A DNA stretch of 64,000 nt from Pseudovibrio axinellae (GTDB lineage Bacteria > Pseudomonadota > Alphaproteobacteria > Rhizobiales > Stappiaceae): contig NZ_FOFM01000001.1 of the NCBI RefSeq assembly GCF_900110875.1, positions 992,001 through 1,056,000 on the forward strand, written 5' to 3'. Shown in pieces: positions 1-64,000 of this stretch. Each line of letters starts with the position of its first letter. Positions within the stretch are counted from its first letter, which is position 1. The notes under the pieces were generated by a model, which had not been told where the DNA came from, ran no database searches, and was given only the letters and a program-made list of their open reading frames with translations. The position numbers and the translations under genes are program-made.

Positions 1-515
1 TCCAGTTCACGCGGGATCTTTTCCAGATACGATTTAAGCAGCCAGATCCCCATAGGGACCAGAAAAGCTGCCCCTGGAACAATCATTGCAAAATATGTAT
101 TCAGCAGGCCGTAATTTCTCAGCAGCTTGTAGAGCGGAATAAGCAGGACCGCACCGGAAAACATGTTTACAGCCAAAAAGATGCCGAGGCTGATGGACTT
201 GCCTTTAAAATCAAACCGGGCATAGGCGTAGGCTGCGGGAATGATGAAAAGCAAGGCCAGTGCTGTGACCGACAGGGAGATAAACATGCTGTTGGCGATG
301 TAGCGCGGCAGCATGGGAACAGTCTCCCACATCTGGGCATAGGCCCTGAACGAAAAGTCATCTGACCAGAACTGATAGGGCGAGCGGAACAGGTGCTCCA
401 AAGGCCTCAAAGAGGTCATGAACATCTCAAAGAAAGGCAGCAGAATGAAACCAAGGAAGATTGCAACGCAGATGTAGAGAAACACCTTATGTGGCAGTGA
501 GTAGCGATCCATCAT
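1..515 (-). CDS. Carbohydrate ABC transporter permease, MalG-type (partial)
   Basis: Inner-membrane permease of a CUT1-family sugar ABC importer. About 171 N-terminal residues are visible, read from an ATG pair at 513-515; the protein runs off the left edge before the EAA loop would be reached. A first hydrophobic segment lies at about residues 8-28 (VFLYICVAIFLGFILLPFF), and further membrane spans follow from about residue 70 (SMFISLSVTALALLFIIP), with the family's LIPLYKLL and FLVPMGIWLLKSYLEKIP patterns near the end. Its start is one base after the stop of the upstream permease, so the two are co-translated. The nearby GntR/UTRA regulator and GH20 hexosaminidase suggest N-acetylglucosamine or chitobiose uptake; this is inferred from context, since no binding protein is in the window. 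Confidence 0.85.
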   Translation of the reverse strand, partial: MMDRYSLPHKVFLYICVAIFLGFILLPFFEMFMTSLRPLEHLFRSPYQFWSDDFSFRAYAQMWETVPMLPRYIANSMFISLSVTALALLFIIPAAYAYARFDFKGKSISLGIFLAVNMFSGAVLLIPLYKLLRNYGLLNTYFAMIVPGAAFLVPMGIWLLKSYLEKIPREL

Positions 516-516
516 C

Positions 517-1482
517 TTAAACTGCCCCAAAGCGTTTTTTGATCTGGTGGAGTGCAAACAGGTAGACCAGTGAGAATACCGAGAGCAGAGACACAACAAT
601 CACGGCACGGGCAGCACCCTGCCCGAACTTGAAGTTTGCAATTGCCATCTTGTAGGTGTCGATGATCAGCGTTGTGGTTGCGCTGCGCGGCCCACCCTCG
701 GTCAGAATCCAGATAATCTCGAAGGAATTGAACGTCCAGATGATCGAAAGGATCGACATGGTGATGATCACTGGCAGGATTTGCGGAATAGTGATGCGGC
801 GGAAACGATACCAGCGCGATGCGCCATCCACGTAAGCTGCCTCATACAAATCTCGCGGCACGCCCTGCATCGCGGCCAGCATGAAGATGGTGACCATTGG
901 CAGGCCAACCCATACATCCGTTATAACAGCAGAGTAGAATGCGCTGTTTTTGTAGGCGAGGAACTCAAAGGGTCCATCCAGAATGCCTACATATTGCAGC
1001 ATACCAGAAATTATGCCGAAGTGGCCGTTATAGAGCCAGAGCCAGCCAAAACAACCAATCGCAATGGGAACAATCCATGGCGGCATCACCAGCATGCGGA
1101 AGATTGCGCGCCCTGGGATCGCTGCATTGAGCAAGGTCGCGCCGATTAGACCAAAAATGATCTTGAAAGAGACGGACAGGAACATCCAGTAGAACGTTCT
1201 GGAAACTGTCTGGCTGAACTTGCGAGAGCTGAGCAGTTTCTCGTAGTTGGCTGTGCCGATGTAGCTTTCACCGCCGATGTTGGCGTTGGTAAAGGACAAG
1301 CGGATTGTTTCTACCAGCGGCCATGCAACGATCATCATCAGATATAAAGCTGCTGGAGCAATCAACATCCATGCGAAGAATGCTTGTGAGCGTAACAGCC
1401 CTTTGAGCATCCCTTGTTTTTGTTTTGTGGAACCACCGCTCGCGCCTTCATACGGCAGCAGCTCACCTGACGCAGTCGTCAT
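517..1482 (-). CDS. Carbohydrate ABC transporter permease, MalF/UgpA-type
   Basis: Inner-membrane partner of the preceding MalG-type permease. From ATG 1482 it is 321 residues, the usual length for this family. That start is preceded by GGGGAGAG at proper spacing; an ATG 60 bases further upstream would add 20 unlikely residues. About six membrane segments are visible, starting with FFAWMLIAPAALYLMMIVAWP. The EAA loop that contacts the ATPase is clear near residues 205-235 (YEAAYVDGASRWYRFRRITIPQI). The gene is divergent from a GntR regulator. No ATPase or binding protein is present here, so they must lie to the left or elsewhere. Substrate is inferred as amino sugar from neighbours only. Confidence 0.88.
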   Translation of the reverse strand: MTTASGELLPYEGASGGSTKQKQGMLKGLLRSQAFFAWMLIAPAALYLMMIVAWPLVETIRLSFTNANIGGESYIGTANYEKLLSSRKFSQTVSRTFYWMFLSVSFKIIFGLIGATLLNAAIPGRAIFRMLVMPPWIVPIAIGCFGWLWLYNGHFGIISGMLQYVGILDGPFEFLAYKNSAFYSAVITDVWVGLPMVTIFMLAAMQGVPRDLYEAAYVDGASRWYRFRRITIPQILPVIITMSILSIIWTFNSFEIIWILTEGGPRSATTTLIIDTYKMAIANFKFGQGAARAVIVVSLLSVFSLVYLFALHQIKKRFGAV

Positions 1483-1790
1483 GCGCTCTCCCCAATTCCT
1501 GCAAAGTACAGGTCCCCACCTCGCACTTACGCTTTCATGCACTCACCCCCCGGATTAATGCATGACGTAATTTAACGAGCTCCCAAAAATAATACCAAAA
1601 CAATTCCATTTGTCCACATACTAACCACTGTCTGTGAAATATTTCTAATTTCAGCGCTCAAGCCGTGCAAATTTGGGTTTATTCCTAGTAAAACAGATGT
1701 GCGCTTTACATTGGTATTCAATAGGTATGTTTTTGCATTGGTATCAAAAAGGTATTATAGATATCTGGAATTCGGATAAAGATAAGCAGA
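1483..1790. promoter_or_regulatory. Divergent control region between sugar permeases and GntR gene, with phased GGTAT boxes
   Basis: This 308-base AT-rich gap must hold both promoters. It contains a 20-base element repeated directly at 1709-1728 and 1736-1755 (CATTGGTAT-N5-AGGTAT both times). Each copy carries two GGTAT boxes spaced 11 bases apart (starts 1713 and 1724; 1740 and 1751). An opposite-strand TGGTAT (read as ATACCA at 1592-1597) lies toward the permease gene. Position and symmetry suggest binding sites for the GntR protein encoded at 1791, by analogy with autoregulated UTRA-type amino-sugar repressors. The boxes are direct repeats rather than the inverted repeats usual for GntR operators. 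Confidence 0.5.
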
Positions 1791-2558
1791 ATGAGCGCAC
1801 AAGACGACAATCAGACAGACCTGTTCTCAGCAACATCTTGGCAACAGCGCAGTGGTGGACCTCGGTATTTACAGCTTTACCGCCACCTTGAAGCTGCCAT
1901 TAAAGATGGCCGTCTGGCAGCTGCAACAACGCTGCCTGCCGAGCGGGAGCTGGCAACGCTTACCGGTTTGTCACGCGTGACTGTGCGAAAAGCGATCTCT
2001 CAGCTTGTCATGGATGGATTGGTGGTGCAGCGCCGCGGGTCGGGGTCCTTTGTCGCGCCGCAAATGAAGCGGCTGGAGCAGTCCCTTTCGGCTTTAACCA
2101 GCTTTACAGAGGACATGCACCGACGCGGGAAAGCATCTTCTTCTGAGACATTGTCCTGCGGCATTTATTTGCCCTCGCCTGAGGAGATTATTGCTCTTGG
2201 GCTCCCCTCTGGCGGGCAGATTTCCCGCATCACGCGATTAAGGCGGGCTGACGGTATTCCCTTGGCTATTGAGACCAGCTCATTGTCCACGGAGTTTATT
2301 CCAGACCCATCATGCATTGAGACATCCCTTTACGAAAAACTGTCTGTTGATGGCATCCGTCCCTCCCGCGCTATACAGCGTATTTCCGCCTGCAAACTAA
2401 CACCGGAACAAGCCCAGTTGCTGGAAGTGAGCGAGGGCGATGCTGCGCTTTATATTGACCGCACTGCATACTTGCCGAGCGGGCGCGTGATTGAGCTGAC
2501 AACGGGTGTCTATCGCGGCGATATTTATGATTTTGTTGCTGAATTACGCAATGCTTAG
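1791..2558 (+). CDS. GntR/HutC-family transcriptional regulator with UTRA domain
   Basis: DNA-binding regulator of 255 residues. The N-terminal winged helix-turn-helix spans about residues 25-90, with the GntR signature YLQLYRHLEAAIKDGRL then LPAERELATLTGLSRVTVRKAISQLVMDGLV. The C-terminal UTRA ligand domain covers about 105-250 (ISRITRLRRADGIPLAIETS, then ALYIDRTAYLPSGRVIELTTGVYRGD). Members of this subfamily that sit beside hexosaminidase and sugar ABC genes (DasR, NagQ/NagR) respond to phosphorylated amino sugars; that role is inferred here. The ATG at 1791 lacks a strong ribosome site. It is divergent from the permeases and convergent with the hexosaminidase side of the locus. Confidence 0.88.
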   Translation: MSAQDDNQTDLFSATSWQQRSGGPRYLQLYRHLEAAIKDGRLAAATTLPAERELATLTGLSRVTVRKAISQLVMDGLVVQRRGSGSFVAPQMKRLEQSLSALTSFTEDMHRRGKASSSETLSCGIYLPSPEEIIALGLPSGGQISRITRLRRADGIPLAIETSSLSTEFIPDPSCIETSLYEKLSVDGIRPSRAIQRISACKLTPEQAQLLEVSEGDAALYIDRTAYLPSGRVIELTTGVYRGDIYDFVAELRNA

Positions 2559-2572
2559 CACCCGTCTACAGG

Positions 2573-2853
2573 TGCAAACCTCAGACATGAACCGAGTCAG
2601 TCTCTGACATCCTGACGCCAGCCAATGGCGCCGAAGAGCTTGCTGTAACAAGCTGCTTTTTCCTCAATGCGGGCGGCATCTGGTTTGTTGGAGCGCGTAG
2701 CCCAAGTGACCTCCGCGGTACCATCATCGTTTCCATATTTGCATCTTGCAAGACGGCCTCGGACCACAAGCACCCTTGTGCGCCTATGATCGTGCCTTCC
2801 AATTCTGGTTCATTTTCCGGCACCGAATCCCAGATCACACTATCTGCCAGAGA
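2573..2853. repeat. Direct duplication, copy 1 (relic of hexosaminidase 3' end)
   Basis: These 281 bases match 4297-4593 in the same orientation. By hand alignment I count about 13 substitutions and one 16-base gap (copy 1 lacks bases equivalent to 4442-4457, a deletion between two CGCG words). Copy 1 begins 15 bases after the GntR stop, and homology ends abruptly at 2853, where sequence unrelated to the hexosaminidase begins. The two copies flank the monooxygenase and AraC genes, so the pair marks an insertion or tandem duplication that has since decayed. Confidence 0.93.
2581..2853 (-). pseudogene. C-terminal fragment of GH20 beta-hexosaminidase
   Basis: Read on the minus strand, this encodes the last part of the intact hexosaminidase at 4321: LADSVIWDSVPENEPELEG, then the IIGAQGCLWSEAVLQDANM region. 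A 16-base deletion then shifts the frame, so MVPRILGIAEVTWATR of the parent becomes MVPRRSLGLRAPTNQ. Everything upstream, including the catalytic Asp-Glu pair, is missing. An open frame continues to 2934 through unrelated sequence, but nothing supports expression. It is the decayed copy of the duplication. Confidence 0.88.
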
Positions 2854-3251
2854 TTGGACAAGGGCCAATTGATCATTATCCCCCCTGGAGGCTTTTTCGC
2901 AGAAGGTGAAAAAGAACCTGAAGCCGGTGGTCAAGGCGCTTAGAGCTTTAGGCCGTACTTATCTCAATATCAGCAGGGTTTCTGTTTGAATCAGAGTTGT
3001 TCAAAATACCTCTGTAGCCTTATTATTTCACATCCGAAATTTTTATATATAGCTATTTCTGACTTCAACTTAGACTAAACGGCAAGTAACTAATCGTGCG
3101 CATTTGGTTTTTGGCAGATTGAAGCGCGCAATTGGCGAAATCAGGCAAGATCGACCTACTTCAAGTTACTAGAGTAAATCTTATCAGCTTCAGAGCGTAG
3201 GAAATATTGCTTCTCTGAGGCATTCCTGTTTATTTTACAAAGAGAAACAGC
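2854..3251. other. Non-coding stretch after the duplication, promoter of monooxygenase gene
   Basis: No convincing gene is seen. Bases 2854-2990 are moderately GC-rich and abut the truncated hexosaminidase copy; short open stretches on the plus strand resemble nothing I recognise. From about 2995 the DNA becomes AT-rich and probably carries the promoter for the gene at 3252, perhaps with a target for the AraC protein encoded downstream. Confidence 0.4.
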
Positions 3252-3542
3252 ATGAAACTCATTAGTATTGAAGCCAAATTTCATTTGAATGATGTTGCGA
3301 GGGCTCAAAAGATATTTGAGACACAAGCTCTAGACGTGCGCCGATTGGATGGGTGTGAAAGCTATGATTTGTATAGTAGCAATAACGGTGCAATTGTAAT
3401 TTTACAGCACTGGAAATCGCAGGAGGCGTTTGATGTTTATCGCGGAAGTGAATTTTTTACATTGCTGGGAAAACATCTGAAACCGATGATGATTGAACCT
3501 CCAAAAACCACAATTGCAGAGGTTGACCACTCTGAACACTAA
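3252..3542 (+). CDS. Small antibiotic-biosynthesis-monooxygenase (ABM) domain protein
   Basis: A 96-residue protein of the dimeric alpha/beta ferredoxin-like ABM fold, the group that includes YgiN-type quinol monooxygenases and heme-degrading IsdG relatives. Seen: a first strand ISIEAKF, the central CESYDLYSSN, the strand AIVILQHWKSQEAFDVYRGSE, and the FFTLLGKHL helix, all in the usual order and length. AGAGAAAC precedes the ATG. It overlaps or abuts the AraC gene downstream, so the pair is probably co-transcribed. Its substrate cannot be told from sequence; a role in detoxifying quinones or reactive electrophiles is the family default. Both genes lie between the two copies of the hexosaminidase duplication. 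Confidence 0.75.
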   Translation: MKLISIEAKFHLNDVARAQKIFETQALDVRRLDGCESYDLYSSNNGAIVILQHWKSQEAFDVYRGSEFFTLLGKHLKPMMIEPPKTTIAEVDHSEH

Positions 3543-4314
3543 CGTACCAGCCTATTGTTTTTACCGTGAATTTACACCAACAGAGCCTAAGAGAGTTACG
3601 TTTGATCGTGATTATCTTCTCTATGCCATCCACGGTGCTGTTCGGCTGGGAGTAGAGGGGCGGTGCTGGACTCTGCCGCCGTCTTTTGCTGCTTGGATTC
3701 CTGCGGGAACGGAGTTGGAAATAGACATACCTTATCGGGTTACATCCTGCTCGGTGTTGCTGGAGCAGGAGTTCACCAAAGCGAGGGGCATATCATTTCC
3801 CGATGAGACTGTTGTTTTTACAATGACAGCATTAGCCCGTGAGATGATTGCATATACAGCCCGCGGGGGTCCTGAAGGTACAACTTGGGATCATAAGGCT
3901 GAAACTTTTTTCACCGCACTTTTGCAAATCTGCGCTGATCTGGCAGCTTTCCCCAGCGATGTGTGGCGTCCAAAGGTAAAAGATAAGTCTCTTCAAAAAG
4001 CGATAAGTTTTACAGAGACTACTTTGGATCAACCGATAACAATCAAAGAGGTGGCGGCTGCCGCCAATGTCTCAGAACGCACTTTGCTGCGGCGGTATGC
4101 AGAAGAGCTAGGGATGACATGGTCACAGTCTTTGCGGCGTCTACGCATAATCAAAGCAATCGAAATACTTAGTCAGGACGACAGCCAAGTGATCCAAGTC
4201 GCTGGTGCGGTAGGCTACTCTTCCCTTTCGGCGTTTAATAGGGCTTTTCGAGAAATTACGAGATATACGCCAACGGAATTTAGAAAGGCCCACAGCTGCA
4301 AACCTCAGACATGA
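3493..4314 (+). CDS. AraC-family transcriptional regulator
   Basis: Regulator of up to 273 residues with an N-terminal cupin-like sensory region (about 20-110) and a complete C-terminal double helix-turn-helix (about 165-268: LDQPITIKEVAAAANVSERT, then VIQVAGAVGYSSLSAFNRAF and YTPTEFRK). The reading frame has no ATG or GTG near its 5' end; candidates are TTG at 3493, 3514 or 3523 or CTG at 3532, so the start is uncertain and translation may be coupled to the preceding monooxygenase gene, which it overlaps. The last residues (CKPQT, stop at 4312) are encoded by the start of duplication copy 2, so the insertion junction runs through the end of this gene. It probably controls the monooxygenase gene. 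Confidence 0.82.
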   Translation: MNLQKPQLQRLTTLNTNVPAYCFYREFTPTEPKRVTFDRDYLLYAIHGAVRLGVEGRCWTLPPSFAAWIPAGTELEIDIPYRVTSCSVLLEQEFTKARGISFPDETVVFTMTALAREMIAYTARGGPEGTTWDHKAETFFTALLQICADLAAFPSDVWRPKVKDKSLQKAISFTETTLDQPITIKEVAAAANVSERTLLRRYAEELGMTWSQSLRRLRIIKAIEILSQDDSQVIQVAGAVGYSSLSAFNRAFREITRYTPTEFRKAHSCKPQT

Positions 4315-4593
4315 ACCGGGTCAGTCTCTGACATCCTGGTGCCAGCCAATGGCGCCGAAGAGCTTGCTGAAACAGGCTGCTTTTTCCTCAATGCGGGCGG
4401 CATCTGGTTTGTTGGAGCGTGTAGCCCAAGTAACCTCCGCGATACCAAGAATGCGCGGTACCATCATCGTTTCCATATTCGCATCTTGCAAGACGGCCTC
4501 GGACCACAAGCACCCTTGTGCGCCTATGATCGTGCCTTCCAGTTCTGGTTCATTTTCCGGCACCGGGTCCCAGTTCACACTATCTGCTAGAGA
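4297..4593. repeat. Direct duplication, copy 2 (3' end of intact hexosaminidase)
   Basis: Same-orientation partner of 2573-2853. It includes the stop and about 90 C-terminal codons of the intact GH20 gene on the minus strand and, on the plus strand, the last codons of the AraC gene. The spacing between copies is 1724 bases before the 16-base indel and 1740 after it. Confidence 0.93.
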
Positions 4594-6240
4594 GGTGATG
4601 CCTGCCCAGTTGGCTCCAATCTCGTTGAGGTTGCCCGATGGCGCGATATCCCAATACGCGTGGGCGGCTGGTGTCATGACCACGCAGTACCCCAAGCGGG
4701 CTGCCTCCAAGCCCGGGCCTTGCTGTGTCCATGAAAACAAAATCGCGTCGTTATTTATGCCAGCATTCGCACCTTTAGCAGCCTCCTGCCATGCAGCAGG
4801 GCGAACGCCCAGCGAGCGGGTGTAGGCCCCCAGCTTTTCCATCATCCAGCCCTGTACATCATCTTGGGTTTCCAAGTTTTGATCGGCCTTCAGCCTCTCA
4901 ACAGCTGGTGACTTCCTCCAGGCATCCGGTGGACGTTCATCACAGCCAAGGTGCAAATGCGCAAAGGGAAAAATGCCCGCAACTTCCTTGAGGAGGGTTT
5001 CCAGATAGGTCCAGGTTTGTGGAAGCGCCGGGTTGATGGTGTTGTTCTGGTAGCCATGAATTGAGGTTTCGTTGCTTTGGTCGTCGATATCGCGCAGGTC
5101 TGGATAGATCTGCAGCACGGCCCACGAGTGCGCAGGCACCTCAACTTCTGGCATGACTTCTATAAACATAGCCTTTGCATGCTCCACCAGGTGTTTTGCA
5201 AAGACGAGAGAATAGGTCCCTCCCTGAGGGCCATCGGCTGCGCCATAAATGCCGGGAACCAGACGCCCTTCCCCGCGCATACCGGAGTTTTGCCAAAGCT
5301 CAGGGTAGCTCTCAACTTCCAGGCGGAAGGCTTCGTCATCACAAAAATGCCAGTGAAAGCGGTTGAGCTTGAGCAAGGCCATCAGATCAAGCAGGTGCAG
5401 CAGTTTATCCGGGTCGTAATAGTGGCGCGCACAATCCAGATGCTGACCTCGCCATTCAAAGCGTGGTGAATCAGAGATATAGCCACACGGGATCACACCA
5501 TCATACAACAGCTTGAGGTTTAACAGAGAGATGCACCCGTAAAACGTACCGGCGCTTCCGCCAGTGTGCAGTTTAACGCCTCTCTCAGAGATGAGGAGCT
5601 CGTAAGCATCGTGTGCCAGCGCCTCCTTGTGTGACAGCTGGAGGGGAACGCCTGCACGAGATACAAACGGACCAATGTTGTTTCTGCCTGCCAGTGCCTC
5701 CACTGCATCAGCGCAGTCGATATGATCTGCCTCCTCCCAGGATTTATCAAGCTGAAACCCAGCAGAGACATTGGTATGCCCGCCCACAGGTTTCCAGCTT
5801 TCAGGTTCTGGCACAAGCATTAGGCTCTGTGACGTCATGTCTGGATCGCGCTGAGGAAGCTTTGTGGTGTAGGTCTCATCCAGACCACGTGGCGCAATAT
5901 GAACTGGCAAAATTGTGCCGGTATCTGTGCGCAGGTAAGCTCCTTTAGGTAACCAGCTGCGGTTGGATGGGGTCATATTGCCCCTATATTTGAGCGCAAA
6001 CCCCAACGCCTGCCCTGTGCCTAACACATCGTTTTCAAAGCGTAGCTCGCTGTATCCCGCAACCGTCTTTACAACGCTAGTACCTGCAACCACCTCACAC
6101 GGGGCAAGCATGCTGAAGCATAGCGTGTAGTTGGTTAGAGGCACGTCACACTTGGCTGAGAGAATGCAGTGTACGTGCCGATCGACACCTATCCATGTCT
6201 CCAGATTGATTTCGACATCGGTATAGTCGGCGGTCTCCAC
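4321..6240 (-). CDS. GH20 beta-N-acetylhexosaminidase
   Basis: Glycoside hydrolase family 20 enzyme of 639 residues that removes terminal beta-GlcNAc/GalNAc by substrate-assisted catalysis. It begins at GTG 6240 behind AAGGAG. An N-terminal region to about residue 240 (including the GH20b-like domain) precedes the TIM barrel, which opens at FEWRGQHLDCARHYYDP and continues with LNRFHWHFCDDEAFRLEVESYP. The catalytic pair is Asp434-Glu435 in HLGCDE; the family usually has HxGGDE, so a Cys replaces one Gly. No signal peptide is visible, implying a cytoplasmic enzyme that acts on imported chitobiose-like sugars, which fits the ABC permeases and GntR repressor nearby. Its 3' end is duplicated at 2573-2853. 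Confidence 0.93.
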   Translation of the reverse strand: METADYTDVEINLETWIGVDRHVHCILSAKCDVPLTNYTLCFSMLAPCEVVAGTSVVKTVAGYSELRFENDVLGTGQALGFALKYRGNMTPSNRSWLPKGAYLRTDTGTILPVHIAPRGLDETYTTKLPQRDPDMTSQSLMLVPEPESWKPVGGHTNVSAGFQLDKSWEEADHIDCADAVEALAGRNNIGPFVSRAGVPLQLSHKEALAHDAYELLISERGVKLHTGGSAGTFYGCISLLNLKLLYDGVIPCGYISDSPRFEWRGQHLDCARHYYDPDKLLHLLDLMALLKLNRFHWHFCDDEAFRLEVESYPELWQNSGMRGEGRLVPGIYGAADGPQGGTYSLVFAKHLVEHAKAMFIEVMPEVEVPAHSWAVLQIYPDLRDIDDQSNETSIHGYQNNTINPALPQTWTYLETLLKEVAGIFPFAHLHLGCDERPPDAWRKSPAVERLKADQNLETQDDVQGWMMEKLGAYTRSLGVRPAAWQEAAKGANAGINNDAILFSWTQQGPGLEAARLGYCVVMTPAAHAYWDIAPSGNLNEIGANWAGITSLADSVNWDPVPENEPELEGTIIGAQGCLWSEAVLQDANMETMMVPRILGIAEVTWATRSNKPDAARIEEKAACFSKLFGAIGWHQDVRD

Positions 6241-6790
6241 GGGCTCTACTCCTTACCAATTTCGAAGAACTTAAAACTGAATGGTTTGTGCGTCACTCGT
6301 ACCTAGGAATGAGGTAACTTATTGAATTATCTTATTTCCTGACTTTACGTATGAGCTTCACGATTTGGCGGGCAAGCCCTAAGATAACGTCTGGTTGACT
6401 GGAGCTGTCAACACCTTGCCACGCAAATAAGTTTTGAAATGTAGATTGGTACTATCTTCAGGATTACCTCATTCTTGCTTTAAAGCACCCATTGAATGCT
6501 TCACATAATGGCTTTGTTGTTCGGTTTTGTCCTGCGCTTTTGATTTTGTAAGTGTCTGGCCGCCAATCTGTTTTTATGCAAACGGCAATGATCGTATCTT
6601 CACTCTTTCTCCCTTTGGACAGCAGCTTGCCTTTGCCTTGCTGGTCCACCTTAGACCCAGCAGAGTCTAGGACCACTTATTCATAGGTGTCCTTTAAAGT
6701 TGCATCCGTCCTGCTTTCGGGTTTGCGCCTAAGATCATTCGTTTGATTAGGTGTTTTGCATACCTTTTGCGAAAAGGAGCTTTACAAAGG
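6241..6790. other. Intergenic region between divergent hexosaminidase and hydrolase genes
   Basis: About 550 bases holding both promoters. An ATTGGTA word lies just before the hexosaminidase ribosome site (minus strand), resembling the boxes at 1709-1755. Minus-strand bases 6464-6676 can be read as 70 codons with a GTG start directly after a stop codon. The upstream frame continues (DTYE, stop, VVLDSAG), so it could be a broken gene, but I recognise no family. Confidence 0.4.
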
Positions 6791-7633
6791 ATGGAACGCA
6801 AATGCGTGCAGACCCGCGACGGGGTTACCTTATCCTACCTTACAGGCGGACGCGGACCAGCTGTTCTCCTGATGGGTGGATGGTCACAGGCAGCAACACT
6901 TTTTGACAGGCAATTTCGTGATTTTGCTCAAACCCACACCGTCTATGCCCTTGATAACAGAGGCCATGGTGACTCTCAAAAACCTTCGGATGGGTACCGG
7001 ATACAGCGCATGGCCAAGGACCTTCTCGACGTTGTGGAGGCGCTGGGTTTAACGGAGTTTGACATTGTCGCTCATTCGCTTTCCGTCGCGATCGTCTGGG
7101 CTTATCTGGACATGTTTGGCACGACCAATCCACCCCGCCGGTTGATCTTTATTGATCAGCCCGCCGCGCTCCTTGCCCGCCCCTCCTGGACACAAAAGCA
7201 GATATCACAGGCTGGCGCTGTCATTAGCTCTTTGGAAACACTTGACGACCTACTAACCCGCATTCGTGCCACCGATACCATTGAGGATCATCTTAGCATC
7301 ATACGCAGCATGTTCACCGCCAAGGTGGGGAACGCCGATCTACAAAAGCTTGCAACTGAGAACCTAAAATTACCCCGAGAATACGCCGCTGCGCTGATCG
7401 AAAACAACATTGTGCAAGACTGGCGATCCTTCCTCCCCAATATCAGTCAGACCACACTGGTGTTTGCTGGTGCGGGCAGTATTCATCCACTGGCTTCACA
7501 AGAGTTTATCGCCAACTGCATTCCACAGGCTGCGCTTGAAGTGGTGAGCGAAGAAGACGGCGGAAGTCATTTCCTGATGTTTGAAAATCCCGCGTTGTTT
7601 AACGAAAAGGCACTTAGGTTTCTCAATCACTGA
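6791..7633 (+). CDS. Alpha/beta hydrolase with unusual nucleophile elbow
   Basis: Alpha/beta-hydrolase-fold protein of 280 residues. ATG 6791 is chosen because AAAAGGAG precedes it; a start 48 bases upstream lacks a site. Seen: strand AVLLMGGWSQ with the oxyanion region, YALDNRGHGDSQKP (typical of the family), nucleophile Ser96 in AHSLS, and catalytic His260 in GGSHFLMFENP. The elbow usually reads GxSxG; here both glycines are replaced by Ala and Ser. The usual acid position after strand 6 (AGAGSIHPL) shows no Asp. It may have altered chemistry or use another acid. The substrate is unknown; it stands alone between unrelated genes. Confidence 0.8.
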   Translation: MERKCVQTRDGVTLSYLTGGRGPAVLLMGGWSQAATLFDRQFRDFAQTHTVYALDNRGHGDSQKPSDGYRIQRMAKDLLDVVEALGLTEFDIVAHSLSVAIVWAYLDMFGTTNPPRRLIFIDQPAALLARPSWTQKQISQAGAVISSLETLDDLLTRIRATDTIEDHLSIIRSMFTAKVGNADLQKLATENLKLPREYAAALIENNIVQDWRSFLPNISQTTLVFAGAGSIHPLASQEFIANCIPQAALEVVSEEDGGSHFLMFENPALFNEKALRFLNH

Positions 7634-7673
7634 CACAACGCGAGGTTTTGCCAGGTCTGCTGACTTGAAAAGC

Positions 7674-8324
7674 TCAGTTTGCTTTTAGAGTGCTTTTGGA
7701 AATCATATAGGCAGCACCTGCAAGGGCTGTTCCTGCAAATACGTCCATTGCTGCTCCGGAACGTGCAGAAACGGCAAATTTATGAGCTCTGGTCCCAAGG
7801 TAGGCGTAGAACAGCAGCGCTGGGTATTCCAAGGCGATGTTAAAGACCGCCAGCGCCATCATTCGCAATGCCACACCATCCCCCTCGCCTGCAAACACCG
7901 GCAGCATGGCACCAAACGACAAAACAGACTTTGGATTCGCCCCTTGCATTGCAAAGGACGTAAAAAACAATCTCATTGCCGATGCTTGCTTCTGTTTTTT
8001 TGCCTTTCCTAAGGACGAGGTGAACGCTGCTTTGAATGAACCATATGCAAGGTACAATAGATAAGCTACGCCAATCCATTTCACGGTTTCAAACAGAACC
8101 GGGAAAGAAAGCAGCAGCGCACTCATGCCTCCAGCAGCGAGAAGCGCATACATCAAGTTTGCTCCAAACACGCCCGCCATACTGGCATGGGTTTTTCCTA
8201 TACCGTTTGACAGGCTATCTCCAACCACCTTGAGTACCGCAGGACCGGGTGTGAAGTTGAGCGCCATAAATGTGACGATAAACCCGAACACCAAAGTGCT
8301 ATCAAAAGAGGACCAAAACTCCAC
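7674..8324 (-). CDS. LysE/RhtB-family amino acid exporter
   Basis: A 216-residue inner-membrane exporter, standard length for the LysE/RhtB family. About six membrane spans are visible. The N-terminal family signature appears as NFTPGPAVLKVVGDSLSNG, followed by a GVFGANLMYALLAAGG helix and a WIGVAYLLYLAYGSFKAAF segment, all as in homoserine/threonine exporters. A short charged stretch after that (LGKAKKQKQ) matches the cytoplasmic loop. The gene converges with the hydrolase gene. The substrate cannot be assigned from sequence. Confidence 0.88.
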   Translation of the reverse strand: MEFWSSFDSTLVFGFIVTFMALNFTPGPAVLKVVGDSLSNGIGKTHASMAGVFGANLMYALLAAGGMSALLLSFPVLFETVKWIGVAYLLYLAYGSFKAAFTSSLGKAKKQKQASAMRLFFTSFAMQGANPKSVLSFGAMLPVFAGEGDGVALRMMALAVFNIALEYPALLFYAYLGTRAHKFAVSARSGAAMDVFAGTALAGAAYMISKSTLKAN

Positions 8325-8785
8325 GACTTCTCCAATTCAACGCAGGAAACACGCAGGTATCGCAAACCAACGCACACAGCCACGCAAACTGGAAAGGGCT
8401 ATGAAGGGGAGACGGCTGATGATACCCATCTCCCCTTCCTGTGCGGATCAGAAATTCACTCGCCTTAAGCCAAAGCATAGGCCCCGCCTCTCCTACGTGG
8501 CTTTGTGAGTTCCTTTAGCTGCCCCTCTCCGCACATTGTTTGCGCAAAACTTGTCTAACCTAGGTTAGCAAGGGGCGTGCCAAAAATTACAGACAGGTGC
8601 AAATATATGTAAGCAAATGGCATTTATAGGTATTTCTATATAACTCAGATTTCAGAGCCTCCTAAAAAGCACCTAGGCACTGCCTATCATTTAGCCAGTT
8701 TGCTTTCATCATGATCACGCGGACATAAAAAAACCCGGCTCAAGCTGAAGCCGGGTTTCTTCATTCTTAATGCTCTGATTGATGC
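8325..8785. other. Intergenic region with a 14-base perfect palindrome and a terminator
   Basis: About 460 bases without a supported gene. Notable are a perfect palindrome CTAACCTAGGTTAG at 8555-8568, flanked by GCCCCT (8521) and AGGGGC (8571), and the terminator at 8731. The palindrome could be an operator for the LysE gene promoter (230 bases away). The remaining DNA shows nothing clear. Confidence 0.45.
8723..8760 (-). terminator. Intrinsic terminator of FMN reductase gene
   Basis: Perfect 10-base stem (AAACCCGGCT at 8749-8758 read on the minus strand, pairing with 8731-8740) around an 8-base loop. On the minus strand the stem runs into TTTTTTTATG. It lies 28 bases past the stop of the gene at 8786. 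Confidence 0.88.
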
Positions 8786-9364
8786 TTAGGCTGGTTCCAG
8801 CTGCTGCACAGGCTCTGCCATTCGGCAGGTTTCACCGATCAAATTACGCAGCTTTTGCCGTGTTTCATCACAGGTGAGCTGTCCTGCGTCATTCAATCTG
8901 GAACCCATATTGCCGACAGCAACGTATCTTGGATGTACCCAACACCCGTGATCGCCAGCAAACGAAGACAGTCGTGGAAGCATCCTGACGCCCCCGAATG
9001 GTCCTGGTGCAGCTCCGAGCAAACCAACGACTTTTCCCTCAAGGACTGAAGTGGTCTTTCCTGCTTCCTTTCTGGAGGCCCACGTAAACACATTGTGCAG
9101 GTGCGGGCTATGGAAGCCATTGTATTCTGGCGATGAGATAAGGATTACGTCCGCAGCATCAATATGTTGCCTCAACGAGGTGAGCTGCTTCTGGTTTGCC
9201 GCGTCCCCTTCGATTTCTGCATGGTACAACGGAAAGGAAGCCAGTTCATCGGGTAGGGTCGTAATTGAATATTTTAAGTTATGCGCCTCTTCGGCAGCAG
9301 CTTCCAGCAGGCTTTTATTCAATGAGCCTTTTCTGGTGCTTCCAGAGATAAGAAGGATGTTCAT
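8786..9364 (-). CDS. NADPH-dependent FMN reductase-like flavoprotein
   Basis: Flavodoxin-fold NAD(P)H:FMN reductase or quinone reductase of 192 residues (COG0431 type). ATG 9364 is chosen for its GGAG site; an in-frame ATG four codons upstream is less well placed. Seen: the phosphate-binding loop ISGSTRKGSLNKSLLEAA at the N-terminus and SSPEYNGFHSPHLHNVFTW near residue 80, which is the conserved flavin-binding SPEYN motif, then LLGAAPGPFGGVRM. It ends with its own terminator, so it is probably monocistronic. The upstream 100 bases are AT-rich. Confidence 0.87.
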   Translation of the reverse strand: MNILLISGSTRKGSLNKSLLEAAAEEAHNLKYSITTLPDELASFPLYHAEIEGDAANQKQLTSLRQHIDAADVILISSPEYNGFHSPHLHNVFTWASRKEAGKTTSVLEGKVVGLLGAAPGPFGGVRMLPRLSSFAGDHGCWVHPRYVAVGNMGSRLNDAGQLTCDETRQKLRNLIGETCRMAEPVQQLEPA

Positions 9365-9504
9365 GGGAAACTCCATATGAAAATATTTATGTTTTTATAT
9401 ACAGTTTACTTTCTTTATAATGCAAGCAAAAAAATAACGGCACTGAAACTCAGCGCCGCTTGATTTTAAGAACGATAATCAGCGTTAAGCCTTTGTCCTG
9501 CCGC

Positions 9505-9524
9505 GTGTTCTCTTGCAAGAACAC
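9505..9524. other. Inverted repeat between XapX gene and FMN reductase gene
   Basis: GTGTTCT and AGAACAC form a 7-base stem around CTTGCA. It lies just beyond the stop of the small gene at 9534. No U-run follows on either strand, so it is either a weak terminator or an operator for the FMN reductase promoter. Confidence 0.4.
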
Positions 9525-9533
9525 ATCATTGCA

Positions 9534-9704
9534 TTAGGAGAAAAAGCGCTCTGTAACCTGTTGCATCACCTGATGACCACCCCAGACACCGAGAATAGCT
9601 ACGCAACCAGATAGAACTGGCGGAGCGGGAATTGGAAGTTTGATCGCGGTGAAAATTGCGCCAATAACGAATCCTGCAAATGTGGATAGAAGCAGCTCGG
9701 TCAT
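9534..9704 (-). CDS. XapX domain (DUF1427) small membrane protein
   Basis: A 56-residue protein with two membrane segments. The sequence after the start (LLLSTFAGFVIGAIFTAIKL then PIPAPPVLSGCVAILGVWGG) matches the XapX pattern: small-residue helix, PxPAPP turn, second helix. Start ATG 9704 is chosen because AGGAGACC precedes it by a few bases; an upstream start would add eight hydrophilic residues. Function of the family is unknown (named for proximity to xanthosine permease in E. coli). No clear operon partner. Confidence 0.8.
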   Translation of the reverse strand: MTELLLSTFAGFVIGAIFTAIKLPIPAPPVLSGCVAILGVWGGHQVMQQVTERFFS

Positions 9705-10080
9705 ATGGTCTCCTGGTGATTTTCTCATTGTTGTTCAGAAAACTCGGTGGTTCTTTAAACTACAGGCTTGCATTGCAGTGTTCGCTCATGACCAATTACT
9801 CTTCCCGGGGCATGAACGAATTGTATTATCTGTTCGCTAGCATAGATCCTGTAGAAATAATGAAGGCCGCTAAGTAGGACACCCCTACTGGCCTGTCAAT
9901 TAACTTAGCGCAATTCAAAGAAAATTTGCAGTGACTTTGTACGAAATGTGCGCAGTTGCCGCACTGTAATTTATAATTTCTCTAATGAATACAGAAGTTT
10001 GTCTTATCCGCAGACATGTTACCGCAGGATAGTTTAATGTGTTGCGCTCTATAAGCCTGCGTACGGCCTATCAAGTTCCG
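9705..10080. other. Intergenic region, no gene seen
   Basis: About 375 bases. The only structure noted is a short hairpin AGTAGG-ACACC-CCTACT around 9870-9890, flanked by GGCC on both sides, without a U-run. The rest is AT-rich, consistent with a promoter for the XapX gene. Confidence 0.4.
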
Positions 10081-10596
10081 TTAAGTTTCAGGGCTTTCAT
10101 GGGCGAAGCTTAAGACACGATGTAACTTCCAGCTTTCGCCTTCCAGCCGCCAAAGGTGCGTAAATAACGCCTTTGATGTGATTTTGACCGTACCGTTTGT
10201 ATGGTGAGCCAGGAACACATGGGCACCTCGTTGAATTGCACCGTAAATCTCCCCATCCTGATAGAGAGGATAAACTTCTATGGAGTCTTCAACAAGCTGC
10301 CGCTCTGCCCGATAATCCAACGAGCAGATGCCGGTTTTAACAGAGGCTATGAAGGCTTCTTTCGTGTACAAAACACCGCCCTGATCGTGAAAAAACTCAA
10401 AATCGTCACTCACCAAACGATCAAAAACGTCGATATCACAAGTATTAAAGCCGATAGAGAACAGCTGGTTATCCTGCTCTTTTAAGTGCTCAGAGAAATC
10501 CGTAACCTCGCCAGCTAAAACGGACGCTGCGCTTATAACCAATGCACCCATGCAAAATATCAGTGATCTTGCCACTGCAAACAAAAAAATATGCAT
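10081..10596 (-). CDS. Secreted NTF2-like (DUF4440-type) protein
   Basis: A 171-residue exported protein. ATG 10596 follows GGGGGA. An N-terminal signal peptide covers about residues 1-28 (FAVARSLIFCMGALVISAAS, cleavage near VLAGE). The mature part has the SnoaL/DUF4440 layout: LKEQDNQLFSIGFNTCDIDVF, DDFEFFHDQGGVLYTKEAF, and a closing strand THLWRLEGESWKLHRVLSFAH. These small cone-shaped proteins bind or turn over varied small molecules. The substrate is unknown. It is separated from the cupin gene upstream by about 110 bases and could be co-transcribed with it. Confidence 0.72.
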   Translation of the reverse strand: MHIFLFAVARSLIFCMGALVISAASVLAGEVTDFSEHLKEQDNQLFSIGFNTCDIDVFDRLVSDDFEFFHDQGGVLYTKEAFIASVKTGICSLDYRAERQLVEDSIEVYPLYQDGEIYGAIQRGAHVFLAHHTNGTVKITSKALFTHLWRLEGESWKLHRVLSFAHESPET

Positions 10597-10705
10597 TCTA
10601 TCCCCCAACTCCGGTGGACCGCGGGTCACACCAGCTGCTCGTTTAAAAGTACTTTTTCTTTCTCAACCAAGCAGGTACAACGCGCAATCGCGTCGATGCC
10701 TCGTC

Positions 10706-11395
10706 CTACTGATTTGGAACTGTAACATAGCGCAGATGCCCGGATTTAATCCAGAGTTTGGCCCCTTCGTCACCTGCCCTCAGTTTGAGGTCATATCCAT
10801 CTGGAACCCGAAGCCAGCCATTTCTTGGCAGCTCTTCTCCAGCTTCTATGATCGTTCCCTCCAACACAAAAATTTCGACGCCCCCTGTTGCCTCAACACT
10901 ATGGCTCACCTTCGCGTTCCAGCGCTCAATGAACACGCACTCTCTTTCATCTTTAAACAAGGGTAAAACGAAAACACCTTTTCGTTCAGGGTCTTCTGAA
11001 TGCTCCAGAGTGGTTGTGTCGAGGCGCACATGTGTTCGGTCCTGCAAATCAAACTGCCACAGTTTAACGAGAATGGTGCAGCCTTCTTCCGAGGCTGGGG
11101 TATGTTTGGATTGAGGTGGGTTGCGGATGTACGAGCCTGTCGGAAAATCCCCGTGCTCATCCTGAAACACACCTTCCAGAACAAAAAACTCTTCCCCTCC
11201 AGTGTGAATATGCTCTGAAAAATGGCTTCCTGGAGAAAACCTTACGACAGAAGTGGCACGTGCAACCTCTTCCCCCAATCGATCAAGTGGTCTGCGCTCT
11301 ACACCTTTCATCGGAGATTCGACCCAGGGGATATCGTCGCTCAGCTCTACCACCCGTTTTGAAAAATCACCGTTGATCTTCACTGCTGTATCCAT
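10706..11395 (-). CDS. Double-cupin protein, ChrR-like
   Basis: A 229-residue protein with two cupin barrels. The first (about residues 45-110) has the full metal-binding motif: HFSEHIHTGGEEFFVLEG, then GSYIRNPPQSKHTP, giving the usual His/His/Glu/His set. The second (about 150-215) keeps the EIFVLEGTI strand but lacks the histidine pair, so it is probably not metal-binding. The arrangement resembles the ChrR cupin-like family, in which the cupin domain is joined to an anti-sigma part; no such part is present here. It may be a dioxygenase or a metal or redox sensor; the function is not determined. Confidence 0.75.
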   Translation of the reverse strand: MDTAVKINGDFSKRVVELSDDIPWVESPMKGVERRPLDRLGEEVARATSVVRFSPGSHFSEHIHTGGEEFFVLEGVFQDEHGDFPTGSYIRNPPQSKHTPASEEGCTILVKLWQFDLQDRTHVRLDTTTLEHSEDPERKGVFVLPLFKDERECVFIERWNAKVSHSVEATGGVEIFVLEGTIIEAGEELPRNGWLRVPDGYDLKLRAGDEGAKLWIKSGHLRYVTVPNQ

Positions 11396-11567
11396 CCTAC
11401 TTGTCTCAGGTTATGCCCTGTAATCAGTCATTTATATGTGTTGCAATGCTAACAGCGATCGCATCGATGTTAAGCGTTTTGTTGCATATCGTTCTTTGCG
11501 ATCCCTTGTTAGGCTTCCAGCGCTACACAAATGCGCATTGCACCAAGCAACATCTGGATGTTTTATC

Positions 11568-12830
11568 ATGAGCCTGCTGGCAGACTTGCTTTCTACACTA
11601 TTTGATCGACGTTATGTGTTTATGGGCAAACAAGACGAACGGCCTCTCAGCGAACTTTGTACTGCGCTTATGAGCAGTCAAGGCGATATCTCCGGGGCTG
11701 CTATCGCTCACCAGATTTTAGATGGATATGCCACATCCGACCTTGCAGGCAAACGTGTGTTCTTTGAGTTCCTGAACAGTGAGATGGACATTGATCCGTC
11801 TGAACTGGAACGGGTTGTTGCAGCCTATAAGAGTGAGAAATCGGAAGAAAACTATAGGGAGCTGGTTATTGCTGCCGAGCCAAAAAGACAGGAGCTTGCC
11901 AGACGGCTCAATCAGGTTCCTGGGGCTACCCATCAGCTCGTACACATGCGCAAGGACTTGCTTGGTCTTTTAAAAGAGCAGCCTGATCTTGCCAGAACCG
12001 ATTTGGACTTACTGCACCTGTTCAACTCCTGGTTCAATCGTGGCTTTTTGGTTTTACGGCCGATTAGCTGGGAAAGCCCTGCACAAATTTTAGAGAAAAT
12101 CATTGCTTACGAAGCCGTGCATGCGATTGATAGCTGGGACGATTTACGCCGACGCTTGCAACCGGAGGATCGCCGGTGCTTTGCGTTCTTTCACCCCTCG
12201 TTACCTGATGAACCGCTGATTTTTGTGGAGGTCGCGCTCACGAAAGGTATTCCTGCCTCTATACAAGGCGTGCTTGGTAAAGAGCGAAGCATTGTGCCCG
12301 TTGAGGACGTGGATACCGCAGTTTTCTATTCAATCTCAAACTGTCAGGGCGGGTTAGCAGGCGTCTCTTTTGGTAACTCCCTCATCAAACAAGTGGTTCA
12401 GGACCTTTCTCGTGAACTAGAGCAACTGAATACCTTCGTGACACTTTCCCCGCTCCCAACGTTTTGCACATGGGCGACAAAAGAAGAGATCGATTTGCCG
12501 GAGAGTGATGAGGCGCTTGAAGAGTTGGCCGCCTCTTACCTTCTTGAGGCAAAGCGAAAAGACAACATACCCTTTGACCCTGTTGCGCGGTTCCACCTCT
12601 ATAACGGCGCTTTGGTTCATGATGTGCACGCCAATGCAGACACCTCAGAGAATGGGAGGAAGCAGTCAGCCGGTGTGATGGTTAACTACTTGTACGACCT
12701 CAAGAAGATTTCGCAGAACCATGAAGTCTTTGCCAATCAGAAGGAAATCGTAGCGTCAAAGCGTGTGCAAGCACTTGCCAAAGCGGGAAGCGGACAAGTT
12801 TCATCACCACCCAAGACCGCCCCTTCCTAG
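11568..12830 (+). CDS. Malonyl-CoA decarboxylase
   Basis: Converts malonyl-CoA to acetyl-CoA and CO2. The ATG at 11568 gives 420 residues, which fits bacterial members; a longer frame from 11436 would add 44 atypical residues. Seen: the helical N-terminal half with LNQVPGATHQLVHMRKDLL and FNRGFLVLRPISWESPAQIL, then the acetyltransferase-like C-terminal half with FYSISNCQGGLAGVSFGN, TLSPLPTF and FHLYNGALVHDVHANADTS, all family-specific. The stop codon interlocks tail-to-tail with the FGGY kinase stop (shared CTAG at 12827-12830). No malonyl-CoA synthetase or malonate transporter is adjacent. Confidence 0.92.
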   Translation: MSLLADLLSTLFDRRYVFMGKQDERPLSELCTALMSSQGDISGAAIAHQILDGYATSDLAGKRVFFEFLNSEMDIDPSELERVVAAYKSEKSEENYRELVIAAEPKRQELARRLNQVPGATHQLVHMRKDLLGLLKEQPDLARTDLDLLHLFNSWFNRGFLVLRPISWESPAQILEKIIAYEAVHAIDSWDDLRRRLQPEDRRCFAFFHPSLPDEPLIFVEVALTKGIPASIQGVLGKERSIVPVEDVDTAVFYSISNCQGGLAGVSFGNSLIKQVVQDLSRELEQLNTFVTLSPLPTFCTWATKEEIDLPESDEALEELAASYLLEAKRKDNIPFDPVARFHLYNGALVHDVHANADTSENGRKQSAGVMVNYLYDLKKISQNHEVFANQKEIVASKRVQALAKAGSGQVSSPPKTAPS

Positions 12831-14365
12831 CCTACTATTCTTCTGATTGCCTTGTTCAGCGGCGCGAGCCTCGCTGGCATTGGCAGGTACACGTATTTGA
12901 ACAGCTTCCTATAAAGCTGTACTGTTTTAGGGTCTGGCTGAAACACTTCGTTTTGCCGGGTCATCGCCTGCATCGCGTGATCAAAGTCAGGGTGGATGCC
13001 CACACCAACACTCGCGGCTATTGCTGCGCCAAGACCTGCTGTCTCAAAGGTATGAGGACGTTCGGTTGGAAGAGCGAAGATATCGGCTGTGATTTGCATG
13101 ATTGCGTCCGATTGCGATCCGCCGCCAGACACGCGCAGTATCTTAATTTTCTCTCCGCTTTTACGCTCAATCTTTTTAAGGCCACGGCGTAATTCCAGCG
13201 TAATTCCTTCAATAATCGCCCGATAAATATGTCCTCTGGTATGAACATCACCAAACCCGATGATCGCACCTTTAACCGGTGTGGACCGCCCGTTATCACG
13301 GCCCCATTTCGGCAATAGGGTCAAGCCATGTGATCCGGGAGGCGTACTGTTGAGCAGATCATCGAAGAAAACTTCGACAGGACTGCCAATTTTTTTTGCT
13401 TTTTCCTGTTCTGGGTGGCCAAACTCTTCCTTGAACCAGTTCACCATCCAATAGCCCAGAATAACTGAGGATTCTGGTGTAAACATACGAGGGAGACCAC
13501 CTGCATAAGCCGGCAGGGGACGCTCGACCTCAAAGTATTTTGGGGAGTGAATGGTTGCGGTGGCTCGGGTGCCATAGCTCAAACACCCGACGGTTGCATC
13601 AGTCGCGCCGCATCCCACGACTTCGCAGGCTTTGTCAGCTGCTGCTGACACAACGGGCAATCCTTCTGGCAGGCCGGTATGTTGCGCAGCCTCCGCACTC
13701 AGTTTCCCGATAGGTTTGCCAGGCTCCACAAGCTCTGGAAGGTGGCTTGGCTTGAAAGAGAACAGTTTCCAGAGAAAGTGAGATGGCCCAGCCCACTGTT
13801 GCTTTTTGTAGTCATAGGGAACGTAGCCAACCTGCGCCCCAGATGAATCACGAAAAAGCTCTGTTAGTTTGTAATTGAGATACCCAGATACCTGCAAAAA
13901 CTTGTAGGTTTTCTTCCAGATGTCAGGCTGGTTCACTGCAATCCAATTTACTTCGCACTCACTGCGCACGCTCATAATAGATCGGCTCAGGCCAGCTGCA
14001 CCAAAGATCGTCCTCCAAAGCAGCGGGAGCGGTTTTTGACGGTCCTCAATACGCTCATCCATCCATGTGATGGCAGGACGCAAAGGTATCCCTCTTTCAT
14101 CGACAGCAATCTGTGTGCCACGCTGCGTGGTGACACTCATCGCTTTGACCGCCGCCGGATCCTCTCCACATTCCCACAGTTCACGGCAACACCGTCCCAA
14201 GAGCTCCCATAGCACAAGTGGATCTATCTCTGACCAACCCGGGTTTTCGCTGCGGTACTCGGTTATTGGCTTTTGTACTTTTGACAGAAGTGTGCCATCA
14301 GGTGTGAAAAGAAGCGCACGAATGCTTTGACTGCCGCAGTCGATGGCGAGCAATGTCTCCGTCAT
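12827..14365 (-). CDS. FGGY-family carbohydrate/polyol kinase
   Basis: A 512-residue sugar kinase of the glycerol/xylulose kinase superfamily. Seen: N-terminal phosphate-binding loop LLAIDCGSQSIRALLF, the TTQRGTQIAVDERG and PAITWMDERI substrate region, and the C-terminal ATP-binding LRVSGGGSQSDAIMQITADI with glycine-rich loop. The start overlaps the upstream GlpD-like gene by ATGA, so the two are translationally coupled. Together with the alkyl-DHAP-synthase-like gene they form a conserved-looking operon. It may phosphorylate glycerol, an ether-linked glycerol or another polyol; the substrate is inferred only from the partners. Confidence 0.88.
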   Translation of the reverse strand: MTETLLAIDCGSQSIRALLFTPDGTLLSKVQKPITEYRSENPGWSEIDPLVLWELLGRCCRELWECGEDPAAVKAMSVTTQRGTQIAVDERGIPLRPAITWMDERIEDRQKPLPLLWRTIFGAAGLSRSIMSVRSECEVNWIAVNQPDIWKKTYKFLQVSGYLNYKLTELFRDSSGAQVGYVPYDYKKQQWAGPSHFLWKLFSFKPSHLPELVEPGKPIGKLSAEAAQHTGLPEGLPVVSAAADKACEVVGCGATDATVGCLSYGTRATATIHSPKYFEVERPLPAYAGGLPRMFTPESSVILGYWMVNWFKEEFGHPEQEKAKKIGSPVEVFFDDLLNSTPPGSHGLTLLPKWGRDNGRSTPVKGAIIGFGDVHTRGHIYRAIIEGITLELRRGLKKIERKSGEKIKILRVSGGGSQSDAIMQITADIFALPTERPHTFETAGLGAAIAASVGVGIHPDFDHAMQAMTRQNEVFQPDPKTVQLYRKLFKYVYLPMPARLAPLNKAIRRIVG

Positions 14366-16029
14366 TTTGCAACCAACTCTTGGTTGACTTGTGCACCCTC
14401 TTGAACGTTAGTGCTTCCGCTCACTGGCAAGCTGTAGTGGTCCTGCCATATCTTTTGGTATCTAGACCACTCATCCTGCCATTTTTCCATTGACCACCCC
14501 AACTTGTCTCGCAGGCCTGCTTCAAGCTCACCGGTAAGTGCTTTGCCGCCTTCATATAACACCAAGCCTATTCTCGTCCGACGCAAAAGAAGATCATCCA
14601 AATGCACGACGTCTTCATGCATTGCGGCCCATTCCAGCTCAGCCCAAAGGTAGCTGATCCCGCAAGTGCGTGATAAGGCCTGCTCAGAGGTTGTTGCAAT
14701 TAAAGCCTCAAGATCAGTACCATAGTAACCTTTGAGGCGCTTCTTCTCTGCCTCTGACAACGCCGCAAATACTTTTGAATCTGGCATAGAGGTCTCAGGC
14801 GCAAACACATGTTCGCCCAGCTGCGACATGTCCAAGTGCGGCAGATACTCAGTGCTCTTTTCCAAAACCTGGCGCGCCATCACGCGAAATGTTGTTAGTT
14901 TACCGCCAGTGACTGTGATGGTCCCCTCATCATCCCATACAACATGATCTCGCTTGGCCTTGGAGGGGTGTAGATCTTTGGGATCAACCTTCTCGTCACC
15001 CACAATTGGTCTCACACCGGACCACGTAGACACCACATCGGCTTCAGTGAGTTGCGTTCCTGAAAAGTTGTGGTTGGCTCCCTCAAGAAGATACACCACT
15101 TCTTCCGGTGTAATTGAGGCTTCCAGATCAAGGTTTGCAGTGTGATCTAAGTCTGTCGTGCCAATGACTGTTCGCCCAAACCACGGGTAGACGAATACGC
15201 CACGTTTATCTCGTGGATGAAGGTAGGTCAGGCACTGGTGCACCGGCAACCGCCAGGACGGAACTACAATATGGCTACCACGTAAGGGGCGCACACGCTT
15301 CGCCTTGCCCAGCTGACTTCTGAGATCATCCGCCCACACACCAGTGGCATTCACGACCGTCCTGCTGGAAACACTAAAACTCTTGCCTGACTCTTGGTCG
15401 TGAACTTCAAGCAACTTCAGACCATCACCGTCAGATTTAATCGTCTTCACGCACGCATAGTTGAGTGTCGTCGCTCCATGTTGCTTGCCCTCCGCCAAGA
15501 CCCGCAGGACCAACCGACAATCATCAGTCACCGCATCAGAGTATTGAGCAGAGCCCACCAAACCCTCTTCAAAAAGGCCAGGCAACGCAGCTATTGTTTG
15601 CTCCCGGTTTAAGAATTTGTGATCGCGTTTCTTCGCAAAATACCCGTAAATATTCAAAAGGATCTGGAAGGCACGGCGTGTTGGGAACTGTTTTTCTCGA
15701 AATGGGAAGATGTAATTCAGGGGTTCAATGAGCCCCGGCGCTTCTAACAGTAGCCGCTCACGTTCGCGCACAGACTCCCGCGTTAATCTGAAGTCTCCTT
15801 GAGAGAGGTAACGCAACCCCCCATGGACCATCTTGGAGGACCGGCTGGACGTCCCCCACGCGTAGTCACGCTTTTCTAAAAGCAAAACATCAAGACCAGC
15901 TCTTGCCGCCATAAGCGCAACACCAGCGCCAGTAATTCCGCCACCAACCACCACCATGTCCCATGGCGTTTCCCGCTTGGCCAGAGCTTCCAGCTTTTCA
16001 TGCCTGTAGTTTTGTCCCAGCGTCCCCAT
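14362..16029 (-). CDS. FAD-dependent glycerol-3-phosphate dehydrogenase-like protein
   Basis: A 555-residue GlpD/GlpA-type flavoprotein. The N-terminal dinucleotide fold has MVVVGGGITGAGVALMAARA with LLLEKRDYAWGTSSRSS, and the family motif KMVHGGLRYLSQGDFRLT follows at once. The C-terminal DAO_C domain is present (about 400-530: LPHLDMSQLG through WAAMHEDVVHLDDLLLRRTR). It oxidises sn-glycerol-3-phosphate to DHAP and passes electrons to quinone in the characterised enzymes. It is longer than E. coli GlpD by a C-terminal tail. It lies between the kinase (4-base overlap) and the AGPS-like gene (63-base gap), so a combined kinase-dehydrogenase pathway is likely. Confidence 0.88.
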   Translation of the reverse strand: MGTLGQNYRHEKLEALAKRETPWDMVVVGGGITGAGVALMAARAGLDVLLLEKRDYAWGTSSRSSKMVHGGLRYLSQGDFRLTRESVRERERLLLEAPGLIEPLNYIFPFREKQFPTRRAFQILLNIYGYFAKKRDHKFLNREQTIAALPGLFEEGLVGSAQYSDAVTDDCRLVLRVLAEGKQHGATTLNYACVKTIKSDGDGLKLLEVHDQESGKSFSVSSRTVVNATGVWADDLRSQLGKAKRVRPLRGSHIVVPSWRLPVHQCLTYLHPRDKRGVFVYPWFGRTVIGTTDLDHTANLDLEASITPEEVVYLLEGANHNFSGTQLTEADVVSTWSGVRPIVGDEKVDPKDLHPSKAKRDHVVWDDEGTITVTGGKLTTFRVMARQVLEKSTEYLPHLDMSQLGEHVFAPETSMPDSKVFAALSEAEKKRLKGYYGTDLEALIATTSEQALSRTCGISYLWAELEWAAMHEDVVHLDDLLLRRTRIGLVLYEGGKALTGELEAGLRDKLGWSMEKWQDEWSRYQKIWQDHYSLPVSGSTNVQEGAQVNQELVAK

Positions 16030-16092
16030 GGTCGCCTCCTCTCAAGCAATATGCTTTATCCAAAACCTATTGAAATGCCTTGGTGAATGGAG

Positions 16093-17718
16093 CTAGGCTT
16101 GTTCCCTTGTGCTCGCTGTATCATCTGCAATCAAAACGCCGGGATTCATGCGACTATCTGGATCAAAGCTTTTGCTAAGCGCTTTCAACGCACTCATGCC
16201 CAGCTTTCCCTTCTCAGCAGGCAAGTAGGGGGCATGGTCGCGCCCGACACCATGCTGGTGGCTAATTGTACCGCCGTGCGCAACAACTGTATCTGAGGCA
16301 ATTTTCTTGATGATCTTCCAGCGCTGCAGCGTTTCCTCATAGCTGCTTGCCAGCGGGAACAAGTAGGTTGTGTAAGCGCTGGAACCTTGCGGGTAGACAT
16401 GAGAAAGATGTGTGAAGGCAAAGACAGGGATGCCCTGTGCCTTTAGCGCGTTGCTTACGTTTTGCTCAACCACGTTGATGTAGGGGCGCAAGGCGGACCA
16501 GTCCATTGCTGTCTCAAAGGTGTCAGCTCCCACCCCGTGCTCCCAAAGTGCGTCACGCAGATAAGGCCCTTTGAAGCGGCCCTCTTTCCATTTGTCACCA
16601 AGCATGGCGGAAAAGATGCGTTTGCCTCCGTGCTGCTTCAAAAACGTATTTGCCAACTTATAGTTTGCTGCAACTTGCTTTTTTGAGCCAGTCAGGCCGA
16701 ATGTCAGCATACATTTTTGTTCAGACAGCCCCCTCAATTTAAAGAGCATGTTCAGCTTGGAAAGCTTGTTTTCTGGCACTGCCAGTTTCAAACTCACATC
16801 GGTTTCTGTGGCGTTGCTTAACCTCATCATTGAAAGCGGAATACGGCCTTGGGTAATCGCCTGGATAGCTGCGACACCACTTTCCCAATCTGGCATGAAA
16901 ACGGTATAAAACTGCTCGGCTTCAGCCAGTGGTGTAACGCGCAGCTTTACCTCGGTCAAAATCCCTAGAGTGCCTTCCGATCCGAGCACTATTTCTCTCA
17001 GGTCAGGCCCAGCGGAGGATGCAGGGATGCTTGGAATTTCCAAGGTGCCATTTGGCGTTTCCAGCGTACCTCCAGCAAAGAGTTGCTCGATACGGCCATA
17101 GCGCAAAGACTGCTGCCCGGAGGAGCGTGTGACAACCCAACCGCCAGCGGTGGAAAGCTCAAAACTTTGCGGAAAGTGGCCCAAAGTGTAGCCAATAGCT
17201 GCCAGCTGAGCCTCGAGATCGGGTCCACGTACACCGGCACCAAAGGTTGCAATCTGGCTTTCCCGATCAAAGTCCAGCATACGGTTCATACGTGTCAGCG
17301 CAACGGTGATTTGTGGCTTATCATTGACCGGGCAAGCAAGGTGGCCAGCAACTGAGGTGCCGCCACCGTAAGGTACGAGGATAAGGTCTTTACGCGCCGC
17401 CCAATCCATGAGTTCACGGACCTGACGAGACGTTTCAGGAAAAGCAACTGCATCAGGGATGTTTGTAAACACGCCACTGCGCATTTGGATCCAGTCCGAA
17501 AAACTCTGACCAGCTGCATGTTTGATGCGAACTTCAGGTGACTTATCAATAAGAGGATGGTCGGGCGCACGTGTCTGAGGAACGCTCTGCACGACCTCCT
17601 GCAGGCTCGCATTTGGTAAAGGGCGGGTTTGACCTAACAGCTCTGCAATAAGCGCCTTGGCAAAATCTGCCAATTCCGTCTGGTGCGTGTCATCGCCCCA
17701 ACCGTTCCATCTTCTCAT
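16093..17718 (-). CDS. FAD-binding oxidoreductase, alkyldihydroxyacetonephosphate synthase-like
   Basis: A 541-residue VAO-family flavoprotein. It opens with MRRWNGWGDD, the signature of alkylglycerone-phosphate synthase relatives. The FAD domain follows (about 95-290): LVPYGGGTSVAGHLACP, GVRGPDLEAQLAAIGYTLGH, STAGGWVVTRSSGQQSLRYG and REIVLGSEGTLGILTEVKL. The C-terminal part holds GTISHQHGVGRDHAPYLP and DPDSRMNPG, as in AGPS. Eukaryotic AGPS makes the ether bond of ether lipids; bacterial relatives act as oxidases of unknown substrates. First gene of the operon with GlpD-like and FGGY genes, with its promoter in the 113-base gap to pncB. Confidence 0.85.
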   Translation of the reverse strand: MRRWNGWGDDTHQTELADFAKALIAELLGQTRPLPNASLQEVVQSVPQTRAPDHPLIDKSPEVRIKHAAGQSFSDWIQMRSGVFTNIPDAVAFPETSRQVRELMDWAARKDLILVPYGGGTSVAGHLACPVNDKPQITVALTRMNRMLDFDRESQIATFGAGVRGPDLEAQLAAIGYTLGHFPQSFELSTAGGWVVTRSSGQQSLRYGRIEQLFAGGTLETPNGTLEIPSIPASSAGPDLREIVLGSEGTLGILTEVKLRVTPLAEAEQFYTVFMPDWESGVAAIQAITQGRIPLSMMRLSNATETDVSLKLAVPENKLSKLNMLFKLRGLSEQKCMLTFGLTGSKKQVAANYKLANTFLKQHGGKRIFSAMLGDKWKEGRFKGPYLRDALWEHGVGADTFETAMDWSALRPYINVVEQNVSNALKAQGIPVFAFTHLSHVYPQGSSAYTTYLFPLASSYEETLQRWKIIKKIASDTVVAHGGTISHQHGVGRDHAPYLPAEKGKLGMSALKALSKSFDPDSRMNPGVLIADDTASTREQA

Positions 17719-17831
17719 TGTGCTTGCCCCCTAAAAGCATGATTTGTACTGCTTAACGGATGCTACACAGAGATTACCCTGGGGGAAACTATGCAATTGG
17801 ACCATTTTGCTTGGAAGACCAACAAGCTGGC

Positions 17832-19124
17832 TTACACGATAATTTGCTGGCTTACCTGCTCACCTACTCCAAAAACCCTCTTATAACGCTCGATCTCGCT
17901 CGAAGGTCCCATAGCCTTATTCGGGTTGTCAGAAAGCTTAACAGTTGGCTTTCCATCTGCGGAGATGGCTTTGCAGACCAGTGAGAACGGAGCCAACGCA
18001 TCGTCTGGAACAAGCCCACGGAAATCGTTGGTGAGCATCGTCCCCCAACCAAAGCTGCAGCGAACGCGGCCACGAAATTTGCTTTGCAAGTGCGCGATCA
18101 TATCCTCATCCAGACCATCTGAGAAGATAACGCGTTTTTTTGAAGGGTCCTCTCCGCAGCTCTTCCACCATGAGATCGCTGCTTCCGCTCCTTTCACAGG
18201 ATCACCGCTATCAATGCGAATGCCGGTCCATGAGGACAGCCAGTTTGGCGCACGTTCTAAAAAGCCTTGCGTGCCATAGGTGTCAGGCAGGATAATCCGA
18301 AGGTTGCCATCGTGTTCATCTTGCCAATCCTTCAGCACCTGATAAGGCGCTTCAGCCAGCTCCTTGTCACTTTTGGCAAGAGCAGAATACACCATGGGCA
18401 GCTCGTGGGCATTGGTGCCGATGGCTTCAACCTCCCGACGCATGGCAATCAGGCAGTTGGAGGTACCTACAAACTTCTTGCCGAGCCCTTCCATCATGGC
18501 CTGAACACACCAGTCCTGCCAAAGATACGAGTGGCGGCGGCGGGTTCCAAAGTCTGCCAATAACAAATCATCGACTTTGCGAAGGCGCTCCACCTTCTCC
18601 CAAAGCTTTGTCATCGCGCGGGCATAAAGCACCTGAAGCTCAAACCGGCCCATGTTTTTTAACACAGCACGGGAGCGCAGTTCCATCAAAACAGCCAGTG
18701 CTGGAACTTCCCAAAGCATGACCGCAGGCCAATCCCCCTCAAAGGTCAGTTCATACTGATCATCTTTGACTTCAAGGTGATAAGGAGGCAAACGCAGGTT
18801 TTCAAACCATTCCAAAAACTCGGCACGGAACATGGACCGCTTGCCGTAAAACATGTTGCCACGTAGCCATGTACTCTCCCCTCGCGAGAGGGAAAGCGTG
18901 CGGATGTGATCTAGCTGATCACGCAGCTCGCGCTCATCAATCAGCTTTGCAAGTGGGATATGCCGCGCCCTGTTGATCAGGCTAAATGTTACCTGCGTCT
19001 TTGGCTTGTTCAAAAACACCGATTGCGCCATCAGCAACTTATAAAAGTCAGTATCGATCAGCGAGCGGACAATTGGATCGATCTTCCAATTATGGTTATA
19101 CACGCGGGAAGCTATATCAATCAT
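17832..19124 (-). CDS. pncB: Nicotinate phosphoribosyltransferase
   Basis: Converts nicotinate and PRPP to nicotinate mononucleotide in NAD salvage. 430 residues, the length of proteobacterial PncB. Seen: LIDTDFYKLLMAQSVFLNKP at the N-terminus, DFGTRRRHSYLWQDW near residue 190, GTSNCLIAMRRE, LPDTYGTQGFL, and GIRIDSGDPVKGAEAAISWW plus IIFSDGLDEDMI-like VIFSDGLDEDMIAHLQSKF, all expected for the PRPP and nicotinate sites. Its start overlaps the nicotinamidase stop by ATGA, so it is co-translated with pncA. Confidence 0.96.
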   Translation of the reverse strand: MIDIASRVYNHNWKIDPIVRSLIDTDFYKLLMAQSVFLNKPKTQVTFSLINRARHIPLAKLIDERELRDQLDHIRTLSLSRGESTWLRGNMFYGKRSMFRAEFLEWFENLRLPPYHLEVKDDQYELTFEGDWPAVMLWEVPALAVLMELRSRAVLKNMGRFELQVLYARAMTKLWEKVERLRKVDDLLLADFGTRRRHSYLWQDWCVQAMMEGLGKKFVGTSNCLIAMRREVEAIGTNAHELPMVYSALAKSDKELAEAPYQVLKDWQDEHDGNLRIILPDTYGTQGFLERAPNWLSSWTGIRIDSGDPVKGAEAAISWWKSCGEDPSKKRVIFSDGLDEDMIAHLQSKFRGRVRCSFGWGTMLTNDFRGLVPDDALAPFSLVCKAISADGKPTVKLSDNPNKAMGPSSEIERYKRVFGVGEQVSQQIIV

Positions 19125-19747
19125 AGTGTTGTCATCTCAGCAAAAAACTTTACGCCGCACTGTGCCATCTCATCCAGAGCTTCCTGCAAGGAGCCGTTTA
19201 AGTCGATCGCTCTGCACGCATCTAAGTGAACAACCACCTCAAAGCCCTGTTGCACAGCATCAATGGCAGAGAACTTCACGCAAAAATCAGTCGCCAAACC
19301 AGCCATATGTAGCTGCTTGACACCGCGCTCTCTCAGGTAACCAGCAAGGCCAGTGGGCGTGGTGTGATCGTTTTCAAAGAAGGCTGAATAGCTGTCTATA
19401 TGTGGACGAAATCCCTTGCGGATTATCAGGTCGGCCGCATCGGTTTTCAGGTCTTCATGGAACGCAGCACCGCTGGTTCCCTGTACACAGTGTGTCGGCC
19501 ACAAAACCTGCTGCCCATACTCCATACCAACCAGATCGTAGGACTCTTTGCCTTGATGAGATTGTGCAAAGGACAGGTGCCTGCTTGGATGCCAGTCTTG
19601 CGTCAACACTTTGACAGCAAAATCATTTTGCAGCTCGTTGACGAGCGGTACAATCTCCTCGCCCCGCTCCACTGCCAGAGCCCCTCCTGAACAGAAATCG
19701 TTCTGAATATCAATCATAATCAGAGCAGCGTTTGACGGTCGTGTCAT
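19121..19747 (-). CDS. pncA: Nicotinamidase
   Basis: Hydrolyses nicotinamide to nicotinate and ammonia, feeding the next gene, pncB. ATG 19747 follows AGGAAACC; it gives 208 residues, the normal size, whereas a start 63 bases upstream adds an atypical extension. Seen: catalytic Asp in LIMIDIQNDFCSGGALAV, metal-site residues in TQDWHPSRHLSF, and catalytic Cys in HMAGLATDFCVKFSAIDAV. The two-gene pncA-pncB unit forms a complete nicotinamide-to-NaMN salvage route. Confidence 0.95.
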   Translation of the reverse strand: MTRPSNAALIMIDIQNDFCSGGALAVERGEEIVPLVNELQNDFAVKVLTQDWHPSRHLSFAQSHQGKESYDLVGMEYGQQVLWPTHCVQGTSGAAFHEDLKTDAADLIIRKGFRPHIDSYSAFFENDHTTPTGLAGYLRERGVKQLHMAGLATDFCVKFSAIDAVQQGFEVVVHLDACRAIDLNGSLQEALDEMAQCGVKFFAEMTTL

Positions 19748-19993
19748 TATGGTTTCCTGTTCGCATTGAGAGGCCACGCCAGAGCTTCGCGCCGCAAAGC
19801 ACGATAGCATCTAGATACACCAAAGCGGGCCGCGCAAAATATTGCGATTATCTCGGCCAAACTCAAGCAAAATATACGGGATTAAGGGAGGAAGAACGGT
19901 AAAACTGTTATTGCACACGCAAAGCAACGAAGAGCGTGCCGGTGCAGAGCCTCCCTTTGCAGGACACCCAGCGCCAGCTTTATGTGCCCAGAC

Positions 19994-21451
19994 TCAAGCT
20001 GTTTGTACGTTCTTCAAAAATGTTTCAATTTGTTGTTTGAGCATGTTTGCTTCGTTGGAAACATCACGCGATGCATACAGCACTTTTTGTGCAGACTCCG
20101 AGGTTGAAGAAACAGAATCCGTCACTTCCACTATTCCGCTGTTCACAATGCCGGTGCCTTGAGCTGCTTGTTGAACGCTTGAGCTAATCTCGACCGTTGC
20201 GGTGTCCTGTTGCTCCACTGCGGAGGCTATGGATGCGGTGTATTCGTCAACTTGCAGCATTGTTGAGGCGATTTCTTCAATTACTGAAACAGCCTCTTTT
20301 GATGATGTCTGAATATCAACAATCTGACTGGAAATGTCTTCAGTCGCTCTGGAGGTTTGAGTTGCCAGATCCTTTACTTCTGCCGCGACGACTGCAAACC
20401 CCTTGCCCTGATCGCCTGCCCGCGCGGCTTCAATGGTTGCATTAAGTGCCAACAGGTTTGTTTGCTCGGCGATGTCTCTGATTAATGTAACCACCTGACC
20501 AATTTTCTGTGCGGCAGTATCCAAGTTGGTCACACTTTCACTGCTGCGCTGCGCCGAGTTCGCGGTTTGAGACACGATCGTTTTCGTCTGGTTTATTTGT
20601 ATATTGATTTGCGCAATGGATGCAGACAGCTCTTCAGCTGCGGCCGCAGCCGTACCAACACTTTGCGCCGCTTCCTGAGAGGATTTAGAAATACTGTGAG
20701 ATTGTTTTAGGGTTTCATCCGCAACACTTGTAAGCGACTGGGCTGTTTTTTCCATCGCAATACTGTTGCCAGAGACACCACCTAAAGACACTTTAACGGT
20801 TTGATGGAAATTCTCGATGAGTTCATCAACCCTGTTGCTTCTGCTTTGCTCATTTGCCTGGGCAAGTTTTTGCTCTTCCAGCAAGTGTGTCGCTTGTGCC
20901 CGCGCTTCATTTGCCTGATCGACCGAAACCGTGGATTCATGAATGTAGTTTTCAAGCCGGGTTGTGAGCCATACCAAAACGCAGGATTGTAGAACAAGTA
21001 TCACGGCGTGCAGTACAACACGTGTCATGTCAGCACCGGCTGGAAATACTGCCATCGGGTAGAGGAAGTTGAGCATGAGGTGATGCACTGCGATAACGAC
21101 AGTCCCAATCACAACAGCTCTTGCAGAGCACCAACCCGCAAGGACAGACAGGGAGGCAAAGAAGTACATATGCCAGTCGATCTGGTAAGGGTGCTCAGAA
21201 AATATAAATACAATAATAGCGACTTGAGAAACAAAGCTTATTGCACTGATGTCACGGGTAAGGCTGCTTGTTGATGCGTGCAGGAATGAGAGCGTCGTCA
21301 ACAAAGCAGCTGCTACTGCTACCCCAATTGCAAACCAACCATTTTTTGCATCCAGATTGATGGACATCACCACTGCCAAAAGCACGTTGATCCATAATAG
21401 CCCAACTATGATTTTTGAAAAATGAAGTCTAATTACTTGCAATTGGTTCAT
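19994..21451 (-). CDS. Methyl-accepting chemotaxis protein with six-helix membrane sensor
   Basis: Chemoreceptor of 485 residues from ATG 21451 (site GGACGG). The N-terminus, about residues 10-190, holds about six membrane spans instead of a periplasmic ligand domain. This part includes [17 protein letters not shown] and [14 protein letters not shown], with histidines in or next to membrane helices. No obvious HAMP domain; a coiled linker ([18 protein letters not shown]) leads to the signalling hairpin, where the tip reads [20 protein letters not shown] and the flank [20 protein letters not shown]. Ligand is unknown; membrane histidines could bind metal or haem, or sense pH or redox. It is probably co-transcribed with the small membrane gene 49 bases upstream. 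Confidence 0.9.
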
Positions 21452-21500
21452 TGTTTCCGTCCAGAAATATTTGCTATGAAATTGCGGGGCTGCCTGACTA

Positions 21501-21857
21501 TTATTCAGGCCTTGGGAAGCAGGCAGAAAACACTTCTCCGCTTCCAACAAACCAAGCTCCGCTCGTATATAGTTTCTCTATAAAGTCAGAGTTCTGCGAG
21601 TTGGCGAGTACTATCCAAGACCAGAAGCCAGTATTCATGAGTTGACCGCCCGCTTCAGCTACCACTTGAACAGCCCTTGTTCTTTCTGAGAATGGGGAAA
21701 CAAAGACGACAACTTGTTCCAACTCCTTACCAGGTAAAGACTGCGCTAAAAAAACTGCCGCAGTGAGCGCGAAAAAAACAAGTAAGCTAATAATATTGTG
21801 TTTGACTGGACGAGCATCATCTACGTAACAATTGCTCTTCACTTTACTCGCATTCAT
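21501..21857 (-). CDS. Small membrane-anchored protein upstream of chemoreceptor
   Basis: A 118-residue protein (ATG 21857; an alternative ATG 21 bases upstream is possible). One membrane segment at about residues 21-38 ([18 protein letters not shown]) is followed by a soluble domain of about 75 residues with [38 protein letters not shown] and the end [19 protein letters not shown]. The domain is predicted to be periplasmic by its position after a single anchor. I know of similar unnamed alphaproteobacterial proteins ending in a GAW...GC pattern, but cannot confirm a family. It lies 49 bases before the receptor gene on the same strand, so it is a plausible accessory subunit. Confidence 0.65.
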
Positions 21858-22493
21858 TTTGACAGCAGCACCTCTCAAATGAATTTCAATCGCTGAAACA
21901 AAACATCAAATTCGGATGTATTTTATGATTGCCTTTATGTAACTAGTCAAATTTGCAACGCCATTATAACCTAGTTATTATTAATAATAGGTTTTATATA
22001 TTAATAGAAAACATAAAACTCACTAAGTTTACTTTATGAAACATACCATGACAGCGCATTTCACGTAATAAAACCGCATTTAAAGTACGAACAAATGCAC
22101 TTTGTGAATTATGCAATCAAGGATAGTGTTTTCTGGATTGTTCAGGTTAATTGATTCAGCATCAGCTGGGTAACACTCGTTTTGAACGTGCATTTATTCA
22201 TCAATTTCAAGAAGTTATATTGGATTTTGTATTTGCTGCTCCCTTTTTGTTTCGTCACCATTTAATGCCCATCGAGAGGTCGTTCCTGGCTGCTTCACCT
22301 GGACGATACACCTCCCACATTGTTGTGTGCTCTACTTTTGATTTAGGCACTGGTCCGTGGTTACCATGAGAGCGTCTATCCATAAGTATTCGAAGGGGCT
22401 TCGTATCAAGGTCGTTTTGGGCAGAGTCCATTTTGCTTTAATTGAGCATTTTTAAATACTTGTTTCTATGTTCACTAAATCGAGGTGATTTGA
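21858..22493. other. AT-rich intergenic region
   Basis: About 635 bases, strongly AT-rich between 21900 and 22100. An interrupted inverted repeat (AACCTA at 21968, TAGGTT at 21988, with TTATTAATAA between) may mark the promoter or an operator of the receptor operon. No gene is supported; a short frame at 22151-22369 lacks a ribosome site and family features. Confidence 0.45.
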
Positions 22494-23027
22494 ATGTTGC
22501 GATCAATCTATATTTTTGCAGCCCTTGCGGTTTCTGGGGCCGCAACAACGACTTCTGTCTGGGCCGAAGCTCCGCAATTAAAAACACCCAGTCCCGCTAT
22601 CTATCTAAGTGACAACCTTGGGGAGCCACAGGACCTTGGTTGGTGCATTGATACACTTGGCCGCGGCTATGCTGAGAACCTTCAGGCTCATTCGTGTAAA
22701 CCTCAAGGCGGAGACGTTCAGTTTGCTTATTCGCCTGAGACCAATCTGATCTCATCGGTTCCGTATGCAGGAAAATGTATGTCGCTGAGAGCTGCCCCTA
22801 CTCCAACTGCATTCAGCCTAGAGGACTGCGATCTGACGCAGGATGCTCAAAAGTTCGTTTACACCTCTACCAATGGGCAGATTTCGCCAGCAGCCGATGT
22901 AAACAAATGCGTTGCCGTTGGTGAGGAAATTCGTCAGGCCGGGCCGTTCTCATCCAGAGATTTGGATTTGGTTGACTGCAATGACGTTGCACAGGAACGT
23001 TCTGCATGGACCATACGCGACGAGTAA
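22494..23027 (+). CDS. Secreted beta-trefoil (ricin-B-like) protein
   Basis: A 177-residue exported protein behind a good GAGGTG site. The signal peptide is residues 1-24 (IFAALAVSGAATTTSVWA, cut before EAP). The mature part shows three similar units of about 45 residues, each with a Cys-containing strand pair and an aromatic Q-x-W-like end: WCIDTLG..LQAHSC..QFAY; KCMSLRA..LEDC..QKFVY; KCVAVGE..LVDC..SAWTIR. This is the ricin-type beta-trefoil layout, with six cysteines probably forming one disulfide per unit. A carbohydrate-binding or inhibitor role is possible. It precedes coxM by 235 bases with a hairpin in between, so it is probably a separate unit. Confidence 0.65.
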   Translation: MLRSIYIFAALAVSGAATTTSVWAEAPQLKTPSPAIYLSDNLGEPQDLGWCIDTLGRGYAENLQAHSCKPQGGDVQFAYSPETNLISSVPYAGKCMSLRAAPTPTAFSLEDCDLTQDAQKFVYTSTNGQISPAADVNKCVAVGEEIRQAGPFSSRDLDLVDCNDVAQERSAWTIRDE

Positions 23028-23132
23028 AGTTGCGAAAGTGGCGCAGCTGGTCGGCCAGTGTGTTTCGCAGTTCGTGCAAAAATCGCGCATCTTATGAGAA
23101 AAGCAGCGCCAGTAAGTAGATCGACGTAGATT

Positions 23133-23178
23133 TGAGGCCCGTACTTTGTCGCAGTGATAGCCTGCGGGTATGGCCTCA
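23133..23178 (+). terminator. Possible terminator after the beta-trefoil gene
   Basis: TGAGGCC at 23133-23139 pairs with GGCCTCA at 23172-23178; inside lies a second stem CGCAG (23150) / CTGCG (23161). TTTTAAAT follows. The loop is long, so this may instead be a regulatory structure ahead of coxM. Confidence 0.4.
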
Positions 23179-23262
23179 TTTTAAATTGCTAGGATCCAGA
23201 CCTCACCCGCTTTTCGGTATTGCAAATGTCAATGCAAATCTGAGGGAGGATTTATAGCGACT

Positions 23263-24162
23263 ATGATACCAGGCGATTTTGAATTCAAGCAACCTGCATC
23301 GAAAGATGAAGCTTTGAGCATGTTGCGCGATGGAGGAGATGACGCTCGCCCGCTTTTAGGCGGACAGAGTCTTATCCCGATGATGAAACTGCGAATGGCG
23401 AGCCCCGATATACTGGTCGATTTGCGCGGACTTGATGATCTGCGGCATATTTCGATCGGCAAGAGCATCCATATCGGCGCAGCTGTAACGCAACATGAAT
23501 TAATCGGTTCAGAAGAGCTATTCAACGTTTGCCCGATCATTCGGGAAACAGCTCTTGTTATTGCTGATCCCCAGATCCGCTATAGCGGTACCATTGGCGG
23601 TAATGTTGCCAACGGAGACCCCGGCAATGACATGCCAGCGCTCATGCAATGTCTTGATGCAACGTATATTCTGGAAAGTTCTGAGGGAATACGTGAAGTT
23701 AAGGCGCGTGACTTTTATGAGGCTGCTTATTTTACAGCCTTACAAACTGGAGAAATTGTGACCGGTATTCGCTTTCCCAAGCCAGAAAGCGGTCACGGCT
23801 ATTCCTATCAAAAGCTAAAACGTAAAGTTGGAGACTACGCAACCGCTGCCGCTGCTGTCGTACTTTCTCTTTCCGGAGACAACGTTAAGAGCGCTTCCGT
23901 TGCTTTGACCAACCTCGCCGACACACCTTTGTTTGTTGAAAAAGCTGAAGATATTCTAGTCGGCTCACAACTCACTTTGAACACGATAAGGGCAACAATG
24001 GACGCTGCTGAAGCGATCATGGAGCCTGTTTCTGATGGGCGAGGAAGCCGTGAATACAGAACGAAGATGGGTGGCATCATGGTCAAACGTGCAATTGAGC
24101 AAGCCGCAATGCGCGCAGATGGGACTGCGAAAGGGGGGCTCTTCGGATGGCTAAAACGTTAA
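23263..24162 (+). CDS. coxM: Carbon monoxide dehydrogenase medium (FAD) subunit
   Basis: Flavoprotein subunit of the (LMS)2 CO dehydrogenase; it passes electrons from the iron-sulfur subunit to the respiratory chain. 299 residues. FAD-binding motifs are [16 protein letters not shown] (29-44) and [14 protein letters not shown] (110-123), and the C-terminal CO_deh_flav domain ends near residue 285. The ATG follows GAGGGAGG by about 12 bases. It overlaps coxS by 16 bases. Gene order M-S-L is that of form I cox operons. A direct repeat of TGCAAAT (23221 and 23233) lies just ahead of the ribosome site. Confidence 0.94.
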
Positions 24163-24635
24163 TCCAACTGACCGTCAACGGCGAACCGCACGAGGTTGCA
24201 GTAAACCCACGTGATTTGCTGATCCATACATTGCGGGAGACCCTGGGTCTGACTGGCGCGCACATTGGCTGCGACACCTCTCATTGTGGCGCATGCACGA
24301 TCGATATTGATGGCCAGTCCTCCAAGAGCTGCACCATGTTTGCGGTTCAGGCAAATGGGTCGAACATTACGACCATTGAAGGCATGGCTGGCGCAGATGG
24401 CACACTCCATGTGCTGCAAGAAGCCTTCAGGGAGATGCATGGTTTGCAGTGTGGATTTTGTACCCCGGGTATGATTATGCGTGCGCACCGACTGTTGGAA
24501 GAAAACCCAACACCGACAGAAGAAGAAATCCGCATCGGGATCTCTGGCAACCTGTGTCGGTGCACGGGCTACCAAAACATTGTCAAAGCGATCCAACACG
24601 CGAGTGAAACGCTAACCAGCAATGTGGAGGCTTAA
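24147..24635 (+). CDS. coxS: Carbon monoxide dehydrogenase small (2Fe-2S) subunit
   Basis: Carries two [2Fe-2S] clusters between the molybdenum site and FAD. 162 residues. All eight ligands are seen: Cys42, 47, 50 and 62 in the N-terminal ferredoxin-like domain ([16 protein letters not shown]), and Cys102, 105, 137 and 139 in the helical domain ([16 protein letters not shown]). Numbering matches the well-studied Oligotropha subunit closely. Starts inside the end of coxM and stops two bases before coxL, so all three are translated together. Confidence 0.96.
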
Positions 24636-24637
24636 AC

Positions 24638-27079
24638 ATGGCAGATACTATTAGTGAACCAAGCCAGAGCGAAACCTCCGCAGAACGGTCCCAAAAACTG
24701 GAGGGCATTGGCTGCAAAAGAAAACGCGTTGAAGACATCCGGTTCACTCAAGGTCACGGAAATTACGTTGACGATGTGAAGCTGCCGGGCATGCTCTTTG
24801 GCGATTTTGCTAGAAGCCCATACGCACATGCCAGAATTAAGCACATCAACAAGGAAAGTGCACTCAAAGTGCCAGGTGTTCTTGCGGTGCTTACAGCCGA
24901 AGATCTAATTCCTCTTAATCTGCATTATATGCCCACTTTGGCGGGCGATGTGCAGGCTGTTCTGGCGCACGAGAAAGTCCTTTTTCAAAATCAGGAAGTC
25001 GCGTTCATCGTTGCGCGAGATCGATACGCAGCCGCTGATGGCGTTGAAGCCCTTGAGGTTGAGTACGAAGAGCTTGAACCTCTTTTAAACGCGCTCAAAG
25101 CATTAGATGATGATGCTCCTGTTTTACGTGATGACCTTGCCGGTAAAACCGAGGGCGCTCACGGACCACGAGAGCACCATAACCATATTTTCACATGGTC
25201 CGCAGGAGATGAGGCTGCAACACAAGAGGCTTTTGATAAAGCTGATGTGGTGATTGAAGAGTACCTTGCGCATCCAAGGGTTCATCCGTGCCCACTAGAA
25301 ACATGTGGCTCCGTTGCGGATATGAATCCGATCACTGGTCAGCTCACCCTATGGGGAACTTTTCAGGCCCCTCATGTGGTTCGCACCGTTGCCGCACTCA
25401 TCACCAATATACCAGAACACAAAATACGGGTGATCTCACCGGATATCGGCGGAGGCTTTGGCAACAAGGTTGGCGTCTATCCCGGATATGTCATGTCCGT
25501 CGTTGCCAGTATTGTACTGAAAAAGCCGGTTAAGTGGATTGAAGACCGGATGGAAAACCTTTCCACCACGGCCTTTGCTCGCGATTACCACATAACGGCA
25601 GAGCTTGCGGCGACGAAAGAAGGCAAGGTCATTGGCATGCGCAGCCATGTATTTGCTGACCATGGTGCATTTGATGCCTGCGCGGATCCAAGCAAATACC
25701 CTGCTGGAATGTACCATATCTGTACTGGGTCCTACGACATCCCGACCGCATTTTGTTCGGTCAAAGGCGTGTACACGAACAAAGCACCCGGTGGCGTGTC
25801 TTACAGGTGCTCTTTCCGCGTAACAGAAGCCGTTTACACAATTGAACGGGCAATGGATCTTCTGGCTCAAAAGCTGGACATGGACCCAGCCGAATTACGC
25901 CAGAAAAACCTGATCCAGCCAGAGCAGTTTCCCTACACTTCCGCCTTCGGCTGGGAATACGATAGCGGCGACTATCCAACTGCCATGGCAAAAACACTGG
26001 AAGCGGTTGACTACAAGAAGTTACGACAACAACAAGCGCAGATGGTCGAAGATTTCAAGGCAGGGACATCCCGCGAGATCATGGGTGTCGGCCTTTCCTT
26101 CTTTACGGAGGTTGTGGGAGCTGGCCCCTCCAAGAATTGCGATATCCTCGGCATTAACATGTTCGACAGTTGCGAAATCAGGGTCCACCCAACGGGAGCA
26201 GCAATTGCACGCCTTGGTGTTAAAAGCCAGGGTCAGGGGCATGAGACCACATTTGCGCAAATTCTTGCCAGTGAAACTGGGTTGCCAGCTGACATGATCA
26301 CCATTGAGGAAGGTGATACAGACACCGCGCCTTATGGCCTCGGGACCTACGGCTCACGCTCTACGCCTGTTGCAGGGGCTGCCGCAGCAAGGGCTGGTCG
26401 CAAAATCAAACACAAGGCACAGCTCATTGCCTCTCACTTACTGGAGGTCCATCACGATGACCTTGAGTGGGATGTTGACGGGTTTGCCATCAAAGGGATG
26501 CCGGACAAGCGCAGATCCATGAAGGAGATCGCCTGGGCTGCCTACAACAATCTTCCTAAGGGTATGGAACCTGGACTTGAAGCGGTTGATTATTACGATC
26601 CGCCAAACTTCACATTCCCCTATGGGGCCTATCTTTGTGTTCTTCGCATTGATGTTGATACGGGTGTTTATAGTGTTGATCGGTTCTACGCGCTGGATGA
26701 TTGCGGCACCCGGATTAATCCGATGATCATTGAGGGCCAAATCCACGGCGGACTCACAGAAGCCTTCGCGGTTGCAATGGGCCAGTTGATCGACTTTGAT
26801 GAAACCGGGAACATACTTGGCGCAAGCTTGATGGACTTTTTTCTGCCAACTGCGGTGGAAACACCCAAGTGGGAAACCGATCATACAGAAGTCCCGAGCC
26901 CTCATCATCCGATTGGAGCCAAAGGTGTTGGCGAAAGCCCGCATGTAGGAGGCGTTCCAGCATTCTCTAATGCAGTGAATGATGCATTCAGAGCCTTTGG
27001 AGGTGTGCATACACATATGCCCCACACACACTCCAACATCTGGAACTATGCTCGCTCTCTGGGAATGATTGATAGCTAG
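24638..27079 (+). CDS. coxL: Carbon monoxide dehydrogenase large (Mo-Cu) subunit, form I
   Basis: Catalytic subunit that oxidises CO to CO2 at a Mo-S-Cu centre bound to molybdopterin cytosine dinucleotide. 813 residues. The active-site loop is VSYRCSFR with Cys391, the Cu ligand; form I enzymes normally read AYRCSFR, while form II enzymes read AYRGAGR, so this is form I with Ser in place of Ala. Also seen: IGGGFGNKVGVYPGYV, SQGQGHETTFAQILASETG, and the base Glu766 in GVGESPHVGGVP. The position offsets (+3 at both residues from Cys388/Glu763 of Oligotropha) support the alignment. A strong terminator follows within 15 bases of the stop. Confidence 0.96.
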   Translation: MADTISEPSQSETSAERSQKLEGIGCKRKRVEDIRFTQGHGNYVDDVKLPGMLFGDFARSPYAHARIKHINKESALKVPGVLAVLTAEDLIPLNLHYMPTLAGDVQAVLAHEKVLFQNQEVAFIVARDRYAAADGVEALEVEYEELEPLLNALKALDDDAPVLRDDLAGKTEGAHGPREHHNHIFTWSAGDEAATQEAFDKADVVIEEYLAHPRVHPCPLETCGSVADMNPITGQLTLWGTFQAPHVVRTVAALITNIPEHKIRVISPDIGGGFGNKVGVYPGYVMSVVASIVLKKPVKWIEDRMENLSTTAFARDYHITAELAATKEGKVIGMRSHVFADHGAFDACADPSKYPAGMYHICTGSYDIPTAFCSVKGVYTNKAPGGVSYRCSFRVTEAVYTIERAMDLLAQKLDMDPAELRQKNLIQPEQFPYTSAFGWEYDSGDYPTAMAKTLEAVDYKKLRQQQAQMVEDFKAGTSREIMGVGLSFFTEVVGAGPSKNCDILGINMFDSCEIRVHPTGAAIARLGVKSQGQGHETTFAQILASETGLPADMITIEEGDTDTAPYGLGTYGSRSTPVAGAAAARAGRKIKHKAQLIASHLLEVHHDDLEWDVDGFAIKGMPDKRRSMKEIAWAAYNNLPKGMEPGLEAVDYYDPPNFTFPYGAYLCVLRIDVDTGVYSVDRFYALDDCGTRINPMIIEGQIHGGLTEAFAVAMGQLIDFDETGNILGASLMDFFLPTAVETPKWETDHTEVPSPHHPIGAKGVGESPHVGGVPAFSNAVNDAFRAFGGVHTHMPHTHSNIWNYARSLGMIDS

Positions 27080-27091
27080 TATGAAGATTGC

Positions 27092-27120
27092 AGAGGCCAG
27101 TGATCTGGCCTCTCTTTTTC
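27092..27120 (+). terminator. Intrinsic terminator/attenuator between coxL and coxD
   Basis: Perfect 9-base stem AGAGGCCAG (27092-27100) / CTGGCCTCT (27105-27113) with TGAT loop, followed by CTTTTTC. It starts 13 bases after the coxL stop. It overlaps the longest possible coxD frame and argues for a coxD start at 27147. Partial readthrough would lower expression of the maturation genes relative to coxMSL. Confidence 0.85.
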
Positions 27121-27146
27121 GCAGCTATCCCATTTGGAACACTCTG

Positions 27147-28019
27147 ATGTCTATTTCCTTGAACTATCAGAAATTGCTCGCAGAGGCCGGTTACATTGCC
27201 GGTAAGCGCTTGTCCCTTGCCATCTCGATGGCAGAAACACTGGAGCGGCCACTTCTTTTGGAAGGAGAGGCAGGAGCTGGTAAAACATTTGTTGCCCAAT
27301 CTCTGGCGAAAGCTCTGGGCCGTGACCTTATCAGGTTGCAGTGCTACGAAGGCTTGGATGCCCAGCAGTCGATATATGAATGGAACTATCAACGCCAAAT
27401 GCTAGCGATTGCGTTGGCAGGCAAACAAAACAATTCGCTTGAAGACGCGGATCTGTTTTCCTCTGACAACCTCATCCGGCGGCCCCTTCTTGACTCAATA
27501 AGCCGCCAGCAGGCCCCTGTCCTGCTCATTGATGAAGTTGATCGGGCTGACGAGGAATTTGAAGCATTCCTTTTGGAGATTCTGTCAGAGTATCAGGTTA
27601 CTATTCCTGAACTCGGCGCTATTCAGGCTGTCTCAAAGCCGCTTGTAATCATCACATCAAACGGGGTGAGAGACATTTCAGATGCGCTTCGGCGTCGCTG
27701 TCTGTTTCAGTATGTGGAGTATCCAGACTACGCTACAGAACTACGCATTATTCAAGTGCATTTGCCGCAATGCAGTCTCAAACTGGCCAGTTCTGTTGCA
27801 GCCTTTGTTGCCCAGCTCCGCAAGGAGGACCTGAACAAGAATCCGGGAGTTGCAGAAACGCTGGACTGGGCAGCCGCGCTTATGGGGTTACAAATCACAG
27901 ATGTCGCAGAAAGCCTCGAACAAGCCTATGACGCTTTGTTTTGCCTCTTGAAAACCAAAGAGGACCAAGACCAAATCCCGTTTTCTGTGTTTGAGAGATT
28001 AGTGGCTAGGTCGATATGA
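27147..28019 (+). CDS. coxD: CoxD, AAA+ ATPase for CO dehydrogenase maturation
   Basis: MoxR-type AAA+ ATPase required in Oligotropha for inserting sulfur and copper into the active site. From ATG 27147 it has 290 residues; the frame stays open back to TTG 27069 with an ATG at 27081, but the terminator stem occupies that leader, so the later start is preferred. Walker A is GEAGAGKT (40-47), Walker B LLIDEVDRADEEFEAF, followed by sensor ITSNGVRDISDALRRRCLF. The stop overlaps coxE by ATGA. Confidence 0.92.
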   Translation: MSISLNYQKLLAEAGYIAGKRLSLAISMAETLERPLLLEGEAGAGKTFVAQSLAKALGRDLIRLQCYEGLDAQQSIYEWNYQRQMLAIALAGKQNNSLEDADLFSSDNLIRRPLLDSISRQQAPVLLIDEVDRADEEFEAFLLEILSEYQVTIPELGAIQAVSKPLVIITSNGVRDISDALRRRCLFQYVEYPDYATELRIIQVHLPQCSLKLASSVAAFVAQLRKEDLNKNPGVAETLDWAAALMGLQITDVAESLEQAYDALFCLLKTKEDQDQIPFSVFERLVARSI

Positions 28020-29233
28020 CAGAGCACAGCACACCGCAAAGCCCACCATCAGTATCAACAGCAGAGCGGATTATCCAGTTCTCACGCCTTCTTCGCGACA
28101 ATGCGTTCCACGTCACGATTGCAGATACAGAGCAGGCCTTACGCATTTTTGCAAATGATCCAGCAACTTTGAAGAAGCACAATTTCTTTCAGATTTTGCA
28201 GATCCTGTTTTGTAAAAAGCACGCTGATCTGGAGCAGTTTCGTTATATCTTTGATGCGTTTTGGCAGGGGAAGGCCAAACATACCAAAACGATTTACAAG
28301 GAGTACAGCCTTGCCGCTCAAGCAGTTGTAAATCGCAACCAGTCCTCGCAAGAGGTTGCTGGGCCACAGAGCGGTATGGCAAGCTATTTCGACTGGCGTA
28401 AGGCTCAAGACAGCGCAGATACTGCATCTGATGAGGGGGAAGACTCCTCGCTTAAAATGTGCGGAGCAAGCGACGTGCCCAATGCTGCCAAAACTGATTT
28501 CGGCACCATTCAGGACCCTGAACAAGCGGAGGCCCTCTTACAGCTCGCGGCCAAGTTAGGAAAGCAACTGCATTACCTGCATAGTCGCAGAAACAAGGCC
28601 TCTCTTCGAGGGAGGAGAATTGATCTGCGGCGCACAATGAGAAAGTCGCTTGCCACTCAAGGCTTGCCAACAAACATTGCACGGCGGCAGCGTAAGAAAC
28701 CACCTTTACAGCTTCTCTTGTTTGTTGATGTGTCAGGATCAATGGAAGCGTACTCGATTTTTTTTGCGCATTTCATGATGGCGCTAGTGCACGAGAACCG
28801 GCACGCAGAGGCATTCTTTTTCAATACGCGTCTTTTGCATATCTCACCGAGCATTCGCCAAATGAAGACTGACGAAATGGTCGATAAATTCAGTCTGCTG
28901 GGACAAGATTGGTCAGGGGGCACTCGCATTGGAGATGTGCTGTCTAGTTTCAATAATGGGCACCGCGCAACTGCAAAGAGACGGCAAACACTTTGTCTCT
29001 TGATGAGTGATGGATATGACGCGGGAGATCAGGACCAGCTGGCAGGCCAGCTGAAGGTGCTGAAGAGAAGCTGCCGAAAGCTCATCTGGCTTAATCCTTT
29101 GCTGGGCCGCGCGGCCTTTGTGCCAACAGCTGCTGGCGCTCGTTTGCTTCAACAGCATGCCGACATGGCTTTGCCAGTACATAACTTGAAGTCTTTGCAA
29201 GACGTGGAAAAGGTGTTGATCCATGAACCCTAG
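28016..29233 (+). CDS. coxE: CoxE, von Willebrand A domain maturation protein
   Basis: Partner of the MoxR-type ATPase CoxD; such ATPase/VWA pairs act as metal chelatase-like machines, and here as maturation factors for CO dehydrogenase. 405 residues. The N-terminal half is helical with the family's FARILRDNGF-like FSRLLRDNAFHVTIADTEQAL. The C-terminal VWA domain has the metal-ion-dependent adhesion site LLFVDVSGSM (Asp238) and GTRIGDVLSSFN. Translationally coupled to coxD at ATGA and overlaps coxF by 11 bases. Confidence 0.92.
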   Translation: MTEHSTPQSPPSVSTAERIIQFSRLLRDNAFHVTIADTEQALRIFANDPATLKKHNFFQILQILFCKKHADLEQFRYIFDAFWQGKAKHTKTIYKEYSLAAQAVVNRNQSSQEVAGPQSGMASYFDWRKAQDSADTASDEGEDSSLKMCGASDVPNAAKTDFGTIQDPEQAEALLQLAAKLGKQLHYLHSRRNKASLRGRRIDLRRTMRKSLATQGLPTNIARRQRKKPPLQLLLFVDVSGSMEAYSIFFAHFMMALVHENRHAEAFFFNTRLLHISPSIRQMKTDEMVDKFSLLGQDWSGGTRIGDVLSSFNNGHRATAKRRQTLCLLMSDGYDAGDQDQLAGQLKVLKRSCRKLIWLNPLLGRAAFVPTAAGARLLQQHADMALPVHNLKSLQDVEKVLIHEP

Positions 29234-29999
29234 CTCGGCCACTATTGCACTTTCACGGCCCCACCAAGTTGAGACGGACGAAAGTGAATTCGCTCATACA
29301 CAACAGGTCTATGCCCGCGTAACAGTTATTCGAAGAATAGGAACAACCAGCTCACGAGTCGGGGACCGGTTTTTGGTAACTGCTGCGGGCGAGCTTAGGG
29401 GTTTTTCTGGCGGGGGCTGCGTGCGCTCAGCGATCAAGCGCGTTGCAGCAAAAGCCATTGAGACAGGTCAGTCCCAAATTCTGCATGTTGTTCCCAAAAC
29501 CAAGGCTGATTTACCTGCGGAAGAGCGTGCCGAGCGAGCGATCAGCAATTGCCCGAGTCAGGGAGAAATGGAGCTTTTTGTTGAGCCGATTTTTCCAAAA
29601 CCCTGCCTAGCGATATTCGGTGATACATATGTCGCCGGATCAATCAAACCGCTTGCTGAATTTGCTGGCTGGCAGATTGTAGAGCTGCAAAATGAACCGG
29701 CGCATGAAGACCTGCCAGACACTGATTTTGCTGTTGTGGCAACAATGGGAAATGGAGATAAGGCGGCTCTTAAATCTTGTTTTGCAAAGGGCTACAAGCA
29801 CGTCTTATTTGTGGCCAGCACCAAGAAGGTCATAAGCCTAAAACAAAGTCTGCAAAGCGAAGTCCCGGTTGAGGCTTATGATAGCTTGATCTCCCCGGCT
29901 GGTTTGAACATTGGCGCAAAGACGCCCGAAGAAATAGCAATCTCAATAGTGGCTGAACTTATCTCGTTGCGCCAAGACAGCGAAGGACAGAGCTGCTGA
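29223..29999 (+). CDS. coxF: CoxF, XdhC-family maturation protein
   Basis: XdhC/CoxF-type chaperone that handles the molybdenum cofactor before insertion. 258 residues. The N-terminal XdhC domain shows RIGTTSSRVGDRFLVTAAG and the GFSGGGCV motif; the C-terminal Rossmann-like domain starts with CLAIFGDTYVAGSIKPLAEF and ends SPAGLNIGAKTPEEIAISIV. It overlaps coxE at its start and shares one base with the nucleotidyltransferase gene that follows (TGATG). Placement inside the cox run matches known clusters. Confidence 0.9.
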   Translation: MNPSSATIALSRPHQVETDESEFAHTQQVYARVTVIRRIGTTSSRVGDRFLVTAAGELRGFSGGGCVRSAIKRVAAKAIETGQSQILHVVPKTKADLPAEERAERAISNCPSQGEMELFVEPIFPKPCLAIFGDTYVAGSIKPLAEFAGWQIVELQNEPAHEDLPDTDFAVVATMGNGDKAALKSCFAKGYKHVLFVASTKKVISLKQSLQSEVPVEAYDSLISPAGLNIGAKTPEEIAISIVAELISLRQDSEGQSC

Positions 30000-30616
30000 T
30001 GAATACGCTTGCAGATTTTGAGGTCGTGCTCGCCGCTGCGGGTCTTTCCCGGCGAATGGGGGCAGTAAACAAGCTTTTGCTGCGTATAGACGATGAACCT
30101 CTCATCCGCAAAGCAGCGCGCCTTTACAGCAGCTTGGGTATGCGCGTGATCGTTGTGACCGGCCATGAAGCAGACAAGACGGAGAGCGCCTTAGATGGGG
30201 TTCCTGTCACAACAGTCTTCAACCCCCACTATATGGAGGGGCAGCGGACTTCCATTCAAGTTGGCTTGCAACATGCATCATTAGATCGAAAAGGACTGGT
30301 GATTGCCCTTGCAGACCAGCCAGAACTCACAAGCCAAGACATTTCGGCCCTTTGCAATGCCCATCAGACCAGCCGAGCTGATAAAATTCTGGTTCCGTAT
30401 TTCAAAGGGCAGCGTGGCAACCCCATCGTCTTTCCATGCTCAATTGCACGCAGGCTCATGCATAGTGGTCAAATACCCGGATGCCGGCGATTTATTGACG
30501 AAAATCCAGCCTTGGTTCGTCGCTTTAAAGCGCCAAACCATCACTTCACCTCAGACATAGACTGCCCTGCTGATCTTGGGCGCTTGCAGTCTACAAATCT
30601 CATAATTAAGGAATAA
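29999..30616 (+). CDS. MobA/MocA-like molybdenum cofactor nucleotidyltransferase
   Basis: 205-residue nucleotidyltransferase. The N-terminal signature VLAAAGLSRRMGAVNKLLLRI is typical of MocA-type enzymes that add CMP to Mo-molybdopterin. ALADQPELTSQDISAL and GNPIVFPCSIARRL are the metal-binding and product-binding parts. CO dehydrogenase requires the cytosine-dinucleotide form of the cofactor, so a dedicated CTP:molybdopterin cytidylyltransferase here makes sense. Specificity for CTP over GTP is inferred from family and context. It lies between coxF and coxG in the same transcription unit. Confidence 0.85.
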   Translation: MNTLADFEVVLAAAGLSRRMGAVNKLLLRIDDEPLIRKAARLYSSLGMRVIVVTGHEADKTESALDGVPVTTVFNPHYMEGQRTSIQVGLQHASLDRKGLVIALADQPELTSQDISALCNAHQTSRADKILVPYFKGQRGNPIVFPCSIARRLMHSGQIPGCRRFIDENPALVRRFKAPNHHFTSDIDCPADLGRLQSTNLIIKE

Positions 30617-30620
30617 GCCA

Positions 30621-31190
30621 ATGGAAATTTCCGGTCAAAGCCTGATTGAAGCCGATATCAATACTGTATGGGCTGGCCTGAACGACCCTGAGGTTTTACA
30701 GGCATCTATTCCTGGATGCGAGAGTCTTGAGGCAACAGGTGAAAACCAGTTTAAGGCTACTGTTTCTATCAAAATTGGCCCGGTCAAAGCTCGTTTCCAA
30801 GGAGAGGTGACACTCAAGGACCTCAACCCACCCAACGGATATGTAATTGTTGGCTCCGGCTCAGCAGGGCCGATGGGAGCTGCAAAAGGAAACGCTGAGG
30901 TTACGCTCTCCAGAGAAAGCCAAGGCACGCGCCTAGATTATACCGTGAATGCAGATTTAAGCGGAAAAATTGCTCAATTAGGCGGGCGCTTGATCCAAAG
31001 CACAGCAGGCGTTCTTGCAAAGCAATTTTTTAAAAACTTCTCAACTCAGATTGAAAAGCCCGCGCTTACAACGCCCGCATCTAACCTCTCTCAATCAACC
31101 AACACTGTGACGGGCACTTCCAATATCTGGATATATATCGGCATCGGGGCTGTGCTACTGGGCATCATTGCATATGTCGTCACTGCGTGA
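30621..31190 (+). CDS. coxG: CoxG, SRPBCC-domain protein with C-terminal membrane anchor
   Basis: 189 residues. The SRPBCC fold of the CoxG family occupies about 1-145 (IEADINTVWAGLNDPEVLQA, SIPGCESLEATGENQFKATV, GSGSAGPMGAAKGNAEVTL). The family SIPGCE-type motif is intact. A Ser/Thr-rich linker leads to one membrane helix near the end (IWIYIGIGAVLLGIIAYVV). CoxG is thought to tether CO dehydrogenase to the cytoplasmic membrane near the quinone pool. Five bases separate it from the nucleotidyltransferase gene, and GGAA precedes the ATG. Confidence 0.9.
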   Translation: MEISGQSLIEADINTVWAGLNDPEVLQASIPGCESLEATGENQFKATVSIKIGPVKARFQGEVTLKDLNPPNGYVIVGSGSAGPMGAAKGNAEVTLSRESQGTRLDYTVNADLSGKIAQLGGRLIQSTAGVLAKQFFKNFSTQIEKPALTTPASNLSQSTNTVTGTSNIWIYIGIGAVLLGIIAYVVTA

Positions 31191-31197
31191 TGTGAAC

Positions 31198-31503
31198 ATG
31201 CATCCTATGCAGTTTCTCAGCTTCAATCGAAATGCCCTCCGTCTCTTGAGGGGGCCTTTCAAGAAACCAGTGATCTGGATTCTTGTTCTGGCAATCCCGC
31301 TCATCTCCCCAGCCCACTCTATCGGCTGGGGACCGAGCGGCGACCAGTGGATGCTTATCTGTTCTCCCTCTGGGAATTATTGGGTCCACCTGGAAACGGG
31401 CGCGCGAAAAAAATCTGATGAGCCTACAGACAAAAAACATAACACCCCATGCCACAGCTTGGTTAACCGGCGACCTACCACGCCGGAGAGAAAATTACCG
31501 TAA
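31198..31503 (+). CDS. Small membrane protein, possibly DUF2946-like
   Basis: 101 residues starting seven bases after coxG. One hydrophobic segment (VIWILVLAIPLISPAHSIG) is followed by a soluble part with QWMLICSPSGNYWVHLETG and a later PCHSL. A Cys near a strand and a Cys-His near the end recall DUF2946 proteins, some of which are linked to copper or haem handling; the match is by eye and weak. If real, its place in a copper-molybdenum enzyme operon is suggestive. The start is uncertain (an earlier in-frame start overlaps coxG). Confidence 0.5.
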   Translation: MHPMQFLSFNRNALRLLRGPFKKPVIWILVLAIPLISPAHSIGWGPSGDQWMLICSPSGNYWVHLETGARKKSDEPTDKKHNTPCHSLVNRRPTTPERKLP

Positions 31504-31827
31504 AGAGAAGAATAAACCTGCCAGATCTTCCAAAGGTGAAATTGTTTAAAGCCTAGTTTTTCAAACGGGGGCAGATGACATTTATGGTAGTGGACGCACT
31601 TTCTCGAGTTATCTGACCAACTGGATCAAAGTACACTGGAACTAACTTTAGCTAGCAAAGAAAAATAAACGGGAAATACGTTTCATGACACCAGTTGCAG
31701 TCCAGCCTTACCTCGTATCAACTAAAACATAAACAACCTATACTTTTACAGAGGTTTGTCTTAGCCTCAAGATCATAAAATTGGCCATTGGATTTCGAAT
31801 TAGTTTTTCAGAAAGACACTATGTATA
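31504..31827. other. Intergenic region before the MHYT/LytTR gene
   Basis: About 320 bases, AT-rich in the last half. Probably holds a separate promoter for the gene at 31828. I found no convincing direct-repeat LytTR target or hairpin. Confidence 0.4.
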
Positions 31828-32982
31828 ATGCTAACCTATACTTATAATTTACCTCTGGTGGCTGCGTCTGTCTTGGTTGCGATCCTGGCTGCATTTTCAG
31901 GCATGGCACTTACCAACGGCCTTTCACGACTACCCTCTACGAAGCGAAAACTGCTCATTGCAATGGCGGCCTGCATCATCGGTGGCGGTATCTGGTCCAT
32001 GCACTTCGTCGCTCTGCTTGCGCTCAATCTTCCAGTATCAGTCTCCTATGATCTCATCTGGACTATCGGGTCTGTACTGGTCGAAATTCTTATGAGCGGG
32101 ACTGCGTTGCTCATCTTACATTTTGGCAAAAGAAACTGGGTCAACATGGGCTTGGCAGGTGCAATCTTGGGCTACGGGGTTGTTACAATGCACTTTGTTG
32201 GCATGTTTAGCATAAGAGGCTGTCTTCCTGTTTACGGAGCTGGCGCTAAAATCCTGCCAATTCTGGTGGGGCCTGCCACAGGTATTCTTGCTGTATGGGC
32301 CGCTTACAGCAACCGCACCAAAATGAATATTCTTCTTGGCTCAATTCTCTTTGGTCTATCAGTCTCCGTCATACACTACGTAACTATGTATTGGACCGGG
32401 TTCGCAATTTTACCTGCACAGATGAGCATCGACTACTCACTGGATGATAGTACTCTTGCTTTGTGGGTTTTGTTTTCAGCTTTCGGTATTTGCGCCTTGT
32501 TCTTATTTACCTCCGCGACATTTCTTGAACCCAAAGCCATGCCCGAAACAAAAGAGATTGACGAACAGCCAGATCGAGAGAGCCAAATCGAGGCTCATGA
32601 GCCAGCCCCTAGCTCACATCATGCTGAGGAGGCTCCTTCCAGCATTCCCAGCGAAATTCGTATCCCCTATGAAAAAGACAACTCTCTGCGCTTTTTGCAT
32701 AGCAATGACGTCGCTGTCATTCAGGCTGAAGGGCACTACAGCATCCTTTATACGACAAACGAAACGCTCTTTTGCCCATGGTCTATCTCAAATGCGGCAG
32801 AGCAAATGCCAGATAACTTCATTCGCACGCACAGATCGTATATCGTCAACCTTGACCATGTATCTGGCTTTGCCAGAAACAAAGACAACGGAAAATGCAC
32901 TTTCGATGCACTAGCAAACCTCTCAAATGTCCCCATCAGCCGATCTCGCATCGATACGGTTAAAAATGCATTGGGGTTATAG
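31828..32982 (+). CDS. CoxC/CoxH-like MHYT membrane sensor with LytTR DNA-binding domain
   Basis: 384-residue membrane-bound regulator. The N-terminal MHYT domain spans about seven helices (1-230) with the motifs GIWSMHFV, VVTMHFVGM and VIHYVTMY, whose Met/His residues are proposed to bind copper and sense diatomic gases. A hydrophilic linker (about 240-285) leads to a LytTR domain (about 290-380: VIQAEGHYSILYTTNE, FIRTHRSYIVNLDHVSGF, VPISRSRIDTVKNALG). CoxC and CoxH of Oligotropha have exactly this architecture, so it probably regulates the cox genes in response to CO. Which of the two is the ortholog cannot be told. Confidence 0.9.
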   Translation: MLTYTYNLPLVAASVLVAILAAFSGMALTNGLSRLPSTKRKLLIAMAACIIGGGIWSMHFVALLALNLPVSVSYDLIWTIGSVLVEILMSGTALLILHFGKRNWVNMGLAGAILGYGVVTMHFVGMFSIRGCLPVYGAGAKILPILVGPATGILAVWAAYSNRTKMNILLGSILFGLSVSVIHYVTMYWTGFAILPAQMSIDYSLDDSTLALWVLFSAFGICALFLFTSATFLEPKAMPETKEIDEQPDRESQIEAHEPAPSSHHAEEAPSSIPSEIRIPYEKDNSLRFLHSNDVAVIQAEGHYSILYTTNETLFCPWSISNAAEQMPDNFIRTHRSYIVNLDHVSGFARNKDNGKCTFDALANLSNVPISRSRIDTVKNALGL

Positions 32983-33166
32983 GCTGCTTGAGCACCCAGA
33001 AAATCTTATCTTTTTGATATGCCTTTAATTTCACATGGTGCTTGCATGTCCACACGCTGTCTCTCTTGATAGTCACCTGACCCGAAAGCGCTAACACATC
33101 CGGCCAATATCGTCTTGCACATGCATTGTGACCCGATAATTGATGGAGCTGAGTGGCTCAGTCGAT

Positions 33167-33868
33167 CTAAAAGGAAGATGTATAATGCCGACGACGCATA
33201 AGAGTGTTTGAAACAACCAGTAAATGCATGCGCATAACACTGGCAGCTGCTTCACTGTTTCTGGCAGCAACATTGTTCATTAAATCTCTATGTTGGAGCC
33301 CAAGTTGTTCAATCGTACTCCTTGAGTAAGTAATCTTGCGTTGCTGCATCCAAGAGGCCTGCTTTCGCACTTCTCTAATTTCGTTATAGATATTGAGAAA
33401 GAGCCGATTATGGGCCATTTCAGCAAGTCTGTAATGGAATATCTCATCGGCACTTTCGTAGACATCGGTGTCGCTGGCGTCCAAAGTTGCCTGCATGAGC
33501 TGACGCAACCGGTTGAGTTCTTCAAAGGTCGCACGTTCTGCTGCAAGCGCTGCAAGTGCTGGTTCAACTTCCAAGCGTACTTCCATTAACTCCCTTGGGG
33601 TAATACGACTAGCCAGCACACGAATTCGGCCTGCATCAGCTGCAGGTGGGGGCGCTACAAATGTTCCTTGCCCACGCCGACGAAAAACAAGACCAGCCTG
33701 CTCTAACTCTTTGAGAATGTGCCGTACGCGAACTCGGCTAATACCGAGTTTAGAAGCTAATGCCCTCTCTGGAAGTAACCTGCCGTTAGAGATAAACGCA
33801 CAGTCATTTTCTCTGTCTTTAATTGCATCTAGCAACGCTTGTTCCGGAGGCTTACCACTCAACACCAT
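33167..33868 (-). CDS. FadR-type GntR regulator (FCD domain)
   Basis: Regulator of about 233 residues (ATG 33868; a longer frame from 33898 would overlap the upstream gene). Winged helix at about 8-80: LLPERALASKLGISRVRVRH then ELEQAGLVFRRRGQGTFV. The FCD ligand domain at about 90-220 has the metal-binding-type pattern VRLEVEPALAALAAERA, DEIFHYRLAEMAHNRLFLN and LQHRDLMNNVAARN. Last gene of the peptide-transport operon, so it probably senses a product of that pathway and represses the operon. Confidence 0.85.
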   Translation of the reverse strand: MVLSGKPPEQALLDAIKDRENDCAFISNGRLLPERALASKLGISRVRVRHILKELEQAGLVFRRRGQGTFVAPPPAADAGRIRVLASRITPRELMEVRLEVEPALAALAAERATFEELNRLRQLMQATLDASDTDVYESADEIFHYRLAEMAHNRLFLNIYNEIREVRKQASWMQQRKITYSRSTIEQLGLQHRDLMNNVAARNSEAAASVMRMHLLVVSNTLMRRRHYTSSF

Positions 33869-33875
33869 CTTGCTG

Positions 33876-34709
33876 CTATGTTCCCAGTAAGTCTGCAAGC
33901 ATCCGCACAGAGGTTACAGCCAAGAAGATCCCAAAAACATTACGCAGGCGGTTTCTAGGAATACTATGTGCAATCTTCACGCCCACACGTGCAAACGAAG
34001 TGCTCATTGGGATTATGATGCCTGCCGCAAGCAAATTTACATAGCCAAGGGAGAACGGCGGAAGTCCCTCCTGCCCCAATCCGCTTAGCGCATAGATAAT
34101 TGCGCTTGGAAAGCCGATAATGAACCCAATTGCAGCAGAGGAACCGACAGCCCTGCGAATATCATAGCCAAGGAAGTTCAAAATCGGCACGCAAACTGTG
34201 CCTCCGCCAATACCCATCATCGCGGAGACCGTGCCAGCAAAGACTCCTAGCGCCGCCCACACCGGCTTTGCGAAATTGCGGGGTTCATTCGTTTCTTTTG
34301 CTTTGCGCGCGATCATCTCAATCGAAACAACCGCTGCAACAATTGCGAAAATGGCTATCAGAACATAACCGGACACGTAGCTGCCAAGCAGTGAACCCAA
34401 AATCACACCGATTAAGATCGCCGGGGCCCACAGTTTAAGAAGTTCGATATCAATGACGCCGCGTTTGTAATGCCCCCAACTGGAGGAAAGAGATGTAAAA
34501 ACTATTGTTAGCAAAGACGTTGCAACAGCTATCTGCATCGCTAAACCAGCACCAATACCTGCAACTTGAGTGAGCGCTATGTACAAGGCAGGTACGATAA
34601 CTATACCCCCACCCACACCAAGCAGCCCAGCTAAGATACCCCCCAACACTCCCGCAGCAACAGATATTGATGCCATCGTGAGTACGCCGGTTAGATCGAA
34701 GTATTCCAT
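33876..34709 (-). CDS. TauE/SafE-family membrane exporter
   Basis: 277-residue protein with about eight membrane helices in two related halves, the TauE/SafE arrangement (GGILAGLLGVGGGIVIVPALY in the first half, SAMMGIGGGTVCVPILNF in the second). GAAGGGAA precedes the ATG. Family members export sulfite, sulfoacetate or related anions made during organosulfur breakdown. Here it follows gamma-glutamyltransferase, which suggests removal of a sulfur anion from glutathione or cysteinyl peptide degradation; this is inference. Confidence 0.87.
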   Translation of the reverse strand: MEYFDLTGVLTMASISVAAGVLGGILAGLLGVGGGIVIVPALYIALTQVAGIGAGLAMQIAVATSLLTIVFTSLSSSWGHYKRGVIDIELLKLWAPAILIGVILGSLLGSYVSGYVLIAIFAIVAAVVSIEMIARKAKETNEPRNFAKPVWAALGVFAGTVSAMMGIGGGTVCVPILNFLGYDIRRAVGSSAAIGFIIGFPSAIIYALSGLGQEGLPPFSLGYVNLLAAGIIIPMSTSFARVGVKIAHSIPRNRLRNVFGIFLAVTSVRMLADLLGT

Positions 34710-34767
34710 TCAATTCCCTTCTCTATTGCAAAGCCTGAAGAGTTTGTAGGTTGATTACATCACCGCT

Positions 34768-36558
34768 CTACCTGCCGACAGCATAGGCTTGCATAAGGCG
34801 AGGCGTTGCAGCGGCTTGTAATGCGCCAGAGGGGGTCCGCATCGCGGCAGTTAACCTGCCAACCGACCAGGATTCAGCAACGACCACCTTATGTCCTCTC
34901 GCTCTTAACCCTTCGATGACCGCCTCCCCAACCTCAGGTTCGACGACAATCTCGCCCACTCTTGTTTCTCGCGGATAAAAGGAACTTTGAAAATGAGTGG
35001 TATGGAACAAGGGAGAATCCATTCCCTCTTGTAGATTCAAACCATGATGCACAAAACGCAAAAACCAGATCAATTGCCATTGATCCTGCTGGTCTCCGCC
35101 CGGAGTACCAAAAACGAGCCTGGTGCCATCTTTTTCTGCAAAGCTTGGTGTTAGCGTTGTTCGCGGACGTTTGCCCGGAGCAAGTGAGTTGGGCATGTTT
35201 TCTTCCAACCAGAACATTTGCGCACGCGAGTTCAATGGGAAGCCTAAGCCAGGGATAACAGGCGAGCTTTGCAACCACCCTCCTGAGGGAGTTGCCGAAA
35301 CCATGTTGCCCCATTTATCGATGACGTCCAGATGGACCGTATCTCCACGCTTTTCGGTCAAATGGGCCATTGTGGGTTCACCAGCACTCACGCCTCTGGC
35401 TGCGCCGAAGTCTCTTTCAGCTCGGTCGATGTATGCATCCGCTAAGTGCTCAAACCCAATGATCCGGCCCGGTCTTTGCTCCAGGGATGCGTTTTCGCCG
35501 ATCAATTGGCACCTTTGCGCGGCATATGCATCCGATAGTAACTGTTCGAGAGGCACCTCACAGAAAGCGGGGTCTCCATAGTAGGTCTCGCGGTCCGCAA
35601 AGGCGAGCTTCATCGCCTCAATCACCGTATGGATGAACTCCTCACCGTTAGGGTCCATTTTACTAAGGTCGATTTTTTTCAGGATCGACAAAGCCTGAAG
35701 CATGACAGGCCCTTGGCCCCAAGGCTGTGTTTTATGAACTGTCCAGCCATGATACTCAAAACTGACTGTATCTTCGATCGTTGCGCTCCAGTCAGCTAGA
35801 TCAGAGCGAGACAGGAGTGCTTTATGTTTCTTCTCTGAGACATCCATGACCGAGGCGTCACAAAGATAGTCACAGATGCTGTCTGCTACAAAACCTGATT
35901 TCCATATTTCACGCGCGGCAGAGATCTGTCCTTTGCGGTCTTCGCTCTTGTTTTCCGCTTCCTGCACGATACGCTCGTAGGTGCTGGCAAGGCCTGGGTT
36001 CTTGAAGCTTGAATTTGGTTCTGGAACACTACCCTGTGGCATCCACACAGCTGCAGAACTCGGCCATTCGTCCTTAAAGAAGTTTGCTAGGTCGCCTATT
36101 GTGTGGGAGACACGCGGCAAAACAGGGTGCCCCTCTCTTGCATAAAAGATAGCCGGCTCAAATACATCTCGAAGAGACATTGTCCCGTAATCTTCTAGCA
36201 TTAACATCCAGCCGTCGAACGCACCCGGAACCACTGTCGCAAGGAGCCCTGACCCAGGAATCAGGCTTAAGCCTTGTTCTTGTAAATTTTCGATAGTTGC
36301 TGCAGCAGGTGCAACACCTTGAGCGCACAAAACCTCCGGCCTTCCCTTAGAGGCTTCGTAGAGAATTGCGGGCACTTCGCCAGCTGGCCCGTTTAGATGT
36401 GGCTCAACGACTTGAAGGACAAGGCCAGCTGCAACCGATGCGTCGAACGCATTGCCGCCTTTTTCTAAAATTCCAAACCCAACAGCAGAAGCAATCCAGT
36501 GTGTGGATGTCACGACACCGAAAGTGCCACGGATCTCAGGACGCGTTGTAAATTCCAT
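34768..36558 (-). CDS. Gamma-glutamyltransferase family protein
   Basis: 596-residue N-terminal-nucleophile hydrolase precursor. The autoprocessing/catalytic Thr407 lies in GDTVHLDVIDKWGNMVSATP, followed by GWLQSSPVIPG and LAPGKRPRTTLTPSFAEKDG, all as in GGT. No signal peptide is visible (it begins MEFTTRPEIRGTFG), so it is likely cytoplasmic, unlike E. coli GGT. It cleaves gamma-glutamyl bonds, for instance in glutathione or gamma-glutamyl amides. Its position directly behind a peptide ABC transporter points to an import-then-cleave pathway. Confidence 0.9.
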   Translation of the reverse strand: MEFTTRPEIRGTFGVVTSTHWIASAVGFGILEKGGNAFDASVAAGLVLQVVEPHLNGPAGEVPAILYEASKGRPEVLCAQGVAPAAATIENLQEQGLSLIPGSGLLATVVPGAFDGWMLMLEDYGTMSLRDVFEPAIFYAREGHPVLPRVSHTIGDLANFFKDEWPSSAAVWMPQGSVPEPNSSFKNPGLASTYERIVQEAENKSEDRKGQISAAREIWKSGFVADSICDYLCDASVMDVSEKKHKALLSRSDLADWSATIEDTVSFEYHGWTVHKTQPWGQGPVMLQALSILKKIDLSKMDPNGEEFIHTVIEAMKLAFADRETYYGDPAFCEVPLEQLLSDAYAAQRCQLIGENASLEQRPGRIIGFEHLADAYIDRAERDFGAARGVSAGEPTMAHLTEKRGDTVHLDVIDKWGNMVSATPSGGWLQSSPVIPGLGFPLNSRAQMFWLEENMPNSLAPGKRPRTTLTPSFAEKDGTRLVFGTPGGDQQDQWQLIWFLRFVHHGLNLQEGMDSPLFHTTHFQSSFYPRETRVGEIVVEPEVGEAVIEGLRARGHKVVVAESWSVGRLTAAMRTPSGALQAAATPRLMQAYAVGR

Positions 36559-36569
36559 TTTTATTCACT

Positions 36570-37454
36570 TCATTTTTCACGAGGGTCGAGCGCATCGCGC
36601 AAACCATCACCCAATAAATTAAATCCAAGAACGACAAGAAAGATTGCTATCCCCGGCCACATCGCCATCCACGGTGCCTGGTGCAGGTAGTTCTTTGCAA
36701 TGTTGAGCATTTGCCCCCAGCTAGGGTCCGGTGCCTGTTGCCCAAGTCCCAAAAAACTAAGTGATGCTTCAGCTATGATCGCAGTTGCAACCGAAAGTGT
36801 TCCCTGGACCAGAACTGGGGGGAGTACATTGGGAAAGATGTACCTACGCAGGATTTTGAATGTGGGAAGCCCGACAGCTCTGGCACTCTCAACGTAGTCT
36901 TCTGCTTTGACAGATAACACTTGTCCGCGGGTCAAACGGATGAAGATTGGCGTTGTCGATATCCCGATTGCGATCATAGCATTCGTTAGGCTAGGCCCCA
37001 AAAACGCTGCCAAAGCAATGGCAAGCACAAGAAACGGGGCTGCAAGCAAAGCTTCTGTACATCTGGATATTACGGCATCAACCCAACCCGAAAAATACCC
37101 GGCCAGTATTCCCAGAGGAACGCCCAAACCAATCGCAATTGCAACAGATACAACACCCGCTAACAATGAGGCTTGAGCACCCCAGATCATCCGGGACAAT
37201 ACATCCCGGCCAATTTCATCAGTCCCAAAGGGGTGAGCAAGTGACGGCGCTTTTCGTACCGCCATCCAGTCGGTTGCCGCAGGATCGTCGATTGGCAGAA
37301 TTGGTGCGAACAACGCAACCACAACAAAGAAGAGCGCAAGCCCGCCACCGACCATGGCGCTACGATGCGTTCGAAATTTTTTCCATACTCGGTTCTCGCG
37401 CTTGGCTACGAGTATGGGATCGGGTACAGACACATTTTCTGAAGCATGTGTCAT
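36570..37454 (-). CDS. Peptide ABC transporter permease, DppC/OppC-type
   Basis: 294-residue permease with N-terminal OppC_N segment (RTHRSAMVGGGLALFFVVVA) and five further spans. The loop that contacts the ATPases is ESARAVGLPTFKILRRYIFP. ILPIDDP and HPFGTDEIGRDVLSRMIWG are typical of the DppC family. It overlaps the DppB-type gene by ATGA and lies 11 bases before gamma-glutamyltransferase. Confidence 0.92.
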   Translation of the reverse strand: MTHASENVSVPDPILVAKRENRVWKKFRTHRSAMVGGGLALFFVVVALFAPILPIDDPAATDWMAVRKAPSLAHPFGTDEIGRDVLSRMIWGAQASLLAGVVSVAIAIGLGVPLGILAGYFSGWVDAVISRCTEALLAAPFLVLAIALAAFLGPSLTNAMIAIGISTTPIFIRLTRGQVLSVKAEDYVESARAVGLPTFKILRRYIFPNVLPPVLVQGTLSVATAIIAEASLSFLGLGQQAPDPSWGQMLNIAKNYLHQAPWMAMWPGIAIFLVVLGFNLLGDGLRDALDPREK

Positions 37455-38398
37455 GCGAGATTCCTGAGCTTGGGGTTTAAGAGGACATATGCCACATCCG
37501 CAATCAAGTTCATCAAAATGAAGCCAACAGCTGTTACGAGAACAACGCCTTGCACAACAGCGTAGTCACGGTTGAACACGGCATCTACAATCAGTTTTCC
37601 AAATCCTGGAATTGTAAAAATTTGCTCAGTTAAAACAGCTCCCGCTATGAGTTCGCCAAACAGCAACGCAGTTAAAGTTACTATTGGCGTCGCAGCATTT
37701 CGAAATGCATGTTTGAGAATAACTGTTCGCTCTTGGAGCCCTTTTGCTCGCGCTGTTCGAACATAGTCTGACTTTAGTACATCCAGCATAGCTGAGCGCG
37801 TGTGGCGCATTAAAGTCGCTGCCAATGCCGTTCCAAGAACAAAAGCAGGCATAATCATCACACTCATGGAGCGCAGAGGATCCTCGAAAATAGACACAAA
37901 CCCTGAGGCTGGCAAAAGCTGCCACTTTACCGAAATTAGCAGGATCAACATGATGCCGAGCCAGAAGTTTGGTATGGACAAACCTGAAAGCGCAATAGCA
38001 TTTGCGCAATAATCAATGAAGGTTCCCTTTTTAACAGCAGATAGAATACCAGCTGGAATTCCAATAAGGAGTGCAATAATCATTGCCATGACTGCAAGCT
38101 GAAACGTAACTGGAAGCTTCTCTAATATAAGATCAAGTACCGGCTGGTTTGTTCTCAAAGATATTCCAAGATCTCCACGCAAAGCGTTGCCTATCCAGTT
38201 TAGATATTGAATAGGAATAGGATCGTTCAGGCGGTATTTTTCGCGCAAGTATTCCAGAACCTGAGGATCTCGCTCTTCGCCCGCCATTGCTAAAACAGGG
38301 TCGCCCGGAAGTAATTTCTGCAACGTAAATACGAAAATTGAGATCAAAATAATTGTCGGGATCGCAATCACCAGACGACGCAGAACGAAATTAAGCAT
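37451..38398 (-). CDS. Peptide ABC transporter permease, DppB/OppB-type
   Basis: 315-residue partner permease of the OppC-type protein. N-terminal segment LVIAIPTIILISIFVFTLQKLLPGDP followed by YRLNDPIPIQYLNWI is diagnostic of DppB. The ATPase-contact loop is DYVRTARAKGLQERTVILKHAFRNA. A stem-loop lies between this gene and the binding-protein gene upstream. Confidence 0.92.
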   Translation of the reverse strand: MLNFVLRRLVIAIPTIILISIFVFTLQKLLPGDPVLAMAGEERDPQVLEYLREKYRLNDPIPIQYLNWIGNALRGDLGISLRTNQPVLDLILEKLPVTFQLAVMAMIIALLIGIPAGILSAVKKGTFIDYCANAIALSGLSIPNFWLGIMLILLISVKWQLLPASGFVSIFEDPLRSMSVMIMPAFVLGTALAATLMRHTRSAMLDVLKSDYVRTARAKGLQERTVILKHAFRNAATPIVTLTALLFGELIAGAVLTEQIFTIPGFGKLIVDAVFNRDYAVVQGVVLVTAVGFILMNLIADVAYVLLNPKLRNLA

Positions 38399-38428
38399 CT
38401 CTTAGACTTTCAAGATGTTGGAAAGCAC

Positions 38429-38454
38429 CTGCGCGGCAGATAACCACCGCGCAG
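38429..38454 (-). other. Intercistronic stem-loop after the binding-protein gene
   Basis: CTGCGCGG and CCGCGCAG form an 8-base GC-rich stem with a 10-base loop just past the binding-protein stop and without a U-run. Such structures behind periplasmic binding-protein genes protect the upstream mRNA and give an excess of binding protein. Confidence 0.6.
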
Positions 38455-38465
38455 AGCTATCTCAT

Positions 38466-39977
38466 CTATTGCGCGTAACTAACGTCCTCCAAACGGATCA
38501 TTCCGTCTGGGTAGGATTTAAAGCCCTTTAGTTTTGGGCTAAGACCCCAAATCCAGCTCTGGTGGTATAAGAAAATTATCGGAAGCTCATCCAAGATAAT
38601 CTTGGTCGCAGCATCATAATTAATCTTACGCTCTTCCTGGTCTGCTGAGCGCCTTGCTGCATTCAAAAGCTCATCAACTTTTGCATTGCTATAAACAGAG
38701 TCGTTAATACCTCCGCCTGTCGTGACAAACTGGTGAATATTGCCATCTGGATCTACTCGACCTGACCACCCGAGTTGACTTGCTTGATAATTCCCAACGG
38801 AATCGTCAGCCAAAAGCGTCGCGAACTCCTTGGTCACAAGCTTGATGTTGATCCCTACTTCTTTGGCCATGGATTGAATGACCTGCGTAACCTGTGTCGG
38901 CACGTTGGTGTTTGGGACTGAAATCTCCAACTCCAGACCATCAGGATAGCCAGCTTCGGTCAACAAAGCTTTTGCTTTAGCAATATCCCGCTCAGGTATT
39001 GGGCTCTCCTTATCATACCAGGGAGAGTTTGGCGGAAATGGCTGGTTACCAGCTGCAAATGCACCATTAAAGACAACATTGTTCAATACGTTGCGATCTA
39101 TCGAATAGCTTAGTGCCTGACGCACACGCTTGTCGTTACCCCATGGCGTATTAGAGCGCTCACCATTGCCTATATTCATGGTCATTCCGCGCCAGCCAAG
39201 CGACACAGCACGAACAACCTCAACAGCATCACTTGCTTCTGCCTGATTTAAGTCAGTTGCAGCAAGGCGATCCAGAATATCGATATCGCCAGACAAGAGG
39301 TTCGCTAAGCGCACTGTATTATCTGGGATAGGCAAGAACGTTACACTGTCAAAGTGGATGGCATCCTTATTCCAGTAATTGTCAAACTTTTTCAGCACAA
39401 TACGGTCTTGCGCAATACGTTCTACAAACTCAAATGCGCCAGAACATACCGGTTTTAGACCAAAGTCTTTGCCTGCTGCGTCCGCTGCATCGGGAGAAAT
39501 CATCATTCCCGAGCGGTCAGCGAACTGGGCTAATAACGTGGAATCTGGTTGCTTCAAATTGAGGCGTATCTCGTACTCACCAAGAACCGTTGTGTCTTCA
39601 ATGGACGAAACTTCAGACTTACGCCGTGATTCCGGTAGCATTTGGCTACGCGCTAGATTGCGGGCAACAGCTTCTGCGTTGAATGGGGTCCCATCATGGA
39701 AAACAACGTCTTCACGCAGCTTGAAAGTCAGTGCTTTTCCGTCTGCCGACCAAGACCAGCTGCTCGCCAATTGAGGTGTGATATCCAAGTCCGGCGTGAT
39801 ATCAACCAGCTTATCGCAAAGCGATGCATAGACAATGCGGCCAACAAAACTGCGGGACTGATCGGGGTCGAGAACATCAGCATCGGACTGCAGGCCTATG
39901 CGCAAATCCTGTGCGTTGGCCGACATAGCTGTCATCGTCAAAAGAGATATGAATAAGGCATTCCGGGTAAATTTCAC
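38466..39977 (-). CDS. Peptide ABC transporter substrate-binding protein (SBP family 5)
   Basis: 503-residue periplasmic binding protein. Signal peptide about 1-22 (FISLLTMTAMSANA cut before QDL). SBP_bac_5 features: LDPDQSRSFVGRIVYASLCD, KLREDVVFHDGTPFNAEAVA, KRVRQALSYSIDRNVL and AKALLTEAGYPDGLELEI. Binds oligopeptides or similar; co-occurrence with gamma-glutamyltransferase suggests glutathione-like ligands, as for GsiB. Start overlaps the ATPase gene by ATGA. Confidence 0.92.
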   Translation of the reverse strand: MKFTRNALFISLLTMTAMSANAQDLRIGLQSDADVLDPDQSRSFVGRIVYASLCDKLVDITPDLDITPQLASSWSWSADGKALTFKLREDVVFHDGTPFNAEAVARNLARSQMLPESRRKSEVSSIEDTTVLGEYEIRLNLKQPDSTLLAQFADRSGMMISPDAADAAGKDFGLKPVCSGAFEFVERIAQDRIVLKKFDNYWNKDAIHFDSVTFLPIPDNTVRLANLLSGDIDILDRLAATDLNQAEASDAVEVVRAVSLGWRGMTMNIGNGERSNTPWGNDKRVRQALSYSIDRNVLNNVVFNGAFAAGNQPFPPNSPWYDKESPIPERDIAKAKALLTEAGYPDGLELEISVPNTNVPTQVTQVIQSMAKEVGINIKLVTKEFATLLADDSVGNYQASQLGWSGRVDPDGNIHQFVTTGGGINDSVYSNAKVDELLNAARRSADQEERKINYDAATKIILDELPIIFLYHQSWIWGLSPKLKGFKSYPDGMIRLEDVSYAQ

Positions 39978-41101
39978 GTCAGTTCCTCCTGCTCAATTGC
40001 ATTAGGGTGCTTAGGAACCGCTTTTTTTCCATGTAGAGCGGCTTGATATAATTGGAAGCGTGTTTCGACTTGCGGACTGCGTGTATTTGCACCGCTAAGG
40101 CTGTTGTGTTTTGTTTGGTTTGAAGCCCCCTGCTCAAAATGGCAGGCAACTTTGTGCTGGCCCTGCTCCCCAAACACTGAGTGCTTTGGGGGACTTTGCC
40201 GACAGATGTCTCTTGCAAACCGGCAACGGTTATTAAATTGACAACCTGGAATAGACGCAGAGGGGCCAGGCGTTTCACCCATAAGTGGGACTAATGGCTT
40301 TTGCTGACCCACTTTGGGCTCAGGAACCGCAGAGAGCAACGCAATGGTGTATGGATGACGAGGATTGGAAAACACCTCTTCAGCAGGCCCCATCTCAACG
40401 ATTTGTCCAAGGTACATGACCGCTACCCGGTCACTCATGTGCCGGATAATTGAAAGGTCATGGGCTATCACAATAAATGTCAAACTGAGTTCATCCCGAA
40501 GATCACTCAATAGGTTAACTATCTGAGCCTGCACCGAAACATCGAGAGCAGATACAGGCTCATCTCCAATAATTAACTTGGGTCCGCTTGCGAGTGCACG
40601 GGCAATTCCGATGCGTTGCCTCTGCCCGCCCGAGAATTCGTGCGGGTACCGGTTCGCGTGGTCGCCCTGCAATCCAACCTGCTCAAGAAGCTGCTTAACT
40701 TTCTCGCCGCGCTCTGCTGCGCTCAAATCCTGTCTATGAACCTCCAGCGGTTCACCGACCAGTTTTCCAACTGTCATGCGGGGATTGAGCGATGAAAACG
40801 GGTCCTGAAATACGAATTGTACATCTTTGCGAAGAGAGGTTAGATCCTCGCCGGAGCGCTGAACCACATCTACACCTTCAAAAAAAACTTTACCTTCAGT
40901 GGGTGACAAAAGATGCATTAGAAGGCGTGCAAGTGTGGACTTTCCACATCCAGATTCACCAACGATTGCAAAGGTTTCTCCGCGATGCACCTCCAAAGAA
41001 ACACCGTCAACAGCCTTCACTAAAGAGGGAGGAGATAAGAAACTACTTTTGACTTTGAAGTGCTTTTTCAATCCACGAGCTTCTAAAATAACCTCGTTCA
41101 T
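39974..41101 (-). CDS. Peptide ABC transporter ATPase, DppF/OppF-type
   Basis: 375-residue ATPase. ATG 41101 forms an ATGA overlap with the preceding ATPase gene; a start 42 bases further upstream is unlikely. Walker [11 protein letters not shown]-loop FVFQDPFSSLNPRM, signature FSGGQRQRIGIARAL, Walker B KLIIGDEPVSALD, and the C-terminal oligopeptide domain with FNNRCRFARDICRQSPP (cysteines of the type that bind an iron-sulfur cluster in some members). The C-terminus extends about 50 residues past the usual end in a polar tail. Confidence 0.92.
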   Translation of the reverse strand: MNEVILEARGLKKHFKVKSSFLSPPSLVKAVDGVSLEVHRGETFAIVGESGCGKSTLARLLMHLLSPTEGKVFFEGVDVVQRSGEDLTSLRKDVQFVFQDPFSSLNPRMTVGKLVGEPLEVHRQDLSAAERGEKVKQLLEQVGLQGDHANRYPHEFSGGQRQRIGIARALASGPKLIIGDEPVSALDVSVQAQIVNLLSDLRDELSLTFIVIAHDLSIIRHMSDRVAVMYLGQIVEMGPAEEVFSNPRHPYTIALLSAVPEPKVGQQKPLVPLMGETPGPSASIPGCQFNNRCRFARDICRQSPPKHSVFGEQGQHKVACHFEQGASNQTKHNSLSGANTRSPQVETRFQLYQAALHGKKAVPKHPNAIEQEELT

Positions 41102-42108
41102 GCACTCAACTCCAATGTCTGATCCAGAGGCGCGAAATGACATGCAACAGAATGGGCATCATCAACTACCCGCACTTCAGGTTGCGTTTTGCATACTGAG
41201 GAGCAGAACGGGCATCGGCTTGAAAAACGACAGCCTTTGGGCATGGACTGCACGTTGGGTACAGTTCCAGGAATCGTAAAAAGTCTTTCTTTATAACCCG
41301 ATAGGTTCGGCATGGAAGAAAGCAAACCTATTGTGTAAGGGTGTTGAGGGGCGTTGAAGATAGAAGCAACAGGCCCACTCTCAACAATTTGACCGCCGTA
41401 CATAACTGCAACATCGGTCGCCAATTTGGCAACAACACCCAAGTCATGCGTAATCATGATTGTTCCCATTTGAGTGTTTTTTTGCAGCTCACAAATGAGT
41501 TCAATGATTTGCGCTTGGATTGTCACATCCAGGGCAGTTGTTGGTTCATCGGCGATGAGAACGGCTGGGTTATTGATAAGCGCCATCGCAATCATTACCC
41601 GCTGGCGCATTCCTCCAGATAATTGATGCGGGTATTCATCATAGCGCAGCTCTGGCCCAGGAATTCCTACTTTGGCAAGCATCGCCAATGCCTGTTTTTT
41701 AGCATCCACATAGGAACCTGAGTGGTGACAGGTAACAGCCTCAGCGATCTGAACGCCGATTTTGTAGGACGGGTTCAAGGATGTCATTGGTTCTTGAAAA
41801 ATCATTGCGAGCCGGTCACCACGAAGATGCCTGGCTTGGTGTGCTTCCGCCGCGAGGTATTCCTTCCCCTCAAACCGAATAGTACCGCTGCGCACAGCAA
41901 CTTCTTGTGGTGGAAGTAACCCCATCAACCCCAAAGCTGTAATGCTTTTGCCGCAGCCGGATTCACCTACAATGCATAAGGTTTTACCTGGAAATACATC
42001 GAACGATAGTCTCTCAACTATATCAGATGCGTCTCCCGCTATTCTCATCGTAAGATCTGATACGGAAAAAATAGGAATATCTTTATTGCAATGGGTTGCA
42101 GCAGACAT
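41098..42108 (-). CDS. Peptide ABC transporter ATPase, DppD/OppD-type
   Basis: 336-residue ATPase and first gene of the operon. ATG 42108 follows AAAGG. Walker [11 protein letters not shown]-loop [14 protein letters not shown], signature [15 protein letters not shown], Walker [13 protein letters not shown]. The C-terminal oligopeptide domain has [18 protein letters not shown] with four Cys. The promoter is in the AT-rich gap upstream. Confidence 0.92.
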
Positions 42109-42601
42109 CAACAATACCTTTATCGCAACCAAATAGGAATTGGTTCGAATTTAACGTAAAGACACCATCAATATTGTCAAGATGATCTAATTATTAACGC
42201 CTATAAATATCAAACTAGGCAAACGCAACATCTATAAAAAACTATATATTTCAAATTCATACAACAAAATGGAGCAATCTAAAAAAAATAACTTTATGAT
42301 ATATGTCCAATACACATACACGACTCATAATTTGTATGGGATCGAATCGATTTACATTAATTACTCTAAGGGATGAGACGTGAGCACCGCCGTATTCAAT
42401 ACCCCTTTATATAGCTATTTTCGTTATGCCAGCGTTTGAAGTGGTATGGTCCTGTCACTCAGCTCTCACACAACTCCAATCACCTTGTCCGCTCAATTTG
42501 CGCCCCTCTTTCTGATCACGCGGCAGAAGTTGCTTCTAAGTCTAATGCCCGGCAAATAGATCAGCCGGTACAAGCGGTTATTCTAATTGGCCCTGCCAAG
42601 A
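42109..42601. other. AT-rich intergenic region, promoter of peptide-transport operon
   Basis: About 490 bases. From 42130 to 42360 it is very AT-rich and probably carries the peptide-transport promoter and the target of the FadR-type regulator; I could not pick a palindrome of the FadR kind with confidence. The part from 42430 to 42600 lies past the end of the glucose-transport operon and shows no clear terminator. Confidence 0.4.
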
Positions 42602-43714
42602 TTACGTGATGGCCTGTTCGGTCGTGGGATCGAACAGACAGGCGCGGTGTGTGTCGAGGGTGAAGCGCATGCTCTCGCCTGGAGGGCACGCGAAAAGTGG
42701 TGATACGCGGGCTTTGGCGGGGTGGCCGTTTAGGCGGATAATGCAAAGGGTGTCGGCGCCGGTAGGCTCAAGGAATTCAACGTCGCATTCTATTTCTGGG
42801 GCAGAAGAGTGCGTGGATGTGCTGTCAGTGATGATTTCAGGGCGCAGGCCGAGGATGACCTTTGTGTTTTCGCGAGCTTCCAGGTGCTTGGAATTAGGCA
42901 ATGGCAGGAAGTGGTCCACTGGCTCACCCTTCAGGACAGCTGGCAGAATGGCGCCGAGCTGTTCCTCTCGTTTCACCAGATCCACTTCCACGAAGTTCAT
43001 TGGTGGTGCGCCGACGAAACCGGCGACGTACATGTTGGCTGGTTTGCTGTAAATCTCTTGCGGGGTGCCGATTTGCTGGATCTCGCCGTCTTTCATTATG
43101 GCGATGCGGTCTGCCAGCGTCATGGCCTCGATCTGGTCGTGAGTGACATAGACCATCGTGGCTTTTAGGGTTTGGTGGAGCTTCTTGATCTCTGTGCGCA
43201 TTTCGCCGCGCAGTTTGGCGTCCAGATTGGAGAGTGGCTCGTCAAACAGGAAGATTTTTGGGCGGCGCACAAGGGCGCGTCCCATAGCCACGCGCTGGCG
43301 CTGTCCGCCTGATAATTGCGATGGCTTTCGGGAAAGCAGATGTTCGATCTGCAGCGTACTGGCAACTTCTCGCACGGTGGCTTTGCGTTCTGCCTTGCTG
43401 ATTTTACGCATTTCCAGCCCGAACGCGATGTTGCGCTCCACTGTCATGTTTGGGTAGAGCGCGTAGCTTTGGAACACCATGGCGATGTCGCGATTTTTGG
43501 GGTGAACGTCATTGACCACCTCGCCATCCAACCGAATGGTTCCATCTGCCATGGGCTCCAGACCAGCAATGATGTTGAGCAACGTGGACTTTCCGCAGCC
43601 GGAGGCTCCCAGCAGGACGAGAAACTCGCCGTCTTTCACATCAAGGGAGATGTCTTTCAAAACCTTAGTTGAGCCAAAGGACTTTGACGCATGTTCGATG
43701 GATATGGTCGCCAT
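42602..43714 (-). CDS. Sugar ABC transporter ATPase, MalK/UgpC-type
   Basis: 370-residue ATPase of the CUT1 family. ATG 43714 is preferred over a longer frame from 43792, which would run into the upstream permease gene. Walker A GASGCGKST, Q-loop MVFQSYALYPNMTV, signature LSGGQRQRVAMGRAL, Walker B IFLFDEPLSNLDAKLRGEM, and a C-terminal TOBE domain (NTKVILGLRPE). Fourth gene of the glucose-type transporter operon, corresponding to GtsD/MalK. Confidence 0.92.
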   Translation of the reverse strand: MATISIEHASKSFGSTKVLKDISLDVKDGEFLVLLGASGCGKSTLLNIIAGLEPMADGTIRLDGEVVNDVHPKNRDIAMVFQSYALYPNMTVERNIAFGLEMRKISKAERKATVREVASTLQIEHLLSRKPSQLSGGQRQRVAMGRALVRRPKIFLFDEPLSNLDAKLRGEMRTEIKKLHQTLKATMVYVTHDQIEAMTLADRIAIMKDGEIQQIGTPQEIYSKPANMYVAGFVGAPPMNFVEVDLVKREEQLGAILPAVLKGEPVDHFLPLPNSKHLEARENTKVILGLRPEIITDSTSTHSSAPEIECDVEFLEPTGADTLCIIRLNGHPAKARVSPLFACPPGESMRFTLDTHRACLFDPTTEQAIT

Positions 43715-43724
43715 AAATGAGCCT

Positions 43725-44612
43725 TTAGCCTTTGACCGCGCCGGCGGTGAGCCCGCGCACGAAGAAACGTCCAGCGATGATGTAGACAACAAGGGTGGGC
43801 GCTGCGGCTATGAGGGCTGCGGCCATGTCCACATTGTACTGCTTTACGCTGGTCGTTGAGTTGATGAGATTGTTGAGTGCGACCGTGACCGGCTGTGAGC
43901 CGCCCGAAGTGAAGCTCGCGCCAAAGAGGAACTCGTTCCACACCTGCGTGAACTGCCAGATGACCGAGACCACGATGATGGGAACTGAGAGCGGCAGCAT
44001 GATGTGCCAGAAGATGCGGAAGAACCCTGCCCCATCCATTGTGGCTGCGCGTACCAGCTCTTGCGGAACTGACACATAATAATTGCGGAAGAACAGCGTG
44101 GTGAAGCTGATGCCGTAGATGGTGTGTACCACAATCAGACCGGTGATGGAGTTGGCAACGCCCAGAAAACCAAGCGTTTGGGCCATGGGCAGGATGACGA
44201 TCTGGAACGGGATGAAGCAGCCAAACAGCATCAGGGCGAAGATGATGTTAGCGCCTCGGAACCGAAAGAGCGACAGCGCATAGCCGCTTAAAGCGCCGAT
44301 CAGGGTGGAGATCGCAACCGATGGTACGGACATAATTACCGAGTTGAGGAAGTACGGGCGCAGGCCCTCACAGCGCACTCCGATGCAGGCGCTGGACCAT
44401 GCCTCGCGCCAGGCGGTGAAGTTCAGCTCGTGCGGCAAGTCCAGCAAAGCTCCGGCGCGAATTTCCGCGAGATCCTTCAGGGAGGTGGAGAGCACTACGT
44501 AGATTGGGCCCAGATAGAGCACGGCGGCGGCGAGCAGCAAGGTCCAGATGAACAGGCGGCCAAGCAGATGGCGTTTGCCGTTGGCGCCGGGGAGTGTTTT
44601 GGGCTCAGCCAT
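43725..44612 (-). CDS. Glucose/mannose-type ABC transporter permease, GtsC/MalG-like
   Basis: 295 residues, about six membrane helices beginning FIWTLLLAAAVLYLGPIYVVL. The ATPase-contact loop is LVRAATMDGAGFFRIFWHIMLPLS. An insertion between the first two spans holds a Cys pair (WSSACIGVRCEGLRPYF), which is common in the glucose-type members. Overlaps the MalF-like gene by eight bases. Confidence 0.9.
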   Translation of the reverse strand: MAEPKTLPGANGKRHLLGRLFIWTLLLAAAVLYLGPIYVVLSTSLKDLAEIRAGALLDLPHELNFTAWREAWSSACIGVRCEGLRPYFLNSVIMSVPSVAISTLIGALSGYALSLFRFRGANIIFALMLFGCFIPFQIVILPMAQTLGFLGVANSITGLIVVHTIYGISFTTLFFRNYYVSVPQELVRAATMDGAGFFRIFWHIMLPLSVPIIVVSVIWQFTQVWNEFLFGASFTSGGSQPVTVALNNLINSTTSVKQYNVDMAAALIAAAPTLVVYIIAGRFFVRGLTAGAVKG

Positions 44613-45516
44613 GGCGCTTTGCCCTCAACTCGGAATACAAATAAGGCACGATGATTGCGGCAACGGTGGCCAGCATCATCATGGCGGAGGCAGCTCCAAG
44701 GCCGATCTGGTTACGGCGGAAGGCCATTTCATACATGAAGTTGGCGGGCAGCGTGGAAGAATAGCCCGGGCCACCGTTTGTCAGCGCGACTACAAGGTCG
44801 AAGCTCTTGATGGACAGGTGCGCGAGAATAACGAAGGCAGATAGGAACACGGGCCGCAGTGATGGAAGGATGATGCCGAAATAGATGCGGGTGGTGCTGG
44901 CACCATCCAGATGTGCGGCACGGATGATGTCCTCATCAACGGTACGCAGAGCAGACAGAAACAGAGCCATCACAAAGCCTGATGCCTGCCAGACAGCAGC
45001 GATGACCACCACATAAATCGCCATGTCGCGGTTGACGATCCAGTCGAACTGGAAACTCTCCCACCCCAGCTTTTGCATGTAGCTTTCAATGCCAAGGGAC
45101 GGGTTCAGGATCCATTTCCACGCTGTGCCCGTCACAATGAAGCTGATCGCCATGGGGTACAGATAGATCGTGCGCAGTGCGCCTTCAGCGCGGATACGCT
45201 GGTCCAGCAAAACGGCCAGCACGCAGCCGATGGTGATTGAGAACAGGATGTAGAGACTGCCGAAAATCAGCAGGTTATCGAAAGCCACATTCCAGCGATC
45301 CATAGCCAGCAAGCGCACATATTGCTGGATGCCCTGAACATCGAAAGTGGGCAGCATGCGAGAATTGGTGAGCGAGATGATGCCCGTCCACGCGATGAAG
45401 CCGTACACAAAGAACACGAGGAGCAGGAACGGCGGAGCGACCACCAGCTGCGGCAAATATCGCTGCAATCTGTCTAAAACAGACATCTGCTGCTTGCGCT
45501 GCTGGGGGTGGGACAT
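44605..45516 (-). CDS. Glucose/mannose-type ABC transporter permease, GtsB/MalF-like
   Basis: 303 residues with about six membrane spans (LVVAPPFLLLVFFVYGFIAW first). The contact loop is IIRAAHLDGASTTRIYFGIILPSL. An internal ATG ten codons in is an alternative start. Follows the binding-protein gene by 71 bases; a short stem GGTCTT-GAA-AAGACC in that gap (minus strand) may stabilise the upstream mRNA. Confidence 0.9.
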   Translation of the reverse strand: MSHPQQRKQQMSVLDRLQRYLPQLVVAPPFLLLVFFVYGFIAWTGIISLTNSRMLPTFDVQGIQQYVRLLAMDRWNVAFDNLLIFGSLYILFSITIGCVLAVLLDQRIRAEGALRTIYLYPMAISFIVTGTAWKWILNPSLGIESYMQKLGWESFQFDWIVNRDMAIYVVVIAAVWQASGFVMALFLSALRTVDEDIIRAAHLDGASTTRIYFGIILPSLRPVFLSAFVILAHLSIKSFDLVVALTNGGPGYSSTLPANFMYEMAFRRNQIGLGAASAMMMLATVAAIIVPYLYSELRAKRHG

Positions 45517-45587
45517 CGGCTCTCTTTACTCACTGGGTGTTGCGGTCTTTTCAAGACCTATGCTTTACTCTGACTGCCTAAAGGAAA

Positions 45588-46835
45588 TCAATCGGCCAGG
45601 ATGACGGTTTCGGCAAGTTGATTGACCGCCTCTTGCGAAGACATATCCGTATTGAAATGCTCTGTGACCACATCCAGAAATGCACCACGCACGGCGCCGG
45701 ACTGTACAAGCTCGTGCGCGATGGAGCCAACCACGGTGCCGCGCGCCTCATTGAGAATAAGGTCTTCGCTCGATTTCTTGGCGCACTCATCAAAACCATC
45801 AAGGCTTACGCCTAGTCTGGCCGGAATAGAGCCTTTCAGCAGATTGAAGTCCTTCTGCACCTGTTCATCAAGCAACATGGAGGCCATTAGTTGCTGTCCG
45901 GCTTTTTGCTCAGGCTCTGAGATTTTGAACATGGCAAAGCTGTCGGAGTTGATGATGTACCCTCCCTTGGAGGGAGACGAGACGCAGATGAAGTCTTCAC
46001 CGTACTTAAGACCTGCCGTCAAAAACTCTGCCTTGGCCCAGTCGCCCATGATCTGCATGGCAGCCTCACCGCGCATCACCATGGCGGTGGCAAGGTTCCA
46101 TTCACGCCCCGGAGCACCCGGGTCCACATAAGTGCTGAGCTTGCGCATCTGGTCGAACACCTTGACCATAGTGTCAGAGCGCAACGCCTCCTGATCGAGA
46201 TCTAGGTAGACCTTTTTGTAAAAGTCCGCGCCGCCAATTCCGAGCAGCACCACTTCAAACAAGGTGATGTCCTGCCAGGGCTGTCCACCATGGGCGAGCG
46301 GAATAATGCCAGCGGCTTTGATCTTGTCAGCCACCTCGTTGAACTCATCCCATGTTTGCGGAGGTGTGACGCCGACCTGATCCAGCACTTTCGGGTTGGC
46401 CCAGATCCAATCCACGCGGTGGATGTTCAAAGGCACGGCAACATATTTGCCCTGATACTGAACGGTTTCTTTGAGCAGCTCGGGAAGCAGCTTATCCCAG
46501 TTTTGTTTTTGAGCGGTGACGTCAAGCGCTTCAAGCGCGCCAACCGCTGCCCATTCCTGAATGTTCTGCCCTTTGATCTGAACAATGGAAGGCGGCACTT
46601 TTGCTAATACACGAGCGCGCAGGACAGCGGCCATAGCATCGCCGCCGCCGCCAGCAACCGGTGCGTCATCCCACACACCTCCACGGGCCTCAAAAGCCTG
46701 TTTTAGTGCTCGTGTCGCACGCGCCTCCCCGCCTGCTGTCCAAAAATGTAGAACTTCAGCGGTTGGTGCGGCCTGAGCCGTTATGCTCGAAAACAAAACA
46801 GCAAGTGCGACCAAGCTGAGACGCGGGCTGCCCAT
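45588..46835 (-). CDS. Glucose/mannose-type ABC transporter binding protein, GtsA-like
   Basis: 415-residue periplasmic binding protein. ATG 46835 follows GGGAGA; signal peptide 1-23 (LVALAVLFSSITAQA). VLHFWTAGGEARATRALKQA, APVAGGGGDAMAAVLRARV and VPLNIHRVDWIWANPKVLD closely follow the glucose-binding proteins of Pseudomonas (GtsA) and Thermus. This fixes the likely substrate of the four-gene operon as glucose or mannose. Divergent from the two-component system, as with gts and gltR in pseudomonads. Confidence 0.9.
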   Translation of the reverse strand: MGSPRLSLVALAVLFSSITAQAAPTAEVLHFWTAGGEARATRALKQAFEARGGVWDDAPVAGGGGDAMAAVLRARVLAKVPPSIVQIKGQNIQEWAAVGALEALDVTAQKQNWDKLLPELLKETVQYQGKYVAVPLNIHRVDWIWANPKVLDQVGVTPPQTWDEFNEVADKIKAAGIIPLAHGGQPWQDITLFEVVLLGIGGADFYKKVYLDLDQEALRSDTMVKVFDQMRKLSTYVDPGAPGREWNLATAMVMRGEAAMQIMGDWAKAEFLTAGLKYGEDFICVSSPSKGGYIINSDSFAMFKISEPEQKAGQQLMASMLLDEQVQKDFNLLKGSIPARLGVSLDGFDECAKKSSEDLILNEARGTVVGSIAHELVQSGAVRGAFLDVVTEHFNTDMSSQEAVNQLAETVILAD

Positions 46836-46919
46836 TACATTCTCCCGATGGGTATTTCCAAGGACGCTTCTCGAAAACTCTTTTACAAGTTGTCGCGAAT
46901 AAGCAGACAATCCAATGAA

Positions 46920-46933
46920 CTTGCACGTGCAAG
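46920..46933. promoter_or_regulatory. Perfect 14-base palindrome in gtsA-like / response-regulator divergent promoter
   Basis: CTTGCAC-GTGCAAG lies 86 bases upstream of the binding-protein start and about 100 upstream of the regulator. GTTGTC (46889) and GACAAC (46933) form a wider inverted pair around it. Suitable for a dimeric repressor or for the response regulator; the binding protein is not known. Confidence 0.45.
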
Positions 46934-47035
46934 ACAACCTGACGCATACACATTCCTCTCGCGAGGTCCAAATGTTTTGTTATACAGAGCTACGCCAGAG
47001 CGAGCTGGTTGAGATCGAAATGGGTAGACCGAGGT

Positions 47036-47755
47036 ATGATGCTCTCGAAAAAAACACTGCTGATAGTCGACGATGATGAGGAAATCGCCAGCCTGACGGC
47101 AGACTTCCTGAAAGATCGTGGGTACACCGTGTTCACCGCTAACTCTGCTGAGGAAGCCATTGAGCTTTTGGACACCAATCACATTGATCTGATGGTTCTG
47201 GACATCATGCTGCCGGGCGAAAACGGGCTGACTTTGTGCCAGCGCGTGCGCCAGACCTCCAAGATGCCTATCATCATTATCTCAGCCATTACCGGGGATA
47301 CGGAGCGTATTGTCGGCCTGGAATTGGGAGCGGATGATTATCTGGAAAAGCCGTTTAATCCTCGCGAGTTACAAGCCCGCGTCTTCGCTATTTTCCGCCG
47401 TACGGAAGACATTGAAACTGCGGCTGCGCCCAAAACCCAGCGCTTTGAGTTCAGCGGCTGGAAGTTGGACGAAGCAACCCGCCATTTAACAGCACCAGAT
47501 GGTGTACTGGTGCATTTGAGCTCGTCAGAGTTCGATGCTTTGCTGACCTTTGTGAAGGCACCGCAAAAGCCGATCTCTCGCGATACGCTGGGGCGTGTGC
47601 TGCGCGGGGCCAAGGTGGATTCCCATGATCGCAGTATCGATATCTTGATCAGCCGCTTGCGCAAAAAGTTGGCGCAAACTGATCGCAACACAGATTTCAT
47701 CAGGACAGTGCGCCATCAGGGGTATCTGTTTTCTCAAAATGTATCGCGAGTGTAG
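47036..47755 (+). CDS. OmpR-family response regulator, GltR-like
   Basis: 239-residue regulator (ATG 47036 or 47039, both behind GAGG). Receiver domain with acidic pocket LIVDDDEE, phosphate-accepting Asp in VLDIMLPGENG (residue 55-56), and K in DYLEKPFNPREL. The C-terminal winged helix runs from RFEFSGWKLD to SIDILISRLRKKL and RHQGYLF. Next to a histidine kinase gene and divergent from a GtsA-like operon, the arrangement of the glucose-responsive GltR/GtrS system. Likely target: the transporter operon and perhaps the phased boxes at 49286 and 51747. Confidence 0.9.
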   Translation: MMLSKKTLLIVDDDEEIASLTADFLKDRGYTVFTANSAEEAIELLDTNHIDLMVLDIMLPGENGLTLCQRVRQTSKMPIIIISAITGDTERIVGLELGADDYLEKPFNPRELQARVFAIFRRTEDIETAAAPKTQRFEFSGWKLDEATRHLTAPDGVLVHLSSSEFDALLTFVKAPQKPISRDTLGRVLRGAKVDSHDRSIDILISRLRKKLAQTDRNTDFIRTVRHQGYLFSQNVSRV

Positions 47756-47776
47756 GTCCATGGCACAGGAAAGAAC

Positions 47777-49210
47777 GTGGCCATGCGCGGTCTGATCCTG
47801 AGCCTTTTACCCAGATCACTTGAGCGCCGTATGGTTGTGGTTCTCTTTACTGCGGTGCTTTGCGTATTTGCGGTGTTAGGCCTCACGCTCAACGCTTACA
47901 ACACGCGCGAGTTAGCACTGGCTCAGTCTTTTGAGGCCGGGACAGAACTGAGCCAATACCTTCGTACATCCACACAAGGGGAAACAGCTCCTGCGCCCTA
48001 CGCAGGCAGGTATTTGCAGGCGGTTGAGGCTAGCACTCCAGCAACGCCAGACGGAGCCTCAAGCCTTTTGACCAGCATTGCAAATGATGGTGCGCCCTTA
48101 AAAGCAACTCTTGTGTTTGAAGGCACGCTGCCACTGGCCGACCTGATCACTCGGGGTCAAACTGAACCAATATATCAACTTGATAATCTTGGAGCTTTTG
48201 TTGAGTCCGTGACGCGTCAGGACAAAGACGCACAGCTTTATCTAGCTCTTCCAAACCAACAAGGCGTTCGCCTGATAACGTTCCCAAAGCTTTGGCAAAA
48301 CCGGATGACAGAGCCAGTGCTTTTCATCCTTGCGGCCCTTTGCATCACGCTTGTGTTTGTGTTGGCTCGCAGCCTCGTCCACTACACATCTGCCCCGTTC
48401 CGTTCTCTGGCGAAATATGAACGGGCAGAGCTGAAACCGTGGGACACGGAGGAAGCAGTCGCCCTGCAGGATACGCTGGTGCGAGAGCAGGAAGCCCGCG
48501 CGCAGCTGCTGGAAGAGCAAAAACGCATGCTGGCCTCCATCAGCCATGATCTGCGTACACCTGCCACTCGTCTACGCCTGCGGCTGGAGCAGATCGAATC
48601 CACGACCCTGCGCAATCGCATGCTGCATGATGTGGAAGAGATGACCCTCCTCATCGCAGCCTCCCTTGATTTCCTCCGGTTCAACGCCTTGCTGGAAGAG
48701 CCTCAGCACCTCTCCCTCGCCGCGTTGCTTCAGTCTCTTTGTGATGACTATATGGACACGGGCAATGATGTTGTCTTCGTGCCTCAACGCCATAAGCTGA
48801 CGGACCAAAGCCGCAATATCTTTGGTGGCGGCGGCGAAGTTGAGCTGGAGGTTGAGGGCCGCGCAGTCATGAGCGGCCAGCCGACTGCTTTGCGCCGTGC
48901 CTTTAGCAATCTCATTGATAATGCGCTCAAATATGGTGGTGCGGCCACCGTTGAGATGCAAAACCTTGAGAATGATCAGCTGCTTATTTCCATCAGCGAT
49001 CCCGGCCCCGGCATTCCGGACCATCTGCACGAGAAGGTGTTTGAACCCTTCTTCCGCAATGACAGTGTAGAACGCACCCGCTCCTCCAGTGTTGGCCTCG
49101 GCCTTTCCATCGTCAAGCAGATCATCAACGCCCATGGCAGCGAAATCAGCCTTGGCGAAACGCCGGAAGGCAAGTTCTGCATTTTTGTGAAATTGCCGCG
49201 CGAATTGTAG
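47777..49210 (+). CDS. Sensor histidine kinase, GtrS-like
   Basis: 477-residue membrane kinase starting at GTG 47777 (GGAAAG site) or ATG 47783. Two membrane spans (VVVLFTAVLCVFAVLGLTL and LFILAALCITLVFVLA) flank a periplasmic domain of about 130 residues. A short HAMP-like region leads to His257 in SISHDLRTPATRLRLRLE; ATPase boxes are NLIDNALKYGG, SDPGPGIP and SSSVGLGLSIVKQII. The periplasmic domain may sense a sugar acid or the sugar-loaded binding protein. 22 bases after the regulator. Confidence 0.9.
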   Translation: MAMRGLILSLLPRSLERRMVVVLFTAVLCVFAVLGLTLNAYNTRELALAQSFEAGTELSQYLRTSTQGETAPAPYAGRYLQAVEASTPATPDGASSLLTSIANDGAPLKATLVFEGTLPLADLITRGQTEPIYQLDNLGAFVESVTRQDKDAQLYLALPNQQGVRLITFPKLWQNRMTEPVLFILAALCITLVFVLARSLVHYTSAPFRSLAKYERAELKPWDTEEAVALQDTLVREQEARAQLLEEQKRMLASISHDLRTPATRLRLRLEQIESTTLRNRMLHDVEEMTLLIAASLDFLRFNALLEEPQHLSLAALLQSLCDDYMDTGNDVVFVPQRHKLTDQSRNIFGGGGEVELEVEGRAVMSGQPTALRRAFSNLIDNALKYGGAATVEMQNLENDQLLISISDPGPGIPDHLHEKVFEPFFRNDSVERTRSSSVGLGLSIVKQIINAHGSEISLGETPEGKFCIFVKLPREL

Positions 49211-49285
49211 GTGCAACGCATACTGCGTAGTTTTCCTCATTCCACACGGTGTTTTGGGGAAAGGCTATAAAAAACAGGCTTTAAT

Positions 49286-49301
49286 GTAACAACTTGAAAC
49301 A
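49286..49301 (+). promoter_or_regulatory. Phased GTAACA/GAAACA boxes upstream of PfkB kinase
   Basis: TGTAACAACTTGAAACA has two similar hexamers starting at 49286 and 49296, spaced 10 bases. The same spacing and word recur three times upstream of the PTS operon (51747). Direct repeats of this period suit OmpR-family regulators such as the one at 47036. Confidence 0.35.
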
Positions 49302-49425
49302 TCAGGTTTGCTCACCTGTGAAATTCATGATCTCCCTAGGACATCATTTAGGAATCCGCCGTTACAAACGGAGGACCCATAAATTGCATTTAATTAATGT
49401 CGCCCGGATTTGAATGGAGTACAGG

Positions 49426-50322
49426 ATGAAAGCGCTATTTATTGGCCAGTCCTACATCGACGTGACCTTTTTGTCAGAGACCATGCCGGAAGGTGATGAG
49501 AAGGCAATCGCGCAAGATTATGCAGTTAGCTTTGGCGGTAACGCCGTCACTGCAGCTTTCGTTTGCGCAAAACTGGGCATCTCTCCAGATCTTTTGTGTT
49601 CCATGGCAGATGATTGGCTGTCGCGCATGTTCCGCGATATGGCTGCCAAGTATTCCATTCCCATCCACAGCGCAAAGGTAAAGGAAAGCTCGCTTTCCTT
49701 TATCATGCCCAAAGATGGCAAACGCGCTATCGTACGCTGCCGCGACAACGACTTTCTGCATCCGGTTCCGGATCTGAACCTTGCTGGTTGTCAAGCGCTC
49801 CACGTGGACGGTCATATTCCTGAGGCGGCTCTGCATTACGCCAAAGCGTGCCGCAAGCACGGTATCATGACCTCTTTGGATGGTGGTGCTGTTCGTGAGA
49901 ATACCGAGGAACTGCTCGACTATATTGACGTTGCTATAGTCTCAGAACTCTTTTGTGAGCAACTCGGAAGATCTGCTGAAGACACACTGGAATACCTGCG
50001 CGCCAAAGGCGTTAAGGTAGGCGGTGTGACACAAGGCGAAAAAGGCCTGCTGTGGTACGAAGCAAAGTCTCCGATCAAACGTCTGGCTGCGCTGAGCGTA
50101 CCCAAAGAACGTGTGCTGGACACCAATGGGGCCGGTGATACGTTCCACGGCGCGTATGTTTACGGTTACCTATCCAACCCTAAGGGGGCCTGGGAGGACC
50201 ATTTCAAACTGGCTCGCTCTGCCTCAGCTCATGCCATTCAGTTCCTTGGAAACGAGGCGTCTTTGCCAACTGTTCAGGATCTGGACAATGTGCAGAAAAA
50301 CTTTCCTGCAAGTGATGAGTAG
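49426..50322 (+). CDS. PfkB-family sugar kinase
   Basis: 298-residue ribokinase-family kinase. ATG 49426 is preferred over one four codons earlier, on ribosome-site spacing. Seen: N-terminal KALFIGQSYIDVTF, the GG pair motif SFGGNAVTAAFVCAKLG, and the C-terminal anion hole with catalytic Asp238 in DTNGAGDTFHGAYVYG. It lies 20 bases ahead of a Gfo/Idh/MocA oxidoreductase and so is probably co-transcribed. The sugar is not evident; relatives phosphorylate ribose, fructose, KDG or nucleosides. Confidence 0.85.
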   Translation: MKALFIGQSYIDVTFLSETMPEGDEKAIAQDYAVSFGGNAVTAAFVCAKLGISPDLLCSMADDWLSRMFRDMAAKYSIPIHSAKVKESSLSFIMPKDGKRAIVRCRDNDFLHPVPDLNLAGCQALHVDGHIPEAALHYAKACRKHGIMTSLDGGAVRENTEELLDYIDVAIVSELFCEQLGRSAEDTLEYLRAKGVKVGGVTQGEKGLLWYEAKSPIKRLAALSVPKERVLDTNGAGDTFHGAYVYGYLSNPKGAWEDHFKLARSASAHAIQFLGNEASLPTVQDLDNVQKNFPASDE

Positions 50323-50341
50323 TTTAGGAGCTGATGCCCTC

Positions 50342-51373
50342 ATGAAGCCCATCAAAACAGCTCTTGTCGGATTTGGTGTCTCAGGCCAGAATTTTCATGC
50401 ACCCTTGCTGTCATTTGTTGATGGTATTGAGCTGACTGCTGTTGTTTCCAGCAAGCCAGAGCTTGTGAAAAGCGTGTTGCCTGATTGTGCGACCTACACA
50501 TCATTTGAGGATGTGTTGGAGGAGCCCCAGATCGAGCTTGTCGTTCTCACTGTTCCCAACACGCTGCATTATGAGCATACAAAGGCAGCTTTGTTGGCTG
50601 GTAAACACGTGGTTGTCGAAAAGCCGTTTACGACAACCAGTGCGGAGGCTGAAGAGCTTATTGCGCTTTCTGAGCTGAAAGGCCTGAAGCTGTCAGTCTA
50701 TCATAACCGGCGCTTTGATTGTGATTTCCTCACACTGCGAGAGTTAGTGGAGACCGGTCAGCTTGGCAAAGTGCATTCGTACCTGTGTAACTACAATCGC
50801 TATCGTCCCCACATCAAAGGCCGCTGGCGGGAGCAAGATGCTCCCGGCGCTGGTATCCTGTATGATTTGGGTGCCCATGGCATTGATCAGGCGCTGAGTT
50901 TGTTTGGCGCACCAAAATCCGTTCAGGCGAAACTGCGCATACAACGCAAAGACGCTGCTGCAGTTGATCACTTCCACCTTGTGCTGGGCTATGACGCGTG
51001 TGATGTGATCTTGCATGGCAATTGCCTGAGCACAGAGCAAGGCCCTCGTTTTCAGGTGACCGGCGACAAAGCGACGTACATCACCTATGGCATGGACCCG
51101 CAAGAAGACATGCTGAAAGCCGGAGGTGGACCGGCAAGCCCGGCCTGGGGTGTTGAAGCTGAAGACGACTGGGGCACGCTTTACAACGAGGCGGGTGAAG
51201 GTAGGTGCATACCAAGCCAGCAAGGTGGTTATGAGCGCTTCTACACTGGTATGCGTGATGCGATCCGCAGTGATACCGCTGTACCAGTCTCCCCTCGTGA
51301 TGCAATGTTGACCATACGCATTATTGAAGCGGCCTATCTGAGCGATAAAGCAGCCAGAACCATCTTCCTGTGA
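50342..51373 (+). CDS. Gfo/Idh/MocA-family NAD(P)-dependent oxidoreductase
   Basis: 343-residue sugar or polyol dehydrogenase. ATG 50342 follows TAGGAG and begins KTALVGFGVSGQNFHAPLL, the Rossmann fold. The EKPFTTTSAEAEELIAL motif contains the conserved Lys of the family, and the second domain has GILYDLGAHGIDQALSLFG with the usual D..xH pair. Similar to E. coli YdgJ/YhhX-type proteins. The open frame extends 231 bases upstream into the kinase gene but that part is not coding. Partner to the PfkB kinase in a small sugar-catabolic unit. Confidence 0.88.
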   Translation: MKPIKTALVGFGVSGQNFHAPLLSFVDGIELTAVVSSKPELVKSVLPDCATYTSFEDVLEEPQIELVVLTVPNTLHYEHTKAALLAGKHVVVEKPFTTTSAEAEELIALSELKGLKLSVYHNRRFDCDFLTLRELVETGQLGKVHSYLCNYNRYRPHIKGRWREQDAPGAGILYDLGAHGIDQALSLFGAPKSVQAKLRIQRKDAAAVDHFHLVLGYDACDVILHGNCLSTEQGPRFQVTGDKATYITYGMDPQEDMLKAGGGPASPAWGVEAEDDWGTLYNEAGEGRCIPSQQGGYERFYTGMRDAIRSDTAVPVSPRDAMLTIRIIEAAYLSDKAARTIFL

Positions 51374-51389
51374 AATAGATCACCTGCGC

Positions 51390-51416
51390 TTGGCGGCGGT
51401 TTTTTACTGCCGCCAA
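51390..51416 (+). terminator. Terminator-like hairpin after the oxidoreductase gene
   Basis: TTGGCGGC (51390-51397) and GCCGCCAA (51409-51416) form a perfect 8-base stem; the loop contains TTTTTT. No U-run follows the stem, so termination may be weak. It lies 17 bases past the stop at 51373. Confidence 0.5.
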
Positions 51417-51904
51417 TTACACCCCATCCACGATGGTGCTTCTGCCGCCCTGCCCGATTGACCACCGCACAATTTAATGGAACGCTCTGCCAGACAAGAC
51501 AGCTTATTTAGGTTTTATCTGTGATGGGCATGTTAAGCGGTGGAGAGCCTCATATTTCGGCTCAGTAATGTATCAAGCTGTTGTTACAGGGTTGTTGCAA
51601 ACGCGCAAGGCGGCAGATATCAGCTGATGTATTTTTAAGATAAATAATAGTATATAAATCGATATAAACCTTCCAATATATAGAATACAAAAATCACGAG
51701 CTGTATCAGCAAGTCATTTTCCATGTAATCATAAATATTTCCCTTTGTAACAATTCGTAACACCCTGTAACACTAGTCTTTTTACGTATTGTTGTGCGGC
51801 CTTACGCAAATGATCCTCGCGTAAAAATCGCCTCTTATCTCTTCATGACTTAGCCGAAGTTTAAGAAGGCGCGCATTCACCTAATATAATCGGGAGATAA
51901 AACG
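51417..51904. other. Long leader/promoter region of the PTS operon
   Basis: About 490 bases without a gene. AT-rich from 51620 to 51720. Contains three phased GTAACA boxes (see 51747) and an opposite-strand pair TGTTAC (51582) / TGTTGC (51593). Length and composition suggest complex sugar control. Confidence 0.45.
51747..51772 (+). promoter_or_regulatory. Three phased GTAACA direct repeats upstream of the PTS genes
   Basis: GTAACA starts at 51747, 51757 and 51767, exactly 10 bases apart, so each lies on the same face of the helix. The repeats are about 135 bases ahead of the GTG start. The pattern is typical of OmpR-type regulators binding head-to-tail; the regulator at 47036 is a candidate. 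Confidence 0.5.
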
Positions 51905-54457
51905 GTGAAGGATCCAAAAAACAATTTTTCCATACAACTGCCTTTGAAAGGTATTGTTCAGGCTGTCACCGATCTGCCCGACCCTGTGTTTGCCGAAAAG
52001 ATGATGGGTGATGGTGTTGCGATCGACCCGACAGACAACGTTCTTTACGCTCCATTTTCTGGCCAAATCACTCAAATTCACAATTCACACCATGCCGTTA
52101 CATTGCAACAGGGTGATGTTGAACTGCTGATGCATATCGGCCTTGATACTGTTGCTTTGAAAGGCCGCGGCTTCGAATTGCACGTCGCTGAGGGAGATCA
52201 GGTCGAGCAAGGTCAACCACTTATCACCTTCGACGCCGACGTTATTGCCCGCGAATGTGTTTCCGTTCAGTCCGCTATTGTCATCACCAGCGGTCAGGAA
52301 ATCACAACAGTCGCTCCTCTCGGCGCCGTTCAGACAGACCTCAATCAGGTCGTCTTCACAGTCCCAAGCAGCAATGATCCTCAAGGCACCACCGCTCCGG
52401 CGCAGGAAACTGCCGCTGAGCCAACCGGCCCAGCCATCACCGGCTCCATCAAGATCCCCAACGCCACCGGCCTCCACGCCCGTCCAGCCGCCCGTTTGGC
52501 TGTTGAAGTGCGCAAAGCGGATGCAAAAGTTACCTTCACCGTCAACGGCAAAACCTGCAGCGGCTCTTCTGTCACTGGCATTATGTCATTGAAAACAAAG
52601 CTGGGTGACGAGCTTGAAATTGAAGCTGTTGGACCAGATGCACAGCAAGTGGTGGCCGACGTTATTGCTGCTGTGAAAGCAGGTCTTGGCGAGGAAATCA
52701 CCAGCTTCTCCGAGGCTCCCCATATAAAGGTCGAAGAAGAAGCCCCTCTGCTTCAGGTCAAATCCGGCGAAGATGGCGTTCTCATCGGCTTCACTGCTTC
52801 TCCGGGCCGCGCCATTGGTAAACTGGTCAAGCACAACCAAACCCTGCCAGAAGTCACCCGCGAAAGCATCGGGGCTGCGGAAGAACGTGCCGCATTCAAA
52901 GCTTCCGTCAAATCAAGCATCGCTGATTTACAAAGCATCATCGACCGCCTGACCAAGAACGATCAGCAAGACCTGGCAGAGGTCTTCAACGCCCATATTG
53001 AGTTGCTCTCCGACCCAGAACTCTCCGAAAAACCACTGGCAGATATCGCCAAGGGCCAAGGCGCTGCATGGAGCTGGAAGCTGGCTTATGAAGCCCAGGC
53101 CGAAACGCTTGCCAAGATGGATGACCCGCTGCTGGCCGGGCGTGCTGTCGATGTACGCGACATTGGCTTGCGGGTTATAAAGAAACTGCTTGGCGTGGAT
53201 GATGGCGGTGAAATTTTAGAGGAAGGCACGATCCTTCTTCAGGAAGACGTCACACCTTCCGAGATCGTTGCTCTGGACCTCACCAAAATTGTTGGTTTGT
53301 GCACCACCCATGGCGGCTCATCTTCTCACGCAGCTATCATCGCCCGCTCCAACGATCTGCCTTACCTCGTCAATGTGGAAGACGGAATGAAGGATCTGAA
53401 AGATGGTACTGTGCTTCTTTTGGATGCAAAGCGCGGCAAAATCAAAGTTTCTCCGACTGACGAAGAGCAAGCTGCCTTCACCAAAAAGATCGAAAACGCA
53501 GCTAAGCAAGCCGAAGAGTACCAGCGCGACGCCCACAAACCAGCAATCACCACGGATGGTTTTCAAATCGAGATCGCTGCCAATATCGGCAGTGTTGAAG
53601 ATGCTGAAAAAGCTGTTGTGGCCGGGGCGGAAGCTGTTGGTCTGCTGCGTTCTGAGTTCCTCTACATGGAGCGCCTCAACGAGCCAACTGAAGAAGAGCA
53701 GGCCGAAAAAATAGGCGCAATCCTTGAGGTTATGGGCAAAGAGCGCCCTGTCATCATCCGCACACTGGATGTGGGCGGCGACAAGCCTCTGCCATATCTG
53801 CCAATGCCACACGAAGAAAACCCGTTCCTGGGTGTTCGCGGTGTGCGTATCGGCATCGAACGTCCAAGCATCTTGCGCCGTCAGGTCCGCGCCATTCTCT
53901 CTCAGGCGCACAAAGGTCATGCACGCATCATGTACCCGATGATCAGTGCGCTGGATGAGCTTCGGGCGGTCAATGCTTTGGTGCGAGAAGAGCAAAAGAA
54001 CCTTGGTGTAGAGCACGTTGAAGTCGGCATCATGATTGAAGTGCCGTCCGCCGCCCTCATGGCCGACAAGCTGGCACAAGAAGTGGACTTCTTCTCCATC
54101 GGCACCAATGACCTGACCCAGTACGTCATGGCCATCGACCGCGGCCACCCGGGCCTTGCATCGCGTGCAGATGCGCTGCACCCAGCTGTGTTGCGCATGA
54201 TCGAACTCACCGTCAGAGCTGCCAATGATGCAGGCAAATGGGTCGGCGTGTGTGGCGGTCTGGCCAGTCAAATCGAGGCGGTGCCTGTTCTTATCGGCCT
54301 CGGCATCAAAGAGCTTTCGGTCAGCGTACCTGCTTTGCCGGAAGTGAAACACAAAGTTCGCACTGTATCTATGGAGGAGTCCTGCAAGCTCGCGCAAGCA
54401 GCTTTGGACTGTGCAGATACCAGTGATGTGAAAGACCTCCTCAAGTCACAGTCGTGA
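51905..54457 (+). CDS. PTS multiphosphoryl transfer protein: EIIA-HPr-EI fusion
   Basis: 850-residue cytoplasmic protein with three PTS modules in order. EIIA(Glc-type), about 1-150, with His77 in LLMHIGLDTV; HPr, about 180-265, with His191 in NATGLHARPAARL; Enzyme I, about 290-840, with His475 in THGGSSSHAAIIARS and C-terminal PEP-binding GTNDLTQYVMAIDRGHPGL and VCGGLAS. GTG start behind GGGAGA. Same architecture as NagF of GlcNAc PTS systems (Caulobacter, Xanthomonas-type clusters). It supplies all soluble phosphotransfer steps to the permease encoded next. Confidence 0.94.
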   Translation: MKDPKNNFSIQLPLKGIVQAVTDLPDPVFAEKMMGDGVAIDPTDNVLYAPFSGQITQIHNSHHAVTLQQGDVELLMHIGLDTVALKGRGFELHVAEGDQVEQGQPLITFDADVIARECVSVQSAIVITSGQEITTVAPLGAVQTDLNQVVFTVPSSNDPQGTTAPAQETAAEPTGPAITGSIKIPNATGLHARPAARLAVEVRKADAKVTFTVNGKTCSGSSVTGIMSLKTKLGDELEIEAVGPDAQQVVADVIAAVKAGLGEEITSFSEAPHIKVEEEAPLLQVKSGEDGVLIGFTASPGRAIGKLVKHNQTLPEVTRESIGAAEERAAFKASVKSSIADLQSIIDRLTKNDQQDLAEVFNAHIELLSDPELSEKPLADIAKGQGAAWSWKLAYEAQAETLAKMDDPLLAGRAVDVRDIGLRVIKKLLGVDDGGEILEEGTILLQEDVTPSEIVALDLTKIVGLCTTHGGSSSHAAIIARSNDLPYLVNVEDGMKDLKDGTVLLLDAKRGKIKVSPTDEEQAAFTKKIENAAKQAEEYQRDAHKPAITTDGFQIEIAANIGSVEDAEKAVVAGAEAVGLLRSEFLYMERLNEPTEEEQAEKIGAILEVMGKERPVIIRTLDVGGDKPLPYLPMPHEENPFLGVRGVRIGIERPSILRRQVRAILSQAHKGHARIMYPMISALDELRAVNALVREEQKNLGVEHVEVGIMIEVPSAALMADKLAQEVDFFSIGTNDLTQYVMAIDRGHPGLASRADALHPAVLRMIELTVRAANDAGKWVGVCGGLASQIEAVPVLIGLGIKELSVSVPALPEVKHKVRTVSMEESCKLAQAALDCADTSDVKDLLKSQS

Positions 54458-54558
54458 TCCAGGAGTAAATGTGGGAGTTGGTGTTCCTGACGGGAATGCC
54501 TAACAAAAGTCAGGGGGTATGGCGTGTTCGCACACCATACAACTCTGGGGGAAAAACA

Positions 54559-56268
54559 ATGAGTATATTCTCAAACGCATTTGGTGCCTTACAAAAGGTT
54601 GGTAAGTCGCTGATGCTTCCAGTATCGGTTCTTCCAGCTGCCGGTATCCTTCTTGGTGTCGGCGCGGCCGATCTGCCATTCATTCCGGAGTTCATCAACC
54701 ACCTGATGGCTCAGGCTGGCGGTTCAATCTTCGGCAACCTTCCTATCATCTTTGCAGTTGCTGTTGCGCTCGGCTTTGCCAAAAACGATGGTGTTGCTGG
54801 TCTTGCTGCGGTGGTCGGCTACGGTGTTTTGCTCGCAACAATGGGCGTTGTTGCCGAAACAATCGAGATGGAAACCAAGCCCATCCTCGGGATAACCTCC
54901 ATCGATACCGGCGTGTTCGGCGGCATTCTCGTGGGTGCGCTGGCTGCGTTCTTATTCAACCACTTCTACCGCATCAAACTGCCAGATTACCTGGGATTTT
55001 TTGCAGGCAAGCGATTTGTCCCAATCATCACTGCGTTTGCCTGTATTGGCTTAGGTGTTATTCTTGCGTTCGTATGGCCTCCAATCGGCGGCGCTATCAA
55101 CGCTTTCTCGCGTTGGGCAGCAGAAGAAAACCCAGAGTTGGCCTTCTTCATTTACGGCGTTATTGAACGTGGGCTGATCCCATTTGGTTTGCACCATATC
55201 TGGAACGTCCCATTCTTTTTCGAAGCCGGCTCTTACATTGACCCGGCGACCGGTGAAGCTGTGACTGGCGAAATTCAGCGTTACCTTGCGGGTGACCCGA
55301 CAGCTGGCAATATGGCTGGTGGCTACCTGTTCAAAATGTGGGGCCTGCCTGCTGCTGCACTTGCTATCTGGCATTGTGCCAAGCCTGAGAACCGCACCAT
55401 GGTTGGCGGCATCATGGTCTCTGCCGCGCTGACATCATTCTTGACCGGCATCACCGAGCCAATCGAATTTGCGTTCCTTTTCGTTGCGCCTATTCTTTAC
55501 GTTGCACACGCTCTGCTGGCAGGTGTTGGCTACTCCTTGATGATCATGCTCGGCATCAAACACGGTATGACGTTCTCACACGGCTTTATCGACTACGTCC
55601 TGCTGTATCCTTTATCCACGAACGGCTGGATGCTGATCGTGTTTGGTCTGGGCTATGCGGCATTGTACTATGCCGTGTTCCGTATTCTCATCGTCACACT
55701 GAACCTGAAGACCCCAGGGCGCGAAGCAAAGACTGAAACCTCTGCAGTCCTTGCAAGTGGCGACGAAGATGCAATGTCAGCAGCGCTCGTCAAAGCCTTT
55801 GGCGGTGCAGACAACATCACCAATCTGGATGCATGCATAACCCGCCTGCGTGTCAGCACTGTGGATGTTTCCAAGGTAGATGATGCTGCGTTGAAAGCAC
55901 TGGGCGCACGCGGCGTTATTCGTGTTGGCAATGGTGCTCAGGCGATCTTCGGAACGGCCTCTGAAAACCTGAAGACCGACATGGAGATCCACCTGCAAGG
56001 CGGCGGCGCTGCTGCAAAACCTGCTGCTGAGCAAGGCTTTAATGCCGAAGCGATCTTCACCCAGCTTGGCGGAAAAGCAAACGTGGTTGCGGCAGAAGCA
56101 GTTGCAAACACCCGTGTACGGGTTGAAGTGCGTGATATTGCAAGTGTTTCCATGTCAGACCTGTCCCAAGCGGGCATACAGGTCATGAAAGCAGGCGATA
56201 AAGCACTCCACCTCATCGTTGGCGACAAATACACCAAGCTCGCCAAGGATCTCTCTGGCCAGATTTAA
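54559..56268 (+). CDS. PTS permease EIICBB, N-acetylglucosamine/glucose type
   Basis: 569-residue permease from ATG 54559 (GGGGGA site); a frame open from 54469 is leader. EIIC is about residues 1-385 with about ten spans ([60 protein letters not shown]). The first EIIB domain carries phospho-acceptor Cys426 in [12 protein letters not shown] second EIIB-like domain follows (about 495-569) in which this position is Ala516 ([10 protein letters not shown]), so it cannot be phosphorylated there. No EIIA is attached; EIIA is on the preceding fusion. Sugar could be GlcNAc or glucose; the nagE-like pairing with an EIIA-HPr-EI fusion favours GlcNAc. Confidence 0.92.
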
Positions 56269-56340
56269 CCGGACAGAGACATTAGGGCTTTTGGAGGTTG
56301 ACCTTCCTCCCTAAACCTTCAAGGGGTCCTAAGCCCTAAA

Positions 56341-56375
56341 AGCAGCACTCACCGCCCGGCGAGTGCTGCTTTTTG
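56341..56375 (+). terminator. Intrinsic terminator of the PTS operon
   Basis: AGCAGCACTC (56341-56350) and GAGTGCTGCT (56361-56370) form a perfect 10-base stem with a 10-base loop, followed by TTTTG. It lies 73 bases past the permease stop; AAAA before the stem makes it partly bidirectional for the convergent CYTH gene. Confidence 0.9.
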
Positions 56376-56386
56376 CTAAATCGGTG

Positions 56387-56980
56387 TTATGTCCGCTGAA
56401 GACCTTGCAGCATCGACCGGTAAGATTGGGTCTGAAGGGCCTGCTGTGAAAAATTGAACTCTTTTGCAAGCGCCTCCACCTCGTGTGCGTAGTCTTCCAA
56501 CTTACTGGTATCGTCCGTCATAATGGCGATCTCTGCAAAGGCACCCAGCTGAGGCAGCACATCCAGCGTGACATGGAATTTATCAAGGAAGTAGATATCG
56601 CGGCGCTTCTCCAGCCTCTCAATCTCCTCAAACCCCAGGGAGATGATCATGGCTTGCGCCTTCTCACCATCATGCAGGTCCATCGCAACACATTTATCAG
56701 GTCCCGGCCCCTTACTGATCCATAGGACCCGGCCAGACGGCTGCATTTGGCGCAGAACATGCTGCTGGTCGTTACTGGCAAGGCGCTTATCAGGCAGGTC
56801 ATAGAAAATATCCAGTTCCTGATTGCCAAGCGTGAATGGCATGGCTCCCTTCGCTTCCAGTTGAGTACGCAAAGCCTCCAGATCTGAGAGGGCGTATTTG
56901 CGTTCAACTTCATAAGCGCCGATAAAATGATCGCCGGGTTCACACAGCATACCTTTTGTTTGCAGGTCCGTTGTCACCAT
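56387..56980 (-). CDS. CYTH domain protein (class IV adenylate cyclase / triphosphatase-like)
   Basis: 197-residue tunnel-fold protein. The CYTH signature ExExK is Glu24-Val-Glu26-Arg-Lys28, and later charged strands (VLWISKGPGPDK, ERLEKRRDIYFLD, HVTLDVLPQLGAFAEIAIM) supply the expected tunnel residues. GGAGA precedes the ATG. The ERLEKRRDIYFLD and LGAFAEIE-type strands resemble CyaB; the activity could be adenylate cyclase, thiamine triphosphatase or inorganic triphosphatase. Convergent with the PTS operon across a shared terminator. Confidence 0.82.
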   Translation of the reverse strand: MVTTDLQTKGMLCEPGDHFIGAYEVERKYALSDLEALRTQLEAKGAMPFTLGNQELDIFYDLPDKRLASNDQQHVLRQMQPSGRVLWISKGPGPDKCVAMDLHDGEKAQAMIISLGFEEIERLEKRRDIYFLDKFHVTLDVLPQLGAFAEIAIMTDDTSKLEDYAHEVEALAKEFNFSQQALQTQSYRSMLQGLQRT

Positions 56981-57305
56981 CTCGAATCTCCATTCTTAGC
57001 ACGCTCATCGATCTATCATAGAAGCATGTGGTAGAGCGGGCATATCTTTAAGGGGCCACAAAAATCGACAGAGATTGTGTTCTCTTTGACCCCAGACACT
57101 GGCTCCCTCTGGCAAGGCTGAGACAATCGCAAACCCCCGATCCTTTCAAGAAAACGCTGATCATCGCAAATCAACGCACATAACAACGCAAGTGACGAGA
57201 CAGGCTTTAAGTCGTTCACCTTGCTTATGAAAATAAGTTCGCGCACTGCGTTCGAGTACGAGTTGATGCACAGGTAAACGATCAAATTCCAAGCTGTCAG
57301 ATTTT
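56981..57305. other. Intergenic region before the EamA exporter gene
   Basis: About 325 bases. No gene family is recognised on either strand; an open frame at 57016-57285 on the minus strand lacks a ribosome site and family features. Low-complexity and repeat signals are absent. Confidence 0.4.
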
Positions 57306-57348
57306 ATCTTGACGTCAAGATTAATTAATGTATCTTGATGTCAAGATA
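57306..57348. promoter_or_regulatory. Two tandem MarR-type palindromes upstream of the EamA exporter
   Basis: ATCTTGAC-GTCAAGAT (57306-57321) is a perfect 16-base palindrome. TATCTTGA-TG-TCAAGATA (57331-57348) is a near-perfect 18-base one with a single central mismatch. Centres are 26 bases apart, and the second ends 13 bases before the start codon. ATCTTGA/TCAAGAT half-sites are typical of MarR-family operators. No MarR gene lies in this window nearby. Confidence 0.8.
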
Positions 57349-57361
57349 AAAGGAACACAGC

Positions 57362-58252
57362 ATGAAACGCCAGTTTGATATAGCGCTGACAGCCATTGCC
57401 CCCCTTGTTTGGGGCAGTACTTATTATGTGACAAGCGAACACCTGCCTGCGGGCTATCCAATCACAATGGCGGCCTTGCGCGCATTGCCTGCCGGACTGC
57501 TTCTCCTTGTTTTTGCACGGCAATTGCCACGAGGTGCTTGGTGGGGACGTGTCTTTGTGCTGGGCGCTCTCAACTTCACCTTGTTCTGGACACTGCTTTT
57601 CGTTGCCGCCTACCGCTTGCCAGGAGGCATTGCCGCAACAGTCGGCGCAGTCCAACCGCTCATCGTCATTTTCCTGACCGCCCTCATCTTAAGGTCCCAT
57701 ATCAAGGCGACCGCAATTACAGCAGCAGTGATGGGAATTGGAGGCGTCGCCTTACTCGTATTCAGCGGCATCGGCGCACTAGACCCGATCGGACTGGCCG
57801 CAGGAATCGGCGGAGCCGCCTCTATGGGCGCTGGCACAGTGTTGACGCGTAAATGGCAACCCCCAGTGCCCCTGCTCACCTTTACCGCATGGCAACTGAC
57901 AGCAGGAGGTTTGTTGCTGGTGCCGCTTGCTGTTTTACTTGAGCCGCCACTGCCTCCAATGGATGCACAGAACATGCTCGGGATTACGTACCTTGCTCTC
58001 ATTGGGGCAGCGCTCACCTACATCCTGTGGTTCCGGGGCATCTCGCGAATTGAACCAAGTGCAGTATCCGCTCTCGGTTTTCTCAGCCCCCTGTCAGCCG
58101 TTGTCATCGGCTGGGTCGCACTTGGCCAAGCACTCACCTCTTGGCAGATCGCTGGGGCTGGCGTGGTCCTCGCCGCTGTCTGGCTCGGTCAATTCTCTGT
58201 ACGGATAACGCTTCCAGTCTCTCAAAAACCTGCAATTCAAACAAATAACTAA
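57362..58252 (+). CDS. EamA/DMT-family transporter
   Basis: 296-residue inner-membrane protein with two EamA repeats and about ten helices: IAPLVWGSTYYVTSEHLPAG and ALPAGLLLLVFARQL in the first half, GIGGAASMGAGTVLTRKW and ISRIEPSAVSALGFLSPLSAVV in the second. AAAGGA precedes the ATG. Related to the RhaT/YedA group of metabolite exporters. The tandem palindromes in its promoter suggest strong repression relieved by a small aromatic or oxidant. Followed 11 bases later by an NAD(P)-binding protein. Confidence 0.9.
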   Translation: MKRQFDIALTAIAPLVWGSTYYVTSEHLPAGYPITMAALRALPAGLLLLVFARQLPRGAWWGRVFVLGALNFTLFWTLLFVAAYRLPGGIAATVGAVQPLIVIFLTALILRSHIKATAITAAVMGIGGVALLVFSGIGALDPIGLAAGIGGAASMGAGTVLTRKWQPPVPLLTFTAWQLTAGGLLLVPLAVLLEPPLPPMDAQNMLGITYLALIGAALTYILWFRGISRIEPSAVSALGFLSPLSAVVIGWVALGQALTSWQIAGAGVVLAAVWLGQFSVRITLPVSQKPAIQTNN

Positions 58253-58263
58253 AGGAAAATCCC

Positions 58264-58905
58264 ATGAAAATTATCGTATTTGGAGCAACAGGCGACGTCG
58301 GTTCACGTGTGCTCACAGAAGCTATCGCCCAAGGCCATGATGTAACTGCAATGGTTAGAAACGAAGCCAGCCTGTCGAAACTGCCAGAAGCCGTCAAAGG
58401 GCGCATCGTCGACCTCACTGACACAGCAGCAGTTGCCGCATCCATGTCTGATCATGACGTGGCGATCAGTTCTCTTCGTACGCCAAGCGGCCGTGAAGGA
58501 GAAGTTGTGGCACTCACGCAATCTGTCCTTAACGCTGCTTCCCTTGTAAATATCCGAGTGATCATCGTGGGCGGCGCTGCCCGTTTACGCCTCCCAAACG
58601 GCAGTCCACACACAGTCTTGTCTGATCCGAACTTTCTACCTGAAAACGTAGTTCCGACCGCCAGAGCCTCGTTCGCTCAATTCGAAATTTGCAGCCGCAG
58701 CAGTGACGCTGACTGGACCTACGCCAGCCCCTCTGCCCTTCTGCGCCCAGGGGTACGCCGGGGAGAGTTCAGAGTTGGCACTGACACTCTTTTGGTTGAC
58801 GAAACCGGTAACTCGGAGATCTCAATGGAAGATTTCGCAGTGGCTCTGGTAGCAGAGGCGCAAAACGCACAGTTTAAACGCAGCTCATTCACCGTGGGCT
58901 ATTAG
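58264..58905 (+). CDS. NAD(P)H-binding protein, atypical SDR (YwnB/NmrA-like)
   Basis: 213 residues. The N-terminal Rossmann motif is KIIVFGATGDVGSRVLTEAI, with Arg in VRNEASL for NADP. VIIVGGAARL and ADWTYASPSALLRPG follow the YwnB/BLVRB group of atypical short-chain dehydrogenases, which lack the YxxxK pair. AAAGGAAAA site before ATG. It shares the EamA promoter, so may reduce or detoxify the compound that induces the operon. Substrate unknown. Confidence 0.85.
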   Translation: MKIIVFGATGDVGSRVLTEAIAQGHDVTAMVRNEASLSKLPEAVKGRIVDLTDTAAVAASMSDHDVAISSLRTPSGREGEVVALTQSVLNAASLVNIRVIIVGGAARLRLPNGSPHTVLSDPNFLPENVVPTARASFAQFEICSRSSDADWTYASPSALLRPGVRRGEFRVGTDTLLVDETGNSEISMEDFAVALVAEAQNAQFKRSSFTVGY

Positions 58906-58932
58906 CGCCAGCCTATCAACACTAACAAAAGG

Positions 58933-60243
58933 TCATAGCACTGCGATCCGCTCACTAAGCATTGCCAGACCACCCGCCTGACCGATGTTGCAGATGTCTT
59001 CCCATAGCATCGAACTGGCATTCACCCCTAAAAGCGTCATTGATTTTTTGCGAAGCCGCACTTCAATGGCGCTTGGGTCACTACCGCTTAGCACATCGTG
59101 CCGTGCCTCGTGTACCACACCGGCTGCGGTTACTGTGACTTCGGCGGCGGTATCAGAAACAGCCTCGTCAGCGATCACTGTCACCCGGTCTCGCAGTGCC
59201 ACTAGTTCAGGCTGCACACAGGTTGCATCGCTGTAAACATCAAGCGCAGCCGTATCCAGCCCGGCAAGGCTCATCGCAGCAGTCAGGCGATAGCTGAACT
59301 TCGCTTGCAGCCCGGTGGCAGGTTCAAATTGGTTACAAACAGAAAGCCAACGCGGGTGTGTGCGGATAGTAACGGCCTCAACCAATGCTGGTTCGAGCCC
59401 CCCTGCCTTCACCTTATGCAGCGCCTCCAGCATCGCGTGCAATCCATGGCAGCAGGCGTGGAATTTGTAGGAAATATTCGGGAACACCCACTGCTCGCCA
59501 ATTCCGTCCAATGCCTTAGCATCTGCCATGCCACTATGTGTTACGCCGAAGCCCTGTGTCCCCTCGATAGCCTCGACATTTGAACGTACCCCTGCCTCTG
59601 CAAGCAGCGCGCACGTCACACCAACCTCGGCGGCGAACCCCGCATTGAGCGGTTTCCCCATCGTACCAAACTGGTTCTTTAGGCCCGCAGCTCGGGTCGC
59701 AGTCAAGCTCAACGCCTGAATCATCTGATCTGTGCTGAGACCAAGGACACGCCCTGCTGCAGCGGTGGCTCCAAAAGCGCCCGAAGTCCCCGTCTGGTGA
59801 AACCCAGCTTCGTAGTGTGGCCGGCCAAGCCATGCACCTATGCGGCAGGCAGTTTCGAGCCCGACAGCCAGAGCTTTCAGCAACTGCGCGCCATCAATTC
59901 CGCGCACCTCCGCCATCGCCAAGGCCGCTGGGATGACGGCTACGCTGGGGTGGCCGATATGACCGAAATGCGTGTCATCATAATCAAGCGCGTGACTCGT
60001 AGCACCATTAGCAAGTGCTGCGGCACCCGGTGCGGCATAGCCACCACCAACCAGCGTCGCGCACGCCTGAGCAGGAGTGCTGCACAATGCTACGGCGCGG
60101 GCAGAGCGAGCAACAGGCTCTTCAATGGCGGCCAACGCAACCGTCGCCCAGTCAAAGAATGAGAAGCGCACGAAACGCTCCATTTGCGCGTCATCAGCAG
60201 GGTCGGCGGCAGCAAAGCCGCCGAGTATTTGTGTAAGTGTCAC
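58933..60243 (-). CDS. MmgE/PrpD-family protein
   Basis: 436 residues from GTG 60243, chosen because AGGAGA lies 6 bases before it; a frame open to 60390 adds 49 implausible residues. Seen: LANGATSHALDYDDTHFGHIGHPSVAV (active-site Asp/His region, residues about 75-102), FHQTGTSGAFGATAAAGRVLGL, and FKFHACC-like YKFHACCHGLHAMLEA. Family members are 2-methylcitrate dehydratase, cis-aconitate decarboxylase and isomerases of tricarboxylates or iminodisuccinate. Last gene of an operon with TRAP permease, CoA-transferase and nitronate monooxygenase-like enzyme, 37 bases after the latter. Confidence 0.87.
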   Translation of the reverse strand: MTLTQILGGFAAADPADDAQMERFVRFSFFDWATVALAAIEEPVARSARAVALCSTPAQACATLVGGGYAAPGAAALANGATSHALDYDDTHFGHIGHPSVAVIPAALAMAEVRGIDGAQLLKALAVGLETACRIGAWLGRPHYEAGFHQTGTSGAFGATAAAGRVLGLSTDQMIQALSLTATRAAGLKNQFGTMGKPLNAGFAAEVGVTCALLAEAGVRSNVEAIEGTQGFGVTHSGMADAKALDGIGEQWVFPNISYKFHACCHGLHAMLEALHKVKAGGLEPALVEAVTIRTHPRWLSVCNQFEPATGLQAKFSYRLTAAMSLAGLDTAALDVYSDATCVQPELVALRDRVTVIADEAVSDTAAEVTVTAAGVVHEARHDVLSGSDPSAIEVRLRKKSMTLLGVNASSMLWEDICNIGQAGGLAMLSERIAVL

Positions 60244-60280
60244 GTCCAATCTCCTAGAACAACATATATTGGTCTGGCCT

Positions 60281-61246
60281 TCATTCGCAAAGAGCCACAC
60301 GGGCCGCTTGGTACTCCTGCTCCAGCCGTGCCACGACCTTAGCGACAGGTTCCAGAGCCCGCGACTGGCCCACCGACTGCCCAGCTCCAAAAACCTGTGA
60401 CCATGCCTTAGGGCGACTGGGATCGTTTTTGGCTGTCATGCGACGCGGTTGTGCTAAGCGCGCCTCCTCCACGTTCACACCTGCCGCCTCGATGCTTGGC
60501 ACGAGGTAGTTAGCAGGGGTCCCTGAGAACAGAGGCGTATACATAATCTGGTCAGATCCAACCTCAACGACCATTTGCTTGTGGGCCTGGTCAGCGATAG
60601 CCTCTTCGGTCGGGATAAAAACCGTTCCCGCATATGCAAAATCACACCCCAGTGCCTGCGCTGCCAGAACGGAACGGCCATTGGACACCGCCCCTGAAAG
60701 TACCAGTGGCCCCTCCCAAAAGGCCCGCACCTCTTCAACCAGCGCGAAGGGGTTGAGCGTGCCTGCGTGCCCACCTGCCCCAGCACAGACTAAAATCAAC
60801 CCATCAACACCAGCGGCGACGGCACGTTGTGCATGACGCGCCTTGACCACGTCATGAAAGACCAAACCACCATAGCCATGCACCACTTCAACCACCTTGT
60901 CTGGCGCCGAGAGCGAGGTGATGACCAAAGGCACCTTGTGATGCGCGATGATTGCCAAGTCTTCGTCGAGGCGGGTGTTGTACTCGTTGACGATGAGATT
61001 GACGCCATATGGCGCGGTAGGTGTGCTGGTCTCCCTGCAATAGGCAGCAAGGCGGACCTCAATCTCTATCAGCCATTCGTCAAGTTGTGCCGCAGAGCGG
61101 ACGTTTAGCGCTGGAAAGGTCCCGATCACCCCGGCACAACATTGCCCCACAACCAGATCGATACCAGAGGCCAGGAACATTGGCGCGCCAATCAACGGCA
61201 GCTTTAACCCAGTTCTGAGTACATCTATGGGCCTTTCCGTGGTCAT
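60281..61246 (-). CDS. Nitronate monooxygenase-like FMN enzyme
   Basis: 321 residues from ATG 61246 (GGAG 6 bases upstream). TIM barrel with LPLIGAPMFLASGIDLVVGQ, GVDGLILVCAGAGGHAGTLN (flavin phosphate and catalytic His), GPLVLSGAVSNGRSVLAAQA and GCDFAYAGTVFIPTEEA. This is the 2-nitropropane dioxygenase/NMO family. In an operon without nitro-compound genes it may instead act as a reductase or dehydrogenase on an acyl or enone substrate. It follows the CoA-transferase genes by 64 bases. Confidence 0.86.
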   Translation of the reverse strand: MTTERPIDVLRTGLKLPLIGAPMFLASGIDLVVGQCCAGVIGTFPALNVRSAAQLDEWLIEIEVRLAAYCRETSTPTAPYGVNLIVNEYNTRLDEDLAIIAHHKVPLVITSLSAPDKVVEVVHGYGGLVFHDVVKARHAQRAVAAGVDGLILVCAGAGGHAGTLNPFALVEEVRAFWEGPLVLSGAVSNGRSVLAAQALGCDFAYAGTVFIPTEEAIADQAHKQMVVEVGSDQIMYTPLFSGTPANYLVPSIEAAGVNVEEARLAQPRRMTAKNDPSRPKAWSQVFGAGQSVGQSRALEPVAKVVARLEQEYQAARVALCE

Positions 61247-61310
61247 GTCATTCTCCGTTATCAGTGACGGCACAAATGCCAGCCTGCAGGCGCAATCTGG
61301 TGGGGATGGA

Positions 61311-61961
61311 TCAGGTTAGGATACAAGCCTCTGTCATGGCCTGAACCTCTTCGAGGCTACAGCCATCGGTCAGCTCGACAAGCCGAAATCCCTCGGGCGT
61401 TACATCAAGAACCGCGAGATCGGTGTAGACGCGGCTGACCACACCCAGTCCGGTCAATGGAAAGCTACACGACTTCAATAGTTTCGGGCTACCATCACGG
61501 TTAACATGGCGCATCATCACAAAGATCGTTGGAACGCCCACCACCAGATCCATTGCACCACCCACTGCCGGTGGGTATGTTTCATCCAGTGTCGCCCAGT
61601 TAGCTAAGTCACCGTTTTCAGCCACTTGGTAGGCCCCGAGAACGGCGATGTCGATATGGCCGCCGCGCATCATTGCAAAGCTGTCGGAATGTTCGAAGAA
61701 TGCGGCGCCTGGTGCTGCGGTCACATACCGCTTGCTAGCATCGATCAGCTCCAGATCTTCGGTGCCCGGCTCCGGCGTCGGGCCCACACCAAGCATACCG
61801 TTCTCGGAATGAAAAATCACCTCGCGCCCTTTGGGTACATGGGCCGAGACATATGTTGGTTTGCCAATACCGAGATTCACATAGGATCCATCGGGGATGT
61901 CTTGTGCTACACGCGCGGCTAGTTGTGCATCATCGAGCGCATTCATGGTCATAACACTCAT
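61311..61961 (-). CDS. 3-oxoacid CoA-transferase, subunit B
   Basis: 216-residue beta subunit of a class I CoA-transferase. Catalytic Glu is in FHSENGMLGVGP; GIGKPTYV and GGHIDIAVLGAYQVAENGDL are family motifs. The start overlaps subunit A by ATGA. The pair transfers CoA from succinyl-CoA or acetyl-CoA to an imported acid; the acid cannot be named from sequence. Relatives include PcaJ, ScoB and AtoA. Confidence 0.9.
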   Translation of the reverse strand: MSVMTMNALDDAQLAARVAQDIPDGSYVNLGIGKPTYVSAHVPKGREVIFHSENGMLGVGPTPEPGTEDLELIDASKRYVTAAPGAAFFEHSDSFAMMRGGHIDIAVLGAYQVAENGDLANWATLDETYPPAVGGAMDLVVGVPTIFVMMRHVNRDGSPKLLKSCSFPLTGLGVVSRVYTDLAVLDVTPEGFRLVELTDGCSLEEVQAMTEACILT

Positions 61962-62623
61962 AGTCTAACCTCGAACTCCGTAACGCTCTTCACAAAGATT
62001 CCAGGGGTTACGACACTCTCGGGATCAAGGGGATCGTTAGACAATTCCCTAACCTCGGCGATCGTATGTTTCGCGGCCATAGCCATCACCGGATTGAAGT
62101 TGCGAGCCGTGGCGTGAAAGCTGAGGTTACCCCAATTGTCTCCACGCTCGGCCCGGATCAGCGCGAAATCTGCCGGCAGCGGCTGTTCGAAGACATAGCC
62201 GCGCCCGTCAATTACGCGAGTCTCCTTACCCTCAGCCAGTTGCGTGCCATAGGCGGTGGGCGTCAAGAATCCACCTAGCCCCGCACCGGCGCAACGGATA
62301 CGTTCTGCCAACGTACCCTGCGGCACCACTTCAAGGTTTACCTCCCCCGCCTCAAAGCGTTTCTCGAACCAGATAGATCCGGGTGTACGCGGATAGGAAC
62401 AGATAACCTTTGCCACCCGTCCCGCCTTGAGTAGCTTGGCTATACCGGTCTCACCTGCTCCGGCGTTGTTGGAGATCACCGTCAGGCCGCTGGCCCCTTG
62501 CTCAAGAAGGGCATCGATCAGGCCAAATGGGATGCCAGAGGAGCCGAAGCCTCCGATCATCAATGATGCTCCATCAATTACCGGCGCGACCGCACGCTCC
62601 AGATCTTTGACACGCTTGTCCAT
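61958..62623 (-). CDS. 3-oxoacid CoA-transferase, subunit A
   Basis: 221-residue alpha subunit. ATG 62623 follows AGGAAG and begins 11 bases after the TRAP permease stop; a longer frame would overlap that gene. Conserved ASLMIGGFGSSGIPFGLIDAL at the N-terminus (CoA-binding), ISNNAGAGETGIAKLL, and FIRA-like DFALIRAERGDNWGNLSFH. Relatives include PcaI, ScoA and AtoD. Coupled to subunit B. Confidence 0.9.
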   Translation of the reverse strand: MDKRVKDLERAVAPVIDGASLMIGGFGSSGIPFGLIDALLEQGASGLTVISNNAGAGETGIAKLLKAGRVAKVICSYPRTPGSIWFEKRFEAGEVNLEVVPQGTLAERIRCAGAGLGGFLTPTAYGTQLAEGKETRVIDGRGYVFEQPLPADFALIRAERGDNWGNLSFHATARNFNPVMAMAAKHTIAEVRELSNDPLDPESVVTPGIFVKSVTEFEVRL

Positions 62624-62633
62624 ATATTCTTCC

Positions 62634-64000
62634 TCAGACCTTAACTGCATCACGACGCCGTAAAAGGCCAAGATTCACCACAATCACAGTCACCAGGATG
62701 CCACCTCCGATTAGGCTTGTGGCCATTTCTGGAAAGAGCACCATGACGCCCCCTGCGCCGAATGCTATCTGGCTGATGTGGCCAATCTGCCCGACCTTGT
62801 AGATCCAGCGTTCAAAGGCTGAGGTAATTGCCCAAATCGCTATAAGCGTCAGTGCCACCCGTTCGATTATCTCAATCACGGTGCCATCCATAATCAGTGC
62901 CGGATCATAAACAAAAATGAAGGGCAACACAAAGAGCGGCATCCCAAGGCGCATCGCATGGAAGCCCGTTCTCATAGGCTTGGAGCCGGCAACATTGGCC
63001 GCAGTAATCGCTGCCAGCGCCACCGGGGGCGTGATGTAAGACAGCATACCCCAGTATAAAATGAATAGATGGCTCGCAATCGGGTTAAGCCCAGCTTGCA
63101 TCAGAGCTGGTGCCAACAGGATCGACAGGAAAATATAACAGGCAGTAACCGTCATCCCCATCCCAAGCACGAAGCTTGTCACAGCACCAGCGAGCAGCAT
63201 TAGCGCTGTATTGCCACCAGCATAAAGCAGCAACTCCCTCGAGAAAGCCCCGGCGACGCCGGTATACGAAAGCCCTCCCACCACGAGGCCAATACCAGCT
63301 AATACAGCAACAAGGCGCGCGACGCTTTGCGAAATGTCGAGCAGCAGTCTCTTAGCCCCACTCAATGTCAGGCGCCTTTGCTTACTGAAGGCAGTTGCTA
63401 CCAGCATCACAACTGAAGCGTAGTAAGGCGCCCGTGCCTCCATTCGCAGGCCCATTAGCACAAAGATCAAGACCGCAAGACTCAACAGGTAAGGCCAGCC
63501 ACTTTTCAGAACCGGCCAAACGGGTGGAGTTTCGTTGCGGGGCAGGCCCTTCAGGCCGCGACGTGCGGCGTACATATCGACCTGGAACAGCAGCGCAACA
63601 TAGAACAGGATCGCCGGGATAACAGCCGCGATCACAATGCTGGAGTATTGCACGCCCAGAAATGAGGCCATTACAAATGCTACAGTGCCCATCACCGGGG
63701 GCATTAGTGTTGCTCCGGTCGAGGCGCAAGCTTCAACGGCAGCGGCATAATGCGCGGGATAGCCGACCCGACGCATAGTCGGGATCGAAAACGGCCCAGA
63801 GGTCAAGATATTTGAGATTACGCTGCCTGAGAGCGAGCCTAAGATGCCCGAGCCCATGACCGCGACTTTAGCCGGACCTCCCCGGCTGTGACCGAGCAAT
63901 GCGGAGGCCAGTTCCATGAAGAAATCGCTGCCCTTAGTCGCAACTAGTACAGAGCCAAAAATCACAAACCCGATGACCAGATCAGCTACCACTTGCATTG
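62634..64000 (-). CDS. TRAP transporter fused permease, 4TM/12TM type (partial)
   Basis: At least 455 residues of a DctM-like large permease of the TAXI type, running off the right edge; the missing N-terminus should hold the DctQ-like part. Seen: GSGILGSLSGSVISNILTSG, TMRRVGYPAHYAAAVEACAS, TGATLMPPVMGTVAFVMASF, and a long C-terminal helical region. Family members import sulfonates, dicarboxylates or amino acids with a TAXI binding protein, which must lie outside the window. First visible gene of the CoA-transferase operon, so it probably imports the acid to be activated. Confidence 0.88.
   Translation of the reverse strand, partial: MQVVADLVIGFVIFGSVLVATKGSDFFMELASALLGHSRGGPAKVAVMGSGILGSLSGSVISNILTSGPFSIPTMRRVGYPAHYAAAVEACASTGATLMPPVMGTVAFVMASFLGVQYSSIVIAAVIPAILFYVALLFQVDMYAARRGLKGLPRNETPPVWPVLKSGWPYLLSLAVLIFVLMGLRMEARAPYYASVVMLVATAFSKQRRLTLSGAKRLLLDISQSVARLVAVLAGIGLVVGGLSYTGVAGAFSRELLLYAGGNTALMLLAGAVTSFVLGMGMTVTACYIFLSILLAPALMQAGLNPIASHLFILYWGMLSYITPPVALAAITAANVAGSKPMRTGFHAMRLGMPLFVLPFIFVYDPALIMDGTVIEIIERVALTLIAIWAITSAFERWIYKVGQIGHISQIAFGAGGVMVLFPEMATSLIGGGILVTVIVVNLGLLRRRDAVKV

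Follow-up and report, generated by a model that had tools for sequence, protein, structure and literature searches.

A run of nine genes in Pseudovibrio axinellae raises the question of whether this bacterium carries a working form I CO dehydrogenase, how such an enzyme would be controlled, and how its genes reached the genome. Here, we analysed the window, the whole stretch of 64 kb of DNA around the run, in which coxM-S-L-D-E-F-mocA-G and then an MHYT-LytTR regulator gene lie between 23263 and 32982, all on the + strand. This order, proposed by the initial annotation, was borne out by positions, strand and domains, and all nine reading frames (9/9) are open (Table 1). The listed start of coxD, a TTG, gives an overlap with coxL, and the gene may begin further downstream. 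As far as its sequence can tell, the cluster is the standard gene set for CO oxidation with oxygen; the word "complete" holds for M-S-L plus D-E-F-G, while coxB, coxH, coxI and coxK of Afipia (Oligotropha) carboxidovorans OM5 are absent from the run. The orphan reading frame between coxG and the regulator gene matched no Pfam family at E values up to 1 and nothing in 98 loci, in a further 11 loci or in any of 15 congeners, and may be no gene at all.

Table 1. Genes and predicted regulatory sites of the cox cluster, in window coordinates.
Feature	Positions	Strand	Evidence
coxM, FAD subunit of CO dehydrogenase	23263..24162	+	PF00941 (FAD_binding_5) 8e-46, PF03450 (CO_deh_flav_C) 7e-24
coxS, iron-sulfur subunit, eight Cys	24147..24635	+	PF01799 (Fer2_2) 2e-33, PF00111 (Fer2) 2e-6
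coxL, form I molybdenum-copper subunit	24638..27079	+	Ald_Xan_dh_C + MoCoBD_1 + MoCoBD_2; TIGR02416; tree
coxD, MoxR-type AAA+ ATPase, maturation	27069..28019	+	PF07728 (AAA_5) 6e-15; syntenic D in relatives
coxE, VWA protein, maturation	28016..29233	+	PF05762 (VWA_CoxE) 8e-56
coxF, XdhC-family maturation factor	29223..29999	+	PF13478 (XdhC_C) 1e-19, PF02625 (XdhC_CoxI) 1e-11
mocA-like nucleotidyltransferase, probable molybdopterin cytidylyltransferase	29999..30616	+	PF12804 (NTP_transf_3) 2e-29; TIGR03310 125.5 bits; PDB 3d5n 7e-18
coxG, SRPBCC-like, hydrophobic C-terminus (by eye)	30621..31190	+	PF06240 (COXG) 2e-33; PDB 2pcs 4e-23; CoxG chain 8uds 9e-10
Orphan ORF, 111 aa, between coxG and regulator	31168..31503	+	no Pfam match
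coxC-type regulator, MHYT membrane sensor + LytTR DNA-binding domain	31828..32982	+	PF03707 (MHYT) 1e-21, PF04397 (LytTR) 2e-17
Predicted CoxC operator, strong repeat CGCAGTTCGTGC	23066..23077	+	23.2 bits (matrix)
Degenerate second repeat CGCATCTTATG, 20 bp past first	23086..23096	+	2.3 bits, weak

CoxL scored 1407 bits in a profile search with the form I model TIGR02416 (cut-off 991), which as a profile score is far beyond chance. Its loop SYRCSFR begins at residue 388, so that the Cys is residue 391, and a Glu stands at 766; CoxS has exactly eight Cys, at 42, 47, 50, 62, 102, 105, 137 and 139, for two [2Fe-2S] clusters, and the FAD domain in CoxM and the order M-S-L are likewise form I traits. 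The catalytic and cluster residues named in the initial annotation were thus all confirmed, as was the form I assignment itself. In the tree, the window CoxL was nested among the 99 form I rows and separated from the three form II rows (SH-aLRT 100), and the clustering with form II or other hydroxylases for which this phylogeny served as a check was not seen. The best solved relatives of CoxL were the OM5 structures 1n5w and 1zxi, followed by 1ffu and 8uem. A form II enzyme, or another hydroxylase of the xanthine oxidase family acting on a different substrate, is extremely improbable here: the genome does encode five further superfamily members, and one of them has the form II loop AYRGAGR, but this reading conflicts with the CSFR loop, Cys391, the TIGR02416 score and the tree placement of the window CoxL, and with its M-S-L order, form II clusters being arranged S-L-M in the available part of PMC13203968.

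The Ser that the initial annotation pointed out in the loop, where form I enzymes were said to have Ala, is indeed present, but it is not rare. It occurs in 13 of the 99 form I rows, a pattern that needs no more than two changes on the tree, and SYRCSFR is listed among six accepted form I motifs in the accessible text of a 2026 survey (PMC13203968). We therefore no longer treat it as a special feature; it is an ordinary, known natural variant.

The cluster had also been credited with its own, dedicated cofactor enzyme. A MocA-like gene does lie inside the run, but its product reached 125.5 bits against TIGR03310, under the cut-off of 186.45, and we therefore call it MocA-like; this cut-off is strict, as one among 14 control genomes passes it. 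Another locus of the same genome scored higher (146.9 bits, likewise under the cut-off), so that a "dedicated" role is unsupported. Six other clusters also have such a gene between coxF and coxG, an arrangement with a precedent in print, and the product here is a probable molybdopterin cytidylyltransferase with putative use of CTP.

We then considered how the cluster would be controlled. The regulator gene lies 3′ of coxG, which is an unusual place: in 74 of 82 clusters, coxC precedes coxM. The protein had one match only in its genome at E 0.001, and in the regulator tree it grouped with CoxC of other alphaproteobacteria. At the three MHYT-like motifs expected to serve copper binding in a CoxC it reads MHF, MHF and IHY, and a third motif without Met is also found in the four alignment rows of the Rhodobacterales type (L049, L050, L078 and L123). 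Of the initial label "CoxC/H-type regulator", the MHYT-LytTR architecture and the CoxC grouping stood. Identity with CoxH was not supported, since the protein groups with upstream CoxC proteins and the CoxH pieces of OM5 branch elsewhere; this point is weak because those pieces are long-branched.

A repeat, CGCANTTCGTGC, recurs in steps of about 20 bp upstream of coxM in 73 of the 78 clusters that have coxC there. With a matrix built without the window sequence, 23066-23077 was the top 18-nt site on both strands of the 64 kb, at 23.2 bits against 13.3 for the next (it is also listed at genome position G000:C53:1015066-1015077). It stands 192 nt before coxM, farther than in most relatives, and the stretch that starts at 23071, TTCGTGCA, agrees with the RcoM1 consensus TTCNNGCA. 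The second repeat, at 23086-23096, follows at a distance that matches the 19-21 bp spacing seen in other clusters. One strong and one weak repeat were seen, and no third was found upstream of coxM; repression in OM5 needed all three repeats, according to the part of PMC11347149 available to us. The gap before coxC held no good operator site (best 1.0 bits). Four exact copies of the operator core exist genome-wide, and with at most one mismatch it matched 118 times, against 118 for the reversed control; a single core elsewhere is therefore no evidence, and position and repetition carry the signal. Scans of sigma-70 promoters (3 matches versus 10.4 in shuffles) and terminator-like sites (13 versus 10.8) were uninformative.

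The site at 23066-23077 is probably the CoxC operator. It might belong to another regulator, with the downstream MHYT-LytTR protein controlling something else, as the regulator gene starts about 8.8 kb away and two clusters (L008 and L012) have the site with no CoxC within the stretch examined. This is unlikely, given how regularly the site accompanies an upstream CoxC, its absence from the three clusters of the outlying CoxC branch (L007, L025 and L033) and from five of the seven clusters with upstream sequence but no CoxC in it, and its fit to the RcoM1/CoxC LytTR consensus.

A form I cluster might also be silent or decaying in this host. Its absence from the 15 congeners, the odd place of the regulator gene and the degenerate second repeat would agree with this, but the nine open frames, the intact catalytic residues and CoxS Cys, and the exactly conserved operator core make it quite unlikely. 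A working cluster remains the preferred reading.

Next, we compared the distribution and history of the genes. The form I cut-off of TIGR02416 was passed in 0 of 15 congeners, and the nine congener loci that were read all had the form II loop. In other genera of the family, 11 of 21 genomes passed it, which could speak for vertical inheritance with loss in the other congeners. However, six of these 11 belong to a single clade of eight rows (SH-aLRT 100), as does a seventh (G035) by way of the identical row L086; the remaining four form two pairs elsewhere, and none joins the window CoxL, which makes such inheritance very unlikely. The sister of the window CoxL was that of a Neomegalonema MAG (84% identical), in a sample biased towards the query, since its 80 named loci were the most similar ones out of 583. 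The window CoxM grouped with L007 (this MAG) and L008 (99), CoxE with L008 (98, marked as two long branches meeting), and the MocA-like protein, in a tree of just 10 rows, with a set that is mostly Rhodobacterales but includes Hoeflea (95). Trees of S, D, F and G gave no resolved grouping; because the window sequences of D, E, F and G sit on long branches, little can be read from their trees.

The regulator may have followed another course. Inheritance together with CoxL, as sister of the L007 CoxC, was rejected (p-AU 9.25e-05) in a test that used 66 of 81 rows with most Bradyrhizobium rows dropped, that is weakened by the very long branch of the L007 CoxC (3.91), and whose pair was chosen after the CoxL tree and a first regulator tree had been seen. 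In a comparison with seven congener pncA regions, synteny on the left stopped at about 19.9 kb; on the right, only one congener (G003) had an equivalent of 33.2-42.1 kb. The DNA that follows pncA in another congener (G002) gave a single 67-base match in this genome, so that no empty site can be defined. Taken together, horizontal acquisition is the probable origin of the cluster in this species.

We consider it very likely, on sequence grounds, that this is a working cluster for a form I aerobic Mo-Cu CO dehydrogenase, regulated by CoxC through the coxM repeat, allowing CO to serve as an energy supplement and acquired horizontally. CoxM, CoxS and CoxL would form the enzyme, as their families indicate. 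By analogy with relatives, CoxD, CoxE, CoxF and probably the MocA-like protein would build the Cu-S-Mo cytosine-dinucleotide centre, and CoxG would tie the enzyme to the membrane and the quinone pool; CoxG is described as a quinone-linked membrane protein in the accessible part of PMC13240472. The MHYT-LytTR protein would sense CO via its membrane domain and act on the repeats at 23066-23096, probably as a repressor released by CO, as suggested by the conserved site and by OM5 CoxC, a Cu-dependent repressor released by CO (PMC11347149, available text). The enzyme genes would come from a Neomegalonema/Rhodomicrobium-like lineage, and the regulator would belong to a Rhodobacterales/Rhodospirillales-like CoxC branch. 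No RuBisCO large subunit was found in the genome, and the host would therefore use CO as an energy supplement, not as a carbon source for growth. Oxidation of CO for this end is most likely, and scavenging, as first proposed, is what we would best infer.

New here are a form I cluster in one species and in none of 15 congeners, a coxC downstream of coxG, the repeat upstream of coxM, and a CoxL that is sister to that of the Neomegalonema MAG while the regulator is not. We give an even chance to the broader idea of a regulatory mosaic, in which a CO dehydrogenase of the Neomegalonema/Rhodomicrobium lineage came under a CoxC and an operator from a different lineage, coxC was relocated from the start of the cluster to its end, and the coxM-proximal repeat, kept across alphaproteobacteria, would be a general form I CO switch that extends beyond the one operator, at PcoxB, characterised in OM5. 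In most of the alphaproteobacterial form I clusters sampled, the predicted operator provides a CO switch that can be tested. One species with both forms among congeners without form I could provide related backgrounds in which to separate the two enzymes and to address what form II "CO dehydrogenase" does.

Among known systems, the congeners' form II CO dehydrogenase-like clusters, a type also present in the window's own genome (L162), belong to the same superfamily, but their AYRGAGR loop has no Cys, unlike the window CoxL. In the form II strains Pseudovibrio FO-BEG1 and JE062, CO uptake was not demonstrable under the conditions applied, as stated in the available part of PMC3806328. The Neomegalonema sp. 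MAG CC_bin1 (L007) has the nearest CoxL and shares SYRCSFR, but it differs in a divergent CoxC upstream and no conserved operator; Calvin-cycle genes adjoin its cluster (by eye), and its contig ends just past coxL. The Rhodobacterales form I type, represented by Pseudosulfitobacter pseudonitzschiae pSMR1-4, shares the F-mocA-G order and the SYRCSFR loop, and its CoxC branch and operator are related to those of the window; its coxC, however, is upstream of coxM, and its CoxL (70.5% identical) lies in another clade. The cluster on pHCG3 of OM5 shares the subunits, the order M-S-L-D-E-F-G, the active site and MHYT-LytTR regulators, with a CoxL 71% identical to ours, but its coxC lies upstream, another MHYT gene follows downstream in the CoxH position, an additional XdhC (coxI) is present, and F and G are not separated by a mocA gene. 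OM5 CoxC has the same domain order as the window regulator, and the window site fits its LytTR consensus; its published operator is at PcoxB, whereas in the window the predicted site lies at coxM and coxC closes the run.

The CoxL protein encoded in the run scored 1407.2 bits on TIGR02416 (cut-off 991.15), and its best solved relatives were the enzyme of Afipia carboxidovorans OM5 (1n5w, 1zxi), followed by 1ffu and 8uem. The residues named in the initial annotation were all found: SYRCSFR starts at CoxL 388, placing the Cu-binding Cys at 391, Glu766 is present, and CoxS carries exactly eight Cys. The phylogeny proposed there was built from 102 CoxL rows (99 form I and 3 form II; duplicates L004, L101, L094, L097, L160 and L161 omitted) and placed the window inside form I, with the Neomegalonema MAG CC_bin1 (L007) as sister (support 100) and Rhodomicrobium (L008) next (100); for the named rows the top 80 of 583 loci with a match were taken, and distant form I enzymes are under-represented. 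In the same tree, the CoxL of a MAG labelled Arenimonas (L014) was near-identical to Ciceribacter/Rhizobium CoxL, perhaps a binning error. At the sequence level, we see a form I enzyme, a maturation set, sensor domains and a conserved site. The cluster is real, intact and ordinary for form I.

Features of the cox region, in window positions
Feature	Position	Strand	Remark
177-aa protein	22494-23027		ricin-type beta-trefoil lectin domain (PF00652)
Predicted CoxC operator	23066-23077		best matrix site in window, 23.2 bits; runner-up 13.3
coxM, coxS, coxL, coxD, coxE, coxF, mocA-like, coxG, MHYT-LytTR regulator	23263-32982	+	nine genes
Orphan ORF, 111 aa	31168-31503		overlaps coxG end
GntR/FCD regulator, TauE exporter, gamma-glutamyltranspeptidase and following genes	33167-42114

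The Ser replacing Ala in the active-site loop is indeed present, but it is not a distinctive feature. Among the 99 form I rows the loop reads AYRCSFR in 86 and SYRCSFR in 13 (the window, L007 and 11 rows from one Rhodobacterales clade), a pattern that as few as two changes on the CoxL tree explain, and SYRCSFR recurred in 2 of 10 clusters with coxL examined later (L191, L193). Passages of PMC13203968 list it among six motifs in 707 form I CoxL, taken as genuine, and those of PMC13240472 also permit first-position substitutions in the loop. Given these frequencies, the few changes needed and the published motif, we regard the Ser as ordinary.

The mocA-like product matched PF12804 and gave 125.5 bits on TIGR03310, under the cut-off of 186.45. 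In the 78 clusters where 6 kb or more of sequence follows coxL, such a gene lies between coxF and coxG in 7, including the window, and elsewhere in the cluster in 3; the order F-mocA-G was also seen in L191 and L193, outside the 78. According to passages of PMC11771112, two further organisms that oxidise CO have mocA within their cox clusters, with the same suggested cofactor role, and passages of PMC2997495 place mocA next to xdhC genes in other operons. The genome contains four more TIGR03310 matches, one of them stronger (146.9 bits). The predicted cofactor role, with CTP as the putative substrate, is sensible and has precedent, and the product would be a candidate at most for a cofactor enzyme exclusive to this cluster. 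The orphan ORF at the end of coxG had no family match and no relative among the congeners or cox loci searched, and may not be a gene.

None of the 15 congeners passed the form I cut-off; 14 gave weaker matches and one gave none. In 9 of these 14 congeners a locus was read (L104-L107, L110, L113-L116), and each carries the form II loop AYRGAGR. The window's genome encodes six MoCoBD_1 proteins in total, CoxL included, and one of the others (L162) also has AYRGAGR. Form II genes are reported for Pseudovibrio FO-BEG1 and JE062 in passages of PMC3806328, CO uptake not being demonstrable under the conditions applied, and no report of form I in Pseudovibrio was found in the passages searched on the genus and CO dehydrogenase/coxL. 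The form I cut-off was passed by 5 of 24 genomes from the order's other families and, within the Stappiaceae, by 11 of 21 from other genera. Of these 11, six form one separate clade, joined by a seventh via an identical named row, and the remaining four are two pairs elsewhere in the CoxL tree; one family CoxL has the very sequence found in Labrenzia sp. 011 (Stappiaceae). Because none of the 15 congeners reaches the form I cut-off, the family's form I enzymes lie elsewhere in the tree and the window CoxL is 84% identical to that of L007, these comparisons point to horizontal acquisition of the cluster. Synteny with the seven congener pncA regions compared extends to ~19.9 kb of the window (G+C 51.1%), beyond which only short scattered matches occur until the block at 33.2-42.1 kb, whose counterpart was found in one congener only, on another contig. 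The lectin-domain protein right upstream of the cox run has a signal-like start by eye.

The enzyme and its regulator seem to have different histories, since the CoxC of the window falls among Rhodobacterales/Rhodospirillales-like CoxC, away from that of L007; constraining the two together was 56 log units worse (p-AU 9.25e-05). Some doubt attaches to this, given the long branches and the dependence on a sole relative, 84% identical and on a contig that stops after coxL. The L007 contig carries an aldolase, RuBisCO large and small subunits and CbbX (2-8260, by eye) ahead of coxC-coxMSL, which suggests that this MAG is a CO-driven autotroph. No RuBisCO large subunit was found in the window's genome.

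The MHYT-LytTR regulator has no other match in its genome, and its position is unusual: of the 82 clusters that have 2.5 kb or more of sequence ahead of coxM, 74 carry coxC upstream of coxM, OM5 (coxC on both sides) among them, 7 have none in the stretch, and a single one, the window, has it downstream alone (1/82). Short, repeated or window-derived loci (L004, L087-L103, L118, L126, L137, L177 and L195-L197, the last three with coxC upstream) were omitted from these and the operator-site counts. The second MHYT gene of OM5, in the CoxH position (L122, 16434-17634), consists of two overlapping ORFs in NC_015689.1 and looks frameshifted, in record or gene.

Upstream of coxM, many clusters carry TTCGTG in tandem at 19-21 bp steps. 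Within 300 bp, at least one copy was present in 73 and at least two in 48 of 89 loci (six form II included, the window counted twice, also as L137), while at least one occurs by chance in 6.8% of 300-bp stretches. A matrix of 99 such sites, the window left out, gave the consensus CGCANTTCGTGC, and no other stretch among the 544 reached the score of the best window site. Sites of at least 12 bits were found in 73 of 78 clusters with upstream coxC versus 50 of 6124 background stretches, most of these loci having trained the matrix. Among unseen clusters (CoxL sharing no more than 91% identity with those sampled before), all seven newly fetched with coxM (L187-L189, L191-L194) have a site between coxC and coxM; they were picked by CoxC, and the test covers the site, not CoxC presence. 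The L190 stretch lacks coxM, and L195-L197, from genomes sampled before, also have the site. Five clusters have upstream coxC and no site (L007, L025, L033, L060, L020), the first three forming an outlying CoxC branch. In the 12 with no coxC found upstream, the site is absent from six and present in the window, L008, L012, L026, L081 and L082 (the last three with a short upstream stretch). L008 and L012 show the operator-like repeat with no CoxC in the fetched stretch; the regulator may sit elsewhere. Because 'PcoxM' is absent from the main text of PMC11347149, and 'operator' from the passages of PMC11771112 and PMC4257681 on CO oxidation with RcoM, this coxM-proximal site may be undescribed, judged on the matching papers listed, in a literature that mostly excludes subscription papers.

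We infer that the form I enzyme would oxidize CO and pass electrons on via CoxG, with CoxC repressing at 23066-23096 until relieved by CO, which would serve as an energy supplement and not for autotrophic growth. What gives the cluster its value is the genus that carries it, where form II was the rule among loci read, together with the predicted operator. Passages of PMC11347149 describe OM5 CoxC as a membrane-located LytTR repressor whose release by CO depends on copper and whose operator at PcoxB comprises three repeats TTNNNGCN, and RcoM1 as binding TTCNNGCA triplets. Compared with OM5, the cluster called complete does contain its nine genes, but coxB, coxH, coxI and coxK (gene list in passages of PMC11347149; OM5 record) are missing from the run; the content of form I clusters is variable, coxG, for instance, being recognised in 50 of the 78 whose sequence runs 6 kb or more past coxL.
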